Shown here: piece by piece, positions 1 to 64,000 of the stretch
Numbering within the stretch: position 1 is the first letter of the stretch
How the letters are laid out: each line of letters opens with the position of its first letter
Assembly (NCBI GenBank): GCA_963922205.1
Contig: CAWUHX010000147.1
Location: 434,001 to 498,000 of the forward strand
DNA from: Romanomermis culicivorax
Lineage: Eukaryota; Nematoda; Enoplea; Mermithida; Mermithidae
Reading direction: 5' to 3'
Length of the DNA: 64,000 nucleotides
Made by a program: the position numbers and the translations under genes
The notes under the pieces: model-generated
What the model saw: only the letters and a program-made list of their open reading frames with translations
What the model was told of the DNA's origin: nothing
Database searches by the model: none

Positions 1-2306
1 TTCCATATTCAACCACTGAAGCCCTGTAATGGCCTTTACAGATTGTTTGTCTTTGCCGCAGTATCCATTATGTGGTACTAAACCTATGGTATCTTTCTTT
101 AAAGAGAGCTTATGATACTCTTTTTCATGCTTGAGCAATGGTGAGGGATTTTTCGAATAGATCCACAGTTGTTTCACACATAAATATGTTTCAAAACTTG
201 AGGCAGGCTTTGATGAGCACATGTACCTCATTTTCCCAATATTTGATATGCTCTTCTCCGAAATTGTCAAGATAGAGATAATGTCAAATTATGCACAATC
301 ATAATTTTGTATCAACTAACTTTTTCTGTTTGCTGGTAATACCAATGCATAAATTTATCCTGGCTTTCTTCTTTCATTGTGTCTGGTGAATTAGAATGTT
401 TCTGTTGAAGAGGTGTAGGAAGTAACTTTTACAGAGCTCTTCAATTCCAAATGCTCTTGATAAAGCGCTGAGTGGCATACGCAGAAAATTGAAAGAATCG
501 ATAACTTTGATGCTGTTGACTGTCAGGGAAATGATGTTCAACTCTGAAAAAGCAATGTATTTAGTCATTTATGTAATCAATATCTAATTTCACCTTCTGT
601 AACAACTTTTTGAGAAATGCTTTCTTTATACAAATATCCTAAAAGGAATTCTGAATCAAAGCCTTGGCATTATGAGCTATTGCAGTTGTATTTTTCATAG
701 ATGAGTTGAATAGAAATCTACAATATTTTTCTAAGTAATCCTCTCCCATGAATATTCACTTTCTCAGTCTGCAGCAGTGGCACACAGTATCAGAAGGCTG
801 ATTTTGACGTGTATCCCATATTACATGTGCTATACATAAACTGGGTACATGCTTTAGCTCTCCACCAAGCTGAGTCATCCTCAATACACACTCTTGAGTG
901 TTCTCAAAATCAAAGAGAACGAAATGTGGTATGATTTCCAGCTTTTCCTGTTTCCATTTTGATTTAGGACATGCAGATGGATCATCCAACAGGCTGTCTC
1001 TATTGCAGGAGTCTAAGTTTACCAACTGCTCATCCTCATCAGTGTGGGAACTCTCTTCAACAACTATCCTTTGCATGCAGCATTGGTGACCTATAAGCAA
1101 GAGATTAATGTAAACCTTATCTGATAATAAATTGACAATTCTTACCTTTAATCAAGACTTCTTGCCTACAAAACCAGCATTTATTGTAACCACACCTTTG
1201 TTTTGATAATCCACTTTAATGCACATGTCCCTTGCATGGTGAATTGGTGAATGCATTGGTGAATCTTATCGCAAATGGAAACAATCTTTGTAAGCTTTGT
1301 TTTAGATCGAGTAGATTTGGCATCATACTCTCGTAGATGGTTGTTGTAGCACAATAAGCAATTAAAGTAGCCATTGCATTTTCACGAATTATAATTTTAA
1401 CCTGCTTGCAGGGTGGACGATGGTAGCAAGAAGTGCACTTGTTGATGCATCAATGATTATCTTATGTGCTGTATGCTATGTTGCAAAGTTCGCAACACTA
1501 TGACCATGAAAAAAATCCTGGCATAGAAGTAATGACAGTGTAGTGCTCCTCATGATAATACAAGTGGATAACTTTTCCAGCATTATTATTCGCTATATGA
1601 TTCAAAAGTTGCATTATGACAAAGAAGCAAAATGCAAAGTCACTTTCCGAGATGATGGTACATTAGTGCTCCTTGCTAAGCAGCTTGATTTTGTAGTCTG
1701 GCAACACATCTTGAATCTTCTCCAGCTTCTCAATGCTGCATGTGCCATGGTGGTTGGCTAAACCAGCTTCATTCATCAACTCTATAGCTTTTCATTTTTG
1801 CAGAGTATAGTCATTAAAATCTCCTTTATGAATACTGCCATACTGACATGTTGGATCATGTTTGTTGAGTCTTGCTATGGCTTTGACAATAGCTGTTGAG
1901 AGGCATAGGTTATCTCGATTGTTTATATGTACAAAGCATCCACTTTTTCTGGGATATAAAAACTCATCATGAGTAAAAAACTTGCATTTGTTATGCAAAC
2001 CAGCACCTTGTATTTTTTTACTGTCACCGATTTGATAGCTGCTGCGGGATCCTCCAAAGTTATATGCTGATTTGATTGAATGACATTCTCGAATAAATCG
2101 ACCATGATGCTTTCATTGAAATTGATGTGAGGCCGAAAATTTATGAGAATAGGATTGTCAAGGTCAGGTTGGTAAGAAGCTACTCCAACTAAATCGTCCT
2201 CATGTACATCAGCAGTCATTTGATCAATCACATGATCGAAAATTGTGGGAAGCCGTTGGCATAAATTGTTGCATTGATCTAGGTTCCTCAAAAAGAACTG
2301 TCGCAT
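1..2306 (-). pseudogene. Polinton/Maverick protein-primed DNA polymerase B, N-terminal half, broken
   Basis: Reads leftward and runs off the window, so the palm domain is not seen. In order from the N-terminus: at 2306-1923 the upstream domain typical of Polinton PolB, ending in the VIQSNQ..TLEDP segment; at 1998-1792 a NRDNLCLSTAIVKAIARL segment; at 1100-756 the 3'-5' exonuclease motif I (FVLFDFENTQE) followed by HVPSLCIAHV and a CHCC pair; at 568-374 VIDSFNFLRMPLSALSRAFG, the region before exonuclease motif III; at 180-1 GLVPHNGYCGKDKQSVKAI. Family knowledge: PolB replicates the element from a protein primer. Frames change several times with stops between segments, so it is dead or has introns I did not resolve. 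The same segments occur in the copy at 39.8-43.5 kb, which supports the call. Confidence 0.8.
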
Positions 2307-2403
2307 CTGCCCACTTCTTCACAATAAAGGTAGTCTTTGTTGTGCACTTTCGCCGAGGTAGTAAAAGTGTTCTGGTGAAAATATGACATTACCCCCTGCT
2401 GAT

Positions 2404-2700
2404 TCAATCTGATGTGATATACTTGTCCACCTTAGTAATTTCCCAGTCTAATAAATTGTTGCTATTGTCAAGTAACACTGACTTGCCTTCATCAGCACTG
2501 GGTAGAGTTGCCTGTCCATCCTCATTTTTGGCATTTTTTAATGGACCCCAGGTATTGTCAGTGGGATCTAGAATCCAATCCACAAATGAATCATCCACAT
2601 TTAAATCCAATATATAGGAATCACTGATATCAGAACTGTTAGAGTGCCCCATTTTCAAAAAAAGACACACTAAGAAAAATGATTCTCCACCAGTGTTCAA
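2404..2700 (-). CDS. 98-aa ORF just upstream of the broken PolB, function unknown
   Basis: An open frame immediately 5' of the PolB remnant on the same strand. It is acidic (many D, E and N) and has no motif I recognise. It could be the N-terminal extension of PolB or an unrelated chance ORF; its placement about 100 bases before the polymerase domain is the only argument for reality. Confidence 0.25.
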   Translation of the reverse strand: MNTGGESFFLVCLFLKMGHSNSSDISDSYILDLNVDDSFVDWILDPTDNTWGPLKNAKNEDGQATLPSADEGKSVLLDNSNNLLDWEITKVDKYITSD

Positions 2701-5700
2701 GAGTTTTTATAGTCCTTTGTGCCTGTGTGTTTATTGTCTACTTGAGCAAATTTACTTAAATGAGTTTTTTTTTTATTATTCTATTTACACACTGTCTGGT
2801 CTATCTACACAAGAAAAGTTAGGATTTTGCAGAACCAGTTTCTTCAGCTCATAGAAAAGTTTCTTCCTTGAAAAACAACATTTGTTTACTTTTTTATTTC
2901 ATCAACTTGTCTACTTGCATTGATACTACCATTGGCACTGTAACAAGCTAGTTTTCATGCACACTGGGAAAGTTTCAAAGGAAGTACTTTGTCTCAGTTT
3001 GTCTATGTGAGCTTTATACACAAGAACCAGTCTGATATGCACAAAGAAACAAGACAGGCAAGCTGAAAACTAAATATCAAGTTTTTAGAAAATGTGTGGG
3101 TGGCACCCTGAAAAGCCCCTGTGTACTACTTAGGGGTTTCATCCTGATTCACCTGGTTTGTTTTTGTTCATTTCAGTTTGTGATTTAGAGAACCTATTTT
3201 TTGGCTTTCTATGGTCATTTTTTATTGTTTAGTTTTTCAGGAATCTGGAAAGTCAAAATGTTCCCAGTTTCTAAGATGCTTTCATTGATTGATTGAAAGC
3301 AACGACTGTTATAAGACTGTTTTTAACTATGCTCTAAGTGTCTGTTTTGCCATTAAGTCAGTATGTAAATTTGAAATTTTATTCTTTTTTCACTTTTTTT
3401 AATCTTAAATTATCACCTACCTGTCATATAGAAAAACAGTGTCAAAACAGAAAAAGCGTTTTCACCCACCAGCCAAACTGGGGGAAAAACCAGGAATTCT
3501 GTTTTGGAAAGCGCCATGAACCCTGAATATCTGACGTGAAACTCGATTGCCTATTGTGAAAATAAAATGTGTTGAATTGAACAAAATTTTATTCCACAGA
3601 ATGACTTGTTAATTTTAATGACTGAAATTGACTTCTAATAAATTATATTTCATGAACAATAGTTTTTTACACTTCATTTTGACTGGGACCTGCCCATTGA
3701 GAAATATAATACATGATGTCCGTTATCTGTAAAAAATATTTTATTTTTAGGTTTTGTCACACCTGTTTATTTTTTTCTGTATGAGAAAAAGATTTTAGGC
3801 TTTGTGCAGAGATTTTTCTGGCGTCTTTGTACATTCTACAAAATTTGTTCTGGAAAATTTTGAAGACTACGAATTTTTGACAGTGCTAGGTACCCTGCTG
3901 TCCTTTAATTTTTGGTTAAGGTTTGAAAAAACAGTTTTAACCTTACAACAGATTCAATGCTTTATTTGAACATTCACGTAATTTTATGCTAAAACTTCGA
4001 AATTTTCCAGTTACATTTTTTACTGTTTTTCTTTACCATGCTTTCACTTAGAAAGTTTTCAATTGAATGTAGTTTTTCGGTGGCATACTTACAGGATTAC
4101 TAAACTCTTAATGCAACATTTTTAATGGTTGCCATATGTGGACAAATACTTGATTTCAAACAAAAAATACTTGATTTGTTGATGTTGAGAATTGTCAAAA
4201 ATTGATGTTTTTCCAAGAGATACGTGTTTTAAGAAGCTAACAAACTTTTTTCAAAACTGTCCCCTTGAAAAATTTTGAGAGTTGTCGAACAAAGAAAAAA
4301 TTTTTGTGCATCAAAATTTTTTTTAAGAGTTCTTGTGAATAATCCCTTATATTCCTCATTGCAAAAAAGAGTTTTATCGAAATGCCATGGACTATGGCCT
4401 CTTTTGTGGAATAAATATGATTATGTTACAATGAGGCTGATCAAAACGTATTCACATTTCTGATTTTAATTCAAAATGCCTTCTAGCATGTGCCTTCTCT
4501 ACACCTATACAGGACCTGTTCTTCTCAAAGGATGATCAATTTTTGGTTATTTTAGAGTTCCACTGAGTGAATTCAAAACGTTGTTAGAATTACTGACACC
4601 CAAACTTTGAAAATCCCTAACGCATGCATTCTTAATTTGTCCTAAAGAGGGATTGGCTATTAGGTTAAGGTAAGTGCTTTTAATACGAGCTTAGATATAT
4701 TTTGATTCTATCATATTTCGATGAAAATGCTTTTTTCTTTGTATATCCTCCAGAGTTTTTCATGCTGTGCATGAATCATACATGCAACATTTGGATTTCT
4801 TTGGTGAGGAGGACTGATTGCTAAACATTGCTAACACTGATAAAAATTCCAAAACTTGGATATCCCTAATTACGGTCTGAAAATAAGCAAATTTTCACAA
4901 TCTTGATGTGTAAAAATTTTTGTGTCCAAAATTTTTCGGGAAGGGTACACTAACAGAAGGTAAAACAGGAATAATTGCAACTAAAAGTTAACATTATCTA
5001 CAATTCTTTGCTCCCAGGTTATCTATTTTTGTTATAGGATTTTAGCATCTGGGGAATCATTTTCTATTGCCTTCCAATACCATCTTGGAACAAAAACAGT
5101 TCAAAATATTTTCCCTGATATTAACACTAAGATATGGAGCACATTGCAACTGATTTACCTGTGTTGGATGGTACATCAACTGCTGCATTGCAGATGTCAG
5201 ATCCAATGAATGGTGCAACAATTGCAGTGATAAACAGCAATAAACCATGATTTCTTATTCCTGCCAAAAATGAAATAGTATAAAACAATTTACACATGTT
5301 TGAAGAAGCTATTATGTATGTTTTTGTGTACCACTATATTTTTAATCCTCAATTTTGTGCACCTTATATGTTGGAATTCTGCCAACGTGCCATTGTTCAA
5401 GCAGGTTCATCAGAAAATCATAACTCGAAAATATATAATCATGTAAACTCCTTGATTAAAATTCTAGACTTGTGATTAATTATACCTGTTTTATTATCTC
5501 ATGTGTTATAATGTATGTCTTTAAACATTTTATTGATGTGAGCTCTTAAATGTTTGGTTGTTATTGTTTTTTTGATTTTAAGAATAAAAACAAGTTATGT
5601 TGAACCTGCATAACTCTTTCAAAATCATCACAATAGCGGAATTTGAGTAGATCCTGCGATTCTGATCTGGACAAATGGCTACTTAATTCTAATATGTTCA

Positions 5701-6632
5701 AGACATGCAATGATTGTGAAGGATTAAGGAAACAAAAGTTGAGTTCTTTCAGTGTAAAAATGTTGAGGCAACCATTTTCACTCGACAAAGTTGCATTAAT
5801 AGTACAATTTTTTCTTACAGTGTATGCTGTACAGGCAAAGTCAAAGCCACAAGCAGATGAAATTTTCAAGCTTAATCTGGTCCTGAAAATACACAACTCA
5901 CTAATATTCAAATTCATGGGGCAAGGTCTGTACAAAGTTGAAAAGTGAAACCCCTGTAGTGCAAATAAATTATTCAATGCACATGAAAACATATGAACTG
6001 AGTTAGGAAAAAAGTGTTCTAACAGAGAAACATTCTACCCAGCCATAGGAACAATAAAACCTATGTGAAATGTATCAGTCTCAAATTGAAACAAAATATA
6101 CAAAAAAGACTCACAACACCATTTGATTCATAAACCGGTGCCATTCTACAGCAGTTGAAAGAGCACCAGCTATTTGTGAAACTACATATGGAGAAAGTGC
6201 TTGTGCACATTTAGCATGTAGAATTTGCTGCTAAGTTTCTCTTGTCATCCTTTGAGGTATAAGCAAACTTGGTCACAATGGGTGAAAAACAGTGCTGCCT
6301 GCACATTTTCTGCAGCATTGAAAAACTGTGGCCAGCAAGTCACGTGCAACTGGAAAAAAATTATGTGGGTGATGACTGCCAACTGTATTGCAGTTTAGTG
6401 CAGTTTATGAACCCACAAGGAGATCTTGAGTGGAGCACTTTTGACAGTTCTGGTTGCTGCAATCGATACAGTATATGCAATTCTGCACTGAATAACACTA
6501 GATAGCTGAATGTTATCAACTAGATGGCCAATGTCCGCAGTTTTTTTCCTTGAAGGAGCTCTTTTGATGTGAAAATTCTGAAATGACAAAAAAATTTTTG
6601 GGCAAGGTTCTCATTGTGAAAAAAATTTTCAG
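2701..6632. other. AT-rich stretch without a recognised gene
   Basis: About 3.9 kb of AT-rich sequence with runs of T and A. Overlapping opposite-strand ORFs at 5561-5992 and 5643-5948 have no recognisable motif. On the minus strand at about 6130-6200 a short open segment containing ALSPYVVSQIAGALSTAVEW looks protein-like, but I cannot assign it. No RNA gene or TIR was seen. Confidence 0.4.
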
Positions 6633-8194
6633 GAATTCATCAGCAAAGCTCTAAATCACGATGATCCGGATCCACCTCCTCAACTGTTCAACTACAAAGA
6701 ACAAGAAGAACTAAGGCGAACGCTAATGAATGATGATCAAATGGCCTGTTTCAATGCCCTATGCGAAGTCCTCAACAACCTCGACAATCCCAACTACAAA
6801 GGACAACATCTGTTCATCTTGCACGGAAGTGGCGGAACTGGTAAGACATTTGTCTACAATTTGCTCATCCACTGGGCGAATAGCAAAGGCATCCGAGTTA
6901 GGGCCTGCGCATCCACTGGTATTGCTACTCGCCTCAAAATGGCTAGCCAAACAGCCCACAGCACCTTCGGCATAATGAATGACGTGGGACCCGTTCAGTC
7001 ATCAACGATGGTCTTCCAAAGTGTCAACACCCAAAAGCTATGCTCAATGTCACTATTCATCATTGACCAGGTAAGCATGTTGCATAGACGCACTTTCTAG
7101 TACATCAATTGGGTTATGCAATCTATCTGATTTCGGGATGCCAAACCTCAACCCTTTGGCGGTAATGTCTTCCTCATTGAAGGTGACTTCAAGCGACTTC
7201 TGCCCGTTGTTCCCTCAGGCTCCATCCAGGACCAAATTCAGGCATCGGTGGAATCCTCTCCCATCTACAAGCTTTTTCAAAGATTCAATTTGAAGCAGAA
7301 TATGCGAGTCAATCGAGATGAAGCTTCATTTTCTGAATTTTTAGAAGAAGTTGGAAATGGTGAAAATTTCATCACGGAAACAAACCTCATGCCCATCCTG
7401 TCCGAAATGTGCATCTACTCCTGCGAGGACCTGATCGACTTTTGCTTCCAATAGGCCGAGCTGGAAAACCTGCTCAAATATTTGGACAGCTTCCGTGACT
7501 CTGCCATACTAGCGCCGATGAATTTGACCATAGATTTACTCAATCTACAAATTTTAAAAATGCCAGGTGAAGAAGGAACTTATCTTTCTATAGATTCTTT
7601 ACATTTAGGCAGTGACAAGGAATCCTTAGAAGCCCACAATCTCAGTGGTTTACAACTCAACGTCAGTGACAATGTGCTGGAAAGCATTCATCTACGGATA
7701 CCAATAGGCTTGCTGGCTCACAATCTTCAACTCAAGGTAGGTGCCATTGTAATGCTAATCAAAAACATCTCCGTCAGTGAAAGTCTCTGTAACGGCACCC
7801 GTCTCCAAATCATCTCGATGGGCGACAACATTTTGCGCTGCCGCACCCTGAAACTGAATGACCTGAGTCCCAGCATTATACTCATCCCTCGAATCAAATT
7901 CTTCATGGTACTTCTCCTAATTCTGGGAAAACTCCCTTCTCAAGAACTCAATTTCCCATTCGTCTGTCCTTTGCCATGACCATCAACAAATCTCTAGGTC
8001 AAACCCTCTCTAGAATGGGCCTCTGTCTCGATCATCAGGAAGTGTTTTCACATGGTCAACTCTATGTGGCTCCTTCTCGTGTTCACTGTCGCCAAGAAGT
8101 CAGGATCCTTTCCCATCTTGATGGCAATATTCTCATGAACATTGTCCTTAAGGAATTTCTGCTGCCTGCTCTACCTCTGAATAATAAATTTTGA
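6633..8194 (+). pseudogene. PIF1-like superfamily 1 helicase, decayed
   Basis: The open segment begins right after a TTTTCAG acceptor-like site. Domains in order: MNDDQMACFNAL lead-in; Walker A GSGGTGKT near 6830; ASTGIAT; TAHSTFG; Walker B region FIIDQVSM near 7058, where the expected catalytic Glu of the family (DE) is Gln; FGGNVFLIEGDFKRLLPVV; late PIF1 segments LNVSDN..IPIGLLAHNLQLKVGAIVMLI; and AMTINKSLGQT with YVAPSRV near 8085. It is interrupted by stops near 7100, 7130 and 7452, and by a frameshift near 7960. Helicases of this type occur in Helitron/Helentron transposons and in some large DNA viruses. No HUH/Rep endonuclease was seen upstream, so the source element is not settled. The missing Walker B Glu and the stops mean that it is inactive. 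Confidence 0.8.
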
Positions 8195-8487
8195 TTTTTT
8201 TTTCTAATTATTTTTTTTCAGTCAAGACTTCAAAGTAAGTGAATCAAAATACTTTTATTTTGTTACATCAAGAATATAAAATAAAAAAATTAACATCAAA
8301 TTTACAGGTTAGTTCTTTTACATATATTTTTTACATGTTGTAAATGTATTTTATAATTTTTTCTAATCTAAAAAATTCCTTTTTAGCTTTATAAAAACAA
8401 ATATGCTCCAAAAAACTCTACCAGGTTAGTTCTTTCCCTTTTGCTTACTGTTTAATCATAAAACTTTCCTTTCAGCATCATAGATTA

Positions 8488-8519
8488 AAATATGCTTGAA
8501 ATTCACGTAGAGCATATTT
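8488..8519 (+). repeat. Small hairpin, copy A of a conserved-loop family
   Basis: A perfect 9-bp stem, AAATATGCT with AGCATATTT, closes a 14-base loop. Loop and flank contain TTGAAATTCACGTAG, shared with three further copies downstream whose stems differ in sequence. Confidence 0.55.
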
Positions 8520-8722
8520 AAAAAAAACACAATATTCTTGCCGGTAAGTCTTTCATTTGCTCTTTATGCCTTTTCAAATCACTCAATGGTAAGATTAAAT
8601 ATTCTGCTTTACCTTATAGCTCAATAGAGACATTCTCTCTAATTTTCTCTTTTAGCCATAAAAATAATTCGAGTAAGTTTTGTTGGTCTAATTTTTTTGT
8701 TCAATTTCAAGGAATAAAATTA

Positions 8723-8748
8723 AATGCTTGTAATTCATATAAAACATT
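8723..8748 (+). repeat. Small hairpin, copy B of the conserved-loop family
   Basis: Stem AATGCTT with AAACATT (one mismatch) around a loop containing TTGTAATTCATATAAAA. It is the most diverged of the four copies. Confidence 0.4.
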
Positions 8749-9022
8749 CAATATAAAAAAAAATTAAAAAAAACAGATTATGAAGGTAGGTGCTTTGTTT
8801 TTTTAAATGTGCAACCTCTTTATTCCTTCTTTTCAGCTTCAGTAAGGTTAATGTTCTCGATATGTTTATATACATATTAATTTAATTTGTAGCTTTATCA
8901 TCAAATTAGAAAATGGTGAGTTTTTTGCATTTTTAATGCATCTGTCTTATTTAGAAACTCTAATGTAGAGTAGGTAATTTTTCATTCTTTCGAAATAAAA
9001 AAATACAAAACTTGTGCACAGC

Positions 9023-9051
9023 GGTTGACTTGGAATTCATGTAGAGCAACC
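9023..9051 (+). repeat. Small hairpin, copy C of the conserved-loop family
   Basis: Stem GGTTG with CAACC around a loop containing TTGGAATTCATGTAGAG. The stem sequence is unrelated to copies A and B, while the loop is nearly the same. Confidence 0.5.
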
Positions 9052-9226
9052 AAGGTGTGTGTGTACAATTATTAAAAATAAAAACCAATCTTCTGCCTGA
9101 ATTTTTGAGATGATCATTAATTTGTCATATATAGTTGTGTACATTAGTGCATGTATTATATTTTTCGTTCATTTCAACTTGAGCTTAAACTTCATTGTTT
9201 CAGGAAAAAAAATCTCCCAAATGTAC

Positions 9227-9257
9227 AGGTTGACTTGAAATTCATGCAGAGCAACTT
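9227..9257 (+). repeat. Small hairpin, copy D of the conserved-loop family
   Basis: Stem AGGTTG with CAACTT (one G.U pair if RNA) around a loop containing TTGAAATTCATGCAGAG. It lies after a TTTCAGGA site; the preceding TCAACTTGAGCTTAAAC (9174) recurs with small changes at 9340, again before a pyrimidine-rich CTCAGGA, so the units look like diverged tandem copies. Confidence 0.5.
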
Positions 9258-9357
9258 TGATGTACATGGGGAAACTTACAACACATATATCTGCTTAGGC
9301 GTCTTTAACTTCTTTGCATCTGCTACTTTGTCAATTTTCTCAACTTGAGCTCTAAAC

Positions 9358-10007
9358 CTCTTTCTCTCAGGATGGGGACACTCAGAGTAGTCTGCCTTAG
9401 GGTCAACTTCTTTTTGATTGGTGTTTATTGTGTCATGTGCACTGGAACCTGCATCTTATTTCATTGCCCATATTTTTAATGATTAGTCTGTAGAGTTCAG
9501 CACATTTCTTCATTCATTTGTGAGCAGCTAATATCTCTTATAGATTCAAAACTCATTTGTGCACAACTTTATTGGCTTAACACATTGTTGTACATAAATT
9601 GCCCTATAAAGAAAAAATTATCGTGTGTTGAGCATAGGACTACATCTCCACTGCATACGTAGCCTTTGTGAATTGTGTGTGCGTAATTTTAAATGGTGGA
9701 CTGCAAGTATTCTGAAACTTGGTGGCAGCATCTTGCATAAGTACACTTAAGTATGGGTTAGTTGTGCTTTCACACCAAGGAGCCAACTTTCCTCCTGGGA
9801 GGATCCATCTGCGCGGCCCAGATTGGGGACCAGGGATGTGTAAAACAGTTGGCTGATGCATCTCTTATAGCCTCTCACCAACTAGGCAACTTGGGTTTGG
9901 CGTACCACGCATTGTTTTTAAACAAATGGAGCAATGCCGCCCTCCACATTTTATGAGCTACACTCAAATCCACAACCTAAATACAATGTACAGCTGAATA
10001 TGCACAG
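9358..10007. other. No gene recognised
   Basis: AT-rich apart from a locally GC-richer patch at 9770-9860 (short ORFs on both strands, no motif). Nothing else is supported. Confidence 0.4.
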
Positions 10008-10057
10008 TTAAACTGACTTTCCACTCAAACTATGAAAATTCCCTCTTTTTCCTTATA

Positions 10058-10091
10058 TTTTTTTTCTAAGGACATGTCCTTAGAAAAAAAA
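10058..10091. repeat. Perfect 34-bp palindrome
   Basis: Two 17-base arms meet without a loop: eight T, then CTAAGGACA, followed by the exact complement. It sits at the end of a unit of about 85 bp that recurs at 10203-10290 with a related, imperfect palindrome. Confidence 0.75.
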
Positions 10092-10255
10092 GCAGTTGTT
10101 GCAGCCACAGCACCCATGTATTGAACAAAGGAAGCAGGAGGTGTGGGGAGCGCAGCCACCCCGCATTTAAAAAAATTCAATCACACTTCATCTTTCATGC
10201 ACACTTGAACCAACTTTACACTCAAACTATCAAAATTCCTACTTTCTCCTTATAT

Positions 10256-10290
10256 ATTTTTTTCAAGGACAGTAGTCCTTTAAAAAAAAT
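10256..10290. repeat. Second palindrome of the 10-kb pair
   Basis: Arms AAGGAC and GTCCTT flanked by T7 and A8 runs around a 4-base loop AGTA, with one mismatch. The preceding 50 bases (CACTCAAACTAT.AAAATTCC) match those before the palindrome at 10058, so unit and hairpin were duplicated together. Confidence 0.65.
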
Positions 10291-10930
10291 TCTATAGTCA
10301 AGGTATGATAAACATTAGAGTTGGGAAAAACAAGCTCTGGTGCAGCGTAAAATGCAGGCCGAAGGACTGCTTTCCCTTCAATCCATGAGAATGTGAGTAA
10401 AGTGGAAAAGGAGGAGAAAAAGGGAAAAATTTATAAAGTAGAGAATATTATAAAAGAATAACAAGATAAAAAATGAAAGTTCGAAAGTTTAATCAGAATA
10501 GTGAAATGGAGGACAAAATAATCTTTGGGTGGGAAACTAATTGGCTTGAAAGACTTCTTGACTTTCCTACCAAGAGTTAAAGCTATTGCTAATTTCAGGC
10601 CACTTACCTATGAAGTTGATGAATTGGCCTCCCATAGCCACACATGAATAGACTTTCTCTAGACAGAGACCAAACTGAGTTCATTCCAACAGAACTCACT
10701 TCCCAGCAGAATAAATAACAATATATAACAGTAAAACTGAAAACAAACGTTAGCCAATCAGTGATCAGATGGATATGGGGCATACTAAACTAGACTTTAA
10801 GGAAAATTTACATTGTAGCAGAATATCCAAGGATTCTCTCAAATTTTAAATTGAAAGGAAATCATATTGCACTTTGAAAGGAAGATAAGCCTCCACAGGA
10901 TACTGGATAATAGGAAAGATTATCAAGTTT

Positions 10931-11470
10931 AAGACACTATTTCTGAGAGGTTCTACTGTCCCTATGATAAGTTGAAAATTAATCATACCTCAAAATCAGA
11001 TATATTGGGTAGTTTCGTGCACCAAGTTTTATGGTACCATTTGTTTTGCTTGTAAGCAAAAATTCACATCACTACAGTATACCAAAGTTTGAAAATTGAT
11101 GATTTTTTTTGCATTTTTCAGTGATCTTGCTAGGCAAGTGATATTTTGAGATCGGTTCCATCTTATTTAATAAATAAATATTCCTTTTGTAGAGGAGCGA
11201 ATAAGCCTTCTTTTGATGTATTATTTACAGTAAATAATTGCATATTACACTTTTTAATGAAGTTTAAAGTGTCAAAAATGAGCCGTCCAAATTGAAAAAA
11301 ATTTGTTTATGTGTACTCCAGAGCACCTTCCCATCAGAAGTTGCAGAATTTTATTTTCTTGTATTGTTGCCCATCCCATATTTTCTTATTGTTATTTTAT
11401 TATTATTATTTCTTATTTTCTTATTGCCCATATTTTCTTGTATTATTGCCCATCCAGTTTTGTCATAAAT
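10931..11470 (+). repeat. Extra direct copy of part of the long inverted arm
   Basis: Closely matches 13329-13775, both starting at GACACTATTTCTGAGAGG and running to the ATTGTTGCCCATCC segment. It lies just outside the 11.2-kb inverted-arm element, so it is a partial duplicate or a remnant of another copy. The end contains a short ATT-rich expansion near 11390-11450. Confidence 0.7.
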
Positions 11471-11559
11471 GGTGTGATCACTTTCATTCTATTTAAAAGA
11501 CACATCAATATTCTATTATTACTTTTTGAAGAGCTTTTCTCTTCTCTTTAGTTTTTGAT

Positions 11560-14500
11560 GTTCTACTCCAAATAAATGCTGTTAAGCCTGGTTCATACTT
11601 CTACTTGGCGAGCAAAATTACCCTGAGCATGCTCACCCAGCATGCTCGCTGAGCATCTCCAAGCACAGCTCGGAGTTGGTTCATACTTCGCAAGCCAATT
11701 TATCCCACATTTTGAAATGTATTTTTCCAAAACCTTGTTTTTTTTTGGCACGTCAATAATTGCTTGATCAAAAGAAATCGAAGACGATGATCATTGCGTC
11801 CTATGAACATACATGCACAGCACAGAAATTCTGCTAGGGGTCAGCCAGGACAGTGGGTGATATACAAAAATTTTTTTCGTTTATGATAACAAAAAGGAAG
11901 GTCTATGAAAGTCTTGTAACATCCAAGCAGCATATTTTTAAACGTATATTAGTCACATATGTTAAATTACTTGCTTAGACAGCATCATTTCAGGTTTTCA
12001 TGTTACTTTTCTTTAATCAAGTATGATTTGTTCAGAAAAATTTCCAAACTACAGCATCATTTTGATTTTTATCTCGACTTTCTCTTCTCTCTTGCTCATT
12101 TTCCTTCATCATCTTATCAATAATTGGTGGAAATTTCAAATCTGCTGGGGGTCAGCAAGAATCTGCTGGGGGTCAATAAAAATTTACTGGGGGTCAAAAT
12201 CCCCCAACACCCCCATGTGCATCCATGCCTATGAACAGGGCGAGGTTGCAGTTTGGTCAACATGCCACACTTTTTTCGGACTTGACAAATAATGATACAA
12301 AGCGATTTTTTCAAATTTACTGCATGTCGGAACCCCGATTTGATGATTTACTTCGACGATTACATTCTGAAATTTGTTTTTTTTTGATGTCCTTGTTATC
12401 GAGTGATTGAAGGTTCCACAGAAATTCTTTCTCACAAACAAGTCCAATAAGTTTAAATTTTTCATCTTCTGATAATTTTTTTCGAATAGACATGACTAAA
12501 AAATTTCCACAAGAAAATCTACATGTAGAATGCACGCAGCTTATTTTAAACTATATACAATGCAAACCGAGTCACAGTTTTACATAGTTTTGCCTTGCCT
12601 ATAGGCAGTTTTTCATTGTCTATACTTATAACGTATGTTGCTTGACGAGCATGCTCGAAGGAGTAGAACATTTTTCTACTACCCCAAGCAGGCTCAATGA
12701 GCAAATTTTTTATGCTCGGGGTTCTGCTCGCCCATCAAATATTTACGCGCCGAGCATGCTCGAGGAGCAGCTTGCTCGATGCTGTGCTCACAAAACATCT
12801 CCGAGCACAGCATTGAGCATGCTAGCCAAGCAAAAAACAGAAGTATGAACCGAGCTTTAGTGTTTCACTATAATTTTTAATGGCTAGCATTATTGTATAT
12901 AGAGGGTATATGCCAAGCGCTCTTCTCCACCTTCTGTGTGATTTTCACATCTTTAGGTGTGATACATTCTTTAGTTTTGAGTGCTGCATTCTAGTTGACC
13001 CAGCGAATTTTGTGGTTGAAAGTAAAGTTTTCTCTGAAGATATTAGCAACTGAAATCTTAATATTTCAGGGTGTACTGAATGTTCGACCTAAGATCACAA
13101 TCTTGTGACGACAATTGGAATCGCAGGTGAAATTTCTTGTACTTACATCATAGTACTTGACTGTGACGCACAGTGCCCAGTGAACATTAGCAAAGTTTAC
13201 TGAAGGAAACGATTGTGATACAGAGTGTCCACTGAAAATTGCCAAAAGGATACTGAGGGAAATAAACTCATATAAATTTTAACTTGGTAAAATTTTTTAA
13301 TAATGGGTATTGCGTCTTTGTACACATTAAGACACTATTTCTGAGAGGTTCTACTGTCCCTATGATAAGTTGAAAATTAATCATACCTCAAAATCAGATA
13401 TATTGGGTAGTTTTGTGTGCCAAGTTTCGTGGTACCATTTGTTTTGCTTGTAAACAAAAATTCACATCTTTACAGTATACCAAAGTTTGAAAATTGATGA
13501 TTTTTTTTCCATTTTTCAGTGATCTTGCTAGGCAAGTGATATTTTGAGATTGGTTCCATCTTATTTGATAAATAAATATCGCTTTTGAAGAGGAGAGAAT
13601 AAGCCTTCTTTTGATGTATTATTTACAGTAAATAATTGCATATTACACTTTTTAATGAAGTTTAAAGTGTCAAAAATGAGCCGTCCAAATTGAAAAAAAA
13701 TTTGTTTATGTGTACTCCAGAGCACCTTCCCATCGGAAGTTGCAGAATTTTATTTTCTTGTATTGTTGCCCATCCAGTTTTACTGCTTTGGTTGAATTTT
13801 CGTCAAATTTTCTGCACCATTTTGGGAGCTGCACTGCTCTGAAGACGGCATACTTATTAATTTCTTTAAATTTAAATTTAAATTAAATTTCGTAGAAATC
13901 TTTATATTCGCCAAGTGGCCCTCATCTACCCTTCGTGACATATTTATTACCTATACTGTAGAATTATCAATTAACTAACAGACTATAGTTTGATGTATTA
14001 ATTGTTTCACAAGCAAATTTTTTGCACTCTGCAAGAAAGTTTGAACAGTCAAAAATTAGAAGCAAAAGTGAAGAAAAATCCTGCTTAGAGGCACTCCCAA
14101 GCACATGCACCTACCATGCTGCAGAATTTCATCTTTTTATTTTTTTATTGATTCATTCCTACAGTAGCTGTGGAAGCAGCATCGTGATTTGAGAGGCTAC
14201 AGAGATCCACAGAATGCAAAACCCTGAAAATTGCTCAAAAATCCATAATTTTTTCTTGCATTTAGCATTTTTTAACAATATTGGTTCTGTATCTCGATAC
14301 TAGAACCAGAAAATAAGGAGCATAGGGAGAAAATTTGCTGAAAGTGATGTCAAAAGTTATATTCTGCTGGACCAGTTTTTTACTTTTTTGTTTATAAACG
14401 ATAAACAACCTGTCCTAAGCAAAAAATTGGACCAATCAAAAATATTTTGTGTCAAAATTTTTTAGCTAGATTGGTCAAGAGTTGTACCAGCTTTTACTCT

Positions 14501-14583
14501 TTTTCCCTAAGGATCTCACCTTCATAGGAATCATATTTTGTTTAACAGTGATGGATCGATAGATATCGATGGTTGCACTACGA
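11560..14583 (+). repeat. Left inverted arm
   Basis: Matches the reverse complement of 19771-22802 throughout, including the embedded 1.3-kb palindrome-rich element and the segment ending in TTTGTTTAACAGTGATGGAT near 14570. Confidence 0.75.
11584..12857 (+). mobile_element. 1.27-kb non-autonomous element with palindromic subterminal repeats, left copy
   Basis: Ends are inverted repeats: AAGCCTGGTTCATACTTCT at the left and the complement of AAGCTCGGTTCATACTTCT at the right. Both ends carry clusters of the palindrome GAGCATGCTC and close variants (near 11636, 11658, 12644, 12750 and 12816). No coding frame of note. GC-rich ends with an AT-rich middle suggest a MITE with transposase-binding subterminal repeats. 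Confidence 0.6.
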
Positions 14584-14992
14584 GGATGGAAAAGATTTTG
14601 GAAATGTTCAAATATTTCCATGATTAATTATAAGCATGGCCGATGCATAAGCATTTGACACACACAGGCTTCATAAAAATGTTCCAGATTTATATGTCAT
14701 TACTATAGATAATGTGATCCGTGCCACTTATTGACAGAGAAAACTGTGAGCCATTATTCCAGGATTATCAATTAATTCCCCTAAGACCAACAGTTTTAAG
14801 GAAAACCTGTTAATATTTCTTGCCAATGTGGGATTACTTATCGAAACAGTCACTATCCAGCAAATCACTTTCAAACTCTAAATGAGAATCATAGAATGAA
14901 GGGTCTTCCAATGCAGCTTCATCTTCAAACACTTCATCCACATTTTCTTCAACATAATAAGTATCAATGTCATTATGTCAGCAGGCTGCCTC

Positions 14993-17900
14993 TTAGGACC
15001 AGAAACATTGTATCTGCTGGGGTGTCAGGAAATCATCCTTGCTGAAAATATTACCATGTTGCATCTGTTGGGCAATAATGTTGGAATTAAACTTCTGTCC
15101 TCTAGCAATGCCCTCTTGAAATTTCGACAGGAGAAAGCATCTTTGATTTGGTTTTAATGGATAACAAGGGCAATTCATCCTCAATGCCCATCTTTATCTG
15201 TTGGTTCAGATATTTCATATTCATAGAATCCTTGCAATGCTTCTGGCATTTCAGGTGTTAATATAAGTGATTCCAGATCGTTGCTGTAGCTTTGTATTGC
15301 AGCATTCTTGAGGCTAACAGGCTGAGGTGCCAACTGATGTCCGCCAGCTAGAAGATGGCCTAGCAGTTTTCCATGCCTTGCAAATGACATAATACAACCT
15401 TCTTCTGGAAAACTGAACATAGTGTCTTGGCTCAAATCTGCATGAGCTGGTTCCCTAGTATCTTCATTCTCTGGGATTTCAGCGTTGCATTTTTGTGGTG
15501 AATCTTTTGATGGTATCTTCAGTTTGATCTAAAAATTGCTTCCTAGCATGACTGATGTAGCTAGCTCATTTTCATGATACACAAGCAGTGTTTCCAGTGA
15601 TGGGACAATGGTTCTCTTGTTGTCTTAATTAACTAATACGATCTTTCCAGTGCCAATTTTATAAGCACACCAAGTACATATAGCATTCAACTCAAACGAA
15701 AAGTTTGAAAATGAATTTACACCAGGCAACTTCTGAAGCACAGCATTTGATGTTGTTAATTTGCTATAGATCAATGAAGTGCCTTTGGTACCCTGATGAG
15801 AAAATGCACACCTCACAAATTCTTCTGCATTTGTGCATTTGTTATTTTCATCAACCTACAAGCATACCTGATGTTTTACCAATGCTGCTATTTGATCACA
15901 AGCATCCTTGCCATGCTGAGGTTCACTGAAATCCCATAGCTGTATTTTAATACCAGTCAGTTTGGAAATAACTGGCAAGGCAAGCAGGGTTGACGCACTA
16001 TGATAACAGGCTGCATTGTCTGATTGATAGAAGGCTGTGTTGATGAATGACTTTTCAGATCAAATTCGCTTTAGTTGGTCCATAACTAATCCAAGAACTG
16101 CATTGCTGTCCAGCTTCATAGGGTCAAAGACATGTACGTAAATGTGGTACTGAAGCTGTTCATTTACTGACATAAGAACATAACTTATATTCCAGGGTAT
16201 TCCTCGTTTTCCTAACCAAGAAACCTGATCTTCTCGACTACTTGCTGGTAACCACTTCATGGCCCAATCGACTTGGAGGTATACTTCATTATTTTTTAGA
16301 TTCCCAATGATTTATGTTCGAGCTAGATCCTGATGCACAGATCACAATGGATGTTTTTGCCATTCTAGCACATTCTTTGCATCTTCTTGAGTTAAGTATT
16401 CATTTTCTACTCTGTCCAAATAATTACTGAAAGCCATATCATTTAGCATCAGTTGCATATCTTCAATGACAGCATTAATTTGTTGACAGTTGTCACATTA
16501 CAGATCATGGTTGCGATGGTCACATAAACTCTGTAAGTTCTTATCCATTGAATCACTCAGGGCAAACAAAGAACAATGTTTGGGGATACTTGAACTTTGT
16601 TTTATGTGTAAACCACAGTCACGTTTGAGGTAAAACTTTGCATCTTTTAATTTGACTACAATGCTTGAGATCCATTCTTTGCCAAGTGATGTGATCATCT
16701 TGATGAGCCTGTCAATTGATTAAGTTCCCTAAAAAGTGATATAATCTAAGCCATACACAGACTTCCTTGTAAGAGCAGTGCAAAAGCTGAGGATTCACAG
16801 TAAAGAGCTTCAGCTCATTATTAAATGATCTCCATTCCTCTCCTCAAGGAATTTCTTGTATATCATTACAATTCTTTTATTGATCATGCTTCGCATCATT
16901 TTCAGAATATCAACCTTTTCACCAGATAAAAGTGTAGCAGTTTAAGTTCCAAATGGTAATTCCGGCATGATATGGGGTGAGGTAATGAAGGAAATGAAGC
17001 TGTTCATATCGGATTCACTGTATTTCAAGCTTTGTTAGTGTACCACTTCCATACTTCCTTGCCAAAAACTGGATGTTGCATAGTAGTGTATACCAGGTAA
17101 ACCAGGTATACACCAGGTAAATACATTTGGATTTTATCAGAAGAAACGTAAGGTGTCACCATTGCTAGGCAATGCATTCTGATAGATGGTGACTGGCCAT
17201 TGAGGAAGCATTCTGCAATTGTTTCCATTATTCTTGATAGCTTATAATTCTCTCCTTGTAGCCAAGTAGAAGTATATTCTTTACAGATATACTTTTGCAA
17301 TTCCCCGGCTGCATCAGAGGCTATGGATGTAAATATTAGCTTCATAAATGGAGCTGCTGCTGCAGAGTATCTGAGTTTTGTAGCCTCAGAAAGATGATGA
17401 AAATTATTGAAGTGAATGTTTGATATTTTAGCCTCTTCAGCAATTGCAGCAACATGCTCCTTTACAATCCCCACAGCAAATCCTTGTGAAAATGAAGGTG
17501 TTTCATCCGCATCACTGGTGAAATAAAAACTTTCATCACTTTTTGAGCATACAGATGTCTTCTTCAAACTGGGTGATTCAGCCAATGTTTTCATCAAACA
17601 TGTACGAAGGCAACATCCTTCATCTCTCTAAAAAAGAAAAAATATCACACAACTTAGGGTCTACTGAGAGAAGGAATTCTGCATGACAATGGTGTGAATC
17701 TTGGTTGAAACAATACTCAAGTTTTTATTCACAAATTTCATTTCAATTTTATTCTGGAGCTCATTTAACTGTATCAATTCAAAACTGCTACTTCAGGTGG
17801 TGTGGTAAAACTAGTAAAGCTTAGTAAAGTTAGATCACAATAAAGATCAATTTTTCATAGACAACTTATGCCATAACTGAGAAATGTTGACCCCTGATAT

Positions 17901-18640
17901 TCTTGAACATTCACAATTATGCAAAATATGGTGAAGAGGGGTCACATAATGCTGCAAAATATATAGTTGACAAATTAAACTTTCAAAAATGTGCTCAGCT
18001 ATAAGTTCTCTGGCAACATTCTGATGGATTCGGCATAGTGCTAGAAAAATGATACAATGCTACTTTTCATATTTCACAACTGTGTCAAAATGATCTTACA
18101 TGTTCCAACTACTACCAATTTGTTCTTCATTTCAAAAATTGGCTTCAGATTGATAATGTGACAAGTAAGCTCGATCATTAGCCTTGGTTGCCGCAGAGTG
18201 GGACCTTATGCCTGGTAGTGGTGGAAAACCACAAGCTGTAAATGTGGTCCCTCTTCGATGTCATCCCATGCTTTTGAAAATTTCATTCTGTCCAAGTTCT
18301 TTCAAATGTTTGCCGCAAACAAAAATTTGTCTCAAATTCACTTCACTCAAATCAAATACAGCATTTCCTCTTGCTAGTATCAATTTGGCTACTGTTTCAA
18401 CTCAGGGTGCATAGGGACATGAATCTGGTAGGATGGTGATTGATAATTCCAACAGTGGATGGAGTAAAGCTTCATCATCGATAGTACCACATGGTCCCTG
18501 ATTATGAATACTATCTTCCATGAAAATTTCTTGAGCTGGTACAATGTTTGAAGTAGCTTCTGCCGCTTGGTTCTCCCTGCTTTTAATTGCAAGTGTTCAT
18601 GCCACATTTGATGATGGTATTCTTGAAGTGGTTTCAAATG
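14993..18640 (-). pseudogene. Transposase-like protein of an unnamed invertebrate family, decayed
   Basis: Segments in N- to C-terminal order: 18420-18185 a Cys/His part with VCGKHLKEL and ACGFPPLPGIRSHS; 17597-17025, the longest open piece (190 aa), with PYVSSDKIQMYLPGV; 16698-16498 AKFYLKRDCGLHIKQSSSIP, LFALSDS and CDHRNHD; 16260-16060 MKWLPASSREDQVSWLGKRG; 16030-15950 YQSDNAACYHSASTLL followed by FSEPQHGKDACDQ; 15816-15625 LQKLPGVNSFSNFSF; 15435-15181 a C2H2-like FPEEGCIMSFARHGKLLGHL; 15184-14993 FLTPQQIQCFWS. From memory this order matches a widely dispersed uncharacterised protein family in cnidarians and molluscs. The two acidic motifs (DNA..YH and PQ.GKDACD) would suit a DDE-type core, which is inference. 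Stops and frameshifts separate the pieces. Confidence 0.6.
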
Positions 18641-19770
18641 ATCCCATGTCCTCTCTTATGCAAAGCTTCTTCTGCATTGGCTGTTGAAAAGTTGGATCAT
18701 TCACATTTTGTCCTGTTTCTGAAAAATTGAAAAAATAGACTATACTTGATTTTCTGTTTATTCATAATCTAAATGAAATAAAATGAATTCATCTATGCTT
18801 TGCTTGTACTCTTAAAGACCATTTTCTAGATATTTGTAATTATCAGGGTATGTGCTTTTTTCCAAAACTGTAGTAGAAATATGTATTTGTCTTGGATACA
18901 TCAAACATAATTTTTACCATACATATTTGGACTTACTCACCTAATATAGCATGATTCTGGATGTTCTGAATAGTTTGATCCCACTCTGTGTCTATCACTT
19001 TCAAGGGCAAATGCAGGAACTTTTTTTGATCAAAAGTTGTTGAACAACTCGAGGCTCTGTTTTGATTGTCTATGTGCAACCTTGTTGATGATAAGTTGAA
19101 ATGACTCTCAATGTAGAACATTGTTCCTGAACAGTCATTCGGGCAGCCAGGTGTGGGTATTCCAAGCTGCAATGGATTGATGTTGAGGCATAAGTTAGCT
19201 GAGATATTGCATCGGCTCAATGAATAATCCATAAGCCCATTAATGTCCAATTCTCGAAAAATTTGGGAACTTGGAATCAATGAATTACATGTTTTCATGA
19301 AAAGTTTATCGAATGAATCATGCCACGATCAACGTGCTCGACAACCAAAAACAACCACATCTACAACAATTGATAAAAGTACATCTGGAGAAAATTTGTC
19401 TAACAGAGGAGTGGGACATCAAGGTCGAATTTCAAAAAACTGTTTGATCAATGCTGCATCTGATGTTTGAACCAGTGCAATGGCTAAGGGAAAGCTATTT
19501 CCACTTTAAATCATGTCAATTCAACGATCATTGTATATGTTGTACTTTGTGTATACATATTGAGATTCGAGCAGCATGTCTGTTGATATAGTGTTATCAC
19601 CAATTAGAAAGTATGAACTAGAAAAATGATAGCTGGATAAATTTGTCAATAAAATAATGTGTGGCCTTGAATCTGATCATTCAGCTGGCTTGATTATTAA
19701 TAAACAGTAATTATCTAAGGATTTATGTGCTTTCAGGGAACTGTCATAATACAATTCGATAAATTCACCT
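18641..19770. other. Interior of the long-arm element without an assigned gene
   Basis: A minus-strand ORF of 121 aa at 18933-19298 lies upstream of the transposase-like gene and may hold its N-terminal part, but I see no motif. A GT..AG intron-like pair could join it, which I could not settle. Confidence 0.25.
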
Positions 19771-22700
19771 AGTGCGACCATCGATATGTATTGATCCATC
19801 ACTGTTAAACAAAATATGATTCCTATGGAAGGTGAGATCCTTAGGGAAAAAGAGTAAAAGCTGGTACAAGTTTTGACCAATCCAGCTAGAAAATTCTGAG
19901 ACAAAATATTTTTGATTGGTCCAATTTTTTGCTTAGGACAGGTTGTTTACAGTTTATAAACAAAAAAGTAAAAAACTGGTCCAGCAGAATATACCTTTTG
20001 ACATCACTTTCAGCAAATTTTCTCCCTATGCTCCTTATTTTCTGGTTCTAGTATCGAGATACAGAACCAATATTGTTAAAAAATGCTAAATGCAAAAAAA
20101 AATTATGGATTTTTAAGCAATTTTCAGGGTTTTGCATTCTGTGGATCTCTGTAGCCTCTCAAATCACGATGCTGCTTCCACAGCTACTGTAAGAATGAAT
20201 AAAAAAAAAAAAAGATAAAATTCTGCAGCATGGTATGTGAATGTGCTTGGGAGTGCCTCTAAGCAGGATTTTTCTTCACTTTTGCTTCTAATTTTTGACT
20301 GTTCAAACTTTCTTGTAGAGTGCAAAAATTTTGCTTGAGAAACAATTAATACATCAAACTATAGTCTGTTAGTTAATTGATAATTCTACAGTATAGGTAA
20401 TAAATATGTCACAAAGGGTAGACGAGGGCCACTTGGCGAATATAAAGATTTCTACGAAATTTAATTTATATTTAAATTTAAAGAAATTAATAAGTATGCC
20501 GTCTTCAGAGCAGTGCAGCTCCCAAAACGGTGCAGAAAATTTGACGAAAGTTTAATGAAAGCAGTAAAACTGAATGGGCAACAATACAAGAAAATAAAAT
20601 TCTGCAACTTCCGATGGGAAGGTGCTCTGGAGTACACATAAACAAATTTTTTTCAATTTGGACGGCTCATTTTTGACACTTTAAACTTCATGAAAAAGTG
20701 TAATATGCAATTATTTTATTGTAAATAATACATCAAAAGAAGGCTTATTCTCTCCTCTTCAAAAGGGATATTTATTTATCAAATAAGATGGAACCAATCT
20801 CAAAATATCACTTGCCTAGCAAGATCACTGAAAAATGCAAAAAAAATCATCAATTTTCAAACTTTGGTATACTGTAAAGATGTGAATTTTTGTTTACAAG
20901 CAAAACAAATGGTACCACGAAACTTGGCGCACAAAACTACCCAATATATCTGATTTTGAGGTATGATTAATTTTCAACTTATCATAGGGACAGTAGAACC
21001 TCTCAGAAATAGTGTCTCAATGTGTACAAAGACGCAATACCCATTATTAAAAAATTTTACCAAGTTAAAATTCATATGAGTTTATTTCCCTCAGTATAAT
21101 TTTGGCAATTTTCAGTGGACACTCTGTATCACAATCGTTTCCTTCAGTAAACTTTGCTAATGTTCACTGGGCACTGTGTGCCACAGTCAAGTACTACGAT
21201 GTAAATACTAGAAATTTCACCTGCGATTCCAATTGTCGTCACAAGATTGTGATCTTGGGTCGAACATTCAGTACACCCTGAAATATTAAGATTTCAGTTG
21301 CTAATATCTTCAGAGAAAACTTTACTTTCAACCACAAAATTCGCTGGGTCAACTAGAATGCAGCAATCAAAACTAAAGAATGTATCACACCTAAAGATGT
21401 GAAAATCACACAAAAGGTGGAGAAGAGCGCTTGGCATATACCCTCTATATACAATAATGCTAGCCATTAAAAATTATAGTGAAACACTAAAGCTCGGTTC
21501 ATACTTCTGTTTTTTGCTTGGCTAGCATGCTCAATGCTGTGCTCGGAGATGTTTTGTGAGCACAGCATCGAGCAAGCTGCTCCTCGAGCATGCTCAGCGC
21601 GTAAATATTTGCTGGGCGAGCAGAACCCCGAGCATAAAAAATTTGCTCATTGAGCCTGCTTGGGGTAGTAGAAAAATGTTCTACTCCTCCGAGCATGCTC
21701 GTCAAGCAACATACGTTATAAGTATAGACAATGAAAAACTGCCTATAGGCAAGGCAAAACTATGTAGAACTGTGACTCGGTTTGCATTGTATATAGTTCA
21801 AAATAAGCTGCGTGCATTCTGCATGTAGATTTTCTTGTGGAAATTTTTTAGTTATGTCTATTCGAAAAAAATTATCAGAAGATGAAAAATTTAAACTTAT
21901 TGGACTTGTTCGTGAAAAAGAATTTCTGTGGAACCTTCAATCACTCGATAACAAGGACATCAAAAAAAATGAATTTTAGAATGTAATCGTCGGAGTAAAT
22001 CATCAAATCGGGGTTCCGACATGCAGTAAATTTGAAAAAATCGCTTTGCATCATTATTTTTCAAGTCCGAAAAAAGTGTGGCATGTTGACCAAACTGCAA
22101 CCTCGCCCTGTTCATAGGCATGGATGCACATGGGGGGTGTTGGGGGATTTTGACCCCCAGTAAATTTTCATTGACCCCCAGCGGATTCTTGCTGACCCTC
22201 AGCAGATTTGAAATTTCCAGCAATTATTGAGAAGATGACGAAGGAAAATGAGCAAGAGAGAAGAGAAAGTCGAGATAAAAATCAAAATGATGCTGTAGTT
22301 TGGAAATTTTTCTGAACAAATCATACTTGATTAAAAAAAAGTAACATGAAAACCTGAAATGGTGCTGTCTAAGCAAGTAATTTAACATATGTGACTAATA
22401 TACATTTAAAAATATGCTGCTTGGATGTTAGAAGACTTTCATAGACCTTCCTTTTTATCATGAACGAAAAAAATTTTTGTATACCACCCACTGTCCTGGC
22501 TGACCCCTAGCAGAATTTCTGTGCTGTGCATGTATGTTCATATGACGCAATGATCATCGTCTTCGATTTCTTTTGATCAAGCAATTATTGACGTGCAAAA
22601 AAAACAAAAAAAAACAAGGTTTTGGAAAAATACATTTCAAAATGTGTGAGAAATTGACTTGCGAAGTATGAACCAACTCCAAGCATGCTCCGAGCTGTGC

Positions 22701-22802
22701 TTGGAGATGCTCGGCGAGCATGCTGGGTGAGCATGCTCAGGGTAATTTTGCTCGCCAAGTAGAAGTATGAACCAGGCATAACAGCATATATTTTGAGTAG
22801 AA
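19771..22802 (-). repeat. Right inverted arm
   Basis: Reverse-complement counterpart of 11560-14583. Within it, 21490-22779 is the second copy of the palindrome-rich 1.27-kb element. Confidence 0.75.
21490..22779 (-). mobile_element. 1.29-kb palindrome-rich element, right copy
   Basis: Inverted counterpart of 11584-12857, starting AAGCTCGGTTCATACTTCT and ending with the complement of ATGCCTGGTTCATACTTCT. It has the same subterminal GAGCATGCTC cluster. Presence at the same place in both arms means that it predates the copying or homogenising of the arms. Confidence 0.6.
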
Positions 22803-23771
22803 TTTTTTTTTGAGTTGACATCCAGATTATACTACAAAATATCAAACGTTCCACTGAAAAATGGGGAAGAGTGTGACTCTTCCCCCTATGCCCTGAAAAT
22901 AAAAAATTGAAAGGTATCATTTCCGAGATGTTGGTGATTGACATCAAACAATTCATGCTACACAAGTGAATGACCGACTACCCCTAGCAGCAAACCTGAT
23001 AACCAGGTCATAACCTATTCAATCATTGACACATACTACCCTACCATAATGTTCCTAATGTACAGTCACTAGGGATTCCTCGACAGCATACAGATAACAT
23101 CCAGATTTTTCTGTACGATTTTTTACTGCCTGATTTCATTCATACCATGGTGGGAAATCTCTATAATAATACGAGTATAGAATTCTAGGGTGACAAAAAA
23201 GGTGTGTTCCACGTTGTTGATCTGATGCTATCTGAAAATATTCTTCATGCCATCATGAGAGACAAAATGTTGGCATTAAATAAGATCATCTTTTATGATT
23301 ACCCCATGCCAAGCATACGTTTTTGCCTATACAAACATGCAAACGAAGCCCACTAAAGTGTTGGGGCAAAAACTGCATCCCTCGAAACTATCAACATTGA
23401 AAGAAAGCATAATATGTCTTTGGGAACAGATGACAACAAAATGGATTTAGATGATACTCGAAAGTGTCCATATTTAAAAAATAGATTTTCCTGACAGATG
23501 TAACGTTTTTTATCTTCTATTTATCACTCTCGCCAGTTGATGAAAAAATTTTTGATGGAAAAGGAGTAGCTGGAGACATGATTGCTTCAGTAAAAATTCA
23601 TGTAATTTTTTTTTCTTCTATGTCTGCACACAGCGTTTTTGCTATTGCCATTTGGGCTTGACAGCAGTGCCTGTCAGAAAATCTATAAATTTTCACCCTT
23701 TTTAATTCCTTGAGATCATTTTTATGATATACTGTAGTGAAAAATTGTTGGGAATTAGTAAAGGGGCCTGC
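22803..23771. other. No gene recognised
   Basis: Unique-looking AT-rich sequence. A plus-strand open run at about 23190-23355 (around HVVDLMLSENILHAIMRDK) is protein-like but short, unassigned and closed by stops. Confidence 0.35.
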
Positions 23772-24035
23772 CAGTGTTTTTTTCTGTGCCAGAACATGGT
23801 TATTGGCACAAATAAATTTGGAATGGTACGAAAATTTTTGAGCCCTTGTGCCAATCAGCACAAAAAAATTGGCTGGTCAAACATAAAATTTCCCTGATTT
23901 TTAGATGTTTTAGGGGTTGAAAATGAAAAAAATATTCGGTGCTCCAGGCCAAGTTAATATAAGAGTTTTAATTACTTGTATATTTGACCAGAGCGTGATC
24001 GAGCTCTCTTCAAACAATGTAATAGTATCATTGCA
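23772..24035 (+). mobile_element. Truncated hAT-type MITE
   Basis: Begins CAGTGTTTTTTTCTGTGCC and follows the MITE at 58240-58622 through the GCACAAAT..TTTGGAATGG and GATTTTTAGATGTTT segments, then fades near 24035. The right terminal repeat is not found. Confidence 0.5.
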
Positions 24036-24889
24036 GCAAAGTTTAGCTGTCAATGACTGAGGAATCAGAAGACACTGAATATTCTCTATTCATTCAGTCG
24101 AGGGCTTCTTTTGTGCACAGTGACCAAATTTCAGGCTGTGCAACCAAGTAATCAAGTTTTTTCTGTCAAGTTGAAGCCTGACTGCCCTTTTGATTAGATC
24201 CCAGGGTTGCTTGTCCGGGGATGCATTTTTACGTGTAATAAATATTGAAATAGTGAAAATTTTCTGGTGCTTAGTGATAGATTTTAATTATTCAATAATT
24301 TTTCTATATTATTCTAGTGTGCAGTTAGAAAGTGTCATTTTAACTAATGCTTATAGCTTTCAATTATTAACATATTATAGATAAATGTTTGATCTTATGT
24401 TTTTTTGGCCAATATTGCAAAAATGAAAATTTTTATTGGTTTGCCAAATTTTTTTGCAATCTTTAAAAACATTTTGACATTTGTGCGATTAGAGTCATTA
24501 GAATTGTGTTCTGCGCGACTGAAAATTCATTAAATGCACTGAAAATTAAACAGTCTGTCTTGGAAATGAAAGTTGTAAGGATTTACTTTCCAGTGTTCTG
24601 CAAACAAACTTCTTTGGATCAATTTTGTTGATTTCTATAATGAACACAGAATTGGTCCCATACATTTCGAACACAGAATTGGCGCCATACTTACTGAACT
24701 GGAAAGCATAAAAACATATGATCACTTAGTCCTTGATCTATTTCTCTGTAGATATTGAACAAATCTGACACGAATCTTTTTGAGTAGATTTTACTTTTTC
24801 TTGAAGCAGTTTTTTGAGCATTGGAGACATGAGTGAGAATGTTTAATTTCAGATAATTTAGTTGCAAGATATCAAAAAAAATAGATTCT

Positions 24890-25395
24890 GGATTCCAATT
24901 TTCAAAATTTTACAGCAGAGCGATTCAAACCCAGGCCAATTGGTTGAGATGGGGAGATCCTGCCACTAGACCAAGCCCTCCTTGAAATGAATGAATCAAA
25001 TAACGTATAAAAAAAATTTTTTCAGAAAAAATTGCCAAAAAAATTAAAACGTAGTCCTCCTGCCATTGCCATCCAGTTGTCCTGCTGTTGCCATTGCCAT
25101 CCCATCATTTTGGTATGTCATCCTGTGGTGTCCACGTTGTCGTTCCACCATTGCGGTTGCCTTCGCCATCTTAGTCTGGTTGTGGGGTCATCCTCACATT
25201 GTGGTCCCGCCATTGCTGTCATCGCATTGTCATCCCGCCATCCCCTTCGCGTCCTTGTCCAGCTGTTGCGTTCATCCTATCATCCTCCTCTCATCACCCC
25301 ATCATTGTCCTTGTTGTCATATCGTCGTCGTCATCCTCGTCATCATTTCTATAAATAAATTTAACTGTTCGTTCATTGTTGTTGTAAAATGAATA
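24890..25395 (-). mobile_element. tRNA-derived SINE joined to a CCATCATC-type minisatellite
   Basis: On the minus strand, 24990-24919 carries an A box (TGGTCTAGTGG) and a B box (GGTTTGAATC) spaced as in a tRNA gene. It is preceded by a GC-richer CCATCATC/GTCATC minisatellite at 25030-25360 and a TTCTATAAATAAATTTAACTG segment. The same order recurs at 53925-54353 in the opposite orientation. No intact cloverleaf, so not a tRNA gene. Confidence 0.65.
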
Positions 25396-25429
25396 AAAAA
25401 CTGAATAACATTTTCTATGATCCTAAAAC

Positions 25430-25870
25430 AGGATATTCAGGAATTGAGAGACTCCTCAAAAGGTCAAAAAGCAATAGATTCATCATTTTCACATCTTAAA
25501 ATGCTGTTAAATGAACCTTCACAACCTTGAGGAATCAAACTAATAAAATCTAATTTGTTCCTAATTTTAGGCCAGAGCCCGAAAATTTTTCAAATTAAAA
25601 TGCTGGAGAATGGATATTCAATTGTCATTGTCTTTAAATGCAAATGTTTGAAAAATTCCACACCCGGAGAAAAAATTGAGAGAATTTATGAAAAACGACT
25701 AAATTAGGTAAAACACTGATTGTATACAATTTTAAAATAAATAATGAAATCTATTGAGGGAGTAAATATGCTAACAGCCATGTCTAATAAAAAACGATTA
25801 TCATACCCATGACTGGCCTGAAGCACTGGGAAATTTTGAGGAGTTTACCAAAATGCATTTTTTTCTCATT
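25430..25870 (+). repeat. Dispersed repeat C, copy 1
   Basis: Shares with 63174-63720 a series of segments: AAAATGCTGGARAATG, a GAAAATTCCA..GAG.GAAAAA block, and a TATGCTAACRGCC block. A shorter same-orientation copy lies at 50150-50330. Non-coding; no ends or TSD resolved. Confidence 0.5.
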
Positions 25871-26137
25871 CACTAATTTTTTCACAATCAAAAGTAAAAT
25901 ATCCTGAAACAAAAAATGTGGAAATATTTTACATGAATATTTTGAAATTTTGAACTCACCTGGTCAAAATTAAAATAATTTGTTTACTCTAATTGTTGAT
26001 GTCTTGTCCTCCTCATCTTTCTGCAGTTAATTCTTAAATTTATAAAAAATAAAATATATGGATATTTATGCAAATTTTTACATTTTCGAGCTTATAAAGT
26101 GACAATTATATATCTGTGATTTCTCTGTTATTTTTGA

Positions 26138-26739
26138 GTGATTTCATTTCCAATACTTGTTATGTTTGCAATACTTATCTTCCGCTCTATTCTTAATTCT
26201 TGCATGTCCCATGAATTTTGTGAGATGTGCAACTGCAAATACAATGGTGGTGAGGCAATATGCTCATCAAAATTGGATTCTTCGATAGGCCGAAACGGAG
26301 GACTGGTAAATGAGAAAAGTAAATTTTGAAATAAAAATTATGAAAATGGCATTTACAGATTTACAACACCAAAGTCGATCGACTGATTTTAGATAGCCTG
26401 GAATGCTTTAGCAGAGCAGTTGATATTGTGCATAACGATGCCCAACAATTTTTTCCGGCATTGAAAGAATTGATAACACCCTGTTGTCATTGTTCAATTT
26501 ACATGGCCCCATATGTCATCAGCTGTCTACGCTCAGCTGTTGATGAAATGGATCAAGCAACCTATCAGGAAGGAGGAATTAAAAAAACCCTCTACTTCTC
26601 ACACAATTTTAGTATTTTTGACTATAGATTAAAGACTCATACAAATCAATTAAAATTATCAAATCATTTTTGGAATTTCAGGTGTAATTTTGGGCTTATC
26701 AACGAGTTCATTTATTTATCATCGTGGCCTTACAGTTAA
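26138..26739 (+). CDS. Possible two-exon small secreted protein
   Basis: Exon 1 (26138-26305) gives 56 codons: a hydrophobic N-terminus (MISFPILVMFAILIF) like a signal peptide, then a Cys cluster HEFCEMCNCKYNGGEAIC. A GTAAAT donor at 26306 and a TTTACAG acceptor ending at 26358 join in phase 0 to exon 2, which stays open to 26739 and contains FFPALKELI and a CCHC run (residues only, not a zinc knuckle). The Cys spacing and the LILDSLE..FPALKEL pattern hint at a leucine-rich-repeat N-cap, which is weak. The C-terminal third looks like intron read-through. It could be a host gene or cargo of a nearby element. Confidence 0.35.
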
Positions 26740-27043
26740 ATTTATTTTGTGACTCTCTTGGGTGAGGAGGCTAAATCAGGAAAACGAAAATGTAATCCAG
26801 CTGCAGGACATACCTCCCCAATCGTCTTTGCTGACCTAGCTGACAGCTTTTTTTTGCTGCATCAAAATGTTTCTAATATTTAAACTTCACAATTTTGTTG
26901 CTTTTTCAATTTTTCACATAGAATAGAAAATATATTATTCAATAGTTATCTCAATCGCTTTTTGCCAAACAGAAATGAAGAGAGGAAAAAAACAGAAAAA
27001 GAAGGTAGATGATAGAATACAAGACAAAATACATCACAATGCC
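26740..27043. other. No gene recognised
   Basis: AT-rich spacer between the possible secreted-protein gene and the outer limit of the 1.5-kb inverted repeat. Confidence 0.4.
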
Positions 27044-27399
27044 TAAAATATAGAACTGTTCCTGGGGAAGAATCCTATTCACTGAATCCCTGAACATCTG
27101 TGTTTTTTACCAGGAGGAAAAATCGATTAGGCCAATACAGTAAACACAGGTGTTCTCAAATAAATTAAGCACAACTCACCACTGCAGCTTCTCCCAGTAA
27201 AATCCCCATTGTCCTAAATTCGAGGTAAACCTGCCTGCCTGCCTCTGCCAACCAACACCTATGATTTCGCCACCACAAAAATTAAGTCATTCAGTAGTTG
27301 TTCATATTATTTTAAAAATTGATAAGGTGAAAAAAAGGAAAGTTGGAGCACAAAGAATACAAAAAAACTTTTAACAAAAATAACAGTGTACCTGGCGAA

Positions 27400-27922
27400 C
27401 TATCCAATTCTTTAAAAATACAGTATTGACAGAAATCTGATTTACAAGTAAAATCATTCACACTTTTCATGAAAAAGTTCTTTTGATCTAGACCAAAACT
27501 TTTAGTCTTAAAGGATTGGGTACACGGTGTGGATCCTGTGGTCTCCTGTAGGGGACTAGTTGAGCACAATTCTCATTCTACATGTTACTATTTTTATTGG
27601 AATTGTAGTGGCAATGTTATTCACCCATGCAGTGCAAGCTTACGGGAGATGTGGCACTAATCACGAGGTACACCTGGCTACCCTCTAGCTTTTCAGTACA
27701 AGGATGCTTCCCTTTTAGGACATTTTCCACCAATGCCCATACATCAGCAGGGTTATAAAAACATGAGCAAGGTATGTGAAAAAGACTTTTCTTAGCAGCC
27801 CTCATGGCTTCTTTTGGGCAAAAATGTTTTTTGAAATGGTTTTCAGATAATTGGTTGGTGCTGGCATTACCTGATGGAACCAATGAACTAAAACCATTCC
27901 AAACGATAAAACATTTAGCCAT
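27400..27922 (-). pseudogene. Gene X, left copy: unrecognised protein divergent from the TBP-like gene
   Basis: Starts at ATG 27922 (MAKCFIVWNGFSS) and stays open for 101 codons to 27617. Downstream, similarity to the right copy continues in other frames: TTIPIKI.TCRMRIVLN, then GLDQKNFFMKSVND and FCQYCIFKELDSSPG, the last followed by a GT that could be a splice donor. Conserved features are a WNGFS motif, HFCPKEAMRAAKKS, and a Cys-containing IPCSCFYNP. No family was recognised. Its start lies about 130 bases from the TBP-like gene, suggesting a shared divergent promoter. The left frame shifts after about 95 residues relative to the right copy. Confidence 0.55.
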
Positions 27923-28042
27923 TTTTCTAGACTAACTGACCAAAAAATTAAAAATTAAAAAGCAACAGATTTTTTGGTTTGATTATACCAGTGTCTATAG
28001 TGCTAATTCTTTGGTTTGCAGGAAAGAGGTGGACCCAGCCTC

Positions 28043-28048
28043 TATAAA
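28043..28048 (+). promoter_or_regulatory. Candidate TATA box between gene X and the TBP-like gene
   Basis: TATAAA in the divergent intergenic region. The right-arm counterpart lacks this short block and has TCTATATTGC near the equivalent place. Function is inference. Confidence 0.25.
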
Positions 28049-28059
28049 TCATAAAAACA

Positions 28060-28779
28060 ACAGGTTCGAGTATGTTCTGCTCATGAGAAAAAAGCAACAC
28101 ATGATGAGAAATTTAAGCATTTTTGTGGTTACATAATATTGCTGCATGCTTTGCAAAGTTTTTTGCACATGTGAAAGAGAAACAGTCACAAAAGTGATTT
28201 ATTTTTATGGGAAAAAACATCTTTCAAAAGTTTTTTGGACCTCCAGTATGAAAATTTGCAATATCATTGCCACTTGTACATGCAATTATAAATTGGAACT
28301 AAATACACTAGCAGAAAAATGTAAAGAACAGGTCAGCTATAGGCCAAGACGATTTCCAGGTCTTAGCATCAAGTTGGACAATCCAAAAGCAAGATCTTAT
28401 TCACATTGGGGAAACTAGTATGCACTGTGCTAAAACAGAAAAAGATGTCTAAGAAGCTTTATCAAAATGTCAGTTTATAATTATAAATCTATGGACAGAA
28501 GCCAAGTTTGGTAAGACTAACATCTACAATTATGTCAGATCAATCAAGCTCGAACACACTGTGGATTTGAGAGCAGTCTACCAAATGTATCGATCAGTTT
28601 TTATTGATGAGCCAGAATTATTTCCAGCACTTACATGCAGAATGAACAATGCAACAATTCTGCTGTTTACGAGTGGAAAATTTCTAATTACTGGATGTAA
28701 AAGTGAACGGAGATTGGGGTCATTGGGCACATGGATCAGAACATTTATAAATAGCAATTTAAGACCAAAAGGCAAATAA
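28060..28779 (+). pseudogene. TATA-binding-protein-like gene, left copy, both saddle repeats, broken
   Basis: Repeat 1 at about 28240-28410 has NIIATCTCNYKLELNTLAEK and RPRRFPGLSI.LDNPKA. The frame then shifts near 28395, and an in-frame TAA occurs in the EKDV..EA stretch near 28451. Repeat 2 at 28561-28730 has FIDEPELFPALTCRM and ATILLFTSGKFLITGCKSE. The order (basic/aromatic lead-in, then P.RFP.L or EPELFP.L, then a LLFTSGK..TG.K strand) is the hallmark of the two TBP half-saddles that bind the TATA minor groove. There is an N-terminal extension of about 65 residues. The gene lies 3' of divergent gene X and 5' of the penton-like gene. It cannot make a full protein as it stands. Confidence 0.8.
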
Positions 28780-28799
28780 GGATGATTATGGCAGGCCAA

Positions 28800-29125
28800 C
28801 AAACTTATCAAGTTTTGGTGGAGAAGTTGCTAGAAAAGGCAACCAAACGATTTATTGGTGTTAATGAAGTCAAGAACATTGGATCATGCTTCTGGAGCTA
28901 GATGAGCGAACAGTACAAAGAAGCCACATGAGCAGAATACAAGTGAAAAGCTTTTTGGAGTTTTGCTTCATACTCAAAAATTGCATAACCAATGGAAATA
29001 CGGAGGAGCTGTATGGATTGTAGCAACACTTTGATACCAACTCCACAAATATGTGCGATCATTAGGTCGGATTCTTGTATACAAAATTATACTGATGTGT
29101 TGTTTTATGTTAGAAAGGATAAAAT
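28800..29125 (+). other. Short stretch between the TBP-like and penton-like genes
   Basis: Protein-like but broken plus-strand frames (around RSHMSRIQVKSFLEFCF near 28925). I cannot assign them; they may be remains of another Polinton gene. Confidence 0.25.
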
Positions 29126-29158
29126 ATGAGTTCTGACAATTTAGAATTAACCCTGTAT
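29126..29158 (+). pseudogene. Penton-like minor capsid gene, first 11 codons
   Basis: An ATG at 29126 opens 11 codons that run exactly to the retroelement boundary. The last four bases, GTAT, are the target duplication. The frame resumes in register at 38240 beyond the element. Confidence 0.7.
29155..29158. repeat. 4-bp target-site duplication, left
   Basis: GTAT, repeated at 38236-38239 on the far side of the retroelement. Confidence 0.8.
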
Positions 29159-29734
29159 TGTTATGTCCTAATCGTTCTTTTAATTGACTTTACCTTTTAT
29201 TTTGGGAATACGAAAACGCATGGAATGTATATATAGTTTTTCTTTATTGTAAATATGAAAAGTGAACAAATAAATGGACTTAACGATAATCTAACTATGC
29301 GTAATCTATTAAGAAATTAAGACTGAAGAAAAATATCATCTCTAAAAATGTTTCCTCTTTTCTTTTCAGTTTCTTATCTCATTTGACCTGAGTCAAATGT
29401 TTACTCTGGTGGGTTGGTCTCGTGGTATCTCCTTATCTGTCGCAAGCACGAAGCTAGCTAATGGACTCTCGAAGGTTTCACTCTGCTTATTTTCGCTAGC
29501 ATGAAACTAGCTAGAAAATTTACTCTACATTTTATTTGCGGTTTTGGTCATCATCCTAGACCTTGCTTATCAAGTCTCACAAATTGTTTATCATGCGTTT
29601 CTCATGAATATTATTTTAAACAGGGTTTCTCAAACTCAACAAAATAAATATAAAAGAACTACAATAAAAGTACAGTAAGATTACAAGAAATACAAAATGT
29701 AACAAAATGCAGTTTTATTATTCATCCCCTGACA
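29159..29734 (-). repeat. 3' LTR
   Basis: 576 bp, TG..CA ends with the inverted hexamer-like TGTTAT/..GACA. Differs from the other LTR at C/T near 29298, near 29527 and near 29617. The pol stop codon (29745-29747) lies only about 10 bases inside; the bases just before the LTR (ACTGGCGGAT on the minus strand) are only partly purine, so the polypurine tract is weak. Confidence 0.93.
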
Positions 29735-29744
29735 ATCCGCCAGT

Positions 29745-32700
29745 CTACAAGTCAAACGTCTGCGTTTGACGTCGATTTTTGCGAAGGTTGTGATCGTGTT
29801 CAATTTGACGAGTCCGTAGGTTTTCTTCTTTATGATCGTTCGTTTCGTTATCATTCTGTTGCGAGTTGTTAAGTTCCATTGATGATTCGGGATTTTCTTC
29901 AAATGGGGGTTTGCATGGTTTGGTTCGATTTACATGTATGGTTTCATGGCCCAAGGGCTTGTTTTTGTTTTCAATTACGATATTTGGATAATTAAGGGTA
30001 ATGATTTTGTATGGGCCATCAAAAATTGGTCTCAGCTTTTTGATTTGTCCACGTTTAATAACTTCTGATTCTTTCCATATTAGTTCTCCAACTTTGTACT
30101 GTATGTTACGTTTGTTTTTGTCATATGTTTCCTTATAGGTTTCTTGTGATTTTTGGATTCTATTTTGTATGTGAGTTAATGCTTCTGTGAAATGTTTCTT
30201 TACAGTACATTGATATTCATCTATGTCAATATAATGCAGGGGCGGATAAAAGTTTATGGCTGCATCAATAGGCAGTCTGGGGTTTCTACCAAAAAGTAAT
30301 TCAAATGGAGAATATCCCGTTGTGGAATTAGTGTTTATGTTTGTAGCAAAAATGGCATATGGCAAATGTTGATCCCAGTCGCCGTGGTTCTCACCAATGT
30401 ACATTCTGATGCGAGTGATTAGAGTTTGGTTTACTCTCTCGACTTCCCCCTTGGCTATTGGGTGATACGCCGATGTGTGAATTTTCTTTGTATCAAAAAT
30501 TTTTGTGATCTCAACCATCAATTTTGAAGTAAAGTTTGATCCTTGATCCGATTGTAAAATAATGGGTGCTCCATGTCGGCACACTATTTGGGTCACAAAA
30601 AGTTTCGCAGTAATCTCCGCTGTGATGTCTTGTGTTGGGAACGCTTCTACATACTTTGTATAGTAATCTATGAATACGATTATGTAACGGTTTCCGGATT
30701 CAGTTACGGGCAATGGACCAACGCAGTCGACCCCAATACGGTCAAAAGGACCTGATACTGGTATGGGTTTTAAACTTGCTTTGATCTTTTTCAGCAAAGG
30801 TTTATTCTTTTGACATGTTTCACAAGATTCACAATATTGCTGAACATCTTTTGGTAGACTTTTCCAATAGTAATGTCTTTTGATCGATTGAATTGTTTTC
30901 TTTGTGCCAAAATGACCAGCTAAAGGATCATTGTGATACGATTCGATAATCAGTTTCTTCAGAATTTCAGGGACTACAACTTTATTTTGACCATCCACTT
31001 GCTTACATAATATTTTGTCCTTAAGGATATAAGTTTGATAAGTTTCTGATGGATTTGCTTCTAGATAGTTTATGATCGGAAAAAGATTAGGATCTTCTTT
31101 CTGTAATGTTTTAAGGTCGCTTTGTGTGTGATTTATTAAATTTACTTGACCTTTCTCTTCGGGATCAGTTTCTATGTCAAAAAATGGTGTGGCGTTAGGA
31201 TTAGGAAGCCTGGAAAGTGCATCAGCGTTAGCGTTAGCTGAACCTTTTCTTGGTTGAATATTCAGTTTAAAGTCGGCTAGAGCAAGTCCCCACCTGGCTA
31301 TACGACCAGAAGGATTTGCCTTTTCAAGCACTGATTTGACTGCTGTGTGATCAGTTTGAACAATCACTTCATGTTGAAAAAGATATGGCCTGAAAAGTTT
31401 AGTGAATTCAACAACAGCAAGGGTTTCTTGCTCTGTGATTGGGTAGTTTCTCTCCGCATCTTTTAATTTTCGACTAGCGAATGCTATAGCGTGTTCTTTC
31501 CCGTCATTTTGAATTTGGCTCAAAACGCCACTGATGCCTTCATTTGATGCATCAGTTTGTAAAATGAATGGTTTAGTAAAATCAGGATGACTTAAAATCG
31601 GAGGTTTGACTAGTTTATGCTTTAGTGTGTCAAATGCTTTATTTTGTTCTTCTCCCCAGTAGAATTTTGATCCTTTTTTGAGTAGACAGTTTAACGGATG
31701 ACAAATTTGTGCACAATTTTTGATGAATTTTCGATAATATGAAATAAGCCCTAAGAAAGATTTTAATTGTTTGATCGTTTTAGGTGGTTGTATGTTTGCG
31801 ACTGCTTCTAATTTTCTTGTGTCCGGTGTAATCCCTTCAGCTGAAATTTTATATCCAAGGTATTCAATTTCTGGATAGCTGAATTTGCATTTGTTTAATC
31901 GAAGTTTCATTCCTCCTGTTTCCAAACGGGTCAAAACTTCTTTGAGCCTTTCTAACATATGAGAATGGGTTTCTCCAAAAACGAGAATATCATCCAAATA
32001 AACGAGACATGAAGACCATTGCAAGCCAGATAATAAAATGTCCATGAGTCTCTGAAAGCTGGCTGGTGCATTACAAAGGCCAAAAGGTAGATTATTGAAT
32101 TCGTACAATCCGATTGGCGTCATGAATGCAGTTTTCTCACGGTCTTCTTCAGCAATGGGTATGCTCCAATAGGCGTTAGCCTGATCAAGCGTTGTAAAGA
32201 ATTTCATACCATTTAAGATATCTAAGCTGTCGTCGATTCTCGGAAGTGGATATACATCCTTTTTAGTGATTTGATTGAGTGCTCTAAAATCACAGCAAAA
32301 CCTATAACTTCCATCCTTCTTTGGAACAATCACTGAATTTGTGGAATACAGTGATATGCTTTTCCGAATGATGTTTCTAGATTGTAAAGCTTTCACTTCA
32401 TTTATGATTATTTGTTTCTCTTTCGGAGAAGTCCGAAAGGGGTATTTTCTAATTGGTTTAGAGTCTCCTGTATCGATATGATGTTCTAATAATAAAGTGC
32501 TACCTGTGTCTTTTCCACTATCTGCATAAAGATTTGGGAATTTTTGAAGAAGATCAACCAGTTGATCTCTATCCATTTCCGTCAATATTTTTGATATGTT
32601 TACATTATTTAAAATCCATGCTCGATTTATAGTTTTGTTACCAGTTTCCGGTCTTTTATTTGATGCTACGGTTTGCTGATCAGGTTTATAGCATTTCACT

Positions 32701-35700
32701 TCACCAATACACATGCCTGGATAAAGCTTAATTGAATATTTATTGGGATTTAGGATTTGAATTGGAATATGTCCATTGAGAATTCGGTTTACTGAAGCTG
32801 CGGCATAAACATGATGTTGTTTTAGCAGTTTCGGTTCAAAAATGATGTCGTCTGTGCATGATTGATATTGTTTTGATATTGGCACCGATAATAAATGAAT
32901 TGATTTTGGTTCAAGTTTTACAATATCATCTAAAATTATCGCACCACGATTTTGGGGTGGGTTGAATAACATACCCTCACATGGTATTTTCGCCTCTCTG
33001 AACCGAATATAAGAGTTTTCCCAATTGAATTCAACAGCTCTAAATCGGTTGAGAAAATTTGTGCCTAGAATAAGTTCAGCTGTACAATTTTTTTGAACCT
33101 GAACCTGAATAGTTTCGCTAATATCATGTGTCAATACAGTTATAAAAGCTGTGCCTAATATTTTAATAGGTTTACGGTTTGCAGCTATAGGCGTAGCTTT
33201 CGAGGGAAAAAGATGCAAATTTTTGATTCGTTTAGCAACATCAGCATCAAGCAACGAATAAACTGCTCCCGAGTCAATTAATGTATTCGCCCACAGCATC
33301 CCATCAATTTTGAAATTGGCATGTGGGGTACGTTTAGGTGGTTCAAACAAAACGTTAATTGACTCATTTTGGCTTTCTAAGTCAACATTGTTTCTTTGTT
33401 TATTGAATTTTACGATCCATTTGTGTTTACTCTTTTTTAATTTTTGTTGTTTCTTTTTATTTTTTGATTGTATTTGTGCAAGTTGTAAAAGTGCATCGGA
33501 AAAAGTTGGTTGACTCTCTTCAATTGATGGAATGATTTGTTTATTCCGTTTTCGTTTATAGTATATGAGAAAAAGATATGCTACGTAAGCAATAACAATT
33601 ATGATTCCGATTATGATTAGGGTATTCAATAGGAGTTGAATATGCGCTTTTAAAAAACCATTGAATGCATGTGATATCACTTCAGCTTCTTTATCAACCA
33701 CATGTTCAAAAGCATTTCCGAGACCTTTAGCAGTATTGCTGATACCATCCGTGGTTCCAGACAAAATTTCAAATATTCTTTTGGGTTGTAAAGATAAGCT
33801 AGACGTATAATTGACAACATTGTTGAGTACATTCTCAAGTTTCTGCGTTTTAAAAATATAGTGTCTCAGAAAAACGTAATTTATAGGAGCTTGTGCAATT
33901 TGATCGTGAAATACTGCTGGTGTATTGAACTGAAAAAGTTTATGATCTCCTTTCCATATCAGTTGTAAAGACATTGAGCTTACATGAACTGGTCCAGAAT
34001 TAGTGATCCATGTTTTATTTTGCTTGAATATACCGATCGTGTGATGATTACAATCAACCACAGGGCTTGATTGTATGAGATCCTGCCCTCCTGGAGTAAC
34101 AAAAAATACAGTTTTCTCCACTTGAACGGGTAAATATTTGTAGCAAGTCTCTCCTATACGATAGTCATAGTAGAGCTTATTGACCTTAATTTGTTTACAC
34201 GGCCAAACGGTTAATGCATCTCCAGTGAATTCGGCAGTTATATCGTTTCTCTGCAAGAATGCTCGAATACCCAATGTAGGATCAAAAAGAAGTAATTGCC
34301 AAATTAGGTCAAGGTATCTCTGTGCATAATAGCAAAGTTCAAGCCAAACATGCTTAAAATTTTCAATTTCGTTTTGCGTTATCCGATATTCTAAATAATT
34401 CAGTTTAGAGTTCACTGGATCAGGATTGCGTTGCTTGATTTCTGAATGAGTACGGTTTACACTTTTATAGTTCTCCTTGATCTGTAAGATGACACCCTGT
34501 TCTGTGGATAAAAGATGAGAATGATCTGGACATTCACGATAACTTGATGTGAGGACGAATGTGCATTGTATCTCATCAATAACAACATGATTTCCGCTTA
34601 TTTTTGCCTGGTAAACATTTTTGTACACGAATGGACAAAAATTCGAAAAGTTTCTTGAGTCCCAAACAATAATGCTCTCTTCATTAGCACAATGGCCCGA
34701 GGTAGCAAGGCAACCTCCTAAATCACCTAGGTCGCTGCTAATAAGTTTACCATCCCAAGTGGCTACTTGACCCTGTTCAATGACAAAGTTTTCTACTGTT
34801 GTGCATATATCACTACAACACCACTTATAGTTTACATGTAAAGTATTGTTTGTGGTCCACAAACCATCATGTTTCTTAATTAAACGTGTATCTTTGTAGA
34901 CTTTGGTTCTCATAGCCTGATTGCATTGCTTAATAGACACATGACTTACTGTAACTTTATCTGCCACGATTCCTTTTGAACCAAAGAAACCCATGTTTGT
35001 GCAGATGATAGGATTTCTCAGACTACATTTGAATGCACTTGCATATGCTGGCTCATTTCTTGGAACAAAAATTGAAATGTTCATGAGATAGGGCTTTATT
35101 AATTGTTTGGGCGGTTCACAAATTATATTTTTGGGTAAATAAACGGCATGTCCGCTTCTCGAACCACCACAAATATGATATGAGTTGATAAATACAGGAT
35201 AATATATAAGAAAAATCAAAAAACAAAGCACAAAAGATTGTATATTAAAATCATAATTTTTCGGATAAGCTTCTCTTTGGCTTTGATTGGATTCAAACTG
35301 GTGATTAGGTTGATTTTTCTGAAAAGAGTTTTGTTTGTGAATAAAGTTTGAAAAACTGAATAGTTGAAGTTTACCGCAAATCAGGTTGCTCAAAGTTTGC
35401 TTGACATTCCTCGCATGTTTCTCCAACGCATCTTTAACCGATTTGTCTTCAATAGACTCGATATCCATTTCCATGCTGTTGAGCATTACGGTCAAATTAT
35501 CGACGGCAATTTGATTCGGTGATAAAATGGTTTGGGGTTTCTCATCGATTTTCGTTTGTTGATCAGATTCTCTTGACAAATTTCCAGACGACTTTTTGTT
35601 TCTCGTTTGAACGGATTTGCTGTACGCTCCATGCTTTGGACAATAGCAGCATGTGCATAGCAATTCTGAACAAAGACTTTCTGATGAATGATCATTCTGA

Positions 35701-36281
35701 ATAGTTTGCAGAAAATTAGAATTATTGAAGTATGATCCGTGAACCTGATTAGCTGAAGAAAGATTGGGATCATCTTGATCCAATGAATCAAAAACATAAA
35801 AATCTTGATTTTCATCTTGCTGGACAGCATTATTAAACCGTCTATTTTGATTATTAGCATATTTGTTAAGCTGATTACTGTTTCTTTGAGAATTATAATT
35901 GTGATTTTGAGCATAAGAATTACGATTTTGAGTATTAAAGTTTCGATTTTGATAGTTGAAGTTTTGATTCTGAGACTGATTACCTCTCGATTGATAATTA
36001 TTGTAATTTTGAATGTTACCTGATCTTGGAGGCATGCGGCATTGTGAAGTAGGATGTCCGGTTCTCCCACAGTTTCGACAAGGCGAACGACATTGATTGG
36101 TGCCATGATTCGATCGACCGCATATTTCGCAATTCGGTCTCTGGCTGCCGTTATTGGTTCTCTGATTGTTGTTGTTGTTTCTATAATAACATTGTTCCGT
36201 CGAATGCATATTCGTTTTGCAGTTTGCACAATATCGACGTTTCGATTTCGAAATTTGTTTCTGAATATTGGATAATTTTTC
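29745..36281 (-). CDS. pol: Fused nucleocapsid, envelope-like glycoprotein and Pol polyprotein
   Basis: Open from just after the gag stop; first Met at 36209 gives 2,154 aa (numbering from that Met). A CCHC knuckle straddles that Met (36230-36189), so the Met is unlikely to be the true start; two more follow at residues 27-40 and 44-57. Residues 58-130 are Asn/Gln-rich. 325-344 is hydrophobic, about 345-855 a Cys-rich ectodomain, 858-882 a transmembrane segment, then YYKRKRNK. Protease: TLIDSGAVYS (D979) and ILGTNF. RT: YLDD at 1404-1407. RNase H: TDAS (D1553) and QTDHTA. Integrase: H1759, H1766, C1796, C1799; D1828, D1888 and E1924 with 35 residues between the last two. GPY-like FDGPYKII near 2064. 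All catalytic residues are present. Expression presumably needs passage of the TAA, or a spliced RNA. Confidence 0.93.
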   Translation of the reverse strand, partial: EKLSNIQKQISKSKRRYCANCKTNMHSTEQCYYRNNNNNQRTNNGSQRPNCEICGRSNHGTNQCRSPCRNCGRTGHPTSQCRMPPRSGNIQNYNNYQSRGNQSQNQNFNYQNRNFNTQNRNSYAQNHNYNSQRNSNQLNKYANNQNRRFNNAVQQDENQDFYVFDSLDQDDPNLSSANQVHGSYFNNSNFLQTIQNDHSSESLCSELLCTCCYCPKHGAYSKSVQTRNKKSSGNLSRESDQQTKIDEKPQTILSPNQIAVDNLTVMLNSMEMDIESIEDKSVKDALEKHARNVKQTLSNLICGKLQLFSFSNFIHKQNSFQKNQPNHQFESNQSQREAYPKNYDFNIQSFVLCFLIFLIYYPVFINSYHICGGSRSGHAVYLPKNIICEPPKQLIKPYLMNISIFVPRNEPAYASAFKCSLRNPIICTNMGFFGSKGIVADKVTVSHVSIKQCNQAMRTKVYKDTRLIKKHDGLWTTNNTLHVNYKWCCSDICTTVENFVIEQGQVATWDGKLISSDLGDLGGCLATSGHCANEESIIVWDSRNFSNFCPFVYKNVYQAKISGNHVVIDEIQCTFVLTSSYRECPDHSHLLSTEQGVILQIKENYKSVNRTHSEIKQRNPDPVNSKLNYLEYRITQNEIENFKHVWLELCYYAQRYLDLIWQLLLFDPTLGIRAFLQRNDITAEFTGDALTVWPCKQIKVNKLYYDYRIGETCYKYLPVQVEKTVFFVTPGGQDLIQSSPVVDCNHHTIGIFKQNKTWITNSGPVHVSSMSLQLIWKGDHKLFQFNTPAVFHDQIAQAPINYVFLRHYIFKTQKLENVLNNVVNYTSSLSLQPKRIFEILSGTTDGISNTAKGLGNAFEHVVDKEAEVISHAFNGFLKAHIQLLLNTLIIIGIIIVIAYVAYLFLIYYKRKRNKQIIPSIEESQPTFSDALLQLAQIQSKNKKKQQKLKKSKHKWIVKFNKQRNNVDLESQNESINVLFEPPKRTPHANFKIDGMLWANTLIDSGAVYSLLDADVAKRIKNLHLFPSKATPIAANRKPIKILGTAFITVLTHDISETIQVQVQKNCTAELILGTNFLNRFRAVEFNWENSYIRFREAKIPCEGMLFNPPQNRGAIILDDIVKLEPKSIHLLSVPISKQYQSCTDDIIFEPKLLKQHHVYAAASVNRILNGHIPIQILNPNKYSIKLYPGMCIGEVKCYKPDQQTVASNKRPETGNKTINRAWILNNVNISKILTEMDRDQLVDLLQKFPNLYADSGKDTGSTLLLEHHIDTGDSKPIRKYPFRTSPKEKQIIINEVKALQSRNIIRKSISLYSTNSVIVPKKDGSYRFCCDFRALNQITKKDVYPLPRIDDSLDILNGMKFFTTLDQANAYWSIPIAEEDREKTAFMTPIGLYEFNNLPFGLCNAPASFQRLMDILLSGLQWSSCLVYLDDILVFGETHSHMLERLKEVLTRLETGGMKLRLNKCKFSYPEIEYLGYKISAEGITPDTRKLEAVANIQPPKTIKQLKSFLGLISYYRKFIKNCAQICHPLNCLLKKGSKFYWGEEQNKAFDTLKHKLVKPPILSHPDFTKPFILQTDASNEGISGVLSQIQNDGKEHAIAFASRKLKDAERNYPITEQETLAVVEFTKLFRPYLFQHEVIVQTDHTAVKSVLEKANPSGRIARWGLALADFKLNIQPRKGSANANADALSRLPNPNATPFFDIETDPEEKGQVNLINHTQSDLKTLQKEDPNLFPIINYLEANPSETYQTYILKDKILCKQVDGQNKVVVPEILKKLIIESYHNDPLAGHFGTKKTIQSIKRHYYWKSLPKDVQQYCESCETCQKNKPLLKKIKASLKPIPVSGPFDRIGVDCVGPLPVTESGNRYIIVFIDYYTKYVEAFPTQDITAEITAKLFVTQIVCRHGAPIILQSDQGSNFTSKLMVEITKIFDTKKIHTSAYHPIAKGEVERVNQTLITRIRMYIGENHGDWDQHLPYAIFATNINTNSTTGYSPFELLFGRNPRLPIDAAINFYPPLHYIDIDEYQCTVKKHFTEALTHIQNRIQKSQETYKETYDKNKRNIQYKVGELIWKESEVIKRGQIKKLRPIFDGPYKIITLNYPNIVIENKNKPLGHETIHVNRTKPCKPPFEENPESSMELNNSQQNDNETNDHKEENLRTRQIEHDHNLRKNRRQTQTFDL
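33540..35237 (-). other. Envelope-like membrane glycoprotein domain within the Pol frame
   Basis: Residues 325-890 of the long ORF. Hydrophobic signal or anchor, then HICGGSRSG; about 20 Cys including a CC pair; six or so N-glycosylation sequons (residues 377, 454, 520, 585, 731 and 800); a stem of alternating small and hydrophobic residues (near 810-850) and one strong transmembrane segment with a basic tail. This layout is that of a viral type I fusion glycoprotein. The stem-plus-anchor pattern reminds me of class III glycoproteins, but I cannot show homology by eye. It is followed directly by a Lys-rich linker and the protease. Confidence 0.75.
35319..35326 (-). promoter_or_regulatory. Candidate 3' splice site before the envelope-like domain
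   Basis: On the minus strand, CTTTTCAG lies about 25 codons before the hydrophobic segment. Together with the leader donor at 37533-37540 it could give a subgenomic RNA. No in-frame ATG lies between it and the hydrophobic segment, which weakens the idea. Confidence 0.25.
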
Positions 36282-37310
36282 TTAAAGATCTCGAATTTTA
36301 TTGGTCTCTAAATGAAGAACAGCATTGGATATAGTTGCATTATGGTTATCAATGTTATCACGTGCAAGCTGTGACTCTGCGTAAGCTGCAGCTTTGGTAG
36401 CTTCACTTAAGTCTGTAAATTCACGAAACCTAATTGCTTCTCTGACTGTAGGTTGTAAACCACGCAAGAAAATGGGTTTAATTATTGCATGTCTAGCGTC
36501 ACTGTTTAAATCAGGAAAAGCTGAAGCAGCAATTTTCTTAAGATCATCAACGTATTCAAGTGCAGTTTCTTTGAATCTTTGTTTTCTATCGTAAATATGC
36601 TGCTGGTAGAGATCACTGTCTCTTCCAATGGGGTATAAATGAAGCATCTCATTCTTGTAGCCATCATACGTTTGAGGCAGTGCATTACTGGATTTAAGTT
36701 CTCTGAAAGATGCTAAAGCTGCACCTGAAAAATTAGCTTCCAAGTATGCTAGCCTAAAATTGTCCTGGGCGGGAGTAATTCCTTGAAGAGTCATAAAATG
36801 CTCGAATTGCACAAACCATTCTTCGAGATTTTGACCCAAGGCACCCGAAAACATGGGTGGTGGCCTCAAAGCAATAAGTGGGTTGATTCTCAAGGTTGCT
36901 CTTCGAATTTCCTCTGATGCTTCCTCTAAGTTAATATTGTCAAATCTGCCTGAAAGATCATCAAGTCTGTCCTTTACAGGTGTCATTAGTTGCTGTGTTT
37001 CTTGAAGTGTATCAGTTATGGAAGTTAGTTTTTGTTGCATTGGATAAACAATTGTGTGAAGCGTACGTTTAAGCACTTGTTCTAATGCGTCAGAATCAAT
37101 CGACATTTTATTTTTAAGCTTACTTGATGATGCACGTGTTTGACGAGGGGTAGAAAATGATTTTTGAGCGTTTTCAACTATATCGTTATATTGATCAAAA
37201 ACTGACTTAAATGATTCCTCTGATTCTTGTGCTAAAAAAGTATCCTCAGTGTCCGAGCCTGACGATTGATCCAGTGAAAAAAAACACGAAAAACAAAGAA
37301 AAAAAAACAA
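36282..37310 (-). CDS. gag: Gag, capsid part
   Basis: Open frame of 342 codons ending in TAA (36284-36282). I prefer the start at 37106 (MSIDSDALEQ, 274 aa): the upstream part is the translation of a T-rich leader (MFFFLCFSCFF), although a DQSSGSDTEDTFLAQESEES stretch before it is acidic and could be real. The core FSGALGQNLEEWFVQFEHFM..AYLEANFSGAALASF and the later DLYQQHIYDRKQRFKETALEYVDDLKKIA pattern fit the Ty3/Gypsy retrotransposon Gag (capsid) fold. No zinc knuckle precedes the stop: all three lie beyond it in the same frame. Gag and Pol are thus in one frame separated by a single TAA. Confidence 0.85.
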   Translation of the reverse strand: MFFFLCFSCFFSLDQSSGSDTEDTFLAQESEESFKSVFDQYNDIVENAQKSFSTPRQTRASSSKLKNKMSIDSDALEQVLKRTLHTIVYPMQQKLTSITDTLQETQQLMTPVKDRLDDLSGRFDNINLEEASEEIRRATLRINPLIALRPPPMFSGALGQNLEEWFVQFEHFMTLQGITPAQDNFRLAYLEANFSGAALASFRELKSSNALPQTYDGYKNEMLHLYPIGRDSDLYQQHIYDRKQRFKETALEYVDDLKKIAASAFPDLNSDARHAIIKPIFLRGLQPTVREAIRFREFTDLSEATKAAAYAESQLARDNIDNHNATISNAVLHLETNKIRDL

Positions 37311-37532
37311 ACAAGAAAAATAACAAAAATACCTCCGAACGTGTGATTGGAGTTCTATGCTGTTGGAATGCCCTGTGACCTTTACTGCTTAAGGTATACA
37401 CGCGCTTTTCCTTCTGTGCTTTAGAACAAAATACTAAGCAGTAAAAATAAATGATTTCTTGAAAAAAAAAACGAAGAAATCGGACAAAGTTTGTCTGTGC
37501 TAGTTCAAATAATCGGTGTGTTCAAGGGGAAA

Positions 37533-37540
37533 ACTTACCT
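37533..37540 (-). promoter_or_regulatory. Candidate 5' splice site in the leader
   Basis: AGGTAAGT on the minus strand, between the primer-binding site and gag: a near-consensus donor. It could serve a leader intron (a long polypyrimidine run follows at about 37318-37290) or a subgenomic RNA. Confidence 0.35.
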
Positions 37541-37640
37541 TACTTCTGCCTTGACTGTCCTTCGCCGAACTGCTGTGATCAAACGAGAGAAAAAAAAACG
37601 CAAACGCAACGTGTGGAGCAAAGCGTAAATGCAAAATTTG

Positions 37641-37655
37641 TGCCAAGCCTCGCCA
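37641..37655 (-). promoter_or_regulatory. Candidate tRNA primer-binding site
   Basis: TGGCGAGGCTTGGCA starts four bases inside the 5' LTR on the minus strand. The TGG start is as expected for the complement of a tRNA 3' CCA end. I cannot name the tRNA. Confidence 0.55.
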
Positions 37656-37659
37656 AGTT

Positions 37660-38235
37660 TGTTATGTCCTAATCGTTCTTTTAATTGACTTTACCTTTTA
37701 TTTTGGGAATACGAAAACGCATGGAATGTATATATAGTTTTTCTTTATTGTAAATATGAAAAGTGAACAAATAAATGGACTTAACGATAATCTAACTACG
37801 CGTAATCTATTAAGAAATTAAGACTGAAGAAAAATATCATCTCTAAAAATGTTTCCTCTTTTCTTTTCAGTTTCTTATCTCATTTGACCTGAGTCAAATG
37901 TTTACTCTGGTGGGTTGGTCTCGTGGTATCTCCTTATCTGTCGCAAGCACGAAGCTAGCTAATGGACTCTCGAAGGTTTCACTCTGCTTATTTTCGCTAG
38001 CATGAAACTAGCTAGAAAATTTACTCTATATTTTATTTGCGGTTTTGGTCATCATCCTAGACCTTGCTTATCAAGTCTCACAAATTGTTTATCATGCGTT
38101 TCTCATGAATATTATTTCAAACAGGGTTTCTCAAACTCAACAAAATAAATATAAAAGAACTACAATAAAAGTACAGTAAGATTACAAGAAATACAAAATG
38201 TAACAAAATGCAGTTTTATTATTCATCCCCTGACA
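37660..38235 (-). repeat. 5' LTR
   Basis: 576 bp, nearly identical to 29159-29734. A TATATATA run lies toward its downstream end on the minus strand (near 37736-37728), and AATAAAA lies near its upstream end. Confidence 0.93.
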
Positions 38236-38239
38236 GTAT
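38236..38239. repeat. 4-bp target-site duplication, right
   Basis: GTAT, matching 29155-29158. Confidence 0.8.
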
Positions 38240-38971
38240 TCAGGGGATTCCAAGAACATTATGGATAAATCTGTCAGTGTTATTACTGTATCAGTGAAGG
38301 AACCATTGTTTCTAGATGGTGACTGGGAAGTTGCTCTCAAGCAATTAATTTTCCAGCCAGTGGGCATTAATTTACATAAATCACTCAAAGATGTGACAAT
38401 TTTCTACACTAATAAAAATGCACAGGAGATGATCAAATCATTTAGTTTTCATCTACCAGAATATTTATCATCAGGTTTAAACATGCGTAGAGCAATCAAT
38501 AAAGCTATGCCCAAAAAGTCGGTGGCTCCAGTTAAGCCTGGTGAGCCATTAGAAATTGATTTTGACAGAGTAGATCCACAAAAACCTTATTTTAGAGCTG
38601 TTACTTGTAATATGAAAACTGTAAGATTTAGCTCAAAAAATATTCAATTTTGGGTAGAATCTAATTTCTCAGCTGATATTCTTGAACATGTTGTTCGGAA
38701 AAAGTATCCTCCAAATTTTGAATATGCAGCAGCTGTTGCACCTTAACGAAAACCAGTTTTTAATCAGGACGTTCCAGAAATTTTCAAAGTCATCTCAAAT
38801 TTTTCTGCCCCACAAATAAGTGGTTCAACTACAAATCCATGTTTAACTATTGACACTATAACTGAAGCGAAAGAAATACAGCCACTATCTGTTTTTACTG
38901 TGAGTCTTCTCAGTTTGGAAAATCAACCTTACGAATACCAAGCCAGCACTGGTTCCTCACCAGGTACAAGG
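38240..38971 (+). pseudogene. Penton-like minor capsid gene, remainder
   Basis: Continues the frame opened at 29126. An internal ATG at 38261 gives an open run of 161 codons to a TAA at 38744-38746, and the same frame then continues to 38971. The segment EPLFLDGDWEVALKQLIFQP is the typical N-terminal strand of the Polinton/adintovirus penton-type minor capsid protein (L.G.WEVAL). The gene is shorter than the family norm: it runs into copies of a dispersed repeat near 38936. So it carries two defects, the retroelement insertion and the in-frame TAA, plus a lost C-terminus. Confidence 0.7.
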
Positions 38972-39560
38972 TAAGGTACAGGCAGCACAGACAAAAAACC
39001 CAACTTTTTTAGGTAAAGAAAAAGAAAACACTTCTATTAGCCATTGCAAAAAAAGCAATGCCCAGCTCAGGCCACGTGGAGGCTGAGGTGTATGCAGAGT
39101 TACCAAGAATTTGAACTGCTCAGCCAGAGACAGAGAGAGAGAGAAATTTTTGCCAAGAAACTCAACAGCTCCTTTTGAAAAACAAAAAGTAAAAGAGAAA
39201 GGGTGCTCACCCATTTCAAGTGATTCTTCTCCCAGGGGAGACTTACAGCCAAACACAAAAATTCACCAATTATATACACTATATATACAATGCATGCACA
39301 GGCCAGCTACCTTCCCCAGGAAGTACCTAAGCATGCCAACTATATACAATATTTACATACCTATACCTGGCCAGCACTGGGTCCTCACCAGGTACTAGGT
39401 ATAAACAAAACAAAGCAAACTATATACATCATATCCCAAGCCGGCTACCCTCCTCAGGCAGTACTCCAGATATGCAAATGTACAATACATACATACCAAT
39501 ACCAAGCCAGCACTGGTTCCTCACCAGGTACAAGGTATAGGCAGCACAAACAGAAAAAGC
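38936..39560 (+). repeat. Cluster of GCCAGCACTGG / CCAGCTACC repeats
   Basis: Three copies of AGCCAGCACTGGTTCCTCAC followed by CAGGTACAAGGT and GGCAGCACA (near 38940, 39368 and 39507) alternate with two copies of a CCRGCTACCYTCC..AGGAAGTACC-like unit (near 39303 and 39440). A patch of Polinton-unrelated sequence at 38975-39240 lies between them. Origin unknown. Confidence 0.5.
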
Positions 39561-39816
39561 TACTTTTTTGGGTTATGAAAAATATAAATAAATAAATAAA
39601 TTAATCTCAAGCAATTAGTAAACAGGAAAAATCGCTGAAAAATTAATAAACAAAGGGGTATGTGTAAAATTGTCCAAAATATCCCTTCTTGTATAAACTA
39701 CTCTATAGTCTTTTCCATAATGCAGGTAAAAAAATTTCTTTCCTTGTCTCTGTGTATTTTTTTTACATAAATTGGTTTTATATCATTTCATGTAATAATA
39801 CAAGTTTGATAACCAT

Positions 39817-42800
39817 TCATTTCAAAGATTCAAATTTTACTGTTTTTTTGTTATTGTAAGTTAACCTAAAACCTCTTACCTTATTTACTTCTACAATTAT
39901 GTTACCTAGTTCATTACAAATTCTATAAGCATAATTTTTTGGGCCTCCAGACACAAACTCTCCTATATATGCACTATGGCCATACCCCTTGAGCTCCTTT
40001 GTCATTTCTCCTGAATAACAATCTATGGGTGGACTACATGTGTGAGATTTATCATGTTTATTTGTTAAGTATAAAACAGAGTCTGTGTCCATATACAAAA
40101 CACGTTCTTGCAATTTTTCAATGTAAGTGTATAATTTTAGGGGAGCCTGGGAAGCTAGGATATCCTATCTGCATTACTGCATTTGTGTTGGTGAGTGCTT
40201 CTAAAAATTCATCATTTTATGTGTAACTAAGGCAGGCCATAGAGTCCCCATAGAACCTTATATCAGGCACAGTTATTTTATCTTTAAAAACCAGAGTGAA
40301 ACATTTTTCTGGTGCTGTTAAATATTCTGTGTGACTTAAAGTATTCCTTTGCCCAAATTTACCCCAAAAACTATTCAACATTAATTTAGCTAAAGTTCTC
40401 ATTCCACTATATTTCGCTATTTGATTTCTTACCAACCTGATACCCTCATGTTGTTGGTAATTTTCGATATATGTATCTTTTTCTTGTTCCATCATGTTGC
40501 TCCATGGCCACCCATCTGCCTGTTGCTCAAGCCATAAATAATGTGTTTATATATTTGATGTCCCTTCATAATGCCAGACTTCTTGTATTTCCAAAACCTT
40601 TAAAAAAAAGCTCAAAAACGTGAATTTTTTGCTCATTTTATAGCCCAACTCTATGGCTTTGTATAACTCCAATGTCACCCATGCTCCAGTGAGTGAACGC
40701 TTCTCATTTGTAAGTGTGCAATCGTCCTCAGAATTGTCTTTGCACAATCTGCAGAGTGGGAAAAGCAGCTTCCCTACTGATCGATATGGAAGCACTGGAT
40801 GAAAGAGCCTTCGTGGCTGCACAACTGTGCATTTTATGATTCCAGTGTATGGTTGATTGTCTAATTTGGCTAAATTTTCTGCGATAATTTGTGGATGCTT
40901 GATGGGGAACAAACCCATGTTGCACACCCAAGGGTACAAACTACAAATGTCCACATAGTTGATGCATTCACCACTTTGACATTTATGGTAAAGTTTAATT
41001 GCATTTGTTTGCCCACCATAAAATACTGAAAAAGAAAATAATCCCTGTATGTTATATATCTCCTGCTCCTAAAGGTGCATGAATTTGAATGGAATCGAAA
41101 AAGTTTTCCATCAAGTTGTCTTTTAATTGACATACCCATTTTTCCACTACTGTGAATTTTTGACTTTCCAAATAAATACATTGTTCAATAGTAGGTTGAT
41201 ATGTTTTCTCTGCAGTATTTCGATAGTCTAAAGCTGGTTCTTTCCCATTTTCCATACAGTTGGGACAACCGTGCCACCTTAATTGGATTTTGTAAGCACC
41301 CATAAATTAATTTCTGGGAAATGTTACCAGCATCCATAAAATTTGTGGACTGTTTGGCCACACAATCCGTCCACTTTATATGGCCCAATTTTGCCCTCGC
41401 CTGCATTTAATTTGTGGCGAATCTGAATGTTATCTTTGCAGGCAATCCATTTAAGTGCAATTTTTGACTGATTTTCCTGACATCAATAACTTCCATGTGG
41501 AATAATGCCAATAGTGTTTTCTTTCAGGAAATTACGCCTGTATACCTAATTACATGCTGACACAATCATCAAACTGGTCAAAAAGGGGTCAACATTGGTT
41601 TCATGAAGAAATATTTCACCAAACGTCAAGGAACCATTCAGCAGGATATCGACATCAGATTAACAGTAAGAAATTATTTCTTTCTGTAAATCAAACAGTT
41701 TCCCACAAGCTAATTGTTTTGAGTGCCTAAAAATGCAGATTAGATGTAGGAAACATAAAAAATTTAAATGTACCACTTTAGAAAATCTTTCCTGATGTCT
41801 TCTTTCATTGCATTGGGGTTGTAAAATTCGATGTCTGGTAAAGGTCTAACATATACTCAATTTTCTTTCATGTTGAACAGATGGGGAGAGAACTTTTTTT
41901 TTTCTATCAAATCAAAAGTCTTTGGGAAAGCTGCCAAAGGCATGGGCAAAAAATTCAAAGTGTCAATTATTCTTACATTTTCTGCTTCTAACATCATCAG
42001 TTCTAACCCCTTTGATATTATATTGGGTGGCAAATTTCACTGAGAATGTAGATATTCAAGTATAAATTGTGAGTCAAAACCCTTAGTATTGTGAGCCAAA
42101 ACTGTGAAGCCTCGATGCTCATCGGAAAAAAGATGTCCAAATTCATTAAGGCAATTTTCTCCAATGAAAATATGACGATTCCCCTTACTGCATGACTCTC
42201 ACATTCCTATACCTTTGGGTATACACTTGTCACATACCCTATATGCCACACAACAGTTTGGTACATGTTTTCTTACTGGTCCCCACTGATTAGTGGTCAT
42301 TCCCACTTCCTGGCAAGTTTCCAAGTCGAAAAAAATAAACTTAGGTTGATGTGGTTTCTTCTCATCTTGTAATGTCCCAAAATAATAAGTTAATTTTAAA
42401 ACAGGATTTCACAGCATGAAAGGAAGCTTACTTCGATATAACAATCATAACTTTCTCTATCAACCATGGCATGACATGTATGACAGAAAAATTGTTCAGT
42501 TTCATCAATTGGCCACAGTTTTTGCATCATTTCAACTTTTCACCAAGTGACTAAACACATTTGGACTTGTTCCCCAGGTTATTTGTCCTATTTTGTGGTT
42601 GGTCAGACACATTTTACGGGAGAACAATCTGATAAATCAGATTCATTAAAAGGTATCAGGTATGCACTAATTCCTCATGCTCACCTATTGCATTCAGCAC
42701 ACTTATGCCAATCTTCTTTCATGCAATGCTCTTTTGAATTGCAACCACTGCATTTCCCTCAACTGCATTTATGATCAAATTGATGCCAAAACCCATTGTT

Positions 42801-43545
42801 GTATATTTCATAAAAACTTTTTTTTCCCATGAAAGCATATGGCATGCGTGTGATGAGGTCAAAATGATATAAGTGTAGGACTTTTGACACCTGAGGCCCC
42901 TTATAAATCAATTGTCCAAAATTTTCTTTTGAAAACACCTTCATCTGATAGTTTGGTGTCAAATGAGCCTGAATCTTTTCAAGCTCATCCAAACCACAAT
43001 TTCCAGAGTGATTTCCGAGGCCTGCATCATTCATCAGCTTTTTGGCCAGTCTACATTGAATTTGACAACCCTGGCATTTGGAATTCCATCTTTATGAGCT
43101 GTTCATTTTTGCTCTAGCAACTACCACAGTATGGGCCAGGCAGAGCTGATCATTTTTTATCTGAAAAGGCAAAAATGAAAAATGTAAAAACTATTTCTCA
43201 AACATATTCCACATGTTATACTTGTACAAAACAGCCTCCGTGGCCACTATGTCTCTCAAACCACTGATCCCAATTTATGATTCTGGAACATGCATTTTTC
43301 CATGCAGTGTTGGTTCCAGCACCTTGAGGTGAATCTATAATAACGGATTTTAATTGCATTTGTTCACTAATCTCAAATTCCTGCTCAGACTGCTGTACTG
43401 CTTCTATTTTGTTCAGAATCTGCACTCCATTCATATGCTTTGGTGACACAAAAGGTAGCGAAATTCTATGAGATAGTTTAGAATGACTGATGTCTGCACC
43501 AACTCTATACCTTGAACCATTGTCTGTTGACAACATATTTCTCAA
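39817..43545 (-). pseudogene. Polinton/Maverick protein-primed DNA polymerase B, near full-length but broken
   Basis: Segments from N to C: 43545-43216 the upstream domain (STDNGSRYRVGADI, IEAVQQSEQEF); 43034-42759 KIQAHLTPNYQMKVFS; about 42390-42240 exonuclease I FIFFDLETCQE with HVPNCCVAYRVCDKC; about 41990-41850 IIDTLNFLPMPLAAFPKTF; about 41665-41560 SDVDILLNGSLTFGEIF; 41406-41185; 40954-40547 motif A DICSLYPW; 40495-40217 motif B LAKLMLNSFWGKFGQR; 40113-39817 motif C YMDTDSV (catalytic Asp pair) and GGPKNYAY. This is the complete order of the family, and all polymerase motifs keep their key residues. Frames change between segments and stops are frequent, so it is a relic. ORFs at 43635-43847 and 43867-44061 upstream may be its N-terminal extension. 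Confidence 0.85.
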
Positions 43546-44136
43546 AATATCATCAAGATTCGCTCTAGAATAGAGGCGGCATTTGTCGAATTTTGTAAAT
43601 TTTTGAAGTGAACTTCATAGGTATTTGCTTGACATTAAAACTTCTTTACATTTGATTGCGATGACTCAGAAATTTCATGATACTCCTCGATATTTCCTAC
43701 TCCAAATTGGTTTTCGTCTGTACTTTCGAAGACACTAGTATAAAACTCTATTACCAAAAGTTCCCAAATTGCCACTGGAAACTCTGACAATATTGTCATA
43801 AATAAACCAAACCAGTTCTGCATCTTTTTTCCAGAAACCACTGTCAAGGAATAATTGCAACATCTGTCAATTGATAACAGGGTCTACAAGTTGTTCGTTG
43901 GTTCCATCTTCTAAGGCCCTTGCCAGAAATTTTGCCACAAAGTTGTTATTCAGCCCACATTTTATCAATTTGTCCAGAAGAATGCTAATCAAATACTGAT
44001 TGCTGACCCATATTTTGGATTCAATCACATGTCGTAGGTAGACAATTTCGAAATGCCCCATTCCAAGTAAGTATTAAGAACTTCACAGGAAGAATCGATT
44101 CCACCAGACTAAAGAAAAAAGCTAATTCTCCCTATT

Positions 44137-44670
44137 TTAGAGGGTCCTAATTGTTGTTTGTTTGAGCTTGTTTGATCTGATATAATTGTGGATGTTAATC
44201 TTATCAAACCTGGCTTCCGGCCATAAATTTATAATTATCAACTGACATTTTGAGAAAGCTTGTTGGACATCTTTTTCTGCTTTGGCACCAGTGTGTACTA
44301 GTTTCCCTGATGTGAATAAGATCAATGTTGCTTTTGGATTGTCCAACATGATGCTAAGACCTGGAAATCGTCCTGGTCTATATTTGACCTGTTCATTACA
44401 TTTTTCTGCTGGTGTATTTAGTTCCAATTTATAATTGCATGCACAAGTGGTGATGATATTGCAAATTTCCATTCTGGAGGTCTGAAAAGTTTTTGAAAGA
44501 TAATTTCTCCCATAAAAATAAATCATTTTTGTGACTGTTTCTCTTTCATATGTGCAAAACGCTTTGCAAGGCATGCGGCAATAGTATGTAACCACAAAGA
44601 TGCTTAAATTTCTCATCATGTGTTGCATTTTTCTCATAAGTAAAACATACTCGAACCTGTTTTCCTGCAA
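44137..44670 (-). pseudogene. TATA-binding-protein-like gene, right copy, first saddle repeat only
   Basis: A single open frame of 177 codons. After about 65 residues of extension, EICNIITTCACNYKLELNT, then YRPGRFPGLSIMLDNPKATL, ILFTSGKLVHTGAKAEKDVQ and a closing IIINLWPEARF are a full TBP half-repeat. The frame ends 11 residues after NIHNYI, where similarity to the left copy stops, so the second repeat is missing: the limit of the inverted repeat falls inside the gene. It lies 86 bases from, and divergent to, the right copy of gene X. A TTTGCAG site just before the first codons suggests an upstream exon. Confidence 0.85.
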
Positions 44671-45640
44671 ACTAAAGAATGTGCAATATAGACACTGGTA
44701 GAATCAAACCAAAAAATCTCTTGCCTTTCAATTTTTTGGTCAGTTAGTCTGGAAAAATGGCTAAATGTTTTATCATTTGGAATGGTTTTAGTTTATTATT
44801 TCCATCAGGTAATGCTAGCACCACCCCATTATCTGAAAAACATTTTTGCCCAAAAGAAGCCATGAGGGCTGCTAAGAAGAGTCCTTTTCACATACCTTGC
44901 TCATGTTTTTATAACCCTGCTGATGTATGGGCATTGGTGTAAAATGTTCTGAAAGGGACACATCCTTGTACTGGAAAGCTAGAGGGTAGCCAGGTGTCCC
45001 TCGAGATTACTGCCGCATCTCCCCTAGGAGGAAGTGTGCAAGCTCGCACTGCACGGATGAATAACATTATCACTACAATTCCAATAAAAATACTGACATG
45101 TAGAATGAGAATCGTGCTCAACAAGTCCCCTGCAGGAGACCACACGATTCACACCCTGTACCCAATTCTATAAGACTAAATGTTTTGGTCTTGATCAAAA
45201 GAACTTTTTTATGAAAAGTGTGAATGATAATACTTGCAAATCAGGTTTCTGTCAATACTGTATTTTCAAGGAATTGGATAGTTCACCAGGTAAACTGTTT
45301 TAAAATTTTTTTAAAAGTTTTTTGTATTCTTTGTGTTTCAACTTTCTTTTTTTTCACCTCATCAATTTTCAAAATAATATTTACAAATGTCAAACGACTT
45401 AATTTCTGTGGTCCCAAAATACTAGGTGGCTGTTGGTGAAGGTGGGCGCTTGGGTTTACCTCAAATTTAGGACAATGGCGATTTTATTGGGACAAGCAGC
45501 AGTGGTGAGTTGTGCTTAATATATTTGACAACACCTGTGTTTACTGTATTGGCTTAATCGATTTTTCTTCCTGGTAAAAAACGCAGATGTTTAGGGATTT
45601 GGTAAATAGGATTGTTCCCCAGGAACAGTTCTATATTTTA
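44150..45640 (-). repeat. Right arm of the 1.5-kb inverted repeat
   Basis: Inverted counterpart of 27044-28555, with the outer limit at CTATATTTTA. Confidence 0.8.
44757..45298 (+). pseudogene. Gene X, right copy
   Basis: Starts at ATG 44757 (MAKCFIIWNGFSL). A TAA at 44940-44942 stands where the left copy has GAA, after which the same frame stays open through TTIPIKILTCRMRIVLNKSP to about 45170. The later GLDQKNFFMKSVND / FCQYCIFKELDSSPG piece is conserved in a different frame, so either an intron or a frameshift separates it. Function unknown. Confidence 0.55.
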
Positions 45641-46665
45641 AGTAAATGTAAAATGTCAATTCGTAAAATAAAAAAACTTTGTTTTCAGAAAAAATTGTTA
45701 AGCTCACTCTAATCTACATTTTGGGTTTACAGCCTTTGGTGCACACTTATCATTTTATGTATGGATTACTGACAGCTTAAGCTCTAAGCTCATTTTAGAA
45801 AACTGTTGCTCACCCTATCTTCTTTTCTTGTCAATGTTTTGGAATATTTTTAAAAATATAGACAATATCGCAAAAAATTGGCAATTCATAAGGGCTGTTC
45901 AGTTTTCTGCTAATATTTCTGGATTACTTCATCGCATTTATTTAAATAGTACTGACTAATGACAATCTGCATCTCAGATCTGTTCTGGCTGCGATAGACA
46001 TAAAAGGGCTCAATAGAGGCTGTTTGGGTAGATATGTGCACTTGGATTTGGCTTCTAAGTTCTTGTTAATGTAAGATGTGTTACACCAGTGGCCTTTATA
46101 CAACAATCATCCACTCATTTGTGGTTGATCAAAGTTCCCTCAACTTTCTTTTCACATTGAAAATAATGATAAACATTCTGGATTATCATCTTACTTCGTT
46201 CATTTAAATCTTTATTATCATGTTTGTCTTGTATTTTAGATAAATTGGAAAGATCAATTTTGAATAGTTCGATATCATGTTCATCATTGTGTCAGCTGCA
46301 AGTTTGTGAATCTTCAGTTAATCGTCTTTTTCATCTCGAATTGTTTGCAGTTTCTGGGATCTAAATAGAACAAATTTTCAATTTCTGGCTTTGGAGACTT
46401 GATGCTCAACAAATTATGATATGGAGACTTGATGCTCAACAAATTATTTTGAAACCATCAATGTGTAAGTTACCTTTCATAAATTTGGTTGAAAAGCTAT
46501 AAGTCACAAGTGTCCAAATTTTCCAAAAGTACTTTCATGAAGCTTTTGAATTGAATTAATGTTAAGAAAGGAAGATTATACTTCAAAAAATTGATATGTT
46601 GATCTGTCTCAAGTAATCTATGAAGGAAAAAATGTGATTTTTCATTAAATACTAATATATAATAT
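45641..46665. other. No gene recognised
   Basis: AT-rich spacer between the Polinton-derived element and the hAT element. A short direct repeat (GGAGACTTGATGCTCAACAA at about 46396 and 46424) is the only structure seen. Confidence 0.4.
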
Positions 46666-46680
46666 CACTGTTTTTTTAGC
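46666..46680 (+). repeat. Left TIR of the hAT element
   Basis: CACTGTTTTTTTAGC, preceded by the duplication TATAATAT. Confidence 0.9.
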
Positions 46681-47079
46681 ATGACTTCTTTAGCCAAATG
46701 GCTGAAATGACTAAAATTTTTTTAGCCAAAGCCTAAAATTTTTATTTTGCTCAAACGTGATACACTGGTTGTTTTTTAAAAATTAAACAGGTTATGTAAG
46801 GTGTTTTTAAGAGTTATGTTATCACTTCAGGAACAAAACAATTATTTTTGTTCGAAATTTCGAAATGCTGATATAAATATCTGATAACAAGCTAACTTTT
46901 TATAGACTTGTTAGTTAGCTATTACTGTAATAATTTCTTCTAGATGCCTACTAAAATTAGATTCTGTAAATGATTAGGTAAATTCAGTTTATTTAGTTGT
47001 AATTTTTTGCAGATTTTTCGTAATTGTTTTGACTTTGATTAATATCCTTTCTGCATATTCATTTTTTTCATTTTTTAGC

Positions 47080-49932
47080 ATGCCTAAGTTAATTAAAAAT
47101 TTTTTCAAACTTGTCGATTCAGCTGATTTACCAGAATTGTCTCTAAACAAACAACGTAATTCCGATCCTGATGATATAATGATCAATGATGATGTCGACG
47201 CTTCAAAAGATGATTGCGCCAAAAGATCGTACAAAAGTCATTGGACTTCAGAATTCAATTGGTTAGTAAAACTTAGTGATACTACAGCGAAGTGTTCAGT
47301 ATGTGAATGCAACAAGTCCAATTCAAAGAATGATTGGGCGACAGAAAAGTACTTGATTGATTGGAAAAAAGATATTTTCCAAAAGCATGCCAGCAGTGTC
47401 AAACATAAACAAGATTTGTTGATTCTGCCATTGCAAAGGGGGTTTCAAAAAGCTGTGATGAGGGCAAACAAAAAGGCTTCAGAACAAACCGTTGGTCTTA
47501 TGATAAATGTGTTGGCATCTCTACAGAAGGAAATGAGTATAAATGAAGTGCACTTTATTCCTTTGTTGTGTGCTATTCACATTGACCATGCCTTGAGTAG
47601 CTGCAAAACGGATGGAAATATGTCTGGAGGAGGAGAAAAAAGTTTAGAGCTATCGAGCAAGCATTGATTTTTGTATTCGACCTACAAAACCATTTTGGCT
47701 TTGAACCAGTCCGTAAAAAACGAACAATTCAAACTTTTTAAACGATCCTCGGCTGTTTGTGTTCACGTTGATGAGTCAGCCGATGTCAGTAGTTCTAGGT
47801 TACTATTGATTTACCTGAATGTGTGCAATGTTGAGTGTCTGATGGATGGAGAAAAATTTGGAACAGTGGTTGAAATAGAAAAGTGTGATGGGTCCTCAAT
47901 TGCCGAAGCGATCAACAAATGGCTTACAATGGTTGCCATTGATAAAAAATTTTTCATGTTCACCTCTGATGGAGCAGCTGTTATGACAGGCAAATATAGT
48001 GGAGTTGCTCAAAAACTGTGCGAAAATTACAATTATGCTCGCCTCATCAACTATCACTGCATTTGTCATTGTGAAAGTCTGGTGATGAAAGATTCGTATA
48101 AAGTATATTATAATTATGTCATTCGAATGCCTATTATAATCTATAACATTAATTCGTTAAGTATCATTCCATTTATATATTTACATCTTTTTCAATGTGT
48201 TTTTCAGGAAAACCCACATCTTGTTAAATTGAAAAGTGTGCTTCGCGACGTAATTACTTTTTTGGTGACACACAATAACATGGTAGGGTTGAAAAAAGTT
48301 GCATTGATTTTGGAGGAAGTGGCATATGTACTGAGGCCGATATATGAAATTCAGTAAACCAATACTTAGTAAATTTTTGCAGTATAAAATGAAAATAAAA
48401 TATTTCAGTTGGTTGTCGAGAATTAAAGTGGTGAGTGATTTTGTGAAATCAATGCCTGTGATTTTGACATTTCTGAAAGAAAAGTTGGATGATGATGAAA
48501 TGGCAAAAGTGAACATAGAAAAATTATGTATGTAATAAACAAGCATTTTTAAAATTAATTTCTCAATTATTATCACTATTCACCCGCCTCCCAAATGTTC
48601 ACAATCAAGTGATTTTGCATCACTTAGATGATATTAAGGCCGATTCAGATTCTGTCTTTGAAACTTCAAAAGAAAAATCTACGCCCTTTTGACGCCTTGG
48701 TATGTAAGATTTTGTAGGTACAGGCATGTGCATGATACATGAATCCTTTCATATTATACACAGTACAGTTCCATTCATTCAGTTGCACATTCAATCCATG
48801 ATGGTGAAACTGGAAAAAATTTTTTTGGACGATAACGTACAACTGTGTGGCGGAAGTTTTAATTCATTGAAATCTGAAGTTGAAGATGGTTCAATTCTAT
48901 TATCCGGTGGTGGATTGGTCCACACTGTTTTGTCATCGTGCCAAACGACTATGAGAGGTATAAATTCAGCTTTATTTAACTTAGTAGCTGAGAAGTCGAG
49001 AAATCAATCAATTCATCTTACCTTTAATTTTCAGATTTCACCAAAAGTGTTGTTTAAAATACCAAAAAACGCATGTGGTGCAATGATGACATCATTTCCA
49101 AATTTTCGAGATTTCAATTGGGCGAAAATTCAAAAAAACTAGGAAAAGCTGATTTTGCTTCATATGGAGAGGACGAAATAACTTCATCAGTAGATTTTTA
49201 CAGCGAAACAAACGAATTGGATGCAACAAAATTCAAGCACGGTGGAAGAGTTACAAAGTATGTATAGAAATTGTTTCTTGATTTCCTCTATTTTTCTGAA
49301 AACCTTGAATACTAATTCCATGATTAATTAGTATATATATTTAGTTTTGAAATATTTACTTCACTTTCCAGTACTCGTACTTGAGAGCAAACGTTGGTGC
49401 CGGCGATTTTGATTGGAAAGCTCCATTGGGATTATGTGTTCAATTGGCCGAAGCTTTTCCTAACTTGAGACTCTTTGCCACCATTTGTGAGCATTTAGAT
49501 TATGTATATAATTACACAGACATGACAAATTATTATTCACCTGTTGCTATTATATTCAAGTGTTGTGTTTTAATGCACAAAATGCCACAGTCGAAAGAGG
49601 TTTTTCCACCGTTAATCGCCTGAAAACTAAAAGCAGAAATCGATTGCACTGTCAGATGCTAGATAAGCTGCTACATCTACGTTTATTGGCGGCAAGTTAC
49701 AATAAATTTGACTTCAGCAAATCATTGGAATGTTATCTGAAAGGAACGATTTATAGCATCGGGAAGGCAGCCAAAAAAACCAAGCGTTGTGGCGACGGTA
49801 TGCTACTCACTTATCTTGTGGAATTGTTCAACTAATAATAACTTTGAGCAAATTTCAGATGTCGATGATTGTGAAGAGGATGAAGATGACAATGAAAAAG
49901 ATTTGGACGAAATGTGTGCATTGCTGGATTAA
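47080..49932 (+). CDS. hAT transposase, multi-exon, one in-frame stop
   Basis: I chose ATG 47080 (MPKLIKNFF). The N-terminal zinc finger has CSVC and FQKHASSVKH. HVDESADVSSSRLLL and FMFTSDGAAVMTG follow as the RNase H-like core, then CICHCESL. Near the C-terminus ATVERGFSTVNRLKTKSRNR is the hAT dimerisation motif. An in-frame TGA at 47665-47667 interrupts the run. Intron 48103-48207 (105 bp, GT..TTTTTCAG) keeps frame. Donors GTAAAC at 48354 and GTATGTA at about 48529, and acceptors at 48382 or 48408, suggest more small introns; the middle exons up to about 49380 are unresolved. A last intron (GTATGC near 49799 to TTTCAG near 49857) leads to an acidic tail ending at TAA 49932. It resembles the ZNF862-like TTF-finger hAT group. 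Confidence 0.8.
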
Positions 49933-50086
49933 TCGACAGCTTACGAATAAATTTGGATAAATGTTTTCTTGTCATTGTCACAATTTTCGCGAACAAAGAG
50001 TACTCGAATTTTTTTAGCCATTAGTCCAAAACCTCCAAAAATTTTTTAGCCAAACCAAAATTTTTTTAGCCAAAATGGGCCATTTG

Positions 50087-50102
50087 GCTAAAAAAAACGC
50101 TG
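50087..50102 (-). repeat. Right TIR of the hAT element
   Basis: GCTAAAAAAAACGCTG, followed by the duplication TATAATAT. Confidence 0.9.
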
Positions 50103-50149
50103 TATAATATTCAAGATTGCTAGTTAAACATGAAAATACATTTAAGGTG

Positions 50150-50330
50150 ATGAAAACCATTAAATATCAAATGGTTAGTAAGGGTAGACATGCTAAAAGC
50201 TGCGCCTGAGCTTGGTAATAAATGATAACGATTATTAAAGTCATAACCAGCATGAAGCACCGGAAAATTTTGAGATTCGGACCCCCTGAAATGCACCAAA
50301 ATGCATCTTTTCAAAATGAAAGCCCCAAAG
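50150..50330 (+). repeat. Dispersed repeat C, short copy
   Basis: The GACATGCTAAAAGCTGCGCC block, then CATGAAGCACCGGAAAATTTTGAG, match the order seen at 25760-25850 and 63590-63670. Confidence 0.45.
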
Positions 50331-50699
50331 TTTTCTTCCACATTTGGGGAAAGACCTAATCAGCAGATATGAAAAAAATGTATTTCACTTGTTGTTGTTG
50401 TCATAGTTGCAACAAATCTTTGCTGCTGAGATGGCTGCAGCTAGTCCTGCTGTTGCAGTTGCAAGTGCAGTAGCTTTGGTAGCTAAGACAATATCAAGAT
50501 GCTTTTGATGAATGTACAGCTGCTTAAAAAATGTTGGTGGTGTAAATATCCACCTCGTGTTTTAGAAATTCGGCCCAGAGAACTTTTGGCATTCATATGG
50601 TGTTAATCCTGATGTAACTTTAGAAAGTCTGCAGGTACTTAAAATTGACTTCTGATGACTCATTGAAATTTGGCTGTTGATTGATATTCAGAAAAGCAT

Positions 50700-51480
50700 T
50701 TATGCAAAGAGCAGAAAATTCTATTTTTTGGAAAATCTGTTTTCAATTCAAATTTTTTTCTAAAAATTCACTCACCCCACTAGTTTTTCATCAATAATTA
50801 ACCACATATTCGAAAATTTTCTAAAGATCCAGTAAAAATTCAGCACATTTCCACAAAAATATCGAAATTTTTCATCCAAAATAAATTAAAAATTCAATTA
50901 TTCCCAGAAATTTAGTTCAAATTTAATATTTCTGACAAGAATCTCAGCATTATTCATCAAGAATCACGTAAAATTCAAATTTTTCTTGAAACTTTGTTTC
51001 AAATTATAATTTCCTTTTTGAAGATTGCACAGCCCATTCGTTCATTTTCATAAAGTATCAAAAATAAATATTATGCAGAACTTCAGTTCCAATTCAGCTT
51101 TCTCGATAAAAATATTAATATTTTGAATCAACAATTACTGAAAATTAAATTATTTCCAAGAATATAGGTCAGGTCCAATATTTTTGGCCAAATATCTGAA
51201 AATTATTAGTCAAAGATCACTCCAAGTTCGAACTTTTCAAAAAATTCAGTTCAAACTCTCCATTTTTCGACAAAAATTTTGATATTTTTCTTAACAAATC
51301 ACTCAAAATTCAATAATTCCCAGGAATTCTGTTCTGAACTCTTTCGGTCAGAAATTGACTTGAAATTAAAATTTTCTTGGGGAATATGTTTCAAATTCAA
51401 ATTTATGCATCAAAACATACTCAGGCAGTCAGTTTTCAACAAAAAATTAACTAATAATTCAATTGTTAATTTTTTGATCT
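50700..51480 (+). repeat. Diverged periodic AT-rich tract
   Basis: Variants of CAAAATTCAATTATTCCCAG, then AATTTAGTTCAAATTTAATATTT and ATCAAGAATCACGTAAAATTC recur several times with loose spacing. It looks like an old, eroded tandem array without coding potential. Confidence 0.4.
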
Positions 51481-51914
51481 ACAGCTGCAATGCTAGTTTC
51501 AGAAATAGAGTGGATGTTCTTGTGTAGATGTTTTTTTCCTCTGTCCATTCACAGACTGCTGGGTGTGTATCCCTGATGAGCTAACTTATTTAGTTTTGAA
51601 CTTGTGTTCTTTCGATAGCTTTGTGGGCTTTCTTTTTATTTAGGCAAATCTTTTTGAATGTGTCATGTGCCGACAAATTTCGTCGAATGTCACGTGATTC
51701 ACATCACAATTTTTCGGTATGTTTTTCGTTACGTTTTGTGTTACAGTAATCTGCATCAATTTTGCGTTTCGTTTTTATAATTTTTACATGCAATTTATGT
51801 GTGTACTTTTATGTTTCGTTTCTGTTTCTGTTTGTGCACTTTTATGTCCGTTTGGATTTATTATTTTCCATCGCATACGTAGACTACGGTATGTACCCGC
51901 TAGTCAAGAATTTT

Positions 51915-52400
51915 TGTTAGAGATAAGCTCTCGGAGCTCATCGCTGTAATTGGAGCACAACATGCACCTCTTATCAGTAAAAACTAGCAATGTTTCACAA
52001 GGTGAAACGACTAGTTTGAAATTCTCACTAGTTGACGTTCCTATGTTAAGCATGGAGAGTGAAAACTCGCCCCAATGCTTAACGTTGTGAACTGAAAAAT
52101 GTCTATGTGACCATAGGCATCTTCTGCAACAATTTCCGCTGCAGAAGTTAGCTTGGGGGAGTGTTAACTCCGCCCAAGGCATACTGTAGTTCATGGAGCC
52201 CTTTAAAAGGGCATGTTTTGTCATTTTTGGTGTCTTGTCTTCGACTCTAATCGTCTTGTTGCGTTTTAGCCTGTGTTTTGCATCTGCTGCTCATCGATTA
52301 TTATATTTTACATATTTCTACTGCACTCGCCGCTCATCGAATAAATTTGCATATTCTCGCCTCCGGTCTTCTTTACGTGGCCTGCTACAGTAACCCAACC
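51915..52400 (+). repeat. LTR-like sequence (possible solo LTR)
   Basis: Starts TGTTAGAGATAAGC and ends near CTACAGTAACCCAACCA. It contains a TATA-like CCCTTTAAAAGGGC near 52200 and AATAAA near 52339, the usual order of promoter and poly(A) signal in an LTR. A TTGGAGCAC after it could be a primer-binding site. A second copy was not found, so the limits are guesses (a shorter version would start TGTTAACTCC at 52162). Confidence 0.3.
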
Positions 52401-53222
52401 ATTGGAGCACACCCCCATCGCTGTTGATCAAAGAACCCCGTCACCCTCCTCAAGTAAATGCTTGATACTGCCGCCTGCCGAACCGCAGCCGCATTACCGC
52501 CTACGCCGAATCACTCCGGATTCCCGTACCCGCTCACCACCGTCCGTAGGACCCACGCTTTGACCCTAGAACCCATCGCCCAGCGCTGAGTAGGTTGAGA
52601 AGAGGATTTAGTGAGTCTTCTCAGGGGTTATTATTGTTGAGGGTATATGTGTGGGAGTCTTCCCAAAGCTAGTTTACCTTGGAAGTACCCTCAGTTGAGA
52701 AAGCCCTCAGACCCTTAAGGTCAGCGCCATTAAGGGGATTTAGGTCAACAATTGGGTCGCCTACAGTATGCCATTCTTCGAATGGTATCGTCCCTCATTC
52801 CCAGTGAATGGGGACTAGGGATTGGCACCCCTGACCCGGCCACGTTGTCCATTATTCTACAGCTGAACCCTAGGACAAGGGGGAGGTACACCATAGGTTT
52901 ACCTGTGGTAGTACCAGCTTGGTCAGGTTCCCGAAACGAAGAACCATAATGGAGCCACCCGATACAGTCACAGCATGTCACTTGCAGTGTCATGGCCATA
53001 TTTCCTATGGAATATGGTATGGGTTTTTCCCATCAATGTGACTGATAACCCACTTCATTTAGTGTGACATGGCTCCAATTTCTTTTAATGTGACATGGCG
53101 AGGCTGGAAAATCGACCTTTAAGCCTGACTTTACAGTCCTTAGGAATGAACCTTTTACCCTTTTGAGTGAGATACCTCTTCCAATTAGGTAAAATTTCGG
53201 CTTGAGTGGGGAAACCTCTCTC
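52401..53222. other. GC-richer tract of unknown origin
   Basis: Noticeably richer in GC than its surroundings, mainly at 52400-52970. Overlapping opposite-strand ORFs at 52745-52999 and 52752-52949 have no motif. It may be the internal start of the LTR element to its left. Confidence 0.3.
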
Positions 53223-53239
53223 AGATCATGAGGATCAGT

Positions 53240-53905
53240 TTGTTACATATACTATAAGCATAATTTTTTGGGCCTCCAGCCACAAACTCTCCTATATAGG
53301 CACTATCGCCATACCCCTTGAGCTGGTTTGTCATTTCTCCTAAATAACGATCTATGGGTGGACTACATGTGTGAGACTCATCATGTACATTTGTTAAGTA
53401 TAAAACAGAGTCTGTGTCCATATACAAAACACGTTCTTGCAATTTTTCAATGTAAGTGTATAATTTTAGGCCAGCTTGGGAAGCTAGGAAGGATAGAATG
53501 CCATTACTGCATTTGTGTTGGTGAGTGCTTCTAAAAATTTATCTTATTATGTGTACCTTAGGCAGGCCATAGATTCGCCAGAGAACCTCATATCAGGCAC
53601 AGTTATTTTATCATCAAAAACCAGAGTGAAACATTTTTCTGGTTCTGTTAAATATTCTGTGTGACTTAAAGTATTCCTTTGCCAAAATTTACCCCAAAAA
53701 CTATTCAACATTAATGTAGCTAAAATTCTCATTCCACTATTTTTCTCAATTTGATTTTTTACCAACCTGATACCCTCATGTTGTTCGTAATTTTGGTTCT
53801 TTGTATCTTTTTCTTGTTCCATCATGTTGCTAAAAAAAAAAGCATAAAAAACGTGAATTTTTCGCTCACTCCATAGCCCAACTCTATGGCCTTGTATACT
53901 TCCAA
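53240..53905 (-). pseudogene. Second copy of the PolB motif B to C region
   Basis: Matches 39912-40670: 53825-53547 has LATLMLNSFWGKFWQR (motif B), and 53442-53221 has YMDTDSV and GGPKNYAY (motif C). About 110 bases of coding sequence present at 40496-40600 are missing here, just at CATGTTGCT. A transposed or duplicated fragment, abutting the SINE/minisatellite on its right. Confidence 0.8.
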
Positions 53906-53924
53906 ATAAACAAACAATTGAAAT

Positions 53925-54353
53925 TATTTATAGAAAAGATGACAAGGACAACAAGGAGGACAGGACAACCACCCGACAATGACGATGATGGGATGTGGAC
54001 ACATTGACAGCAATGGGGGGACGAGGACACACGATGAGGGCAACAACGGGACGAGGACGCGACAATGGTGACGGCAATGCAGGGAGGATGATGCGAAGGA
54101 TGATGACGACAAGATGAGCAAGAAGACGACAGCGATGGCAACAGTGGGAGGATGATGCGAGGACAGGATGATGGGACGGGGATAGCAACGTTTCTATTTT
54201 TTTTGCTGTCAATTTTTTCCGAATAAATCATTTATATAGGTTGTTTGATTCATTAATTTCAAGGAGGGCTTGATATAGTAGCAGGATCTCCCCATCTCAA
54301 CCAATAAGCCTGGGTTCAAATCCCTCTGCCGTAAACTCTCGAAAATTGGAGTC
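53925..54353 (+). mobile_element. Minisatellite plus tRNA-derived SINE, second copy
   Basis: Same order as 24890-25395 but in plus orientation: TTCTATAAAT-like segment (inverse), GATGACGACAAGG-type minisatellite to 54190, then an A-box-like GATATAGTAGC and a B box GGTTCAAATCCC at 54313. The LTR at 54354 is inserted right after GAAAATTGGAGTC of the SINE body. Confidence 0.6.
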
Positions 54354-55139
54354 TGTAACGAACAGTTCCTGACTTATACTTTGACTTGCTCTTGACAAAG
54401 CACTACAATTAATGATGATAATACAATAGAGGCGAACAATAAACTGACGATCGATTTCCTCGTCGATAAATACACAAATATGTTTCTTCACAAAACAAGC
54501 CTCACTTATACAAAAACGCCTTCATAATAATCTACCTAAAATCTAGATGAAAATCTCTATTTTTCCGGGTTTTCCTGTCCTTTATACTGGTTCTTTGATC
54601 CATGCCCTCACATCATGGGAGGTCCACCATCAGCCTGCTTAACCAATTACTGCTTTGCTTACCTGTTTCTGCTTACTGTATGCTTCTTTAGCCACCCTTT
54701 TTGCTTTAATTTACTCTTAATTTCCACGCTTACATGTTTTCAATCTACAGTATGCTCATGTTTTTAGTTTTTCATGTGTTTTTCAGTTTTCTATGCATTC
54801 CTCCTAAATCTTGTGTCTGGGTCGGGGTTTCTGTATTTTCTACATCGGCAGATGTGTTTATGCATCTGGGGGGAATTATTGTACCTACAGAACGTATATT
54901 TGCATGTGCATTATGAGGGCCAGGTGCCAATGTGCAAATAATTATGTACATCTTTAATTAGGTCAATGGGGTTCGGGATGATCAAAACAGAGTGCTTCAC
55001 ATAAATTTATGGGAATGTTTGGGTGTGAATTCCAGACACCCTTGAGACGATAGATTAATCATATGAATTTATAATTAATAATGTATATCACATAGTGTAC
55101 ATTTTACATTTACATTTATGCATTGGCATGTATGTTACA
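54354..55139 (-). repeat. LTR of a gag-only element, copy 1
   Basis: 786 bp with TGTAAC..GTTACA ends. Immediately to the right, on the minus strand, a purine run AAGGAGGGAAA precedes the LTR, a good polypurine tract. So this is a 3' LTR with about 310 bp of internal sequence (to 55452). Confidence 0.7.
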
Positions 55140-55799
55140 TTTCCCTCCTTCTGAAGTTGAACGTCCTGGTTCAAGGGGGTCGATGGAGAGGGCTTTGGGG
55201 TCTAAAACTTGGAGGAATAGGGGGAATAGGGATTTTGTGTGAACGATTGACCTGCCAGTTTTACATGAAGGGAAAGAGCTTTGACTGATAACATTATCTT
55301 TCTCAAGTCGCTCAGCTTTTCCTTTGATGCTTTGTTTTGCTTTTGGTGGTTTCCAAAAAAGGGGTCTGTGCCTGTGTTTACAATAATAACATGTGTCAAT
55401 GCTGTGGGAGACAAGTGGCCTGCGACTCACATGCATTTTCGATTCAGTGTGAATCTTTGCATAGATTCATGTCTTTCTACCCATCTAAAAATCAAGATGT
55501 TGTAAGTTTGAACTTGATAATTTCATAAACCTTCCTTACCCAGTAGTGCAAATCGTAGCCAATTTATTAGTTTTTCCATCCGCTAAAATATGCTTTTGCA
55601 ACATTTCTTCTCATTTGGGAGATTTTTTAAAGTAAAGTACTATCATTTTAACTTTTTCGACAATGTAGTTAACAACTGTGGACCAGGCTGCTGAATTGAG
55701 CACAAAATTTATAGCATGTAAAGAACAATGTACATAAAATGCTTTTGGACACAATTGTCGGATTCCTGTTTGAACTCCATTAATATGCCCTAAATTTTT

Positions 55800-57150
55800 A
55801 TAATTTATAATTACATCATCAATTATCTAAGTACAAAGCATACCAGACATGATGGATGCACCATCGAAGCACTGTGCATGCATAAAGCATAAATTTAGGC
55901 CAATTTTTGTCAAATAGGCAATAACAGCTTTTGATATTGTTTCTGCATCAGTTTTTTTCCATCTGAAGAAATCCAACAAATGATTCAATAACTTTTGACT
56001 AAAAAAGAAGATGTTTAGCACATTTATGAAAAATATAGAATTGACTTTTATGTATACATTGTAGTAATAACGAACTGATAAGGTTAGAACAGCTTTATCA
56101 GCTTGATCAGTCGCCTCATCTGCTAAAATCGAGAAGTATTTTGATTCATTGATCTCTGACACAATTTTTATCTGGAAATTCAAAAAGCAATTAGTTAGAG
56201 TTTGAACAAAATTTTACAACAGTTCAATAAGTTGATTCGTGGCAAGTGATAAAATTTCGTTTTGAATTTCTGGTGATAAGTACGATGCATTTTTCTATGA
56301 ATTGTCCAGCAGCATTTTCAAATCAGGATTTTTAACAGCTTGAAACTTTAAAAATTCTCGAAAATTTCCAGAATTTTGATCTGGATCAGTTTCCCGTAAA
56401 AACCATAAATTCAGCTTTTTGGTTACTTACAAGTCATGATTTTTCTTTCTTTGGATGTCATTTAGTTTGCTGATTTGCCCAGCCACATTTTGTTGACCTG
56501 ATGCAGCACGAAGAATACTTTTGTCTTGCTGTTTGCTAAATTTATGATATTCACAAGTTTCATGATGTTGCAAAATCTCATTAGCTTTCTGAAAAGTTTG
56601 TCAATCATGATAGCAATGATAGTAAAAGCACATTTTAAATTACCTTATAGTAGCAAAATGACTCTGTTACCAATCTTCCCAATTTCTTGTTGTGTCCTTC
56701 TTTTTGTTGAAACAAGACACACCACTTGCAAAAAGCCCCAGAAAGTTTTTCACTATATGCGAGCCATGGTAATTTATCCAGCCAATCATATTGGAACCTC
56801 CATTTACGATTATTTTGAGTGACACAGGGTGCTAATCAGTAAGTAAGTAAGCTTCCAAGTGCTTATCAGTAAGTTAGGAATTTGTCGGATATCATTTTGA
56901 TTAACAAAATTGCCAATATCATCTAAAGACAAAAAAGATTGTGAGTTTTGAGAAATTTACAAACAAGCACGTGAAGTTACATTGATTAGTAGATATTTTT
57001 GATTCTTAGTTCAGTTGATCATTATTGCTATTACTGCTTGAAGGCACAATATCATTTCCAATGTTTGAAGGTAACACAGTAATAGATCCGCTAGATTGCA
57101 ACGTTCGCTGCACCTTGTGCCTGAAATCAATTTTGAACTGACTTTTTGAA
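55800..57150 (-). pseudogene. hAT-like transposase of the ZMYM1-like/TTF-finger type, decayed
   Basis: In N to C order on the minus strand: SGAFCKWCVLF near 56740; HETCEYHKFSKQQDKSI near 56550; GNFREFLKFQAVKNPDLK near 56360; YLSPEIQNEILSL near 56270; then the open piece 56183-55827 with EINESKYFSILADEATDQAD, a T/V-rich strand and CFDGASIMSG. This order (TTF zinc finger, then the RNase H-like core with ADEATD and DGAS.MSG) is that of hAT-derived ZMYM1-like proteins. Stops occur between and within pieces. No TIRs found. Confidence 0.7.
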
Positions 57151-58239
57151 ATGTAAACATCATAGCGTAATCTTACTACCCAAACAAATCAACAATATTT
57201 AACTGACGCTTAAACATAAGAATTGAATATAATCTACAAAAATGATGCAATAAAAACAATATACATATAACAAGTTCACCTTTTTGTCAAACATATCAGA
57301 ATATTTTTGAACTAGTTTCACAGAGTCAGGTTTTTGCTCAAAATTCACACATTTATTATTTATGAATTTTGGCCATATACTCACAAGTTTTTTGAGTGTG
57401 GGTTTTGTTATCTGAGTGCCAAGGTATATTTCCTAAAATTTTTGAAGAGAAATTCAAAAAATCAGCTTAAAAAATGGTCAATTATTTACAAAGAATGGAG
57501 AAAAGCAAAGAGTCAGACTATGATAAGAAAAAATTAATGATGTCAGATAATGATGATAACAATATATCATATCTATAAGTAGCAAAGAAGCAATGATAAA
57601 CTGAAGCAAAAAATGTCAAGTTGTCTCAAATTTGCACTGCTGAGATCTGTGTGATCAGCCGAAATGAATAATTATTGACTGCATTTCTTTTATCCTTCTT
57701 TTAAACATAAAGCACAGGAAAAATGCTGTTATTTTTATGCACTAAAATGCTCGAAAATGAATCTTTTCAAGACATCTTAAATGATTTGGGGCTCAATTTT
57801 TTATTTTAGAGTGATTTTTTAGACTTGAGCTTGACCTTGTAATTTTAATCAGCATGAAGTCAAGGATGCTTGAGCTTGATAAATTCAAGTAAAACAGAAG
57901 AAATTAGGGTGAAACACAAAAATTTCCCATAAATTTTGATATCAGAATGCTGGAAATGAATAACTTAATCATTTATTTTCTGACAAGTTTTTTTGCCATT
58001 TGGTGGAAGAGCCCAAAATTTTTAATGCATCCCAAATTTCTTTTTCCTAAAAACGCTGATTTGATGAAACAACAGTGTCTCTGTTATCAGCTAAAATGAA
58101 GGATATAATTATATAAAAATATAATTCTAGCATTTAACGAAACAGCCCAAAATACTTTTCCATTCCGAATTTTTCCACGAAAAACATCAATGTGGTGGAA
58201 AAAAACTATTTACAATCATTGAAATCGACAAAGTAAAAC
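57151..58239. other. No gene recognised
   Basis: AT-rich. It contains a diverged block resembling dispersed repeat C near 57700-57800 (AAAATGCTCGAAAATGAATC) and a short minus-strand ORF (57199-57384) of unknown nature, possibly the 5' exon of the decayed hAT gene. Confidence 0.35.
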
Positions 58240-58622
58240 CAGTATTTTTTTGTGCAAAAATATGGTTTTTGGCACAAAAAATTTGGAATGACAAAAAATT
58301 TTGAGCATTTGTGCCAATTGGCACAAAATTTTTGGCTAGTCAAACAATAAATTTCCTTGATTTTTAGATGTTTCAGGGGCTGGAAATGCAAAAATTTTTC
58401 AGTGCTTTGCGCGGACTCAACCAATATAACATTTTCTATTCATATACTTGACCCGAACGCAAACGATTTCCCTTCGAACAGTGTACTTTTTGCTTTTGGC
58501 CTAAAACTTTTCCAGAGTTTTCAATATGTTTCTGGTAGAAAAAAATTTTTTGTGCCAAGGGCACAACTTTTTTTGGCCTCTTGTTCCAATTGGCACAAAT
58601 GTCCATGCACAAAAAAATGCTG
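58240..58622. mobile_element. Complete hAT-type MITE
   Basis: 383 bp. Ends CAGTATTTTTTTGTGC and GCACAAAAAAATGCTG are inverted repeats. An exact 8-bp duplication AGTAAAAC flanks both sides (58232-58239 and 58623-58630). Inner CCAATTGGCAC blocks are also inverted. No coding frame. Confidence 0.88.
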
Positions 58623-58772
58623 AGTAAAACTGTTATCGATCAACAATAAATTATATCCTACAGTAAAAAAGACGACCAACCAGAATTATCTTATGAAATG
58701 CAAACCTTGCACACAACTTCATGTTATTTTGATGGGGTCCATTGACCCCTGGGCCCACCTTGGCTACGCCTC

Positions 58773-58860
58773 TGGGCTTGGTCTGGTGGCAGGATCTCCC
58801 CATCTCAACCAATCGCCCTTGGTTCGAATACCTCTGCCATGATTTCTTGAAGATTGGAGA
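58773..58860 (+). mobile_element. tRNA-derived SINE head, third copy
   Basis: A box TGGTCTGGTGG and B box GGTTCGAATACC. It is followed, as at 54.35 kb, by TTGGAG and then the LTR, so SINE and LTR were duplicated together. Confidence 0.65.
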
Positions 58861-59652
58861 CCAGTTCCTGACTTATACTTTGACTTGCTCTTGACAAAGC
58901 ACTACAATTAATGATGATAATACGATAAAGGTGAACAATAAACTGACGATCGATTTCCTCGTCGATAAATACACAAATATGTTTCTTCACAAAACAAGCC
59001 TTGCTTTTACAAAAATGCTTTCATAATAATCTACCTTAAATCTCGATAAAAATCTCTCTTTTTCAGGGTTTTGCTGTCTTTTATACCAATTCTTTGATCC
59101 ACACCCTCGCATTGTGGGAGGCCCGCTTCCCTCAGCTGGCCTAACCAATCACTGCTTTGTTTACCTGTTTCTGCTTACTGTATGCTTCTTTAGCCATGCC
59201 TTTTGCTTTAATCTACTCTTAATTTCCATGCTTACATGTTTTTAATCTACTGTATGCTTTGCCGCACCTATATGTTTTTAGTTTTTCATGTGTTTTTCAG
59301 TTTTCCATGCATTCCTCCTAAATCTTGTGTCTGGGTTCGGGTTTCTGTATTTTCTACATGGGCGGATGTGTTTATGTGTCTGGGGGGAATTATTCAACTA
59401 CAGAATGTATATTTGCATGTGCATTATGAGGGCCAGGTGCCAATGTGCAAATAATTATGTACATCTTTAATTAGGTCAATGGGGTTCGGGATGATCAAAA
59501 CAGAGTGCTTCACATAAATTTATGGGAATGTTTGGGTGTGAATTCCAGACACCCTTGAGACGATAGATTAATAATATGAATTTATAATTAATAATGTATA
59601 ACACATAGTGTACATTTTACATTTACATTTATGCATTGGCATGTATGTTACA
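58861..59652 (-). repeat. LTR of the gag-only element, copy 2
   Basis: Collinear with 54354-55139; the first ten or so bases are altered. The right end is GTTACA next to the purine run AAGGAGGGAAA (minus strand). Confidence 0.7.
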
Positions 59653-61170
59653 TTTCCCTCCTTCCGAAGTTGAACATCCTGGTTCAAGGGGGTCGATGGA
59701 GAGGGCTTTGGGGTCTAAAACTTGGAGGAATAGGGGGAATGGGGATTTTGTGTGAACGATTGACCTGCCAGTTTTACATGAAGGGAAAGAGCTTTGACTG
59801 ATAACATTAGCTTTCTCAAGTTGCTCAGCTTTTCCTTTGATGCTTTGTTTTGCTTTTGGTGGTTTCCAAAAAAGGGGTCTGTGTTTACAATAACTTGTGT
59901 CAATGCTGTGGGAGAAAAGTGGCCTGCAACTCACATGCGTTTTGGATTCAGTGTGAAGGGGCTGATATTTGGATAAGAAATCGATTAACTCAGCTTTTAT
60001 CATTTCATTCTCGTCACTCTAGGTCGAATCTATTTTGCCTTTCACCCATGTGAATGTAGGAAGCCTTTTCTGTTTGTTTTGGGTGGAAAAATGAGATTGG
60101 GCAGAAGAATTTTTCTCTGGAAAGGTAAAAGAAACAGGGCGGATGCATGTATTAGGATGAGGGATTGGGGGCTTGCTGATGTCTTTTGAGACAGAACTGC
60201 TGATACCACTATTTTTACTTTGGAAAATTCCAGCTGCAAAATGAATTTTACGATTTTTTCATGGTTTGGGGGTAGGAAGAGAAGTTTTTCGCCTGGGGAA
60301 TGTGTTGGGGTCTGTGGGGGGGGGGGGCCCTGCAACTGTGAAAATATTGGGCGTTCCTTTTTGTATGCTGCTTCAGATTTGGACGTCTCACTGGTTCCAG
60401 AATGTTTATGTTTTTGTGCAATTTTATTGTTTTCTGGCAGGGGGGATGTGATTTCAACATATCACTGCATTTTTGGTGATGCAATTTTCAAAGTGCTGCC
60501 TGTATCAGGAAGGGGTATGTCAAGGACGTACTGGGGGTCAACCTGCTTATGACTGGTGGGCATAACCGTATTTAAAGCATATTGAGGTCGACGCTGGACA
60601 GTGGGCAATGTGAAGTACAGGGCTGGGTCATCTATGTTTGTTTGTGGTGGGGGTAGTCTCTCTTCAATGCAATTTTGGACGTTAGGGGTCATTTGGTTGG
60701 GGCAATATCTACTCGTGTGACTTTTCTGCTTACAAAGAAAACATTCTACATTTGAGTAGCTTTTGTATATGCAATGGCTGGATCAGTGACCTGTCTGATA
60801 ACAGTGAATGCATCTGCTTTTACAGTTTCGAGTCATGTGATTACTCCTAAAGCAAATTTCACATGATTTCTGAGTGCCTAGCATTACAATTTCTGGCGAA
60901 ATGCCCGACTTGATTGCATTGAAAACATGTGATCTGTCTCAGATGAGTATTATCATGCTGGGGTTGAGTTTGAGCATTTCGCATTATTTGCAATCGCAAC
61001 TCCATGACTTGTTGCTCTAACTTGTGCAGGATTCCCTGCTGTTCAGTGTAATTGCCTAATGAAAAAATGGGTTCCCATTCGGGGGGTATGAGGGGTTTGG
61101 GGCTAGATTTCAATCCATTCCTGAAAATTTGTTGTTCGACATAAGCTGCCTCGTCAGGCAAAATTATCTC
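59653..61170 (-). pseudogene. gag region of an LTR element with four CCHC knuckles
   Basis: From the N-terminal side: 61161-60859 contains MPDEAAYVEQQI, a coiled-coil-like LHKLEQQVMELRLQI, and a first knuckle CFQCNQVGHFARNC. After a frameshift come CEICFRSNHMTRNC, then a CIHC..GH..SSHC knuckle with a stop inside, and CFLCKQKSHTSRYC. The downstream 60690-59629 is Pro/Gln-rich in shifting frames and ends with DPLEP..TSEGGKCNI just before the LTR. No protease, RT or integrase is present between the knuckles and the 3' LTR, so this is a gag-only, non-autonomous element or an internally deleted one. The 5' LTR was not found. Confidence 0.6.
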
Positions 61171-62132
61171 TATGACCCTTTACTGTGAATTACTTATGCA
61201 ATCACCTACGCCATCATCCTCATCAATAGTTGGCCGAATGGCTACTTTGAAGCGTGTCAAAGGCATAACAATTGTTGAACTGAACGAAAAAATATGCTGA
61301 GGTGATACTGATAAATATCTACTATTGGTGGTGCCCAATGGTGACTAAAATCACAGGGGCATGGTGAAGCAAAATTTGGACAAATTTTTTTCTGTATCCT
61401 ACCACCTCCTTCCCCACCACCATCCACAGATTCAGAGTGCTGCATGCATGTGATGCCAATCCAGTAAATTCAAACAAGTATGACACCAGGAAATGCAAAT
61501 GTACATTTTAGAGTTGCAGCCAGTTGGGCCTGGTAGTGGTACACACTGTTCTATTCCTCAGGGCCTTTTCCGCAAATGGGGAAAGGGGTCAAAATTTTTT
61601 CCCCATTTTCATAATATATGTTCAACAGTTTCTATCAATTGAGTTAGCTCTCACATTTTCTAATCATTAACAGTCAGTATTTTGCCGAAAATGTGATTTT
61701 TCATCAATTTTGTCTATTTTTCTCTTGATGCTTGGAATTTTTCGAACATTTGAATTTATTGAAGAAGGAAATTCCAGACATCATTCTACTCTGTGATTTC
61801 AGAACCTCCATTCACGAATATCTATTGGAGAGATTTATTTTTCAGCACCTTAGAATATATTAAAAACTCAGAAATTTTTCAGGTGCTTTGCACAGGAAAG
61901 AGGAACAAATTACACTTCATCAGCTTGATTTTAATTTATTTCTCAACATTGCGAAGGTTCCTTTTCCATCGATTTAGAAGGTGAAAATCCAAAAAGTTTT
62001 AGGGGCTCCACGCCAGATCCAGGACTAAAAAAATTAGATAATTCTAATTGGAATCACAAAAATGCTAATATCCAATAAATCCATGAGAACTCTATTGTAA
62101 AAATGGTTTATCTGCTCTGGTAGAATACAATA
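61171..62132. other. No gene recognised
   Basis: Contains a small hairpin at 61566-61588 (CCTTTTCC with GGGGAAAGG). Otherwise AT-rich without frames of interest. Confidence 0.35.
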
Positions 62133-62754
62133 TGCTCTTCGTCAGCTCATTTAGACTAACATAACCAGCATTTTATCAATTTTTCCCGCGATTTTGCAGG
62201 TTTCTGACTCCAAATACACAGGAATGCTTGGGGATACTCCTAAAATGCTCAAAAAAGAATCCGCAGCCACATTATGAACGTTTTTAAAAATGTAGGAAAG
62301 CTTCGCGGAATGAGGAAAAAAATTTTGTGTCTGGTTCTCGTGTGGAAAAAATCTTTGAGGAAAAAAATGGTGGATCAAAATGATTATCAGAATTCTTTGG
62401 AAAACTCAAAAACACTTAAATGAAGCGTTGATGAGCATTTTCAAGCGAAAAAACATGGATTTTAAGACTGAAACAAATTTTTTCCACATGTGGCAACAGG
62501 CGATAGCAAAACATGCAAGCACCTTCTCCTCGAAGATTTTTTCCACATGAGTATCAGACCCAAAATTTTTTTTCTCATTTTCCAAAAATTTTTCACATTT
62601 TTAAAAACGTTTATAATGTTGCTACAGATGTTTTTTTACGCATTTTAGAAGCATACCCAACCATTTTGTTGCATTTGGGGTCAGAAACCTGCAAAAATGA
62701 GGAAAAAAATTGAGGAAATTCTGATTGTTGGTCAAAATGAGCTAATGAAGAAAA
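62133..62754. repeat. Fold-back element
   Basis: Arms 62133-62370 and 62522-62754 are inverted copies (for example TTTGCAGGTTTCTGAC in the left arm and its complement near 62690; AACGTTTTTAAAAATGT near 62279 and its complement near 62597) around a loop of about 150 bp. Many differences between the arms show age. Short ORFs in it are chance. Confidence 0.7.
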
Positions 62755-63173
62755 TATTGGTGTACACAGGACCGGGTGAAGCATGTGAATGATAGAGTTT
62801 ATCCATTATTAACATTTCTGTGTTTCTGATTAAAATCATTTAATTTACACACATTCAAAACGGAAATCTCTAAGATTGATTTTTCTGATTATCTCGGGCG
62901 AGCGCATTAGCCTGTTACAAAATATGTAACCTGCGCTTCCTATTACCGTCATTAACTTGTTTACTGTAGCACATATTTTCGCTACGATATTGTGTTTGTC
63001 ATTTTGAAGTAGCTGTTGATTGAGTTTTGGGAACTTTTCTTTGTTTTCTTATTTCATTTTAATCGGTTGTTCTTGCATTTTAACCTTTTTTTTCTTTTCT
63101 TGTGTTTTATTTTGCCTGACTGGTAACAAATCTTCTTCATTCATTTATTCATTCATTCATTTAGTTTTTGGTC
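62755..63173. other. No gene recognised
   Basis: AT-rich with a short ATTC microsatellite (about 63138-63163). Confidence 0.4.
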
Positions 63174-63720
63174 CGTGCAGAGCGCCGGAAATTTTTTTGG
63201 ATTTTCACCTTCTAAAACGCTGGAAAATGAACCTTCACAATGCTAAATAAATTAAAATCAAAGTGATGAAATGTAATTTGTACCTGATTTCGGCGTGAAG
63301 CGCCCGAAAAAACTTTCAGGTGTTCATATTTAAAAATGCTGGAAAATAAATCTCTCCAACAGATATTCATGAATAAAGGTTCTATAAGTGCAGTCTAGAA
63401 TGATGTCTTCAATTTCCATCTTCAATAAACGGAAATAACTTCAGATTGCAAACGTTTAGAAAATTCCAAGCATCGAGGGAAAAATTTGGAGAATTGATGA
63501 AAAATCTCTATTTTCGGTGACATAGTCGACTGCTGACGATAAGAAAATGAAACGAGCTAACTTGATTGATACAAAGGGTTGAGCATTAATTAGTACATCA
63601 AAGTAGATATGCTAACGGCCGCGCCTGATAGAAAATAATTATTACTTATTATATCCATGCGCAGGGTTTTTTTTGAACAGGCCAGGTTGCAATGTGAAAC
63701 TTGGGGAGAAATTATTCTTG
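63174..63720 (+). repeat. Dispersed repeat C, copy 2
   Basis: Collinear with 25430-25870. Within it the unit GCGCC.GAAAA..TTT..GG followed by AACGCTGGAAAATGAA occurs at 63182 and 63302, and again at 63915-63980, so the repeat has an internal tandem unit of about 115 bp. Confidence 0.5.
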
Positions 63721-63904
63721 CAAAGATAAATTTTTGGTTGCTCACTCTAAAATCGACAAATTTGTTTAAATTTATCGGAGAAACCATCGCAAACTAGTTT
63801 TCCAGTATTTAATTTGATCTGCGTCAGTTCTAGCCATGTGAAACTCAATTTTCTGAGTTTTGGAGAGAAAATGAAAAGATCAATATGACTAGACTAGAGT
63901 AATG

Positions 63905-63995
63905 TGTTCGGCGCACAGCACCGAAAATTTTTTCTGGATTTCAATATTCTGGAACGCTGGAAAATGAATCTTTTCACCTTTTATTTCCCAGACAG
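63905..63995 (+). repeat. Dispersed repeat C, further unit at the window edge
   Basis: CAGCACCGAAAATTTTTTCTGG, then AACGCTGGAAAATGAATC, matching the 63182 unit. Continues past the window. Confidence 0.45.
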
Positions 63996-64000
63996 AAGGT

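What the first reader, a model, noticed from the sequence alone, without database searches (positions are those of the whole stretch)
33540..36281. Envelope-like glycoprotein embedded in-frame between nucleocapsid and protease of a Gypsy-like element
The sequence shows one uninterrupted 2,154-codon frame running from CCHC knuckles through a hydrophobic signal, a Cys-rich glycosylated ectodomain and a transmembrane anchor into the DSG protease and YLDD RT. In errantiviruses and vertebrate retroviruses the envelope gene follows pol and is made from its own RNA. Here it would be translated as part of the polyprotein, so the glycoprotein would have to be inserted in the membrane with nucleocapsid on one side and Pol on the other and be cut free. 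I know of no described element with this order. All catalytic motifs look intact and the LTRs are almost identical, so it is not simply a decayed rearrangement.
Basis: partly seen in the sequence, partly recalled or inferred. Interest (0 to 1): 0.92.

Follow-up and report, generated by a model that had tools for sequence, protein, structure and literature searches.

The report
Envelope gene inside a retrotransposon polyprotein
A mobile retrovirus-like element, present in many copies in an unidentified genome, carries a captured virus-entry glycoprotein in the middle of its polyprotein, between the capsid part and the enzymes, rather than as a gene of its own, which suggests an unfamiliar way for such an element to make an envelope.

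Summary
Confirmed and extended. The window holds a 9.08-kb Ty3/Gypsy-like element (minus strand, 29159-38235; 576-bp TG..CA LTRs, 3 differences; 4-bp TSD). One frame (2,178 codons stop to stop) runs CCHC nucleocapsid - linker - signal - Cys-rich ectodomain - TM - protease - RT - RNase H - integrase. The ectodomain matches the Monjiviricetes (chuvirus/bornavirus-type) fusion glycoprotein profile PF24664 (E=5e-20; 16 of 16 aligned copies). It is no local rearrangement: 81 env copies were scored in the same 359-Mb genome (a lower bound), about 46-98% identical, 34 of 81 in unbroken frames of 2,000 codons or more. Of 20 protease loci fetched, the 12 that also hold capsid all have env sequence between. 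In the one informative pair, env and linker are constrained about as strongly as protease. Nothing follows integrase.

Most likely mechanism (inferred, 0.6): a membrane-threaded Gag-Env-Pol polyprotein, nucleocapsid and Pol cytosolic, ectodomain luminal, freed by signal peptidase and the element's protease, as in flavivirus or alphavirus structural polyproteins. A spliced Env-Pol mRNA is not excluded. This copy has an in-frame TAA between capsid and nucleocapsid that two siblings lack.

Ten answered literature searches showed no paper describing this order. Host unidentified. New variant of envelope capture by LTR elements.

The parts
37660..38235 (-). 5' LTR, 576 bp, TG..CA
29159..29734 (-). 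3' LTR, 576 bp; 3 differences from the 5' LTR
38236..38239 (.). target site duplication ATAC (5' side)
   Evidence: read from sequence
29155..29158 (.). target site duplication ATAC (3' side)
   Evidence: read from sequence
37640..37655 (-). candidate primer binding site (TGGCGAGG..., 4 nt after the LTR); tRNA not identified
   Evidence: interpretation recalled
36282..37106 (-). gag MA/CA-like ORF from first ATG to TAA (36282-36284); Ty3_capsid (below cut-off) and Retrotrans_gag (at cut-off) matches
36039..36230 (-). nucleocapsid: three CCHC knuckles
   Evidence: read from sequence
35250..36038 (-). linker (N/Q-rich, then Cys/Ser-containing); relatives L009-L019 show purifying selection here
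35172..35249 (-). hydrophobic signal/anchor just before the ectodomain; in other copies also hydrophobic by eye, with different letters
33660..35171 (-). Cys-rich ectodomain of fusion glycoprotein; PF24664 match at 33996-34709
33552..33659 (-). transmembrane anchor followed by basic residues
33315..33551 (-). basic tail joining Env to protease, no stop
33045..33314 (-). aspartic protease (DSG; PF13975 E=4e-4, below its curated cut-off)
31845..32327 (-). reverse transcriptase core (YLDD; PF00078 E=5e-36)
31269..31658 (-). RNase H
30459..30974 (-). integrase: H2C2 finger and rve core
29745..29747 (-). stop codon of the long frame, 10 bp before the 3' LTR: no room for a downstream env

Best explanation
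It is a Ty3/Gypsy-like endogenous retroelement whose lineage captured a negative-strand RNA virus (Monjiviricetes) type fusion glycoprotein and placed it in frame between nucleocapsid and protease. SHOWN: the gene order, the single frame, many copies, purifying selection in relatives, two hydrophobic segments placed for a type I ectodomain, no env after pol in this copy. INFERRED: ribosomes make a Gag-NC-Env-PR-RT-RNaseH-IN polyprotein (NC-Env-Pol at most in this copy). When the internal signal emerges, the nascent chain is taken to the ER; capsid and NC stay cytosolic, the ectodomain goes into the lumen, and after the TM anchor Pol is again cytosolic. Signal peptidase cuts at the ectodomain start and the element's own protease cuts in the basic tail, so Env, Gag and Pol are made together at one membrane and Env is packed into budding particles.
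For: Order NC-linker-Env-PR in 8 of 8 first env loci (L006 and L008 with frame breaks). PR follows env in 12 of 12 further env loci, and 8 of 12 are open from the start of the piece to the DTG motif. 68 of 81 scored env copies have no stop in the match; 55, 34 and 14 of 81 lie without a stop in open frames of at least 1,400, 2,000 and 3,090 codons. Where an env row has a PR row downstream (40 pairs; 63 of the 142 PR rows were typed in), 23 of 40 have the same open-frame length, taken as one frame. dN/dS for the pair L009-L019: env 0.09, tail-PR 0.09, linker 0.12, NC 0.03. No methionine column is shared by all 8 compared copies from NC to PR, so no conserved Env start codon was seen (linker alignment uncertain). 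Two hydrophobic segments; a hydrophobic signal is seen by eye in the 16 aligned copies. In the 3,100-codon family the polyprotein frame runs through 237 codons where another frame is the conserved one; it shows no amino-acid constraint there (pN/pS 0.95) yet has 0 stops in 5 of 5 copies, against 2.4 expected with that ORF's own codon usage and 6.5 with env's: it seems to be kept open, as polyprotein translation requires.
Against: No RNA or protein data. In this copy a TAA separates capsid from NC. Acceptor-like sequences lie 471-585 nt before env in 4 of the 8 copies (chance level not computed). The open-frame test gives P(none) of only 0.05 with the overlapping ORF's own codon usage (4e-4 with env's); its five copies are 97-98% alike and come from rows with long open frames, and two copies with split matches (L013, L017) were left out. 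Selection is uneven: in the closest trio L001-L003 env dN/dS is 0.35-0.47 against 0.09-0.22 for tail-PR, on few changes, and L004-L005 NC gives 0.80 over 47 codons. Cleavage sites are not shown. Env and PR trees share their main groups by eye (distance correlation 0.94, 0 of 2000 permutations as high), but the exact PR topology is rejected on env data (AU p about 5e-5; IQ-TREE warns of too few replicates), so recombination or tree error is present. The structure model is poor (pLDDT 34), so no fold comparison was made.
Confidence: 0.6

Rival explanations
1. Env-Pol is translated from a spliced mRNA: an upstream donor is joined to an acceptor in the NC-linker region, giving a linker-Env-Pol protein, while Gag comes from unspliced RNA. 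Env and Pol are still one protein, but nucleocapsid is not on its N-terminal side.
For: Acceptor-like sequences 471-585 nt before env in L001, L004, L009, L010, and at other places in L007 (chance level not computed). Insect errantiviruses take the start of Env from an upstream exon or from within gag, depending on subclade (PMC12992720, passage seen).
Against: No acceptor-like site in the scanned stretch in L005, L014, L019. Linker under purifying selection in the main frame in L009-L019 (0.12) and no stop between NC and Env in most pieces with intact frame. In the 3,100-codon family the polyprotein frame stays open through a stretch where its own residues are not conserved.
Confidence: 0.22
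2. Env is an alternative intron: splicing removes it to give a Gag-Pol mRNA, and unspliced RNA gives Env.
For: It would solve how Pol reaches the cytosol and the ratio of Gag-Pol to Env. Donor-like motifs lie upstream of env in L004 (two), L014, L012 and L018.
Against: No GT shared by 7 or more of 8 copies between 36293 and 34865, i.e. upstream of or at the start of env (the linker alignment is uncertain, so family-specific donors are not excluded). Intact copies keep an open in-frame tail from Env into PR, which an intron need not.
Confidence: 0.08
3. The glycoprotein segment is a relic carried along without function, or a rearrangement in a dying copy.
For: This copy has a stop between capsid and NC; 13 of 81 env matches have stops inside; env dN/dS in close pairs reaches 0.53.
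Against: Purifying selection on env equal to PR in L009-L019; conserved cysteines over 16 copies down to 42% identity; at least 81 copies.
Confidence: 0.03
4. The in-frame Env is not cleaved free but works as a membrane anchor that tethers Gag and Pol, with fusion activity lost.
For: Two hydrophobic segments place NC and Pol on the same side; no R-x-K/R-R motif in the NC-to-tail piece (class III fusogens do not need one, recalled).
Against: A full ectodomain with invariant cysteines is kept, more than a tether needs.
Confidence: 0.07

Closest known systems
Insect errantiviruses (gypsy, ZAM etc.; Metaviridae)
   Same: Ty3/Gypsy-type pol with a captured viral fusion protein
   Different: their env is F-type (baculovirus-like) and a third ORF (PMC12992720, PMC5408687, passages seen); here env lies between NC and PR in the same frame and is of Monjiviricetes type
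Anakin (mosquito BEL-Pao with chuvirus glycoprotein)
   Same: glycoprotein from the same virus group, captured by an LTR retroelement (PMC7642597, abstract and passages seen)
   Different: BEL-Pao, not Gypsy; that paper places the envelope-like proteins of Roo, Tas and Cer-7 downstream of the polyprotein, and I did not see its figure of Anakin's own order
Jingchuvirales glycoprotein EVEs next to Gypsy fragments in insects
   Same: same kind of glycoprotein, seen near Gypsy fragments in Hymenoptera and Coleoptera
   Different: PMC10084718 (abstract and passages seen) states no clear evidence of capture by Gypsy; here it is inside LTRs and in frame
Drosophila roo (BEL group, one ORF with env)
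   Same: an env-bearing element described as having one ORF (PMC5408687, passage seen)
   Different: BEL group; its env is placed downstream of the polyprotein (PMC7642597, passage seen)
C. elegans Cer1
   Same: LTR retrotransposon without a stop between gag and pol (PMC10309623, passages seen)
   Different: no envelope in the passages seen; its extra protein CERV is nuclear and made from spliced mRNA
Flavivirus and alphavirus structural polyproteins (recalled)
   Same: capsid in cytosol, internal signal, luminal glycoprotein, TM anchor, further products from one polyprotein
   Different: not retroelements; a working analogy only, not kinship

Membership tests
Ty3/Gypsy (Metaviridae) | pol order PR-RT-RNaseH-IN, not PR-IN-RT | tested here: met
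Ty3/Gypsy (Metaviridae) | RT-RH and IN closest to Ty3 among solved structures | tested here: met
   RT-RH best 4ol8 E=4e-72, 247 bits, best non-Ty3 entry 153 bits; IN best 7q5b 2e-34. No RT tree with named Gypsy clades was possible
Ty3/Gypsy (Metaviridae) | LTRs TG..CA with short TSD | tested here: met
Ty3/Gypsy (Metaviridae) | gag with capsid domain and CCHC | tested here: met
   Retrotrans_gag 24.1 bits, at its cut-off; Ty3_capsid 24.2 bits, below its cut-off of 29.1; knuckles read
Errantivirus | env as third ORF downstream of pol | tested here: not met
   long-frame stop 10 bp before the 3' LTR; env lies before PR
Errantivirus | env of F type | tested here: not met
   PF24664 and BDV_G are the only viral glycoprotein families matched
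Monjiviricetes fusion glycoprotein | PF24664 above curated cut-off | tested here: met
   71.6 bits against 27 for the window copy; 16 of 16 aligned copies match at E 0.01 or better
Monjiviricetes fusion glycoprotein | class III fusion fold | tested here: inconclusive
   single-sequence model pLDDT 34; no meaningful PDB sequence match
Monjiviricetes fusion glycoprotein | signal, ectodomain with conserved cysteines, one TM anchor | tested here: met
   hydropathy for the window copy, by eye in the alignment
Anakin-type BEL-Pao | BEL-Pao pol | tested here: inconclusive
   Ty3 is the best match for RT-RH and IN, which speaks against it, but no BEL-Pao reference was at hand
Membrane-threaded polyprotein (works like flavi/alphavirus) | glycoprotein released by signal peptidase and a cytosolic protease | not testable with these tools
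   needs translation and N-terminal sequencing

The most novel reading that the evidence does not exclude
A lineage of enveloped Gypsy retroviruses with the order gag-env-pol in a single polyprotein threaded through the ER membrane, derived from one ancestral capture of a negative-strand RNA virus fusogen, active recently in this genome; one subfamily has added a second retropepsin-like domain right behind the Env anchor and an overlapping accessory gene between nucleocapsid and Env.
Probability: 0.5. Interest if true: 0.88.

Novelty: new variant of a known kind. Interest (0 to 1): 0.8.

Why it matters
Envelope capture is how retrotransposons become infectious retroviruses. In the cases whose order I saw stated (roo, Tas and Cer-7; errantiviruses as a third ORF; the ORF3 of rotifer elements) the envelope comes after pol. 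A conserved, multicopy lineage with env inside the polyprotein would mean that an integral-membrane glycoprotein and the replication enzymes can be made as one chain, which makes topology, stoichiometry and protease timing testable in a retroelement. It would also be a Gypsy capture of a Jingchuvirales-like glycoprotein, of which PMC10084718 reports no clear evidence. Part of the many chuvirus-like glycoprotein EVEs counted in insect genomes (227 in 19 ant genomes, PMC6540820) might be env parts of such elements (inference).

Tried and rejected
Chance frame or assembly artefact: rejected (copies on many contigs). Env-less sibling as the parent form: looked for among PR loci; 20 fetched, 19 of them because one search had no env row for them (L040 had one). 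18 of 20 hold env sequence, L023 and L031 only its C-terminal part and L039 with a deletion into PR; L034 and L037 hold none within 4.4 kb and no capsid/NC either. Not fetched: PR row C34:834 (contig edge) and the many lower PR rows of the 3,100-codon family without an env row. Env as intron and Env with its own ATG: not supported. Relatives elsewhere: none confirmed in viral contigs or genome contigs. PDB sequence search with env: nothing meaningful. Structure: single-sequence model unusable, so no fold search was run; copies from the genome search are not on the structure tool's list of permitted rows and were not sent. Overlapping ORF 35492-36307 in the window was not pursued. Host: not identified; the COX1 family search did not complete, nor were gag and RT searches of the genome. 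Papers: ten searches answered; two returned no paper; none of the listings or passages seen describes a gag-env-pol order; only open-licence PMC papers are held.

Full report
WHAT IS THERE. The element lies on the minus strand at 29159-38235 (9,077 bp). LTRs of 576 bp begin TG, end CA, differ at 3 positions, and are flanked by ATAC on both sides. From the 5' LTR inward: a candidate primer binding site; a gag ORF with a Retrotrans_gag match at its cut-off and a Ty3_capsid match below it; a TAA at 36282-36284; then a frame open for 2,178 codons with three CCHC knuckles, an N/Q-rich linker, a hydrophobic stretch, a Cys-rich ectodomain, a second hydrophobic stretch with basic residues after it, aspartic protease, RT with YLDD, RNase H, H2C2 finger and integrase core. 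The frame ends 10 bp before the 3' LTR, so no env can follow integrase.

WHAT THE GLYCOPROTEIN IS. Pfam PF24664 (Monjiviricetes fusion glycoprotein) matches at E=4.6e-20, 71.6 bits against a cut-off of 27, and BDV_G at 9.5e-6 (24.7 bits, below its cut-off of 27). Over 16 aligned copies, 16 match PF24664 and 14 match BDV_G at E 0.01 or better. Alignment A1 shows invariant cysteines through the ectodomain; by eye, a hydrophobic signal whose letters change between copies, and a TM anchor. There is no meaningful match in the PDB by sequence, and a single-sequence structure model failed, so a class III fold rests on the Pfam family, not on a structure.

HOW MANY. The window is part of a 359-Mb assembly of 595 contigs, without a name. 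A 530-residue env query scored 81 copies (lower bound: 4,010 candidates, 81 scored), in tiers near 98%, 60-66%, 52-57% and 46-49% identity. 68 of 81 have no stop within the match; 55, 34 and 14 of 81 lie without a stop in open frames of at least 1,400, 2,000 and 3,090 codons. A protease query scored 142 loci (of 3,271 candidates). Loci L001-L020 were chosen from the env list. In 8 of 8 first ones NC, linker, Env and PR follow in that order, with frame breaks in L006 and L008. In 12 of 12 further ones PR follows env; CCHC knuckles are seen upstream in 7 (two of these with a stop inside a knuckle); the other 5 belong to the 3,100-codon family whose NC lies outside the piece, and for one of them it was found in the neighbouring stretch; 8 of 12 are open from the start of the piece to the DTG motif. 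Twenty PR loci were fetched, 19 because one search had no env row for them: 18 of 20 hold env sequence, and the 12 of 20 that hold capsid all have env sequence between capsid and PR. So the order is the usual one among the loci examined, and no copy with gag and PR but without env was seen.

SELECTION. In the pair L009-L019 (dS about 0.8) dN/dS is 0.09 for signal-ectodomain-TM, 0.09 for tail-PR, 0.12 for the linker and 0.03 for NC (52 codons). Close pairs give env values of 0.03-0.53 on few changes; in the trio L001-L003 env (0.35-0.47) looks looser than tail-PR (0.09-0.22). Most wider pairs are saturated at synonymous sites, and L004-L005 NC gives 0.80 over 47 codons. Env and PR distances correlate at r=0.94 over 26 copies and the main groups agree by eye, as expected if env has travelled with pol since before the subfamilies split. 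Against a perfect match, the PR topology is rejected on env data; the trees differ, among other places, in L010 and in the order among near-identical copies.

HOW IT LIKELY WORKS. The two hydrophobic segments are the only strong ones found from gag to integrase in this copy, which puts the ectodomain in the lumen and both NC and Pol in the cytosol. No conserved Env start codon and no upstream GT shared by 7 or more of 8 copies was seen. No stop separates Env from PR in intact copies. The simplest reading is one polyprotein threaded through the ER membrane and cut by signal peptidase and by its own protease. The cleavages, the membrane insertion and the use of full-length RNA are inferred. The main rival is a spliced linker-Env-Pol mRNA: acceptor-like sequences lie 471-585 nt before env in L001, L004, L009 and L010, elsewhere in L007, and not in L005, L014, L019 (chance level not computed).

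THE 3,100-CODON FAMILY. The commonest tier (about 47% identical in env) reaches open frames of 3,090 codons or more in 14 of 81 copies. In the copy at C112 the frame holds NC fingers (L021; the part before them was not Pfam-tested), Env (PF24664 E=1.7e-14), protease, RT, RNase H and integrase. Between the Env anchor and the ordinary protease lies a further stretch with a DTG motif and a later ILG motif (Pfam only 0.005), which may be a second retropepsin. Between NC and Env lies an ATG-started ORF of 237 codons in another frame (L012 646-1359): over 4 copies that frame has pN/pS 0.27 (568-1359) while the polyprotein frame has 0.95, against 0.20 before it and 0.31 in env. Over 655-1404, 22 of 38 variable sites fall on codon position 2 of the polyprotein frame. 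The polyprotein frame nevertheless has no stop in 5 of 5 copies, with 2.4 expected by the ORF's own codon usage (P none 0.05) and 6.5 by env usage (P 4e-4). These copies are 97-98% alike and were picked from rows with long open frames; two with split matches were left out. This is indirect evidence that ribosomes must pass from NC to Env.

COMPARISON. By pol order, Ty3-like RT and integrase, LTR ends and TSD it is Ty3/Gypsy-like. It is not an errantivirus by env position or env type. The nearest functional precedents are Anakin (BEL-Pao with a chuvirus glycoprotein, PMC7642597), roo (env-bearing, one ORF, PMC5408687) and errantiviruses (PMC12992720). PMC10084718 reports Gypsy fragments near such glycoproteins but no clear Gypsy capture. 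Of all papers only search listings, abstracts or passages were seen. The searches that bear most on order listed none that, from what I saw, describes env between gag and pol; Repbase, GenBank annotation and subscription journals were not searchable, so a precedent may exist.

LIMITS. Host unknown; no env-less outgroup element could be placed because the genome search did not complete; no RNA or protein evidence.

Noticed in passing
L012:646-1359 (G000:C112), also L011, L018, L041, L042: Overlapping ORF of 237 codons in a different frame between NC and Env of the 3,100-codon family, under purifying selection (pN/pS 0.27 over 568-1359, 4 copies) where the polyprotein frame is not (0.95); no Pfam match. 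L041 has one extra stop in it.
   Followed up: partly
L012:3182-3691 and 4247-4591: Two DTG-bearing protease-like stretches in tandem behind Env in the 3,100-codon family, joined by a Ser/Arg-rich linker; a possible second retropepsin.
   Followed up: partly
window 36282-36284: In-frame TAA between capsid and nucleocapsid in the window copy; the two 98% siblings show none in the 130 codons seen upstream of NC.
   Followed up: yes
window 39820-43091: DNA polymerase B fragment (PF03175 E=3e-12 at 40550-41068) beside the insertion; neighbouring ORFs without Pfam match look related by eye, perhaps a Maverick/Polinton-like element (name recalled).
   Followed up: no
window 6582-8194: PIF1-like helicase fragments (PF05970, PF21530), perhaps Helitron-like (recalled).
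   Followed up: no
window 46978-48357: Two adjoining 229-codon ORFs without Pfam match; by eye transposase-like (recalled).
   Followed up: no
PMC6540820 (ant genomes): 227 Mono-Chu glycoprotein EVEs in 19 ant genomes, 89.7% of Mono-Chu hits; some may be env parts of elements like this one (inference).
   Followed up: no
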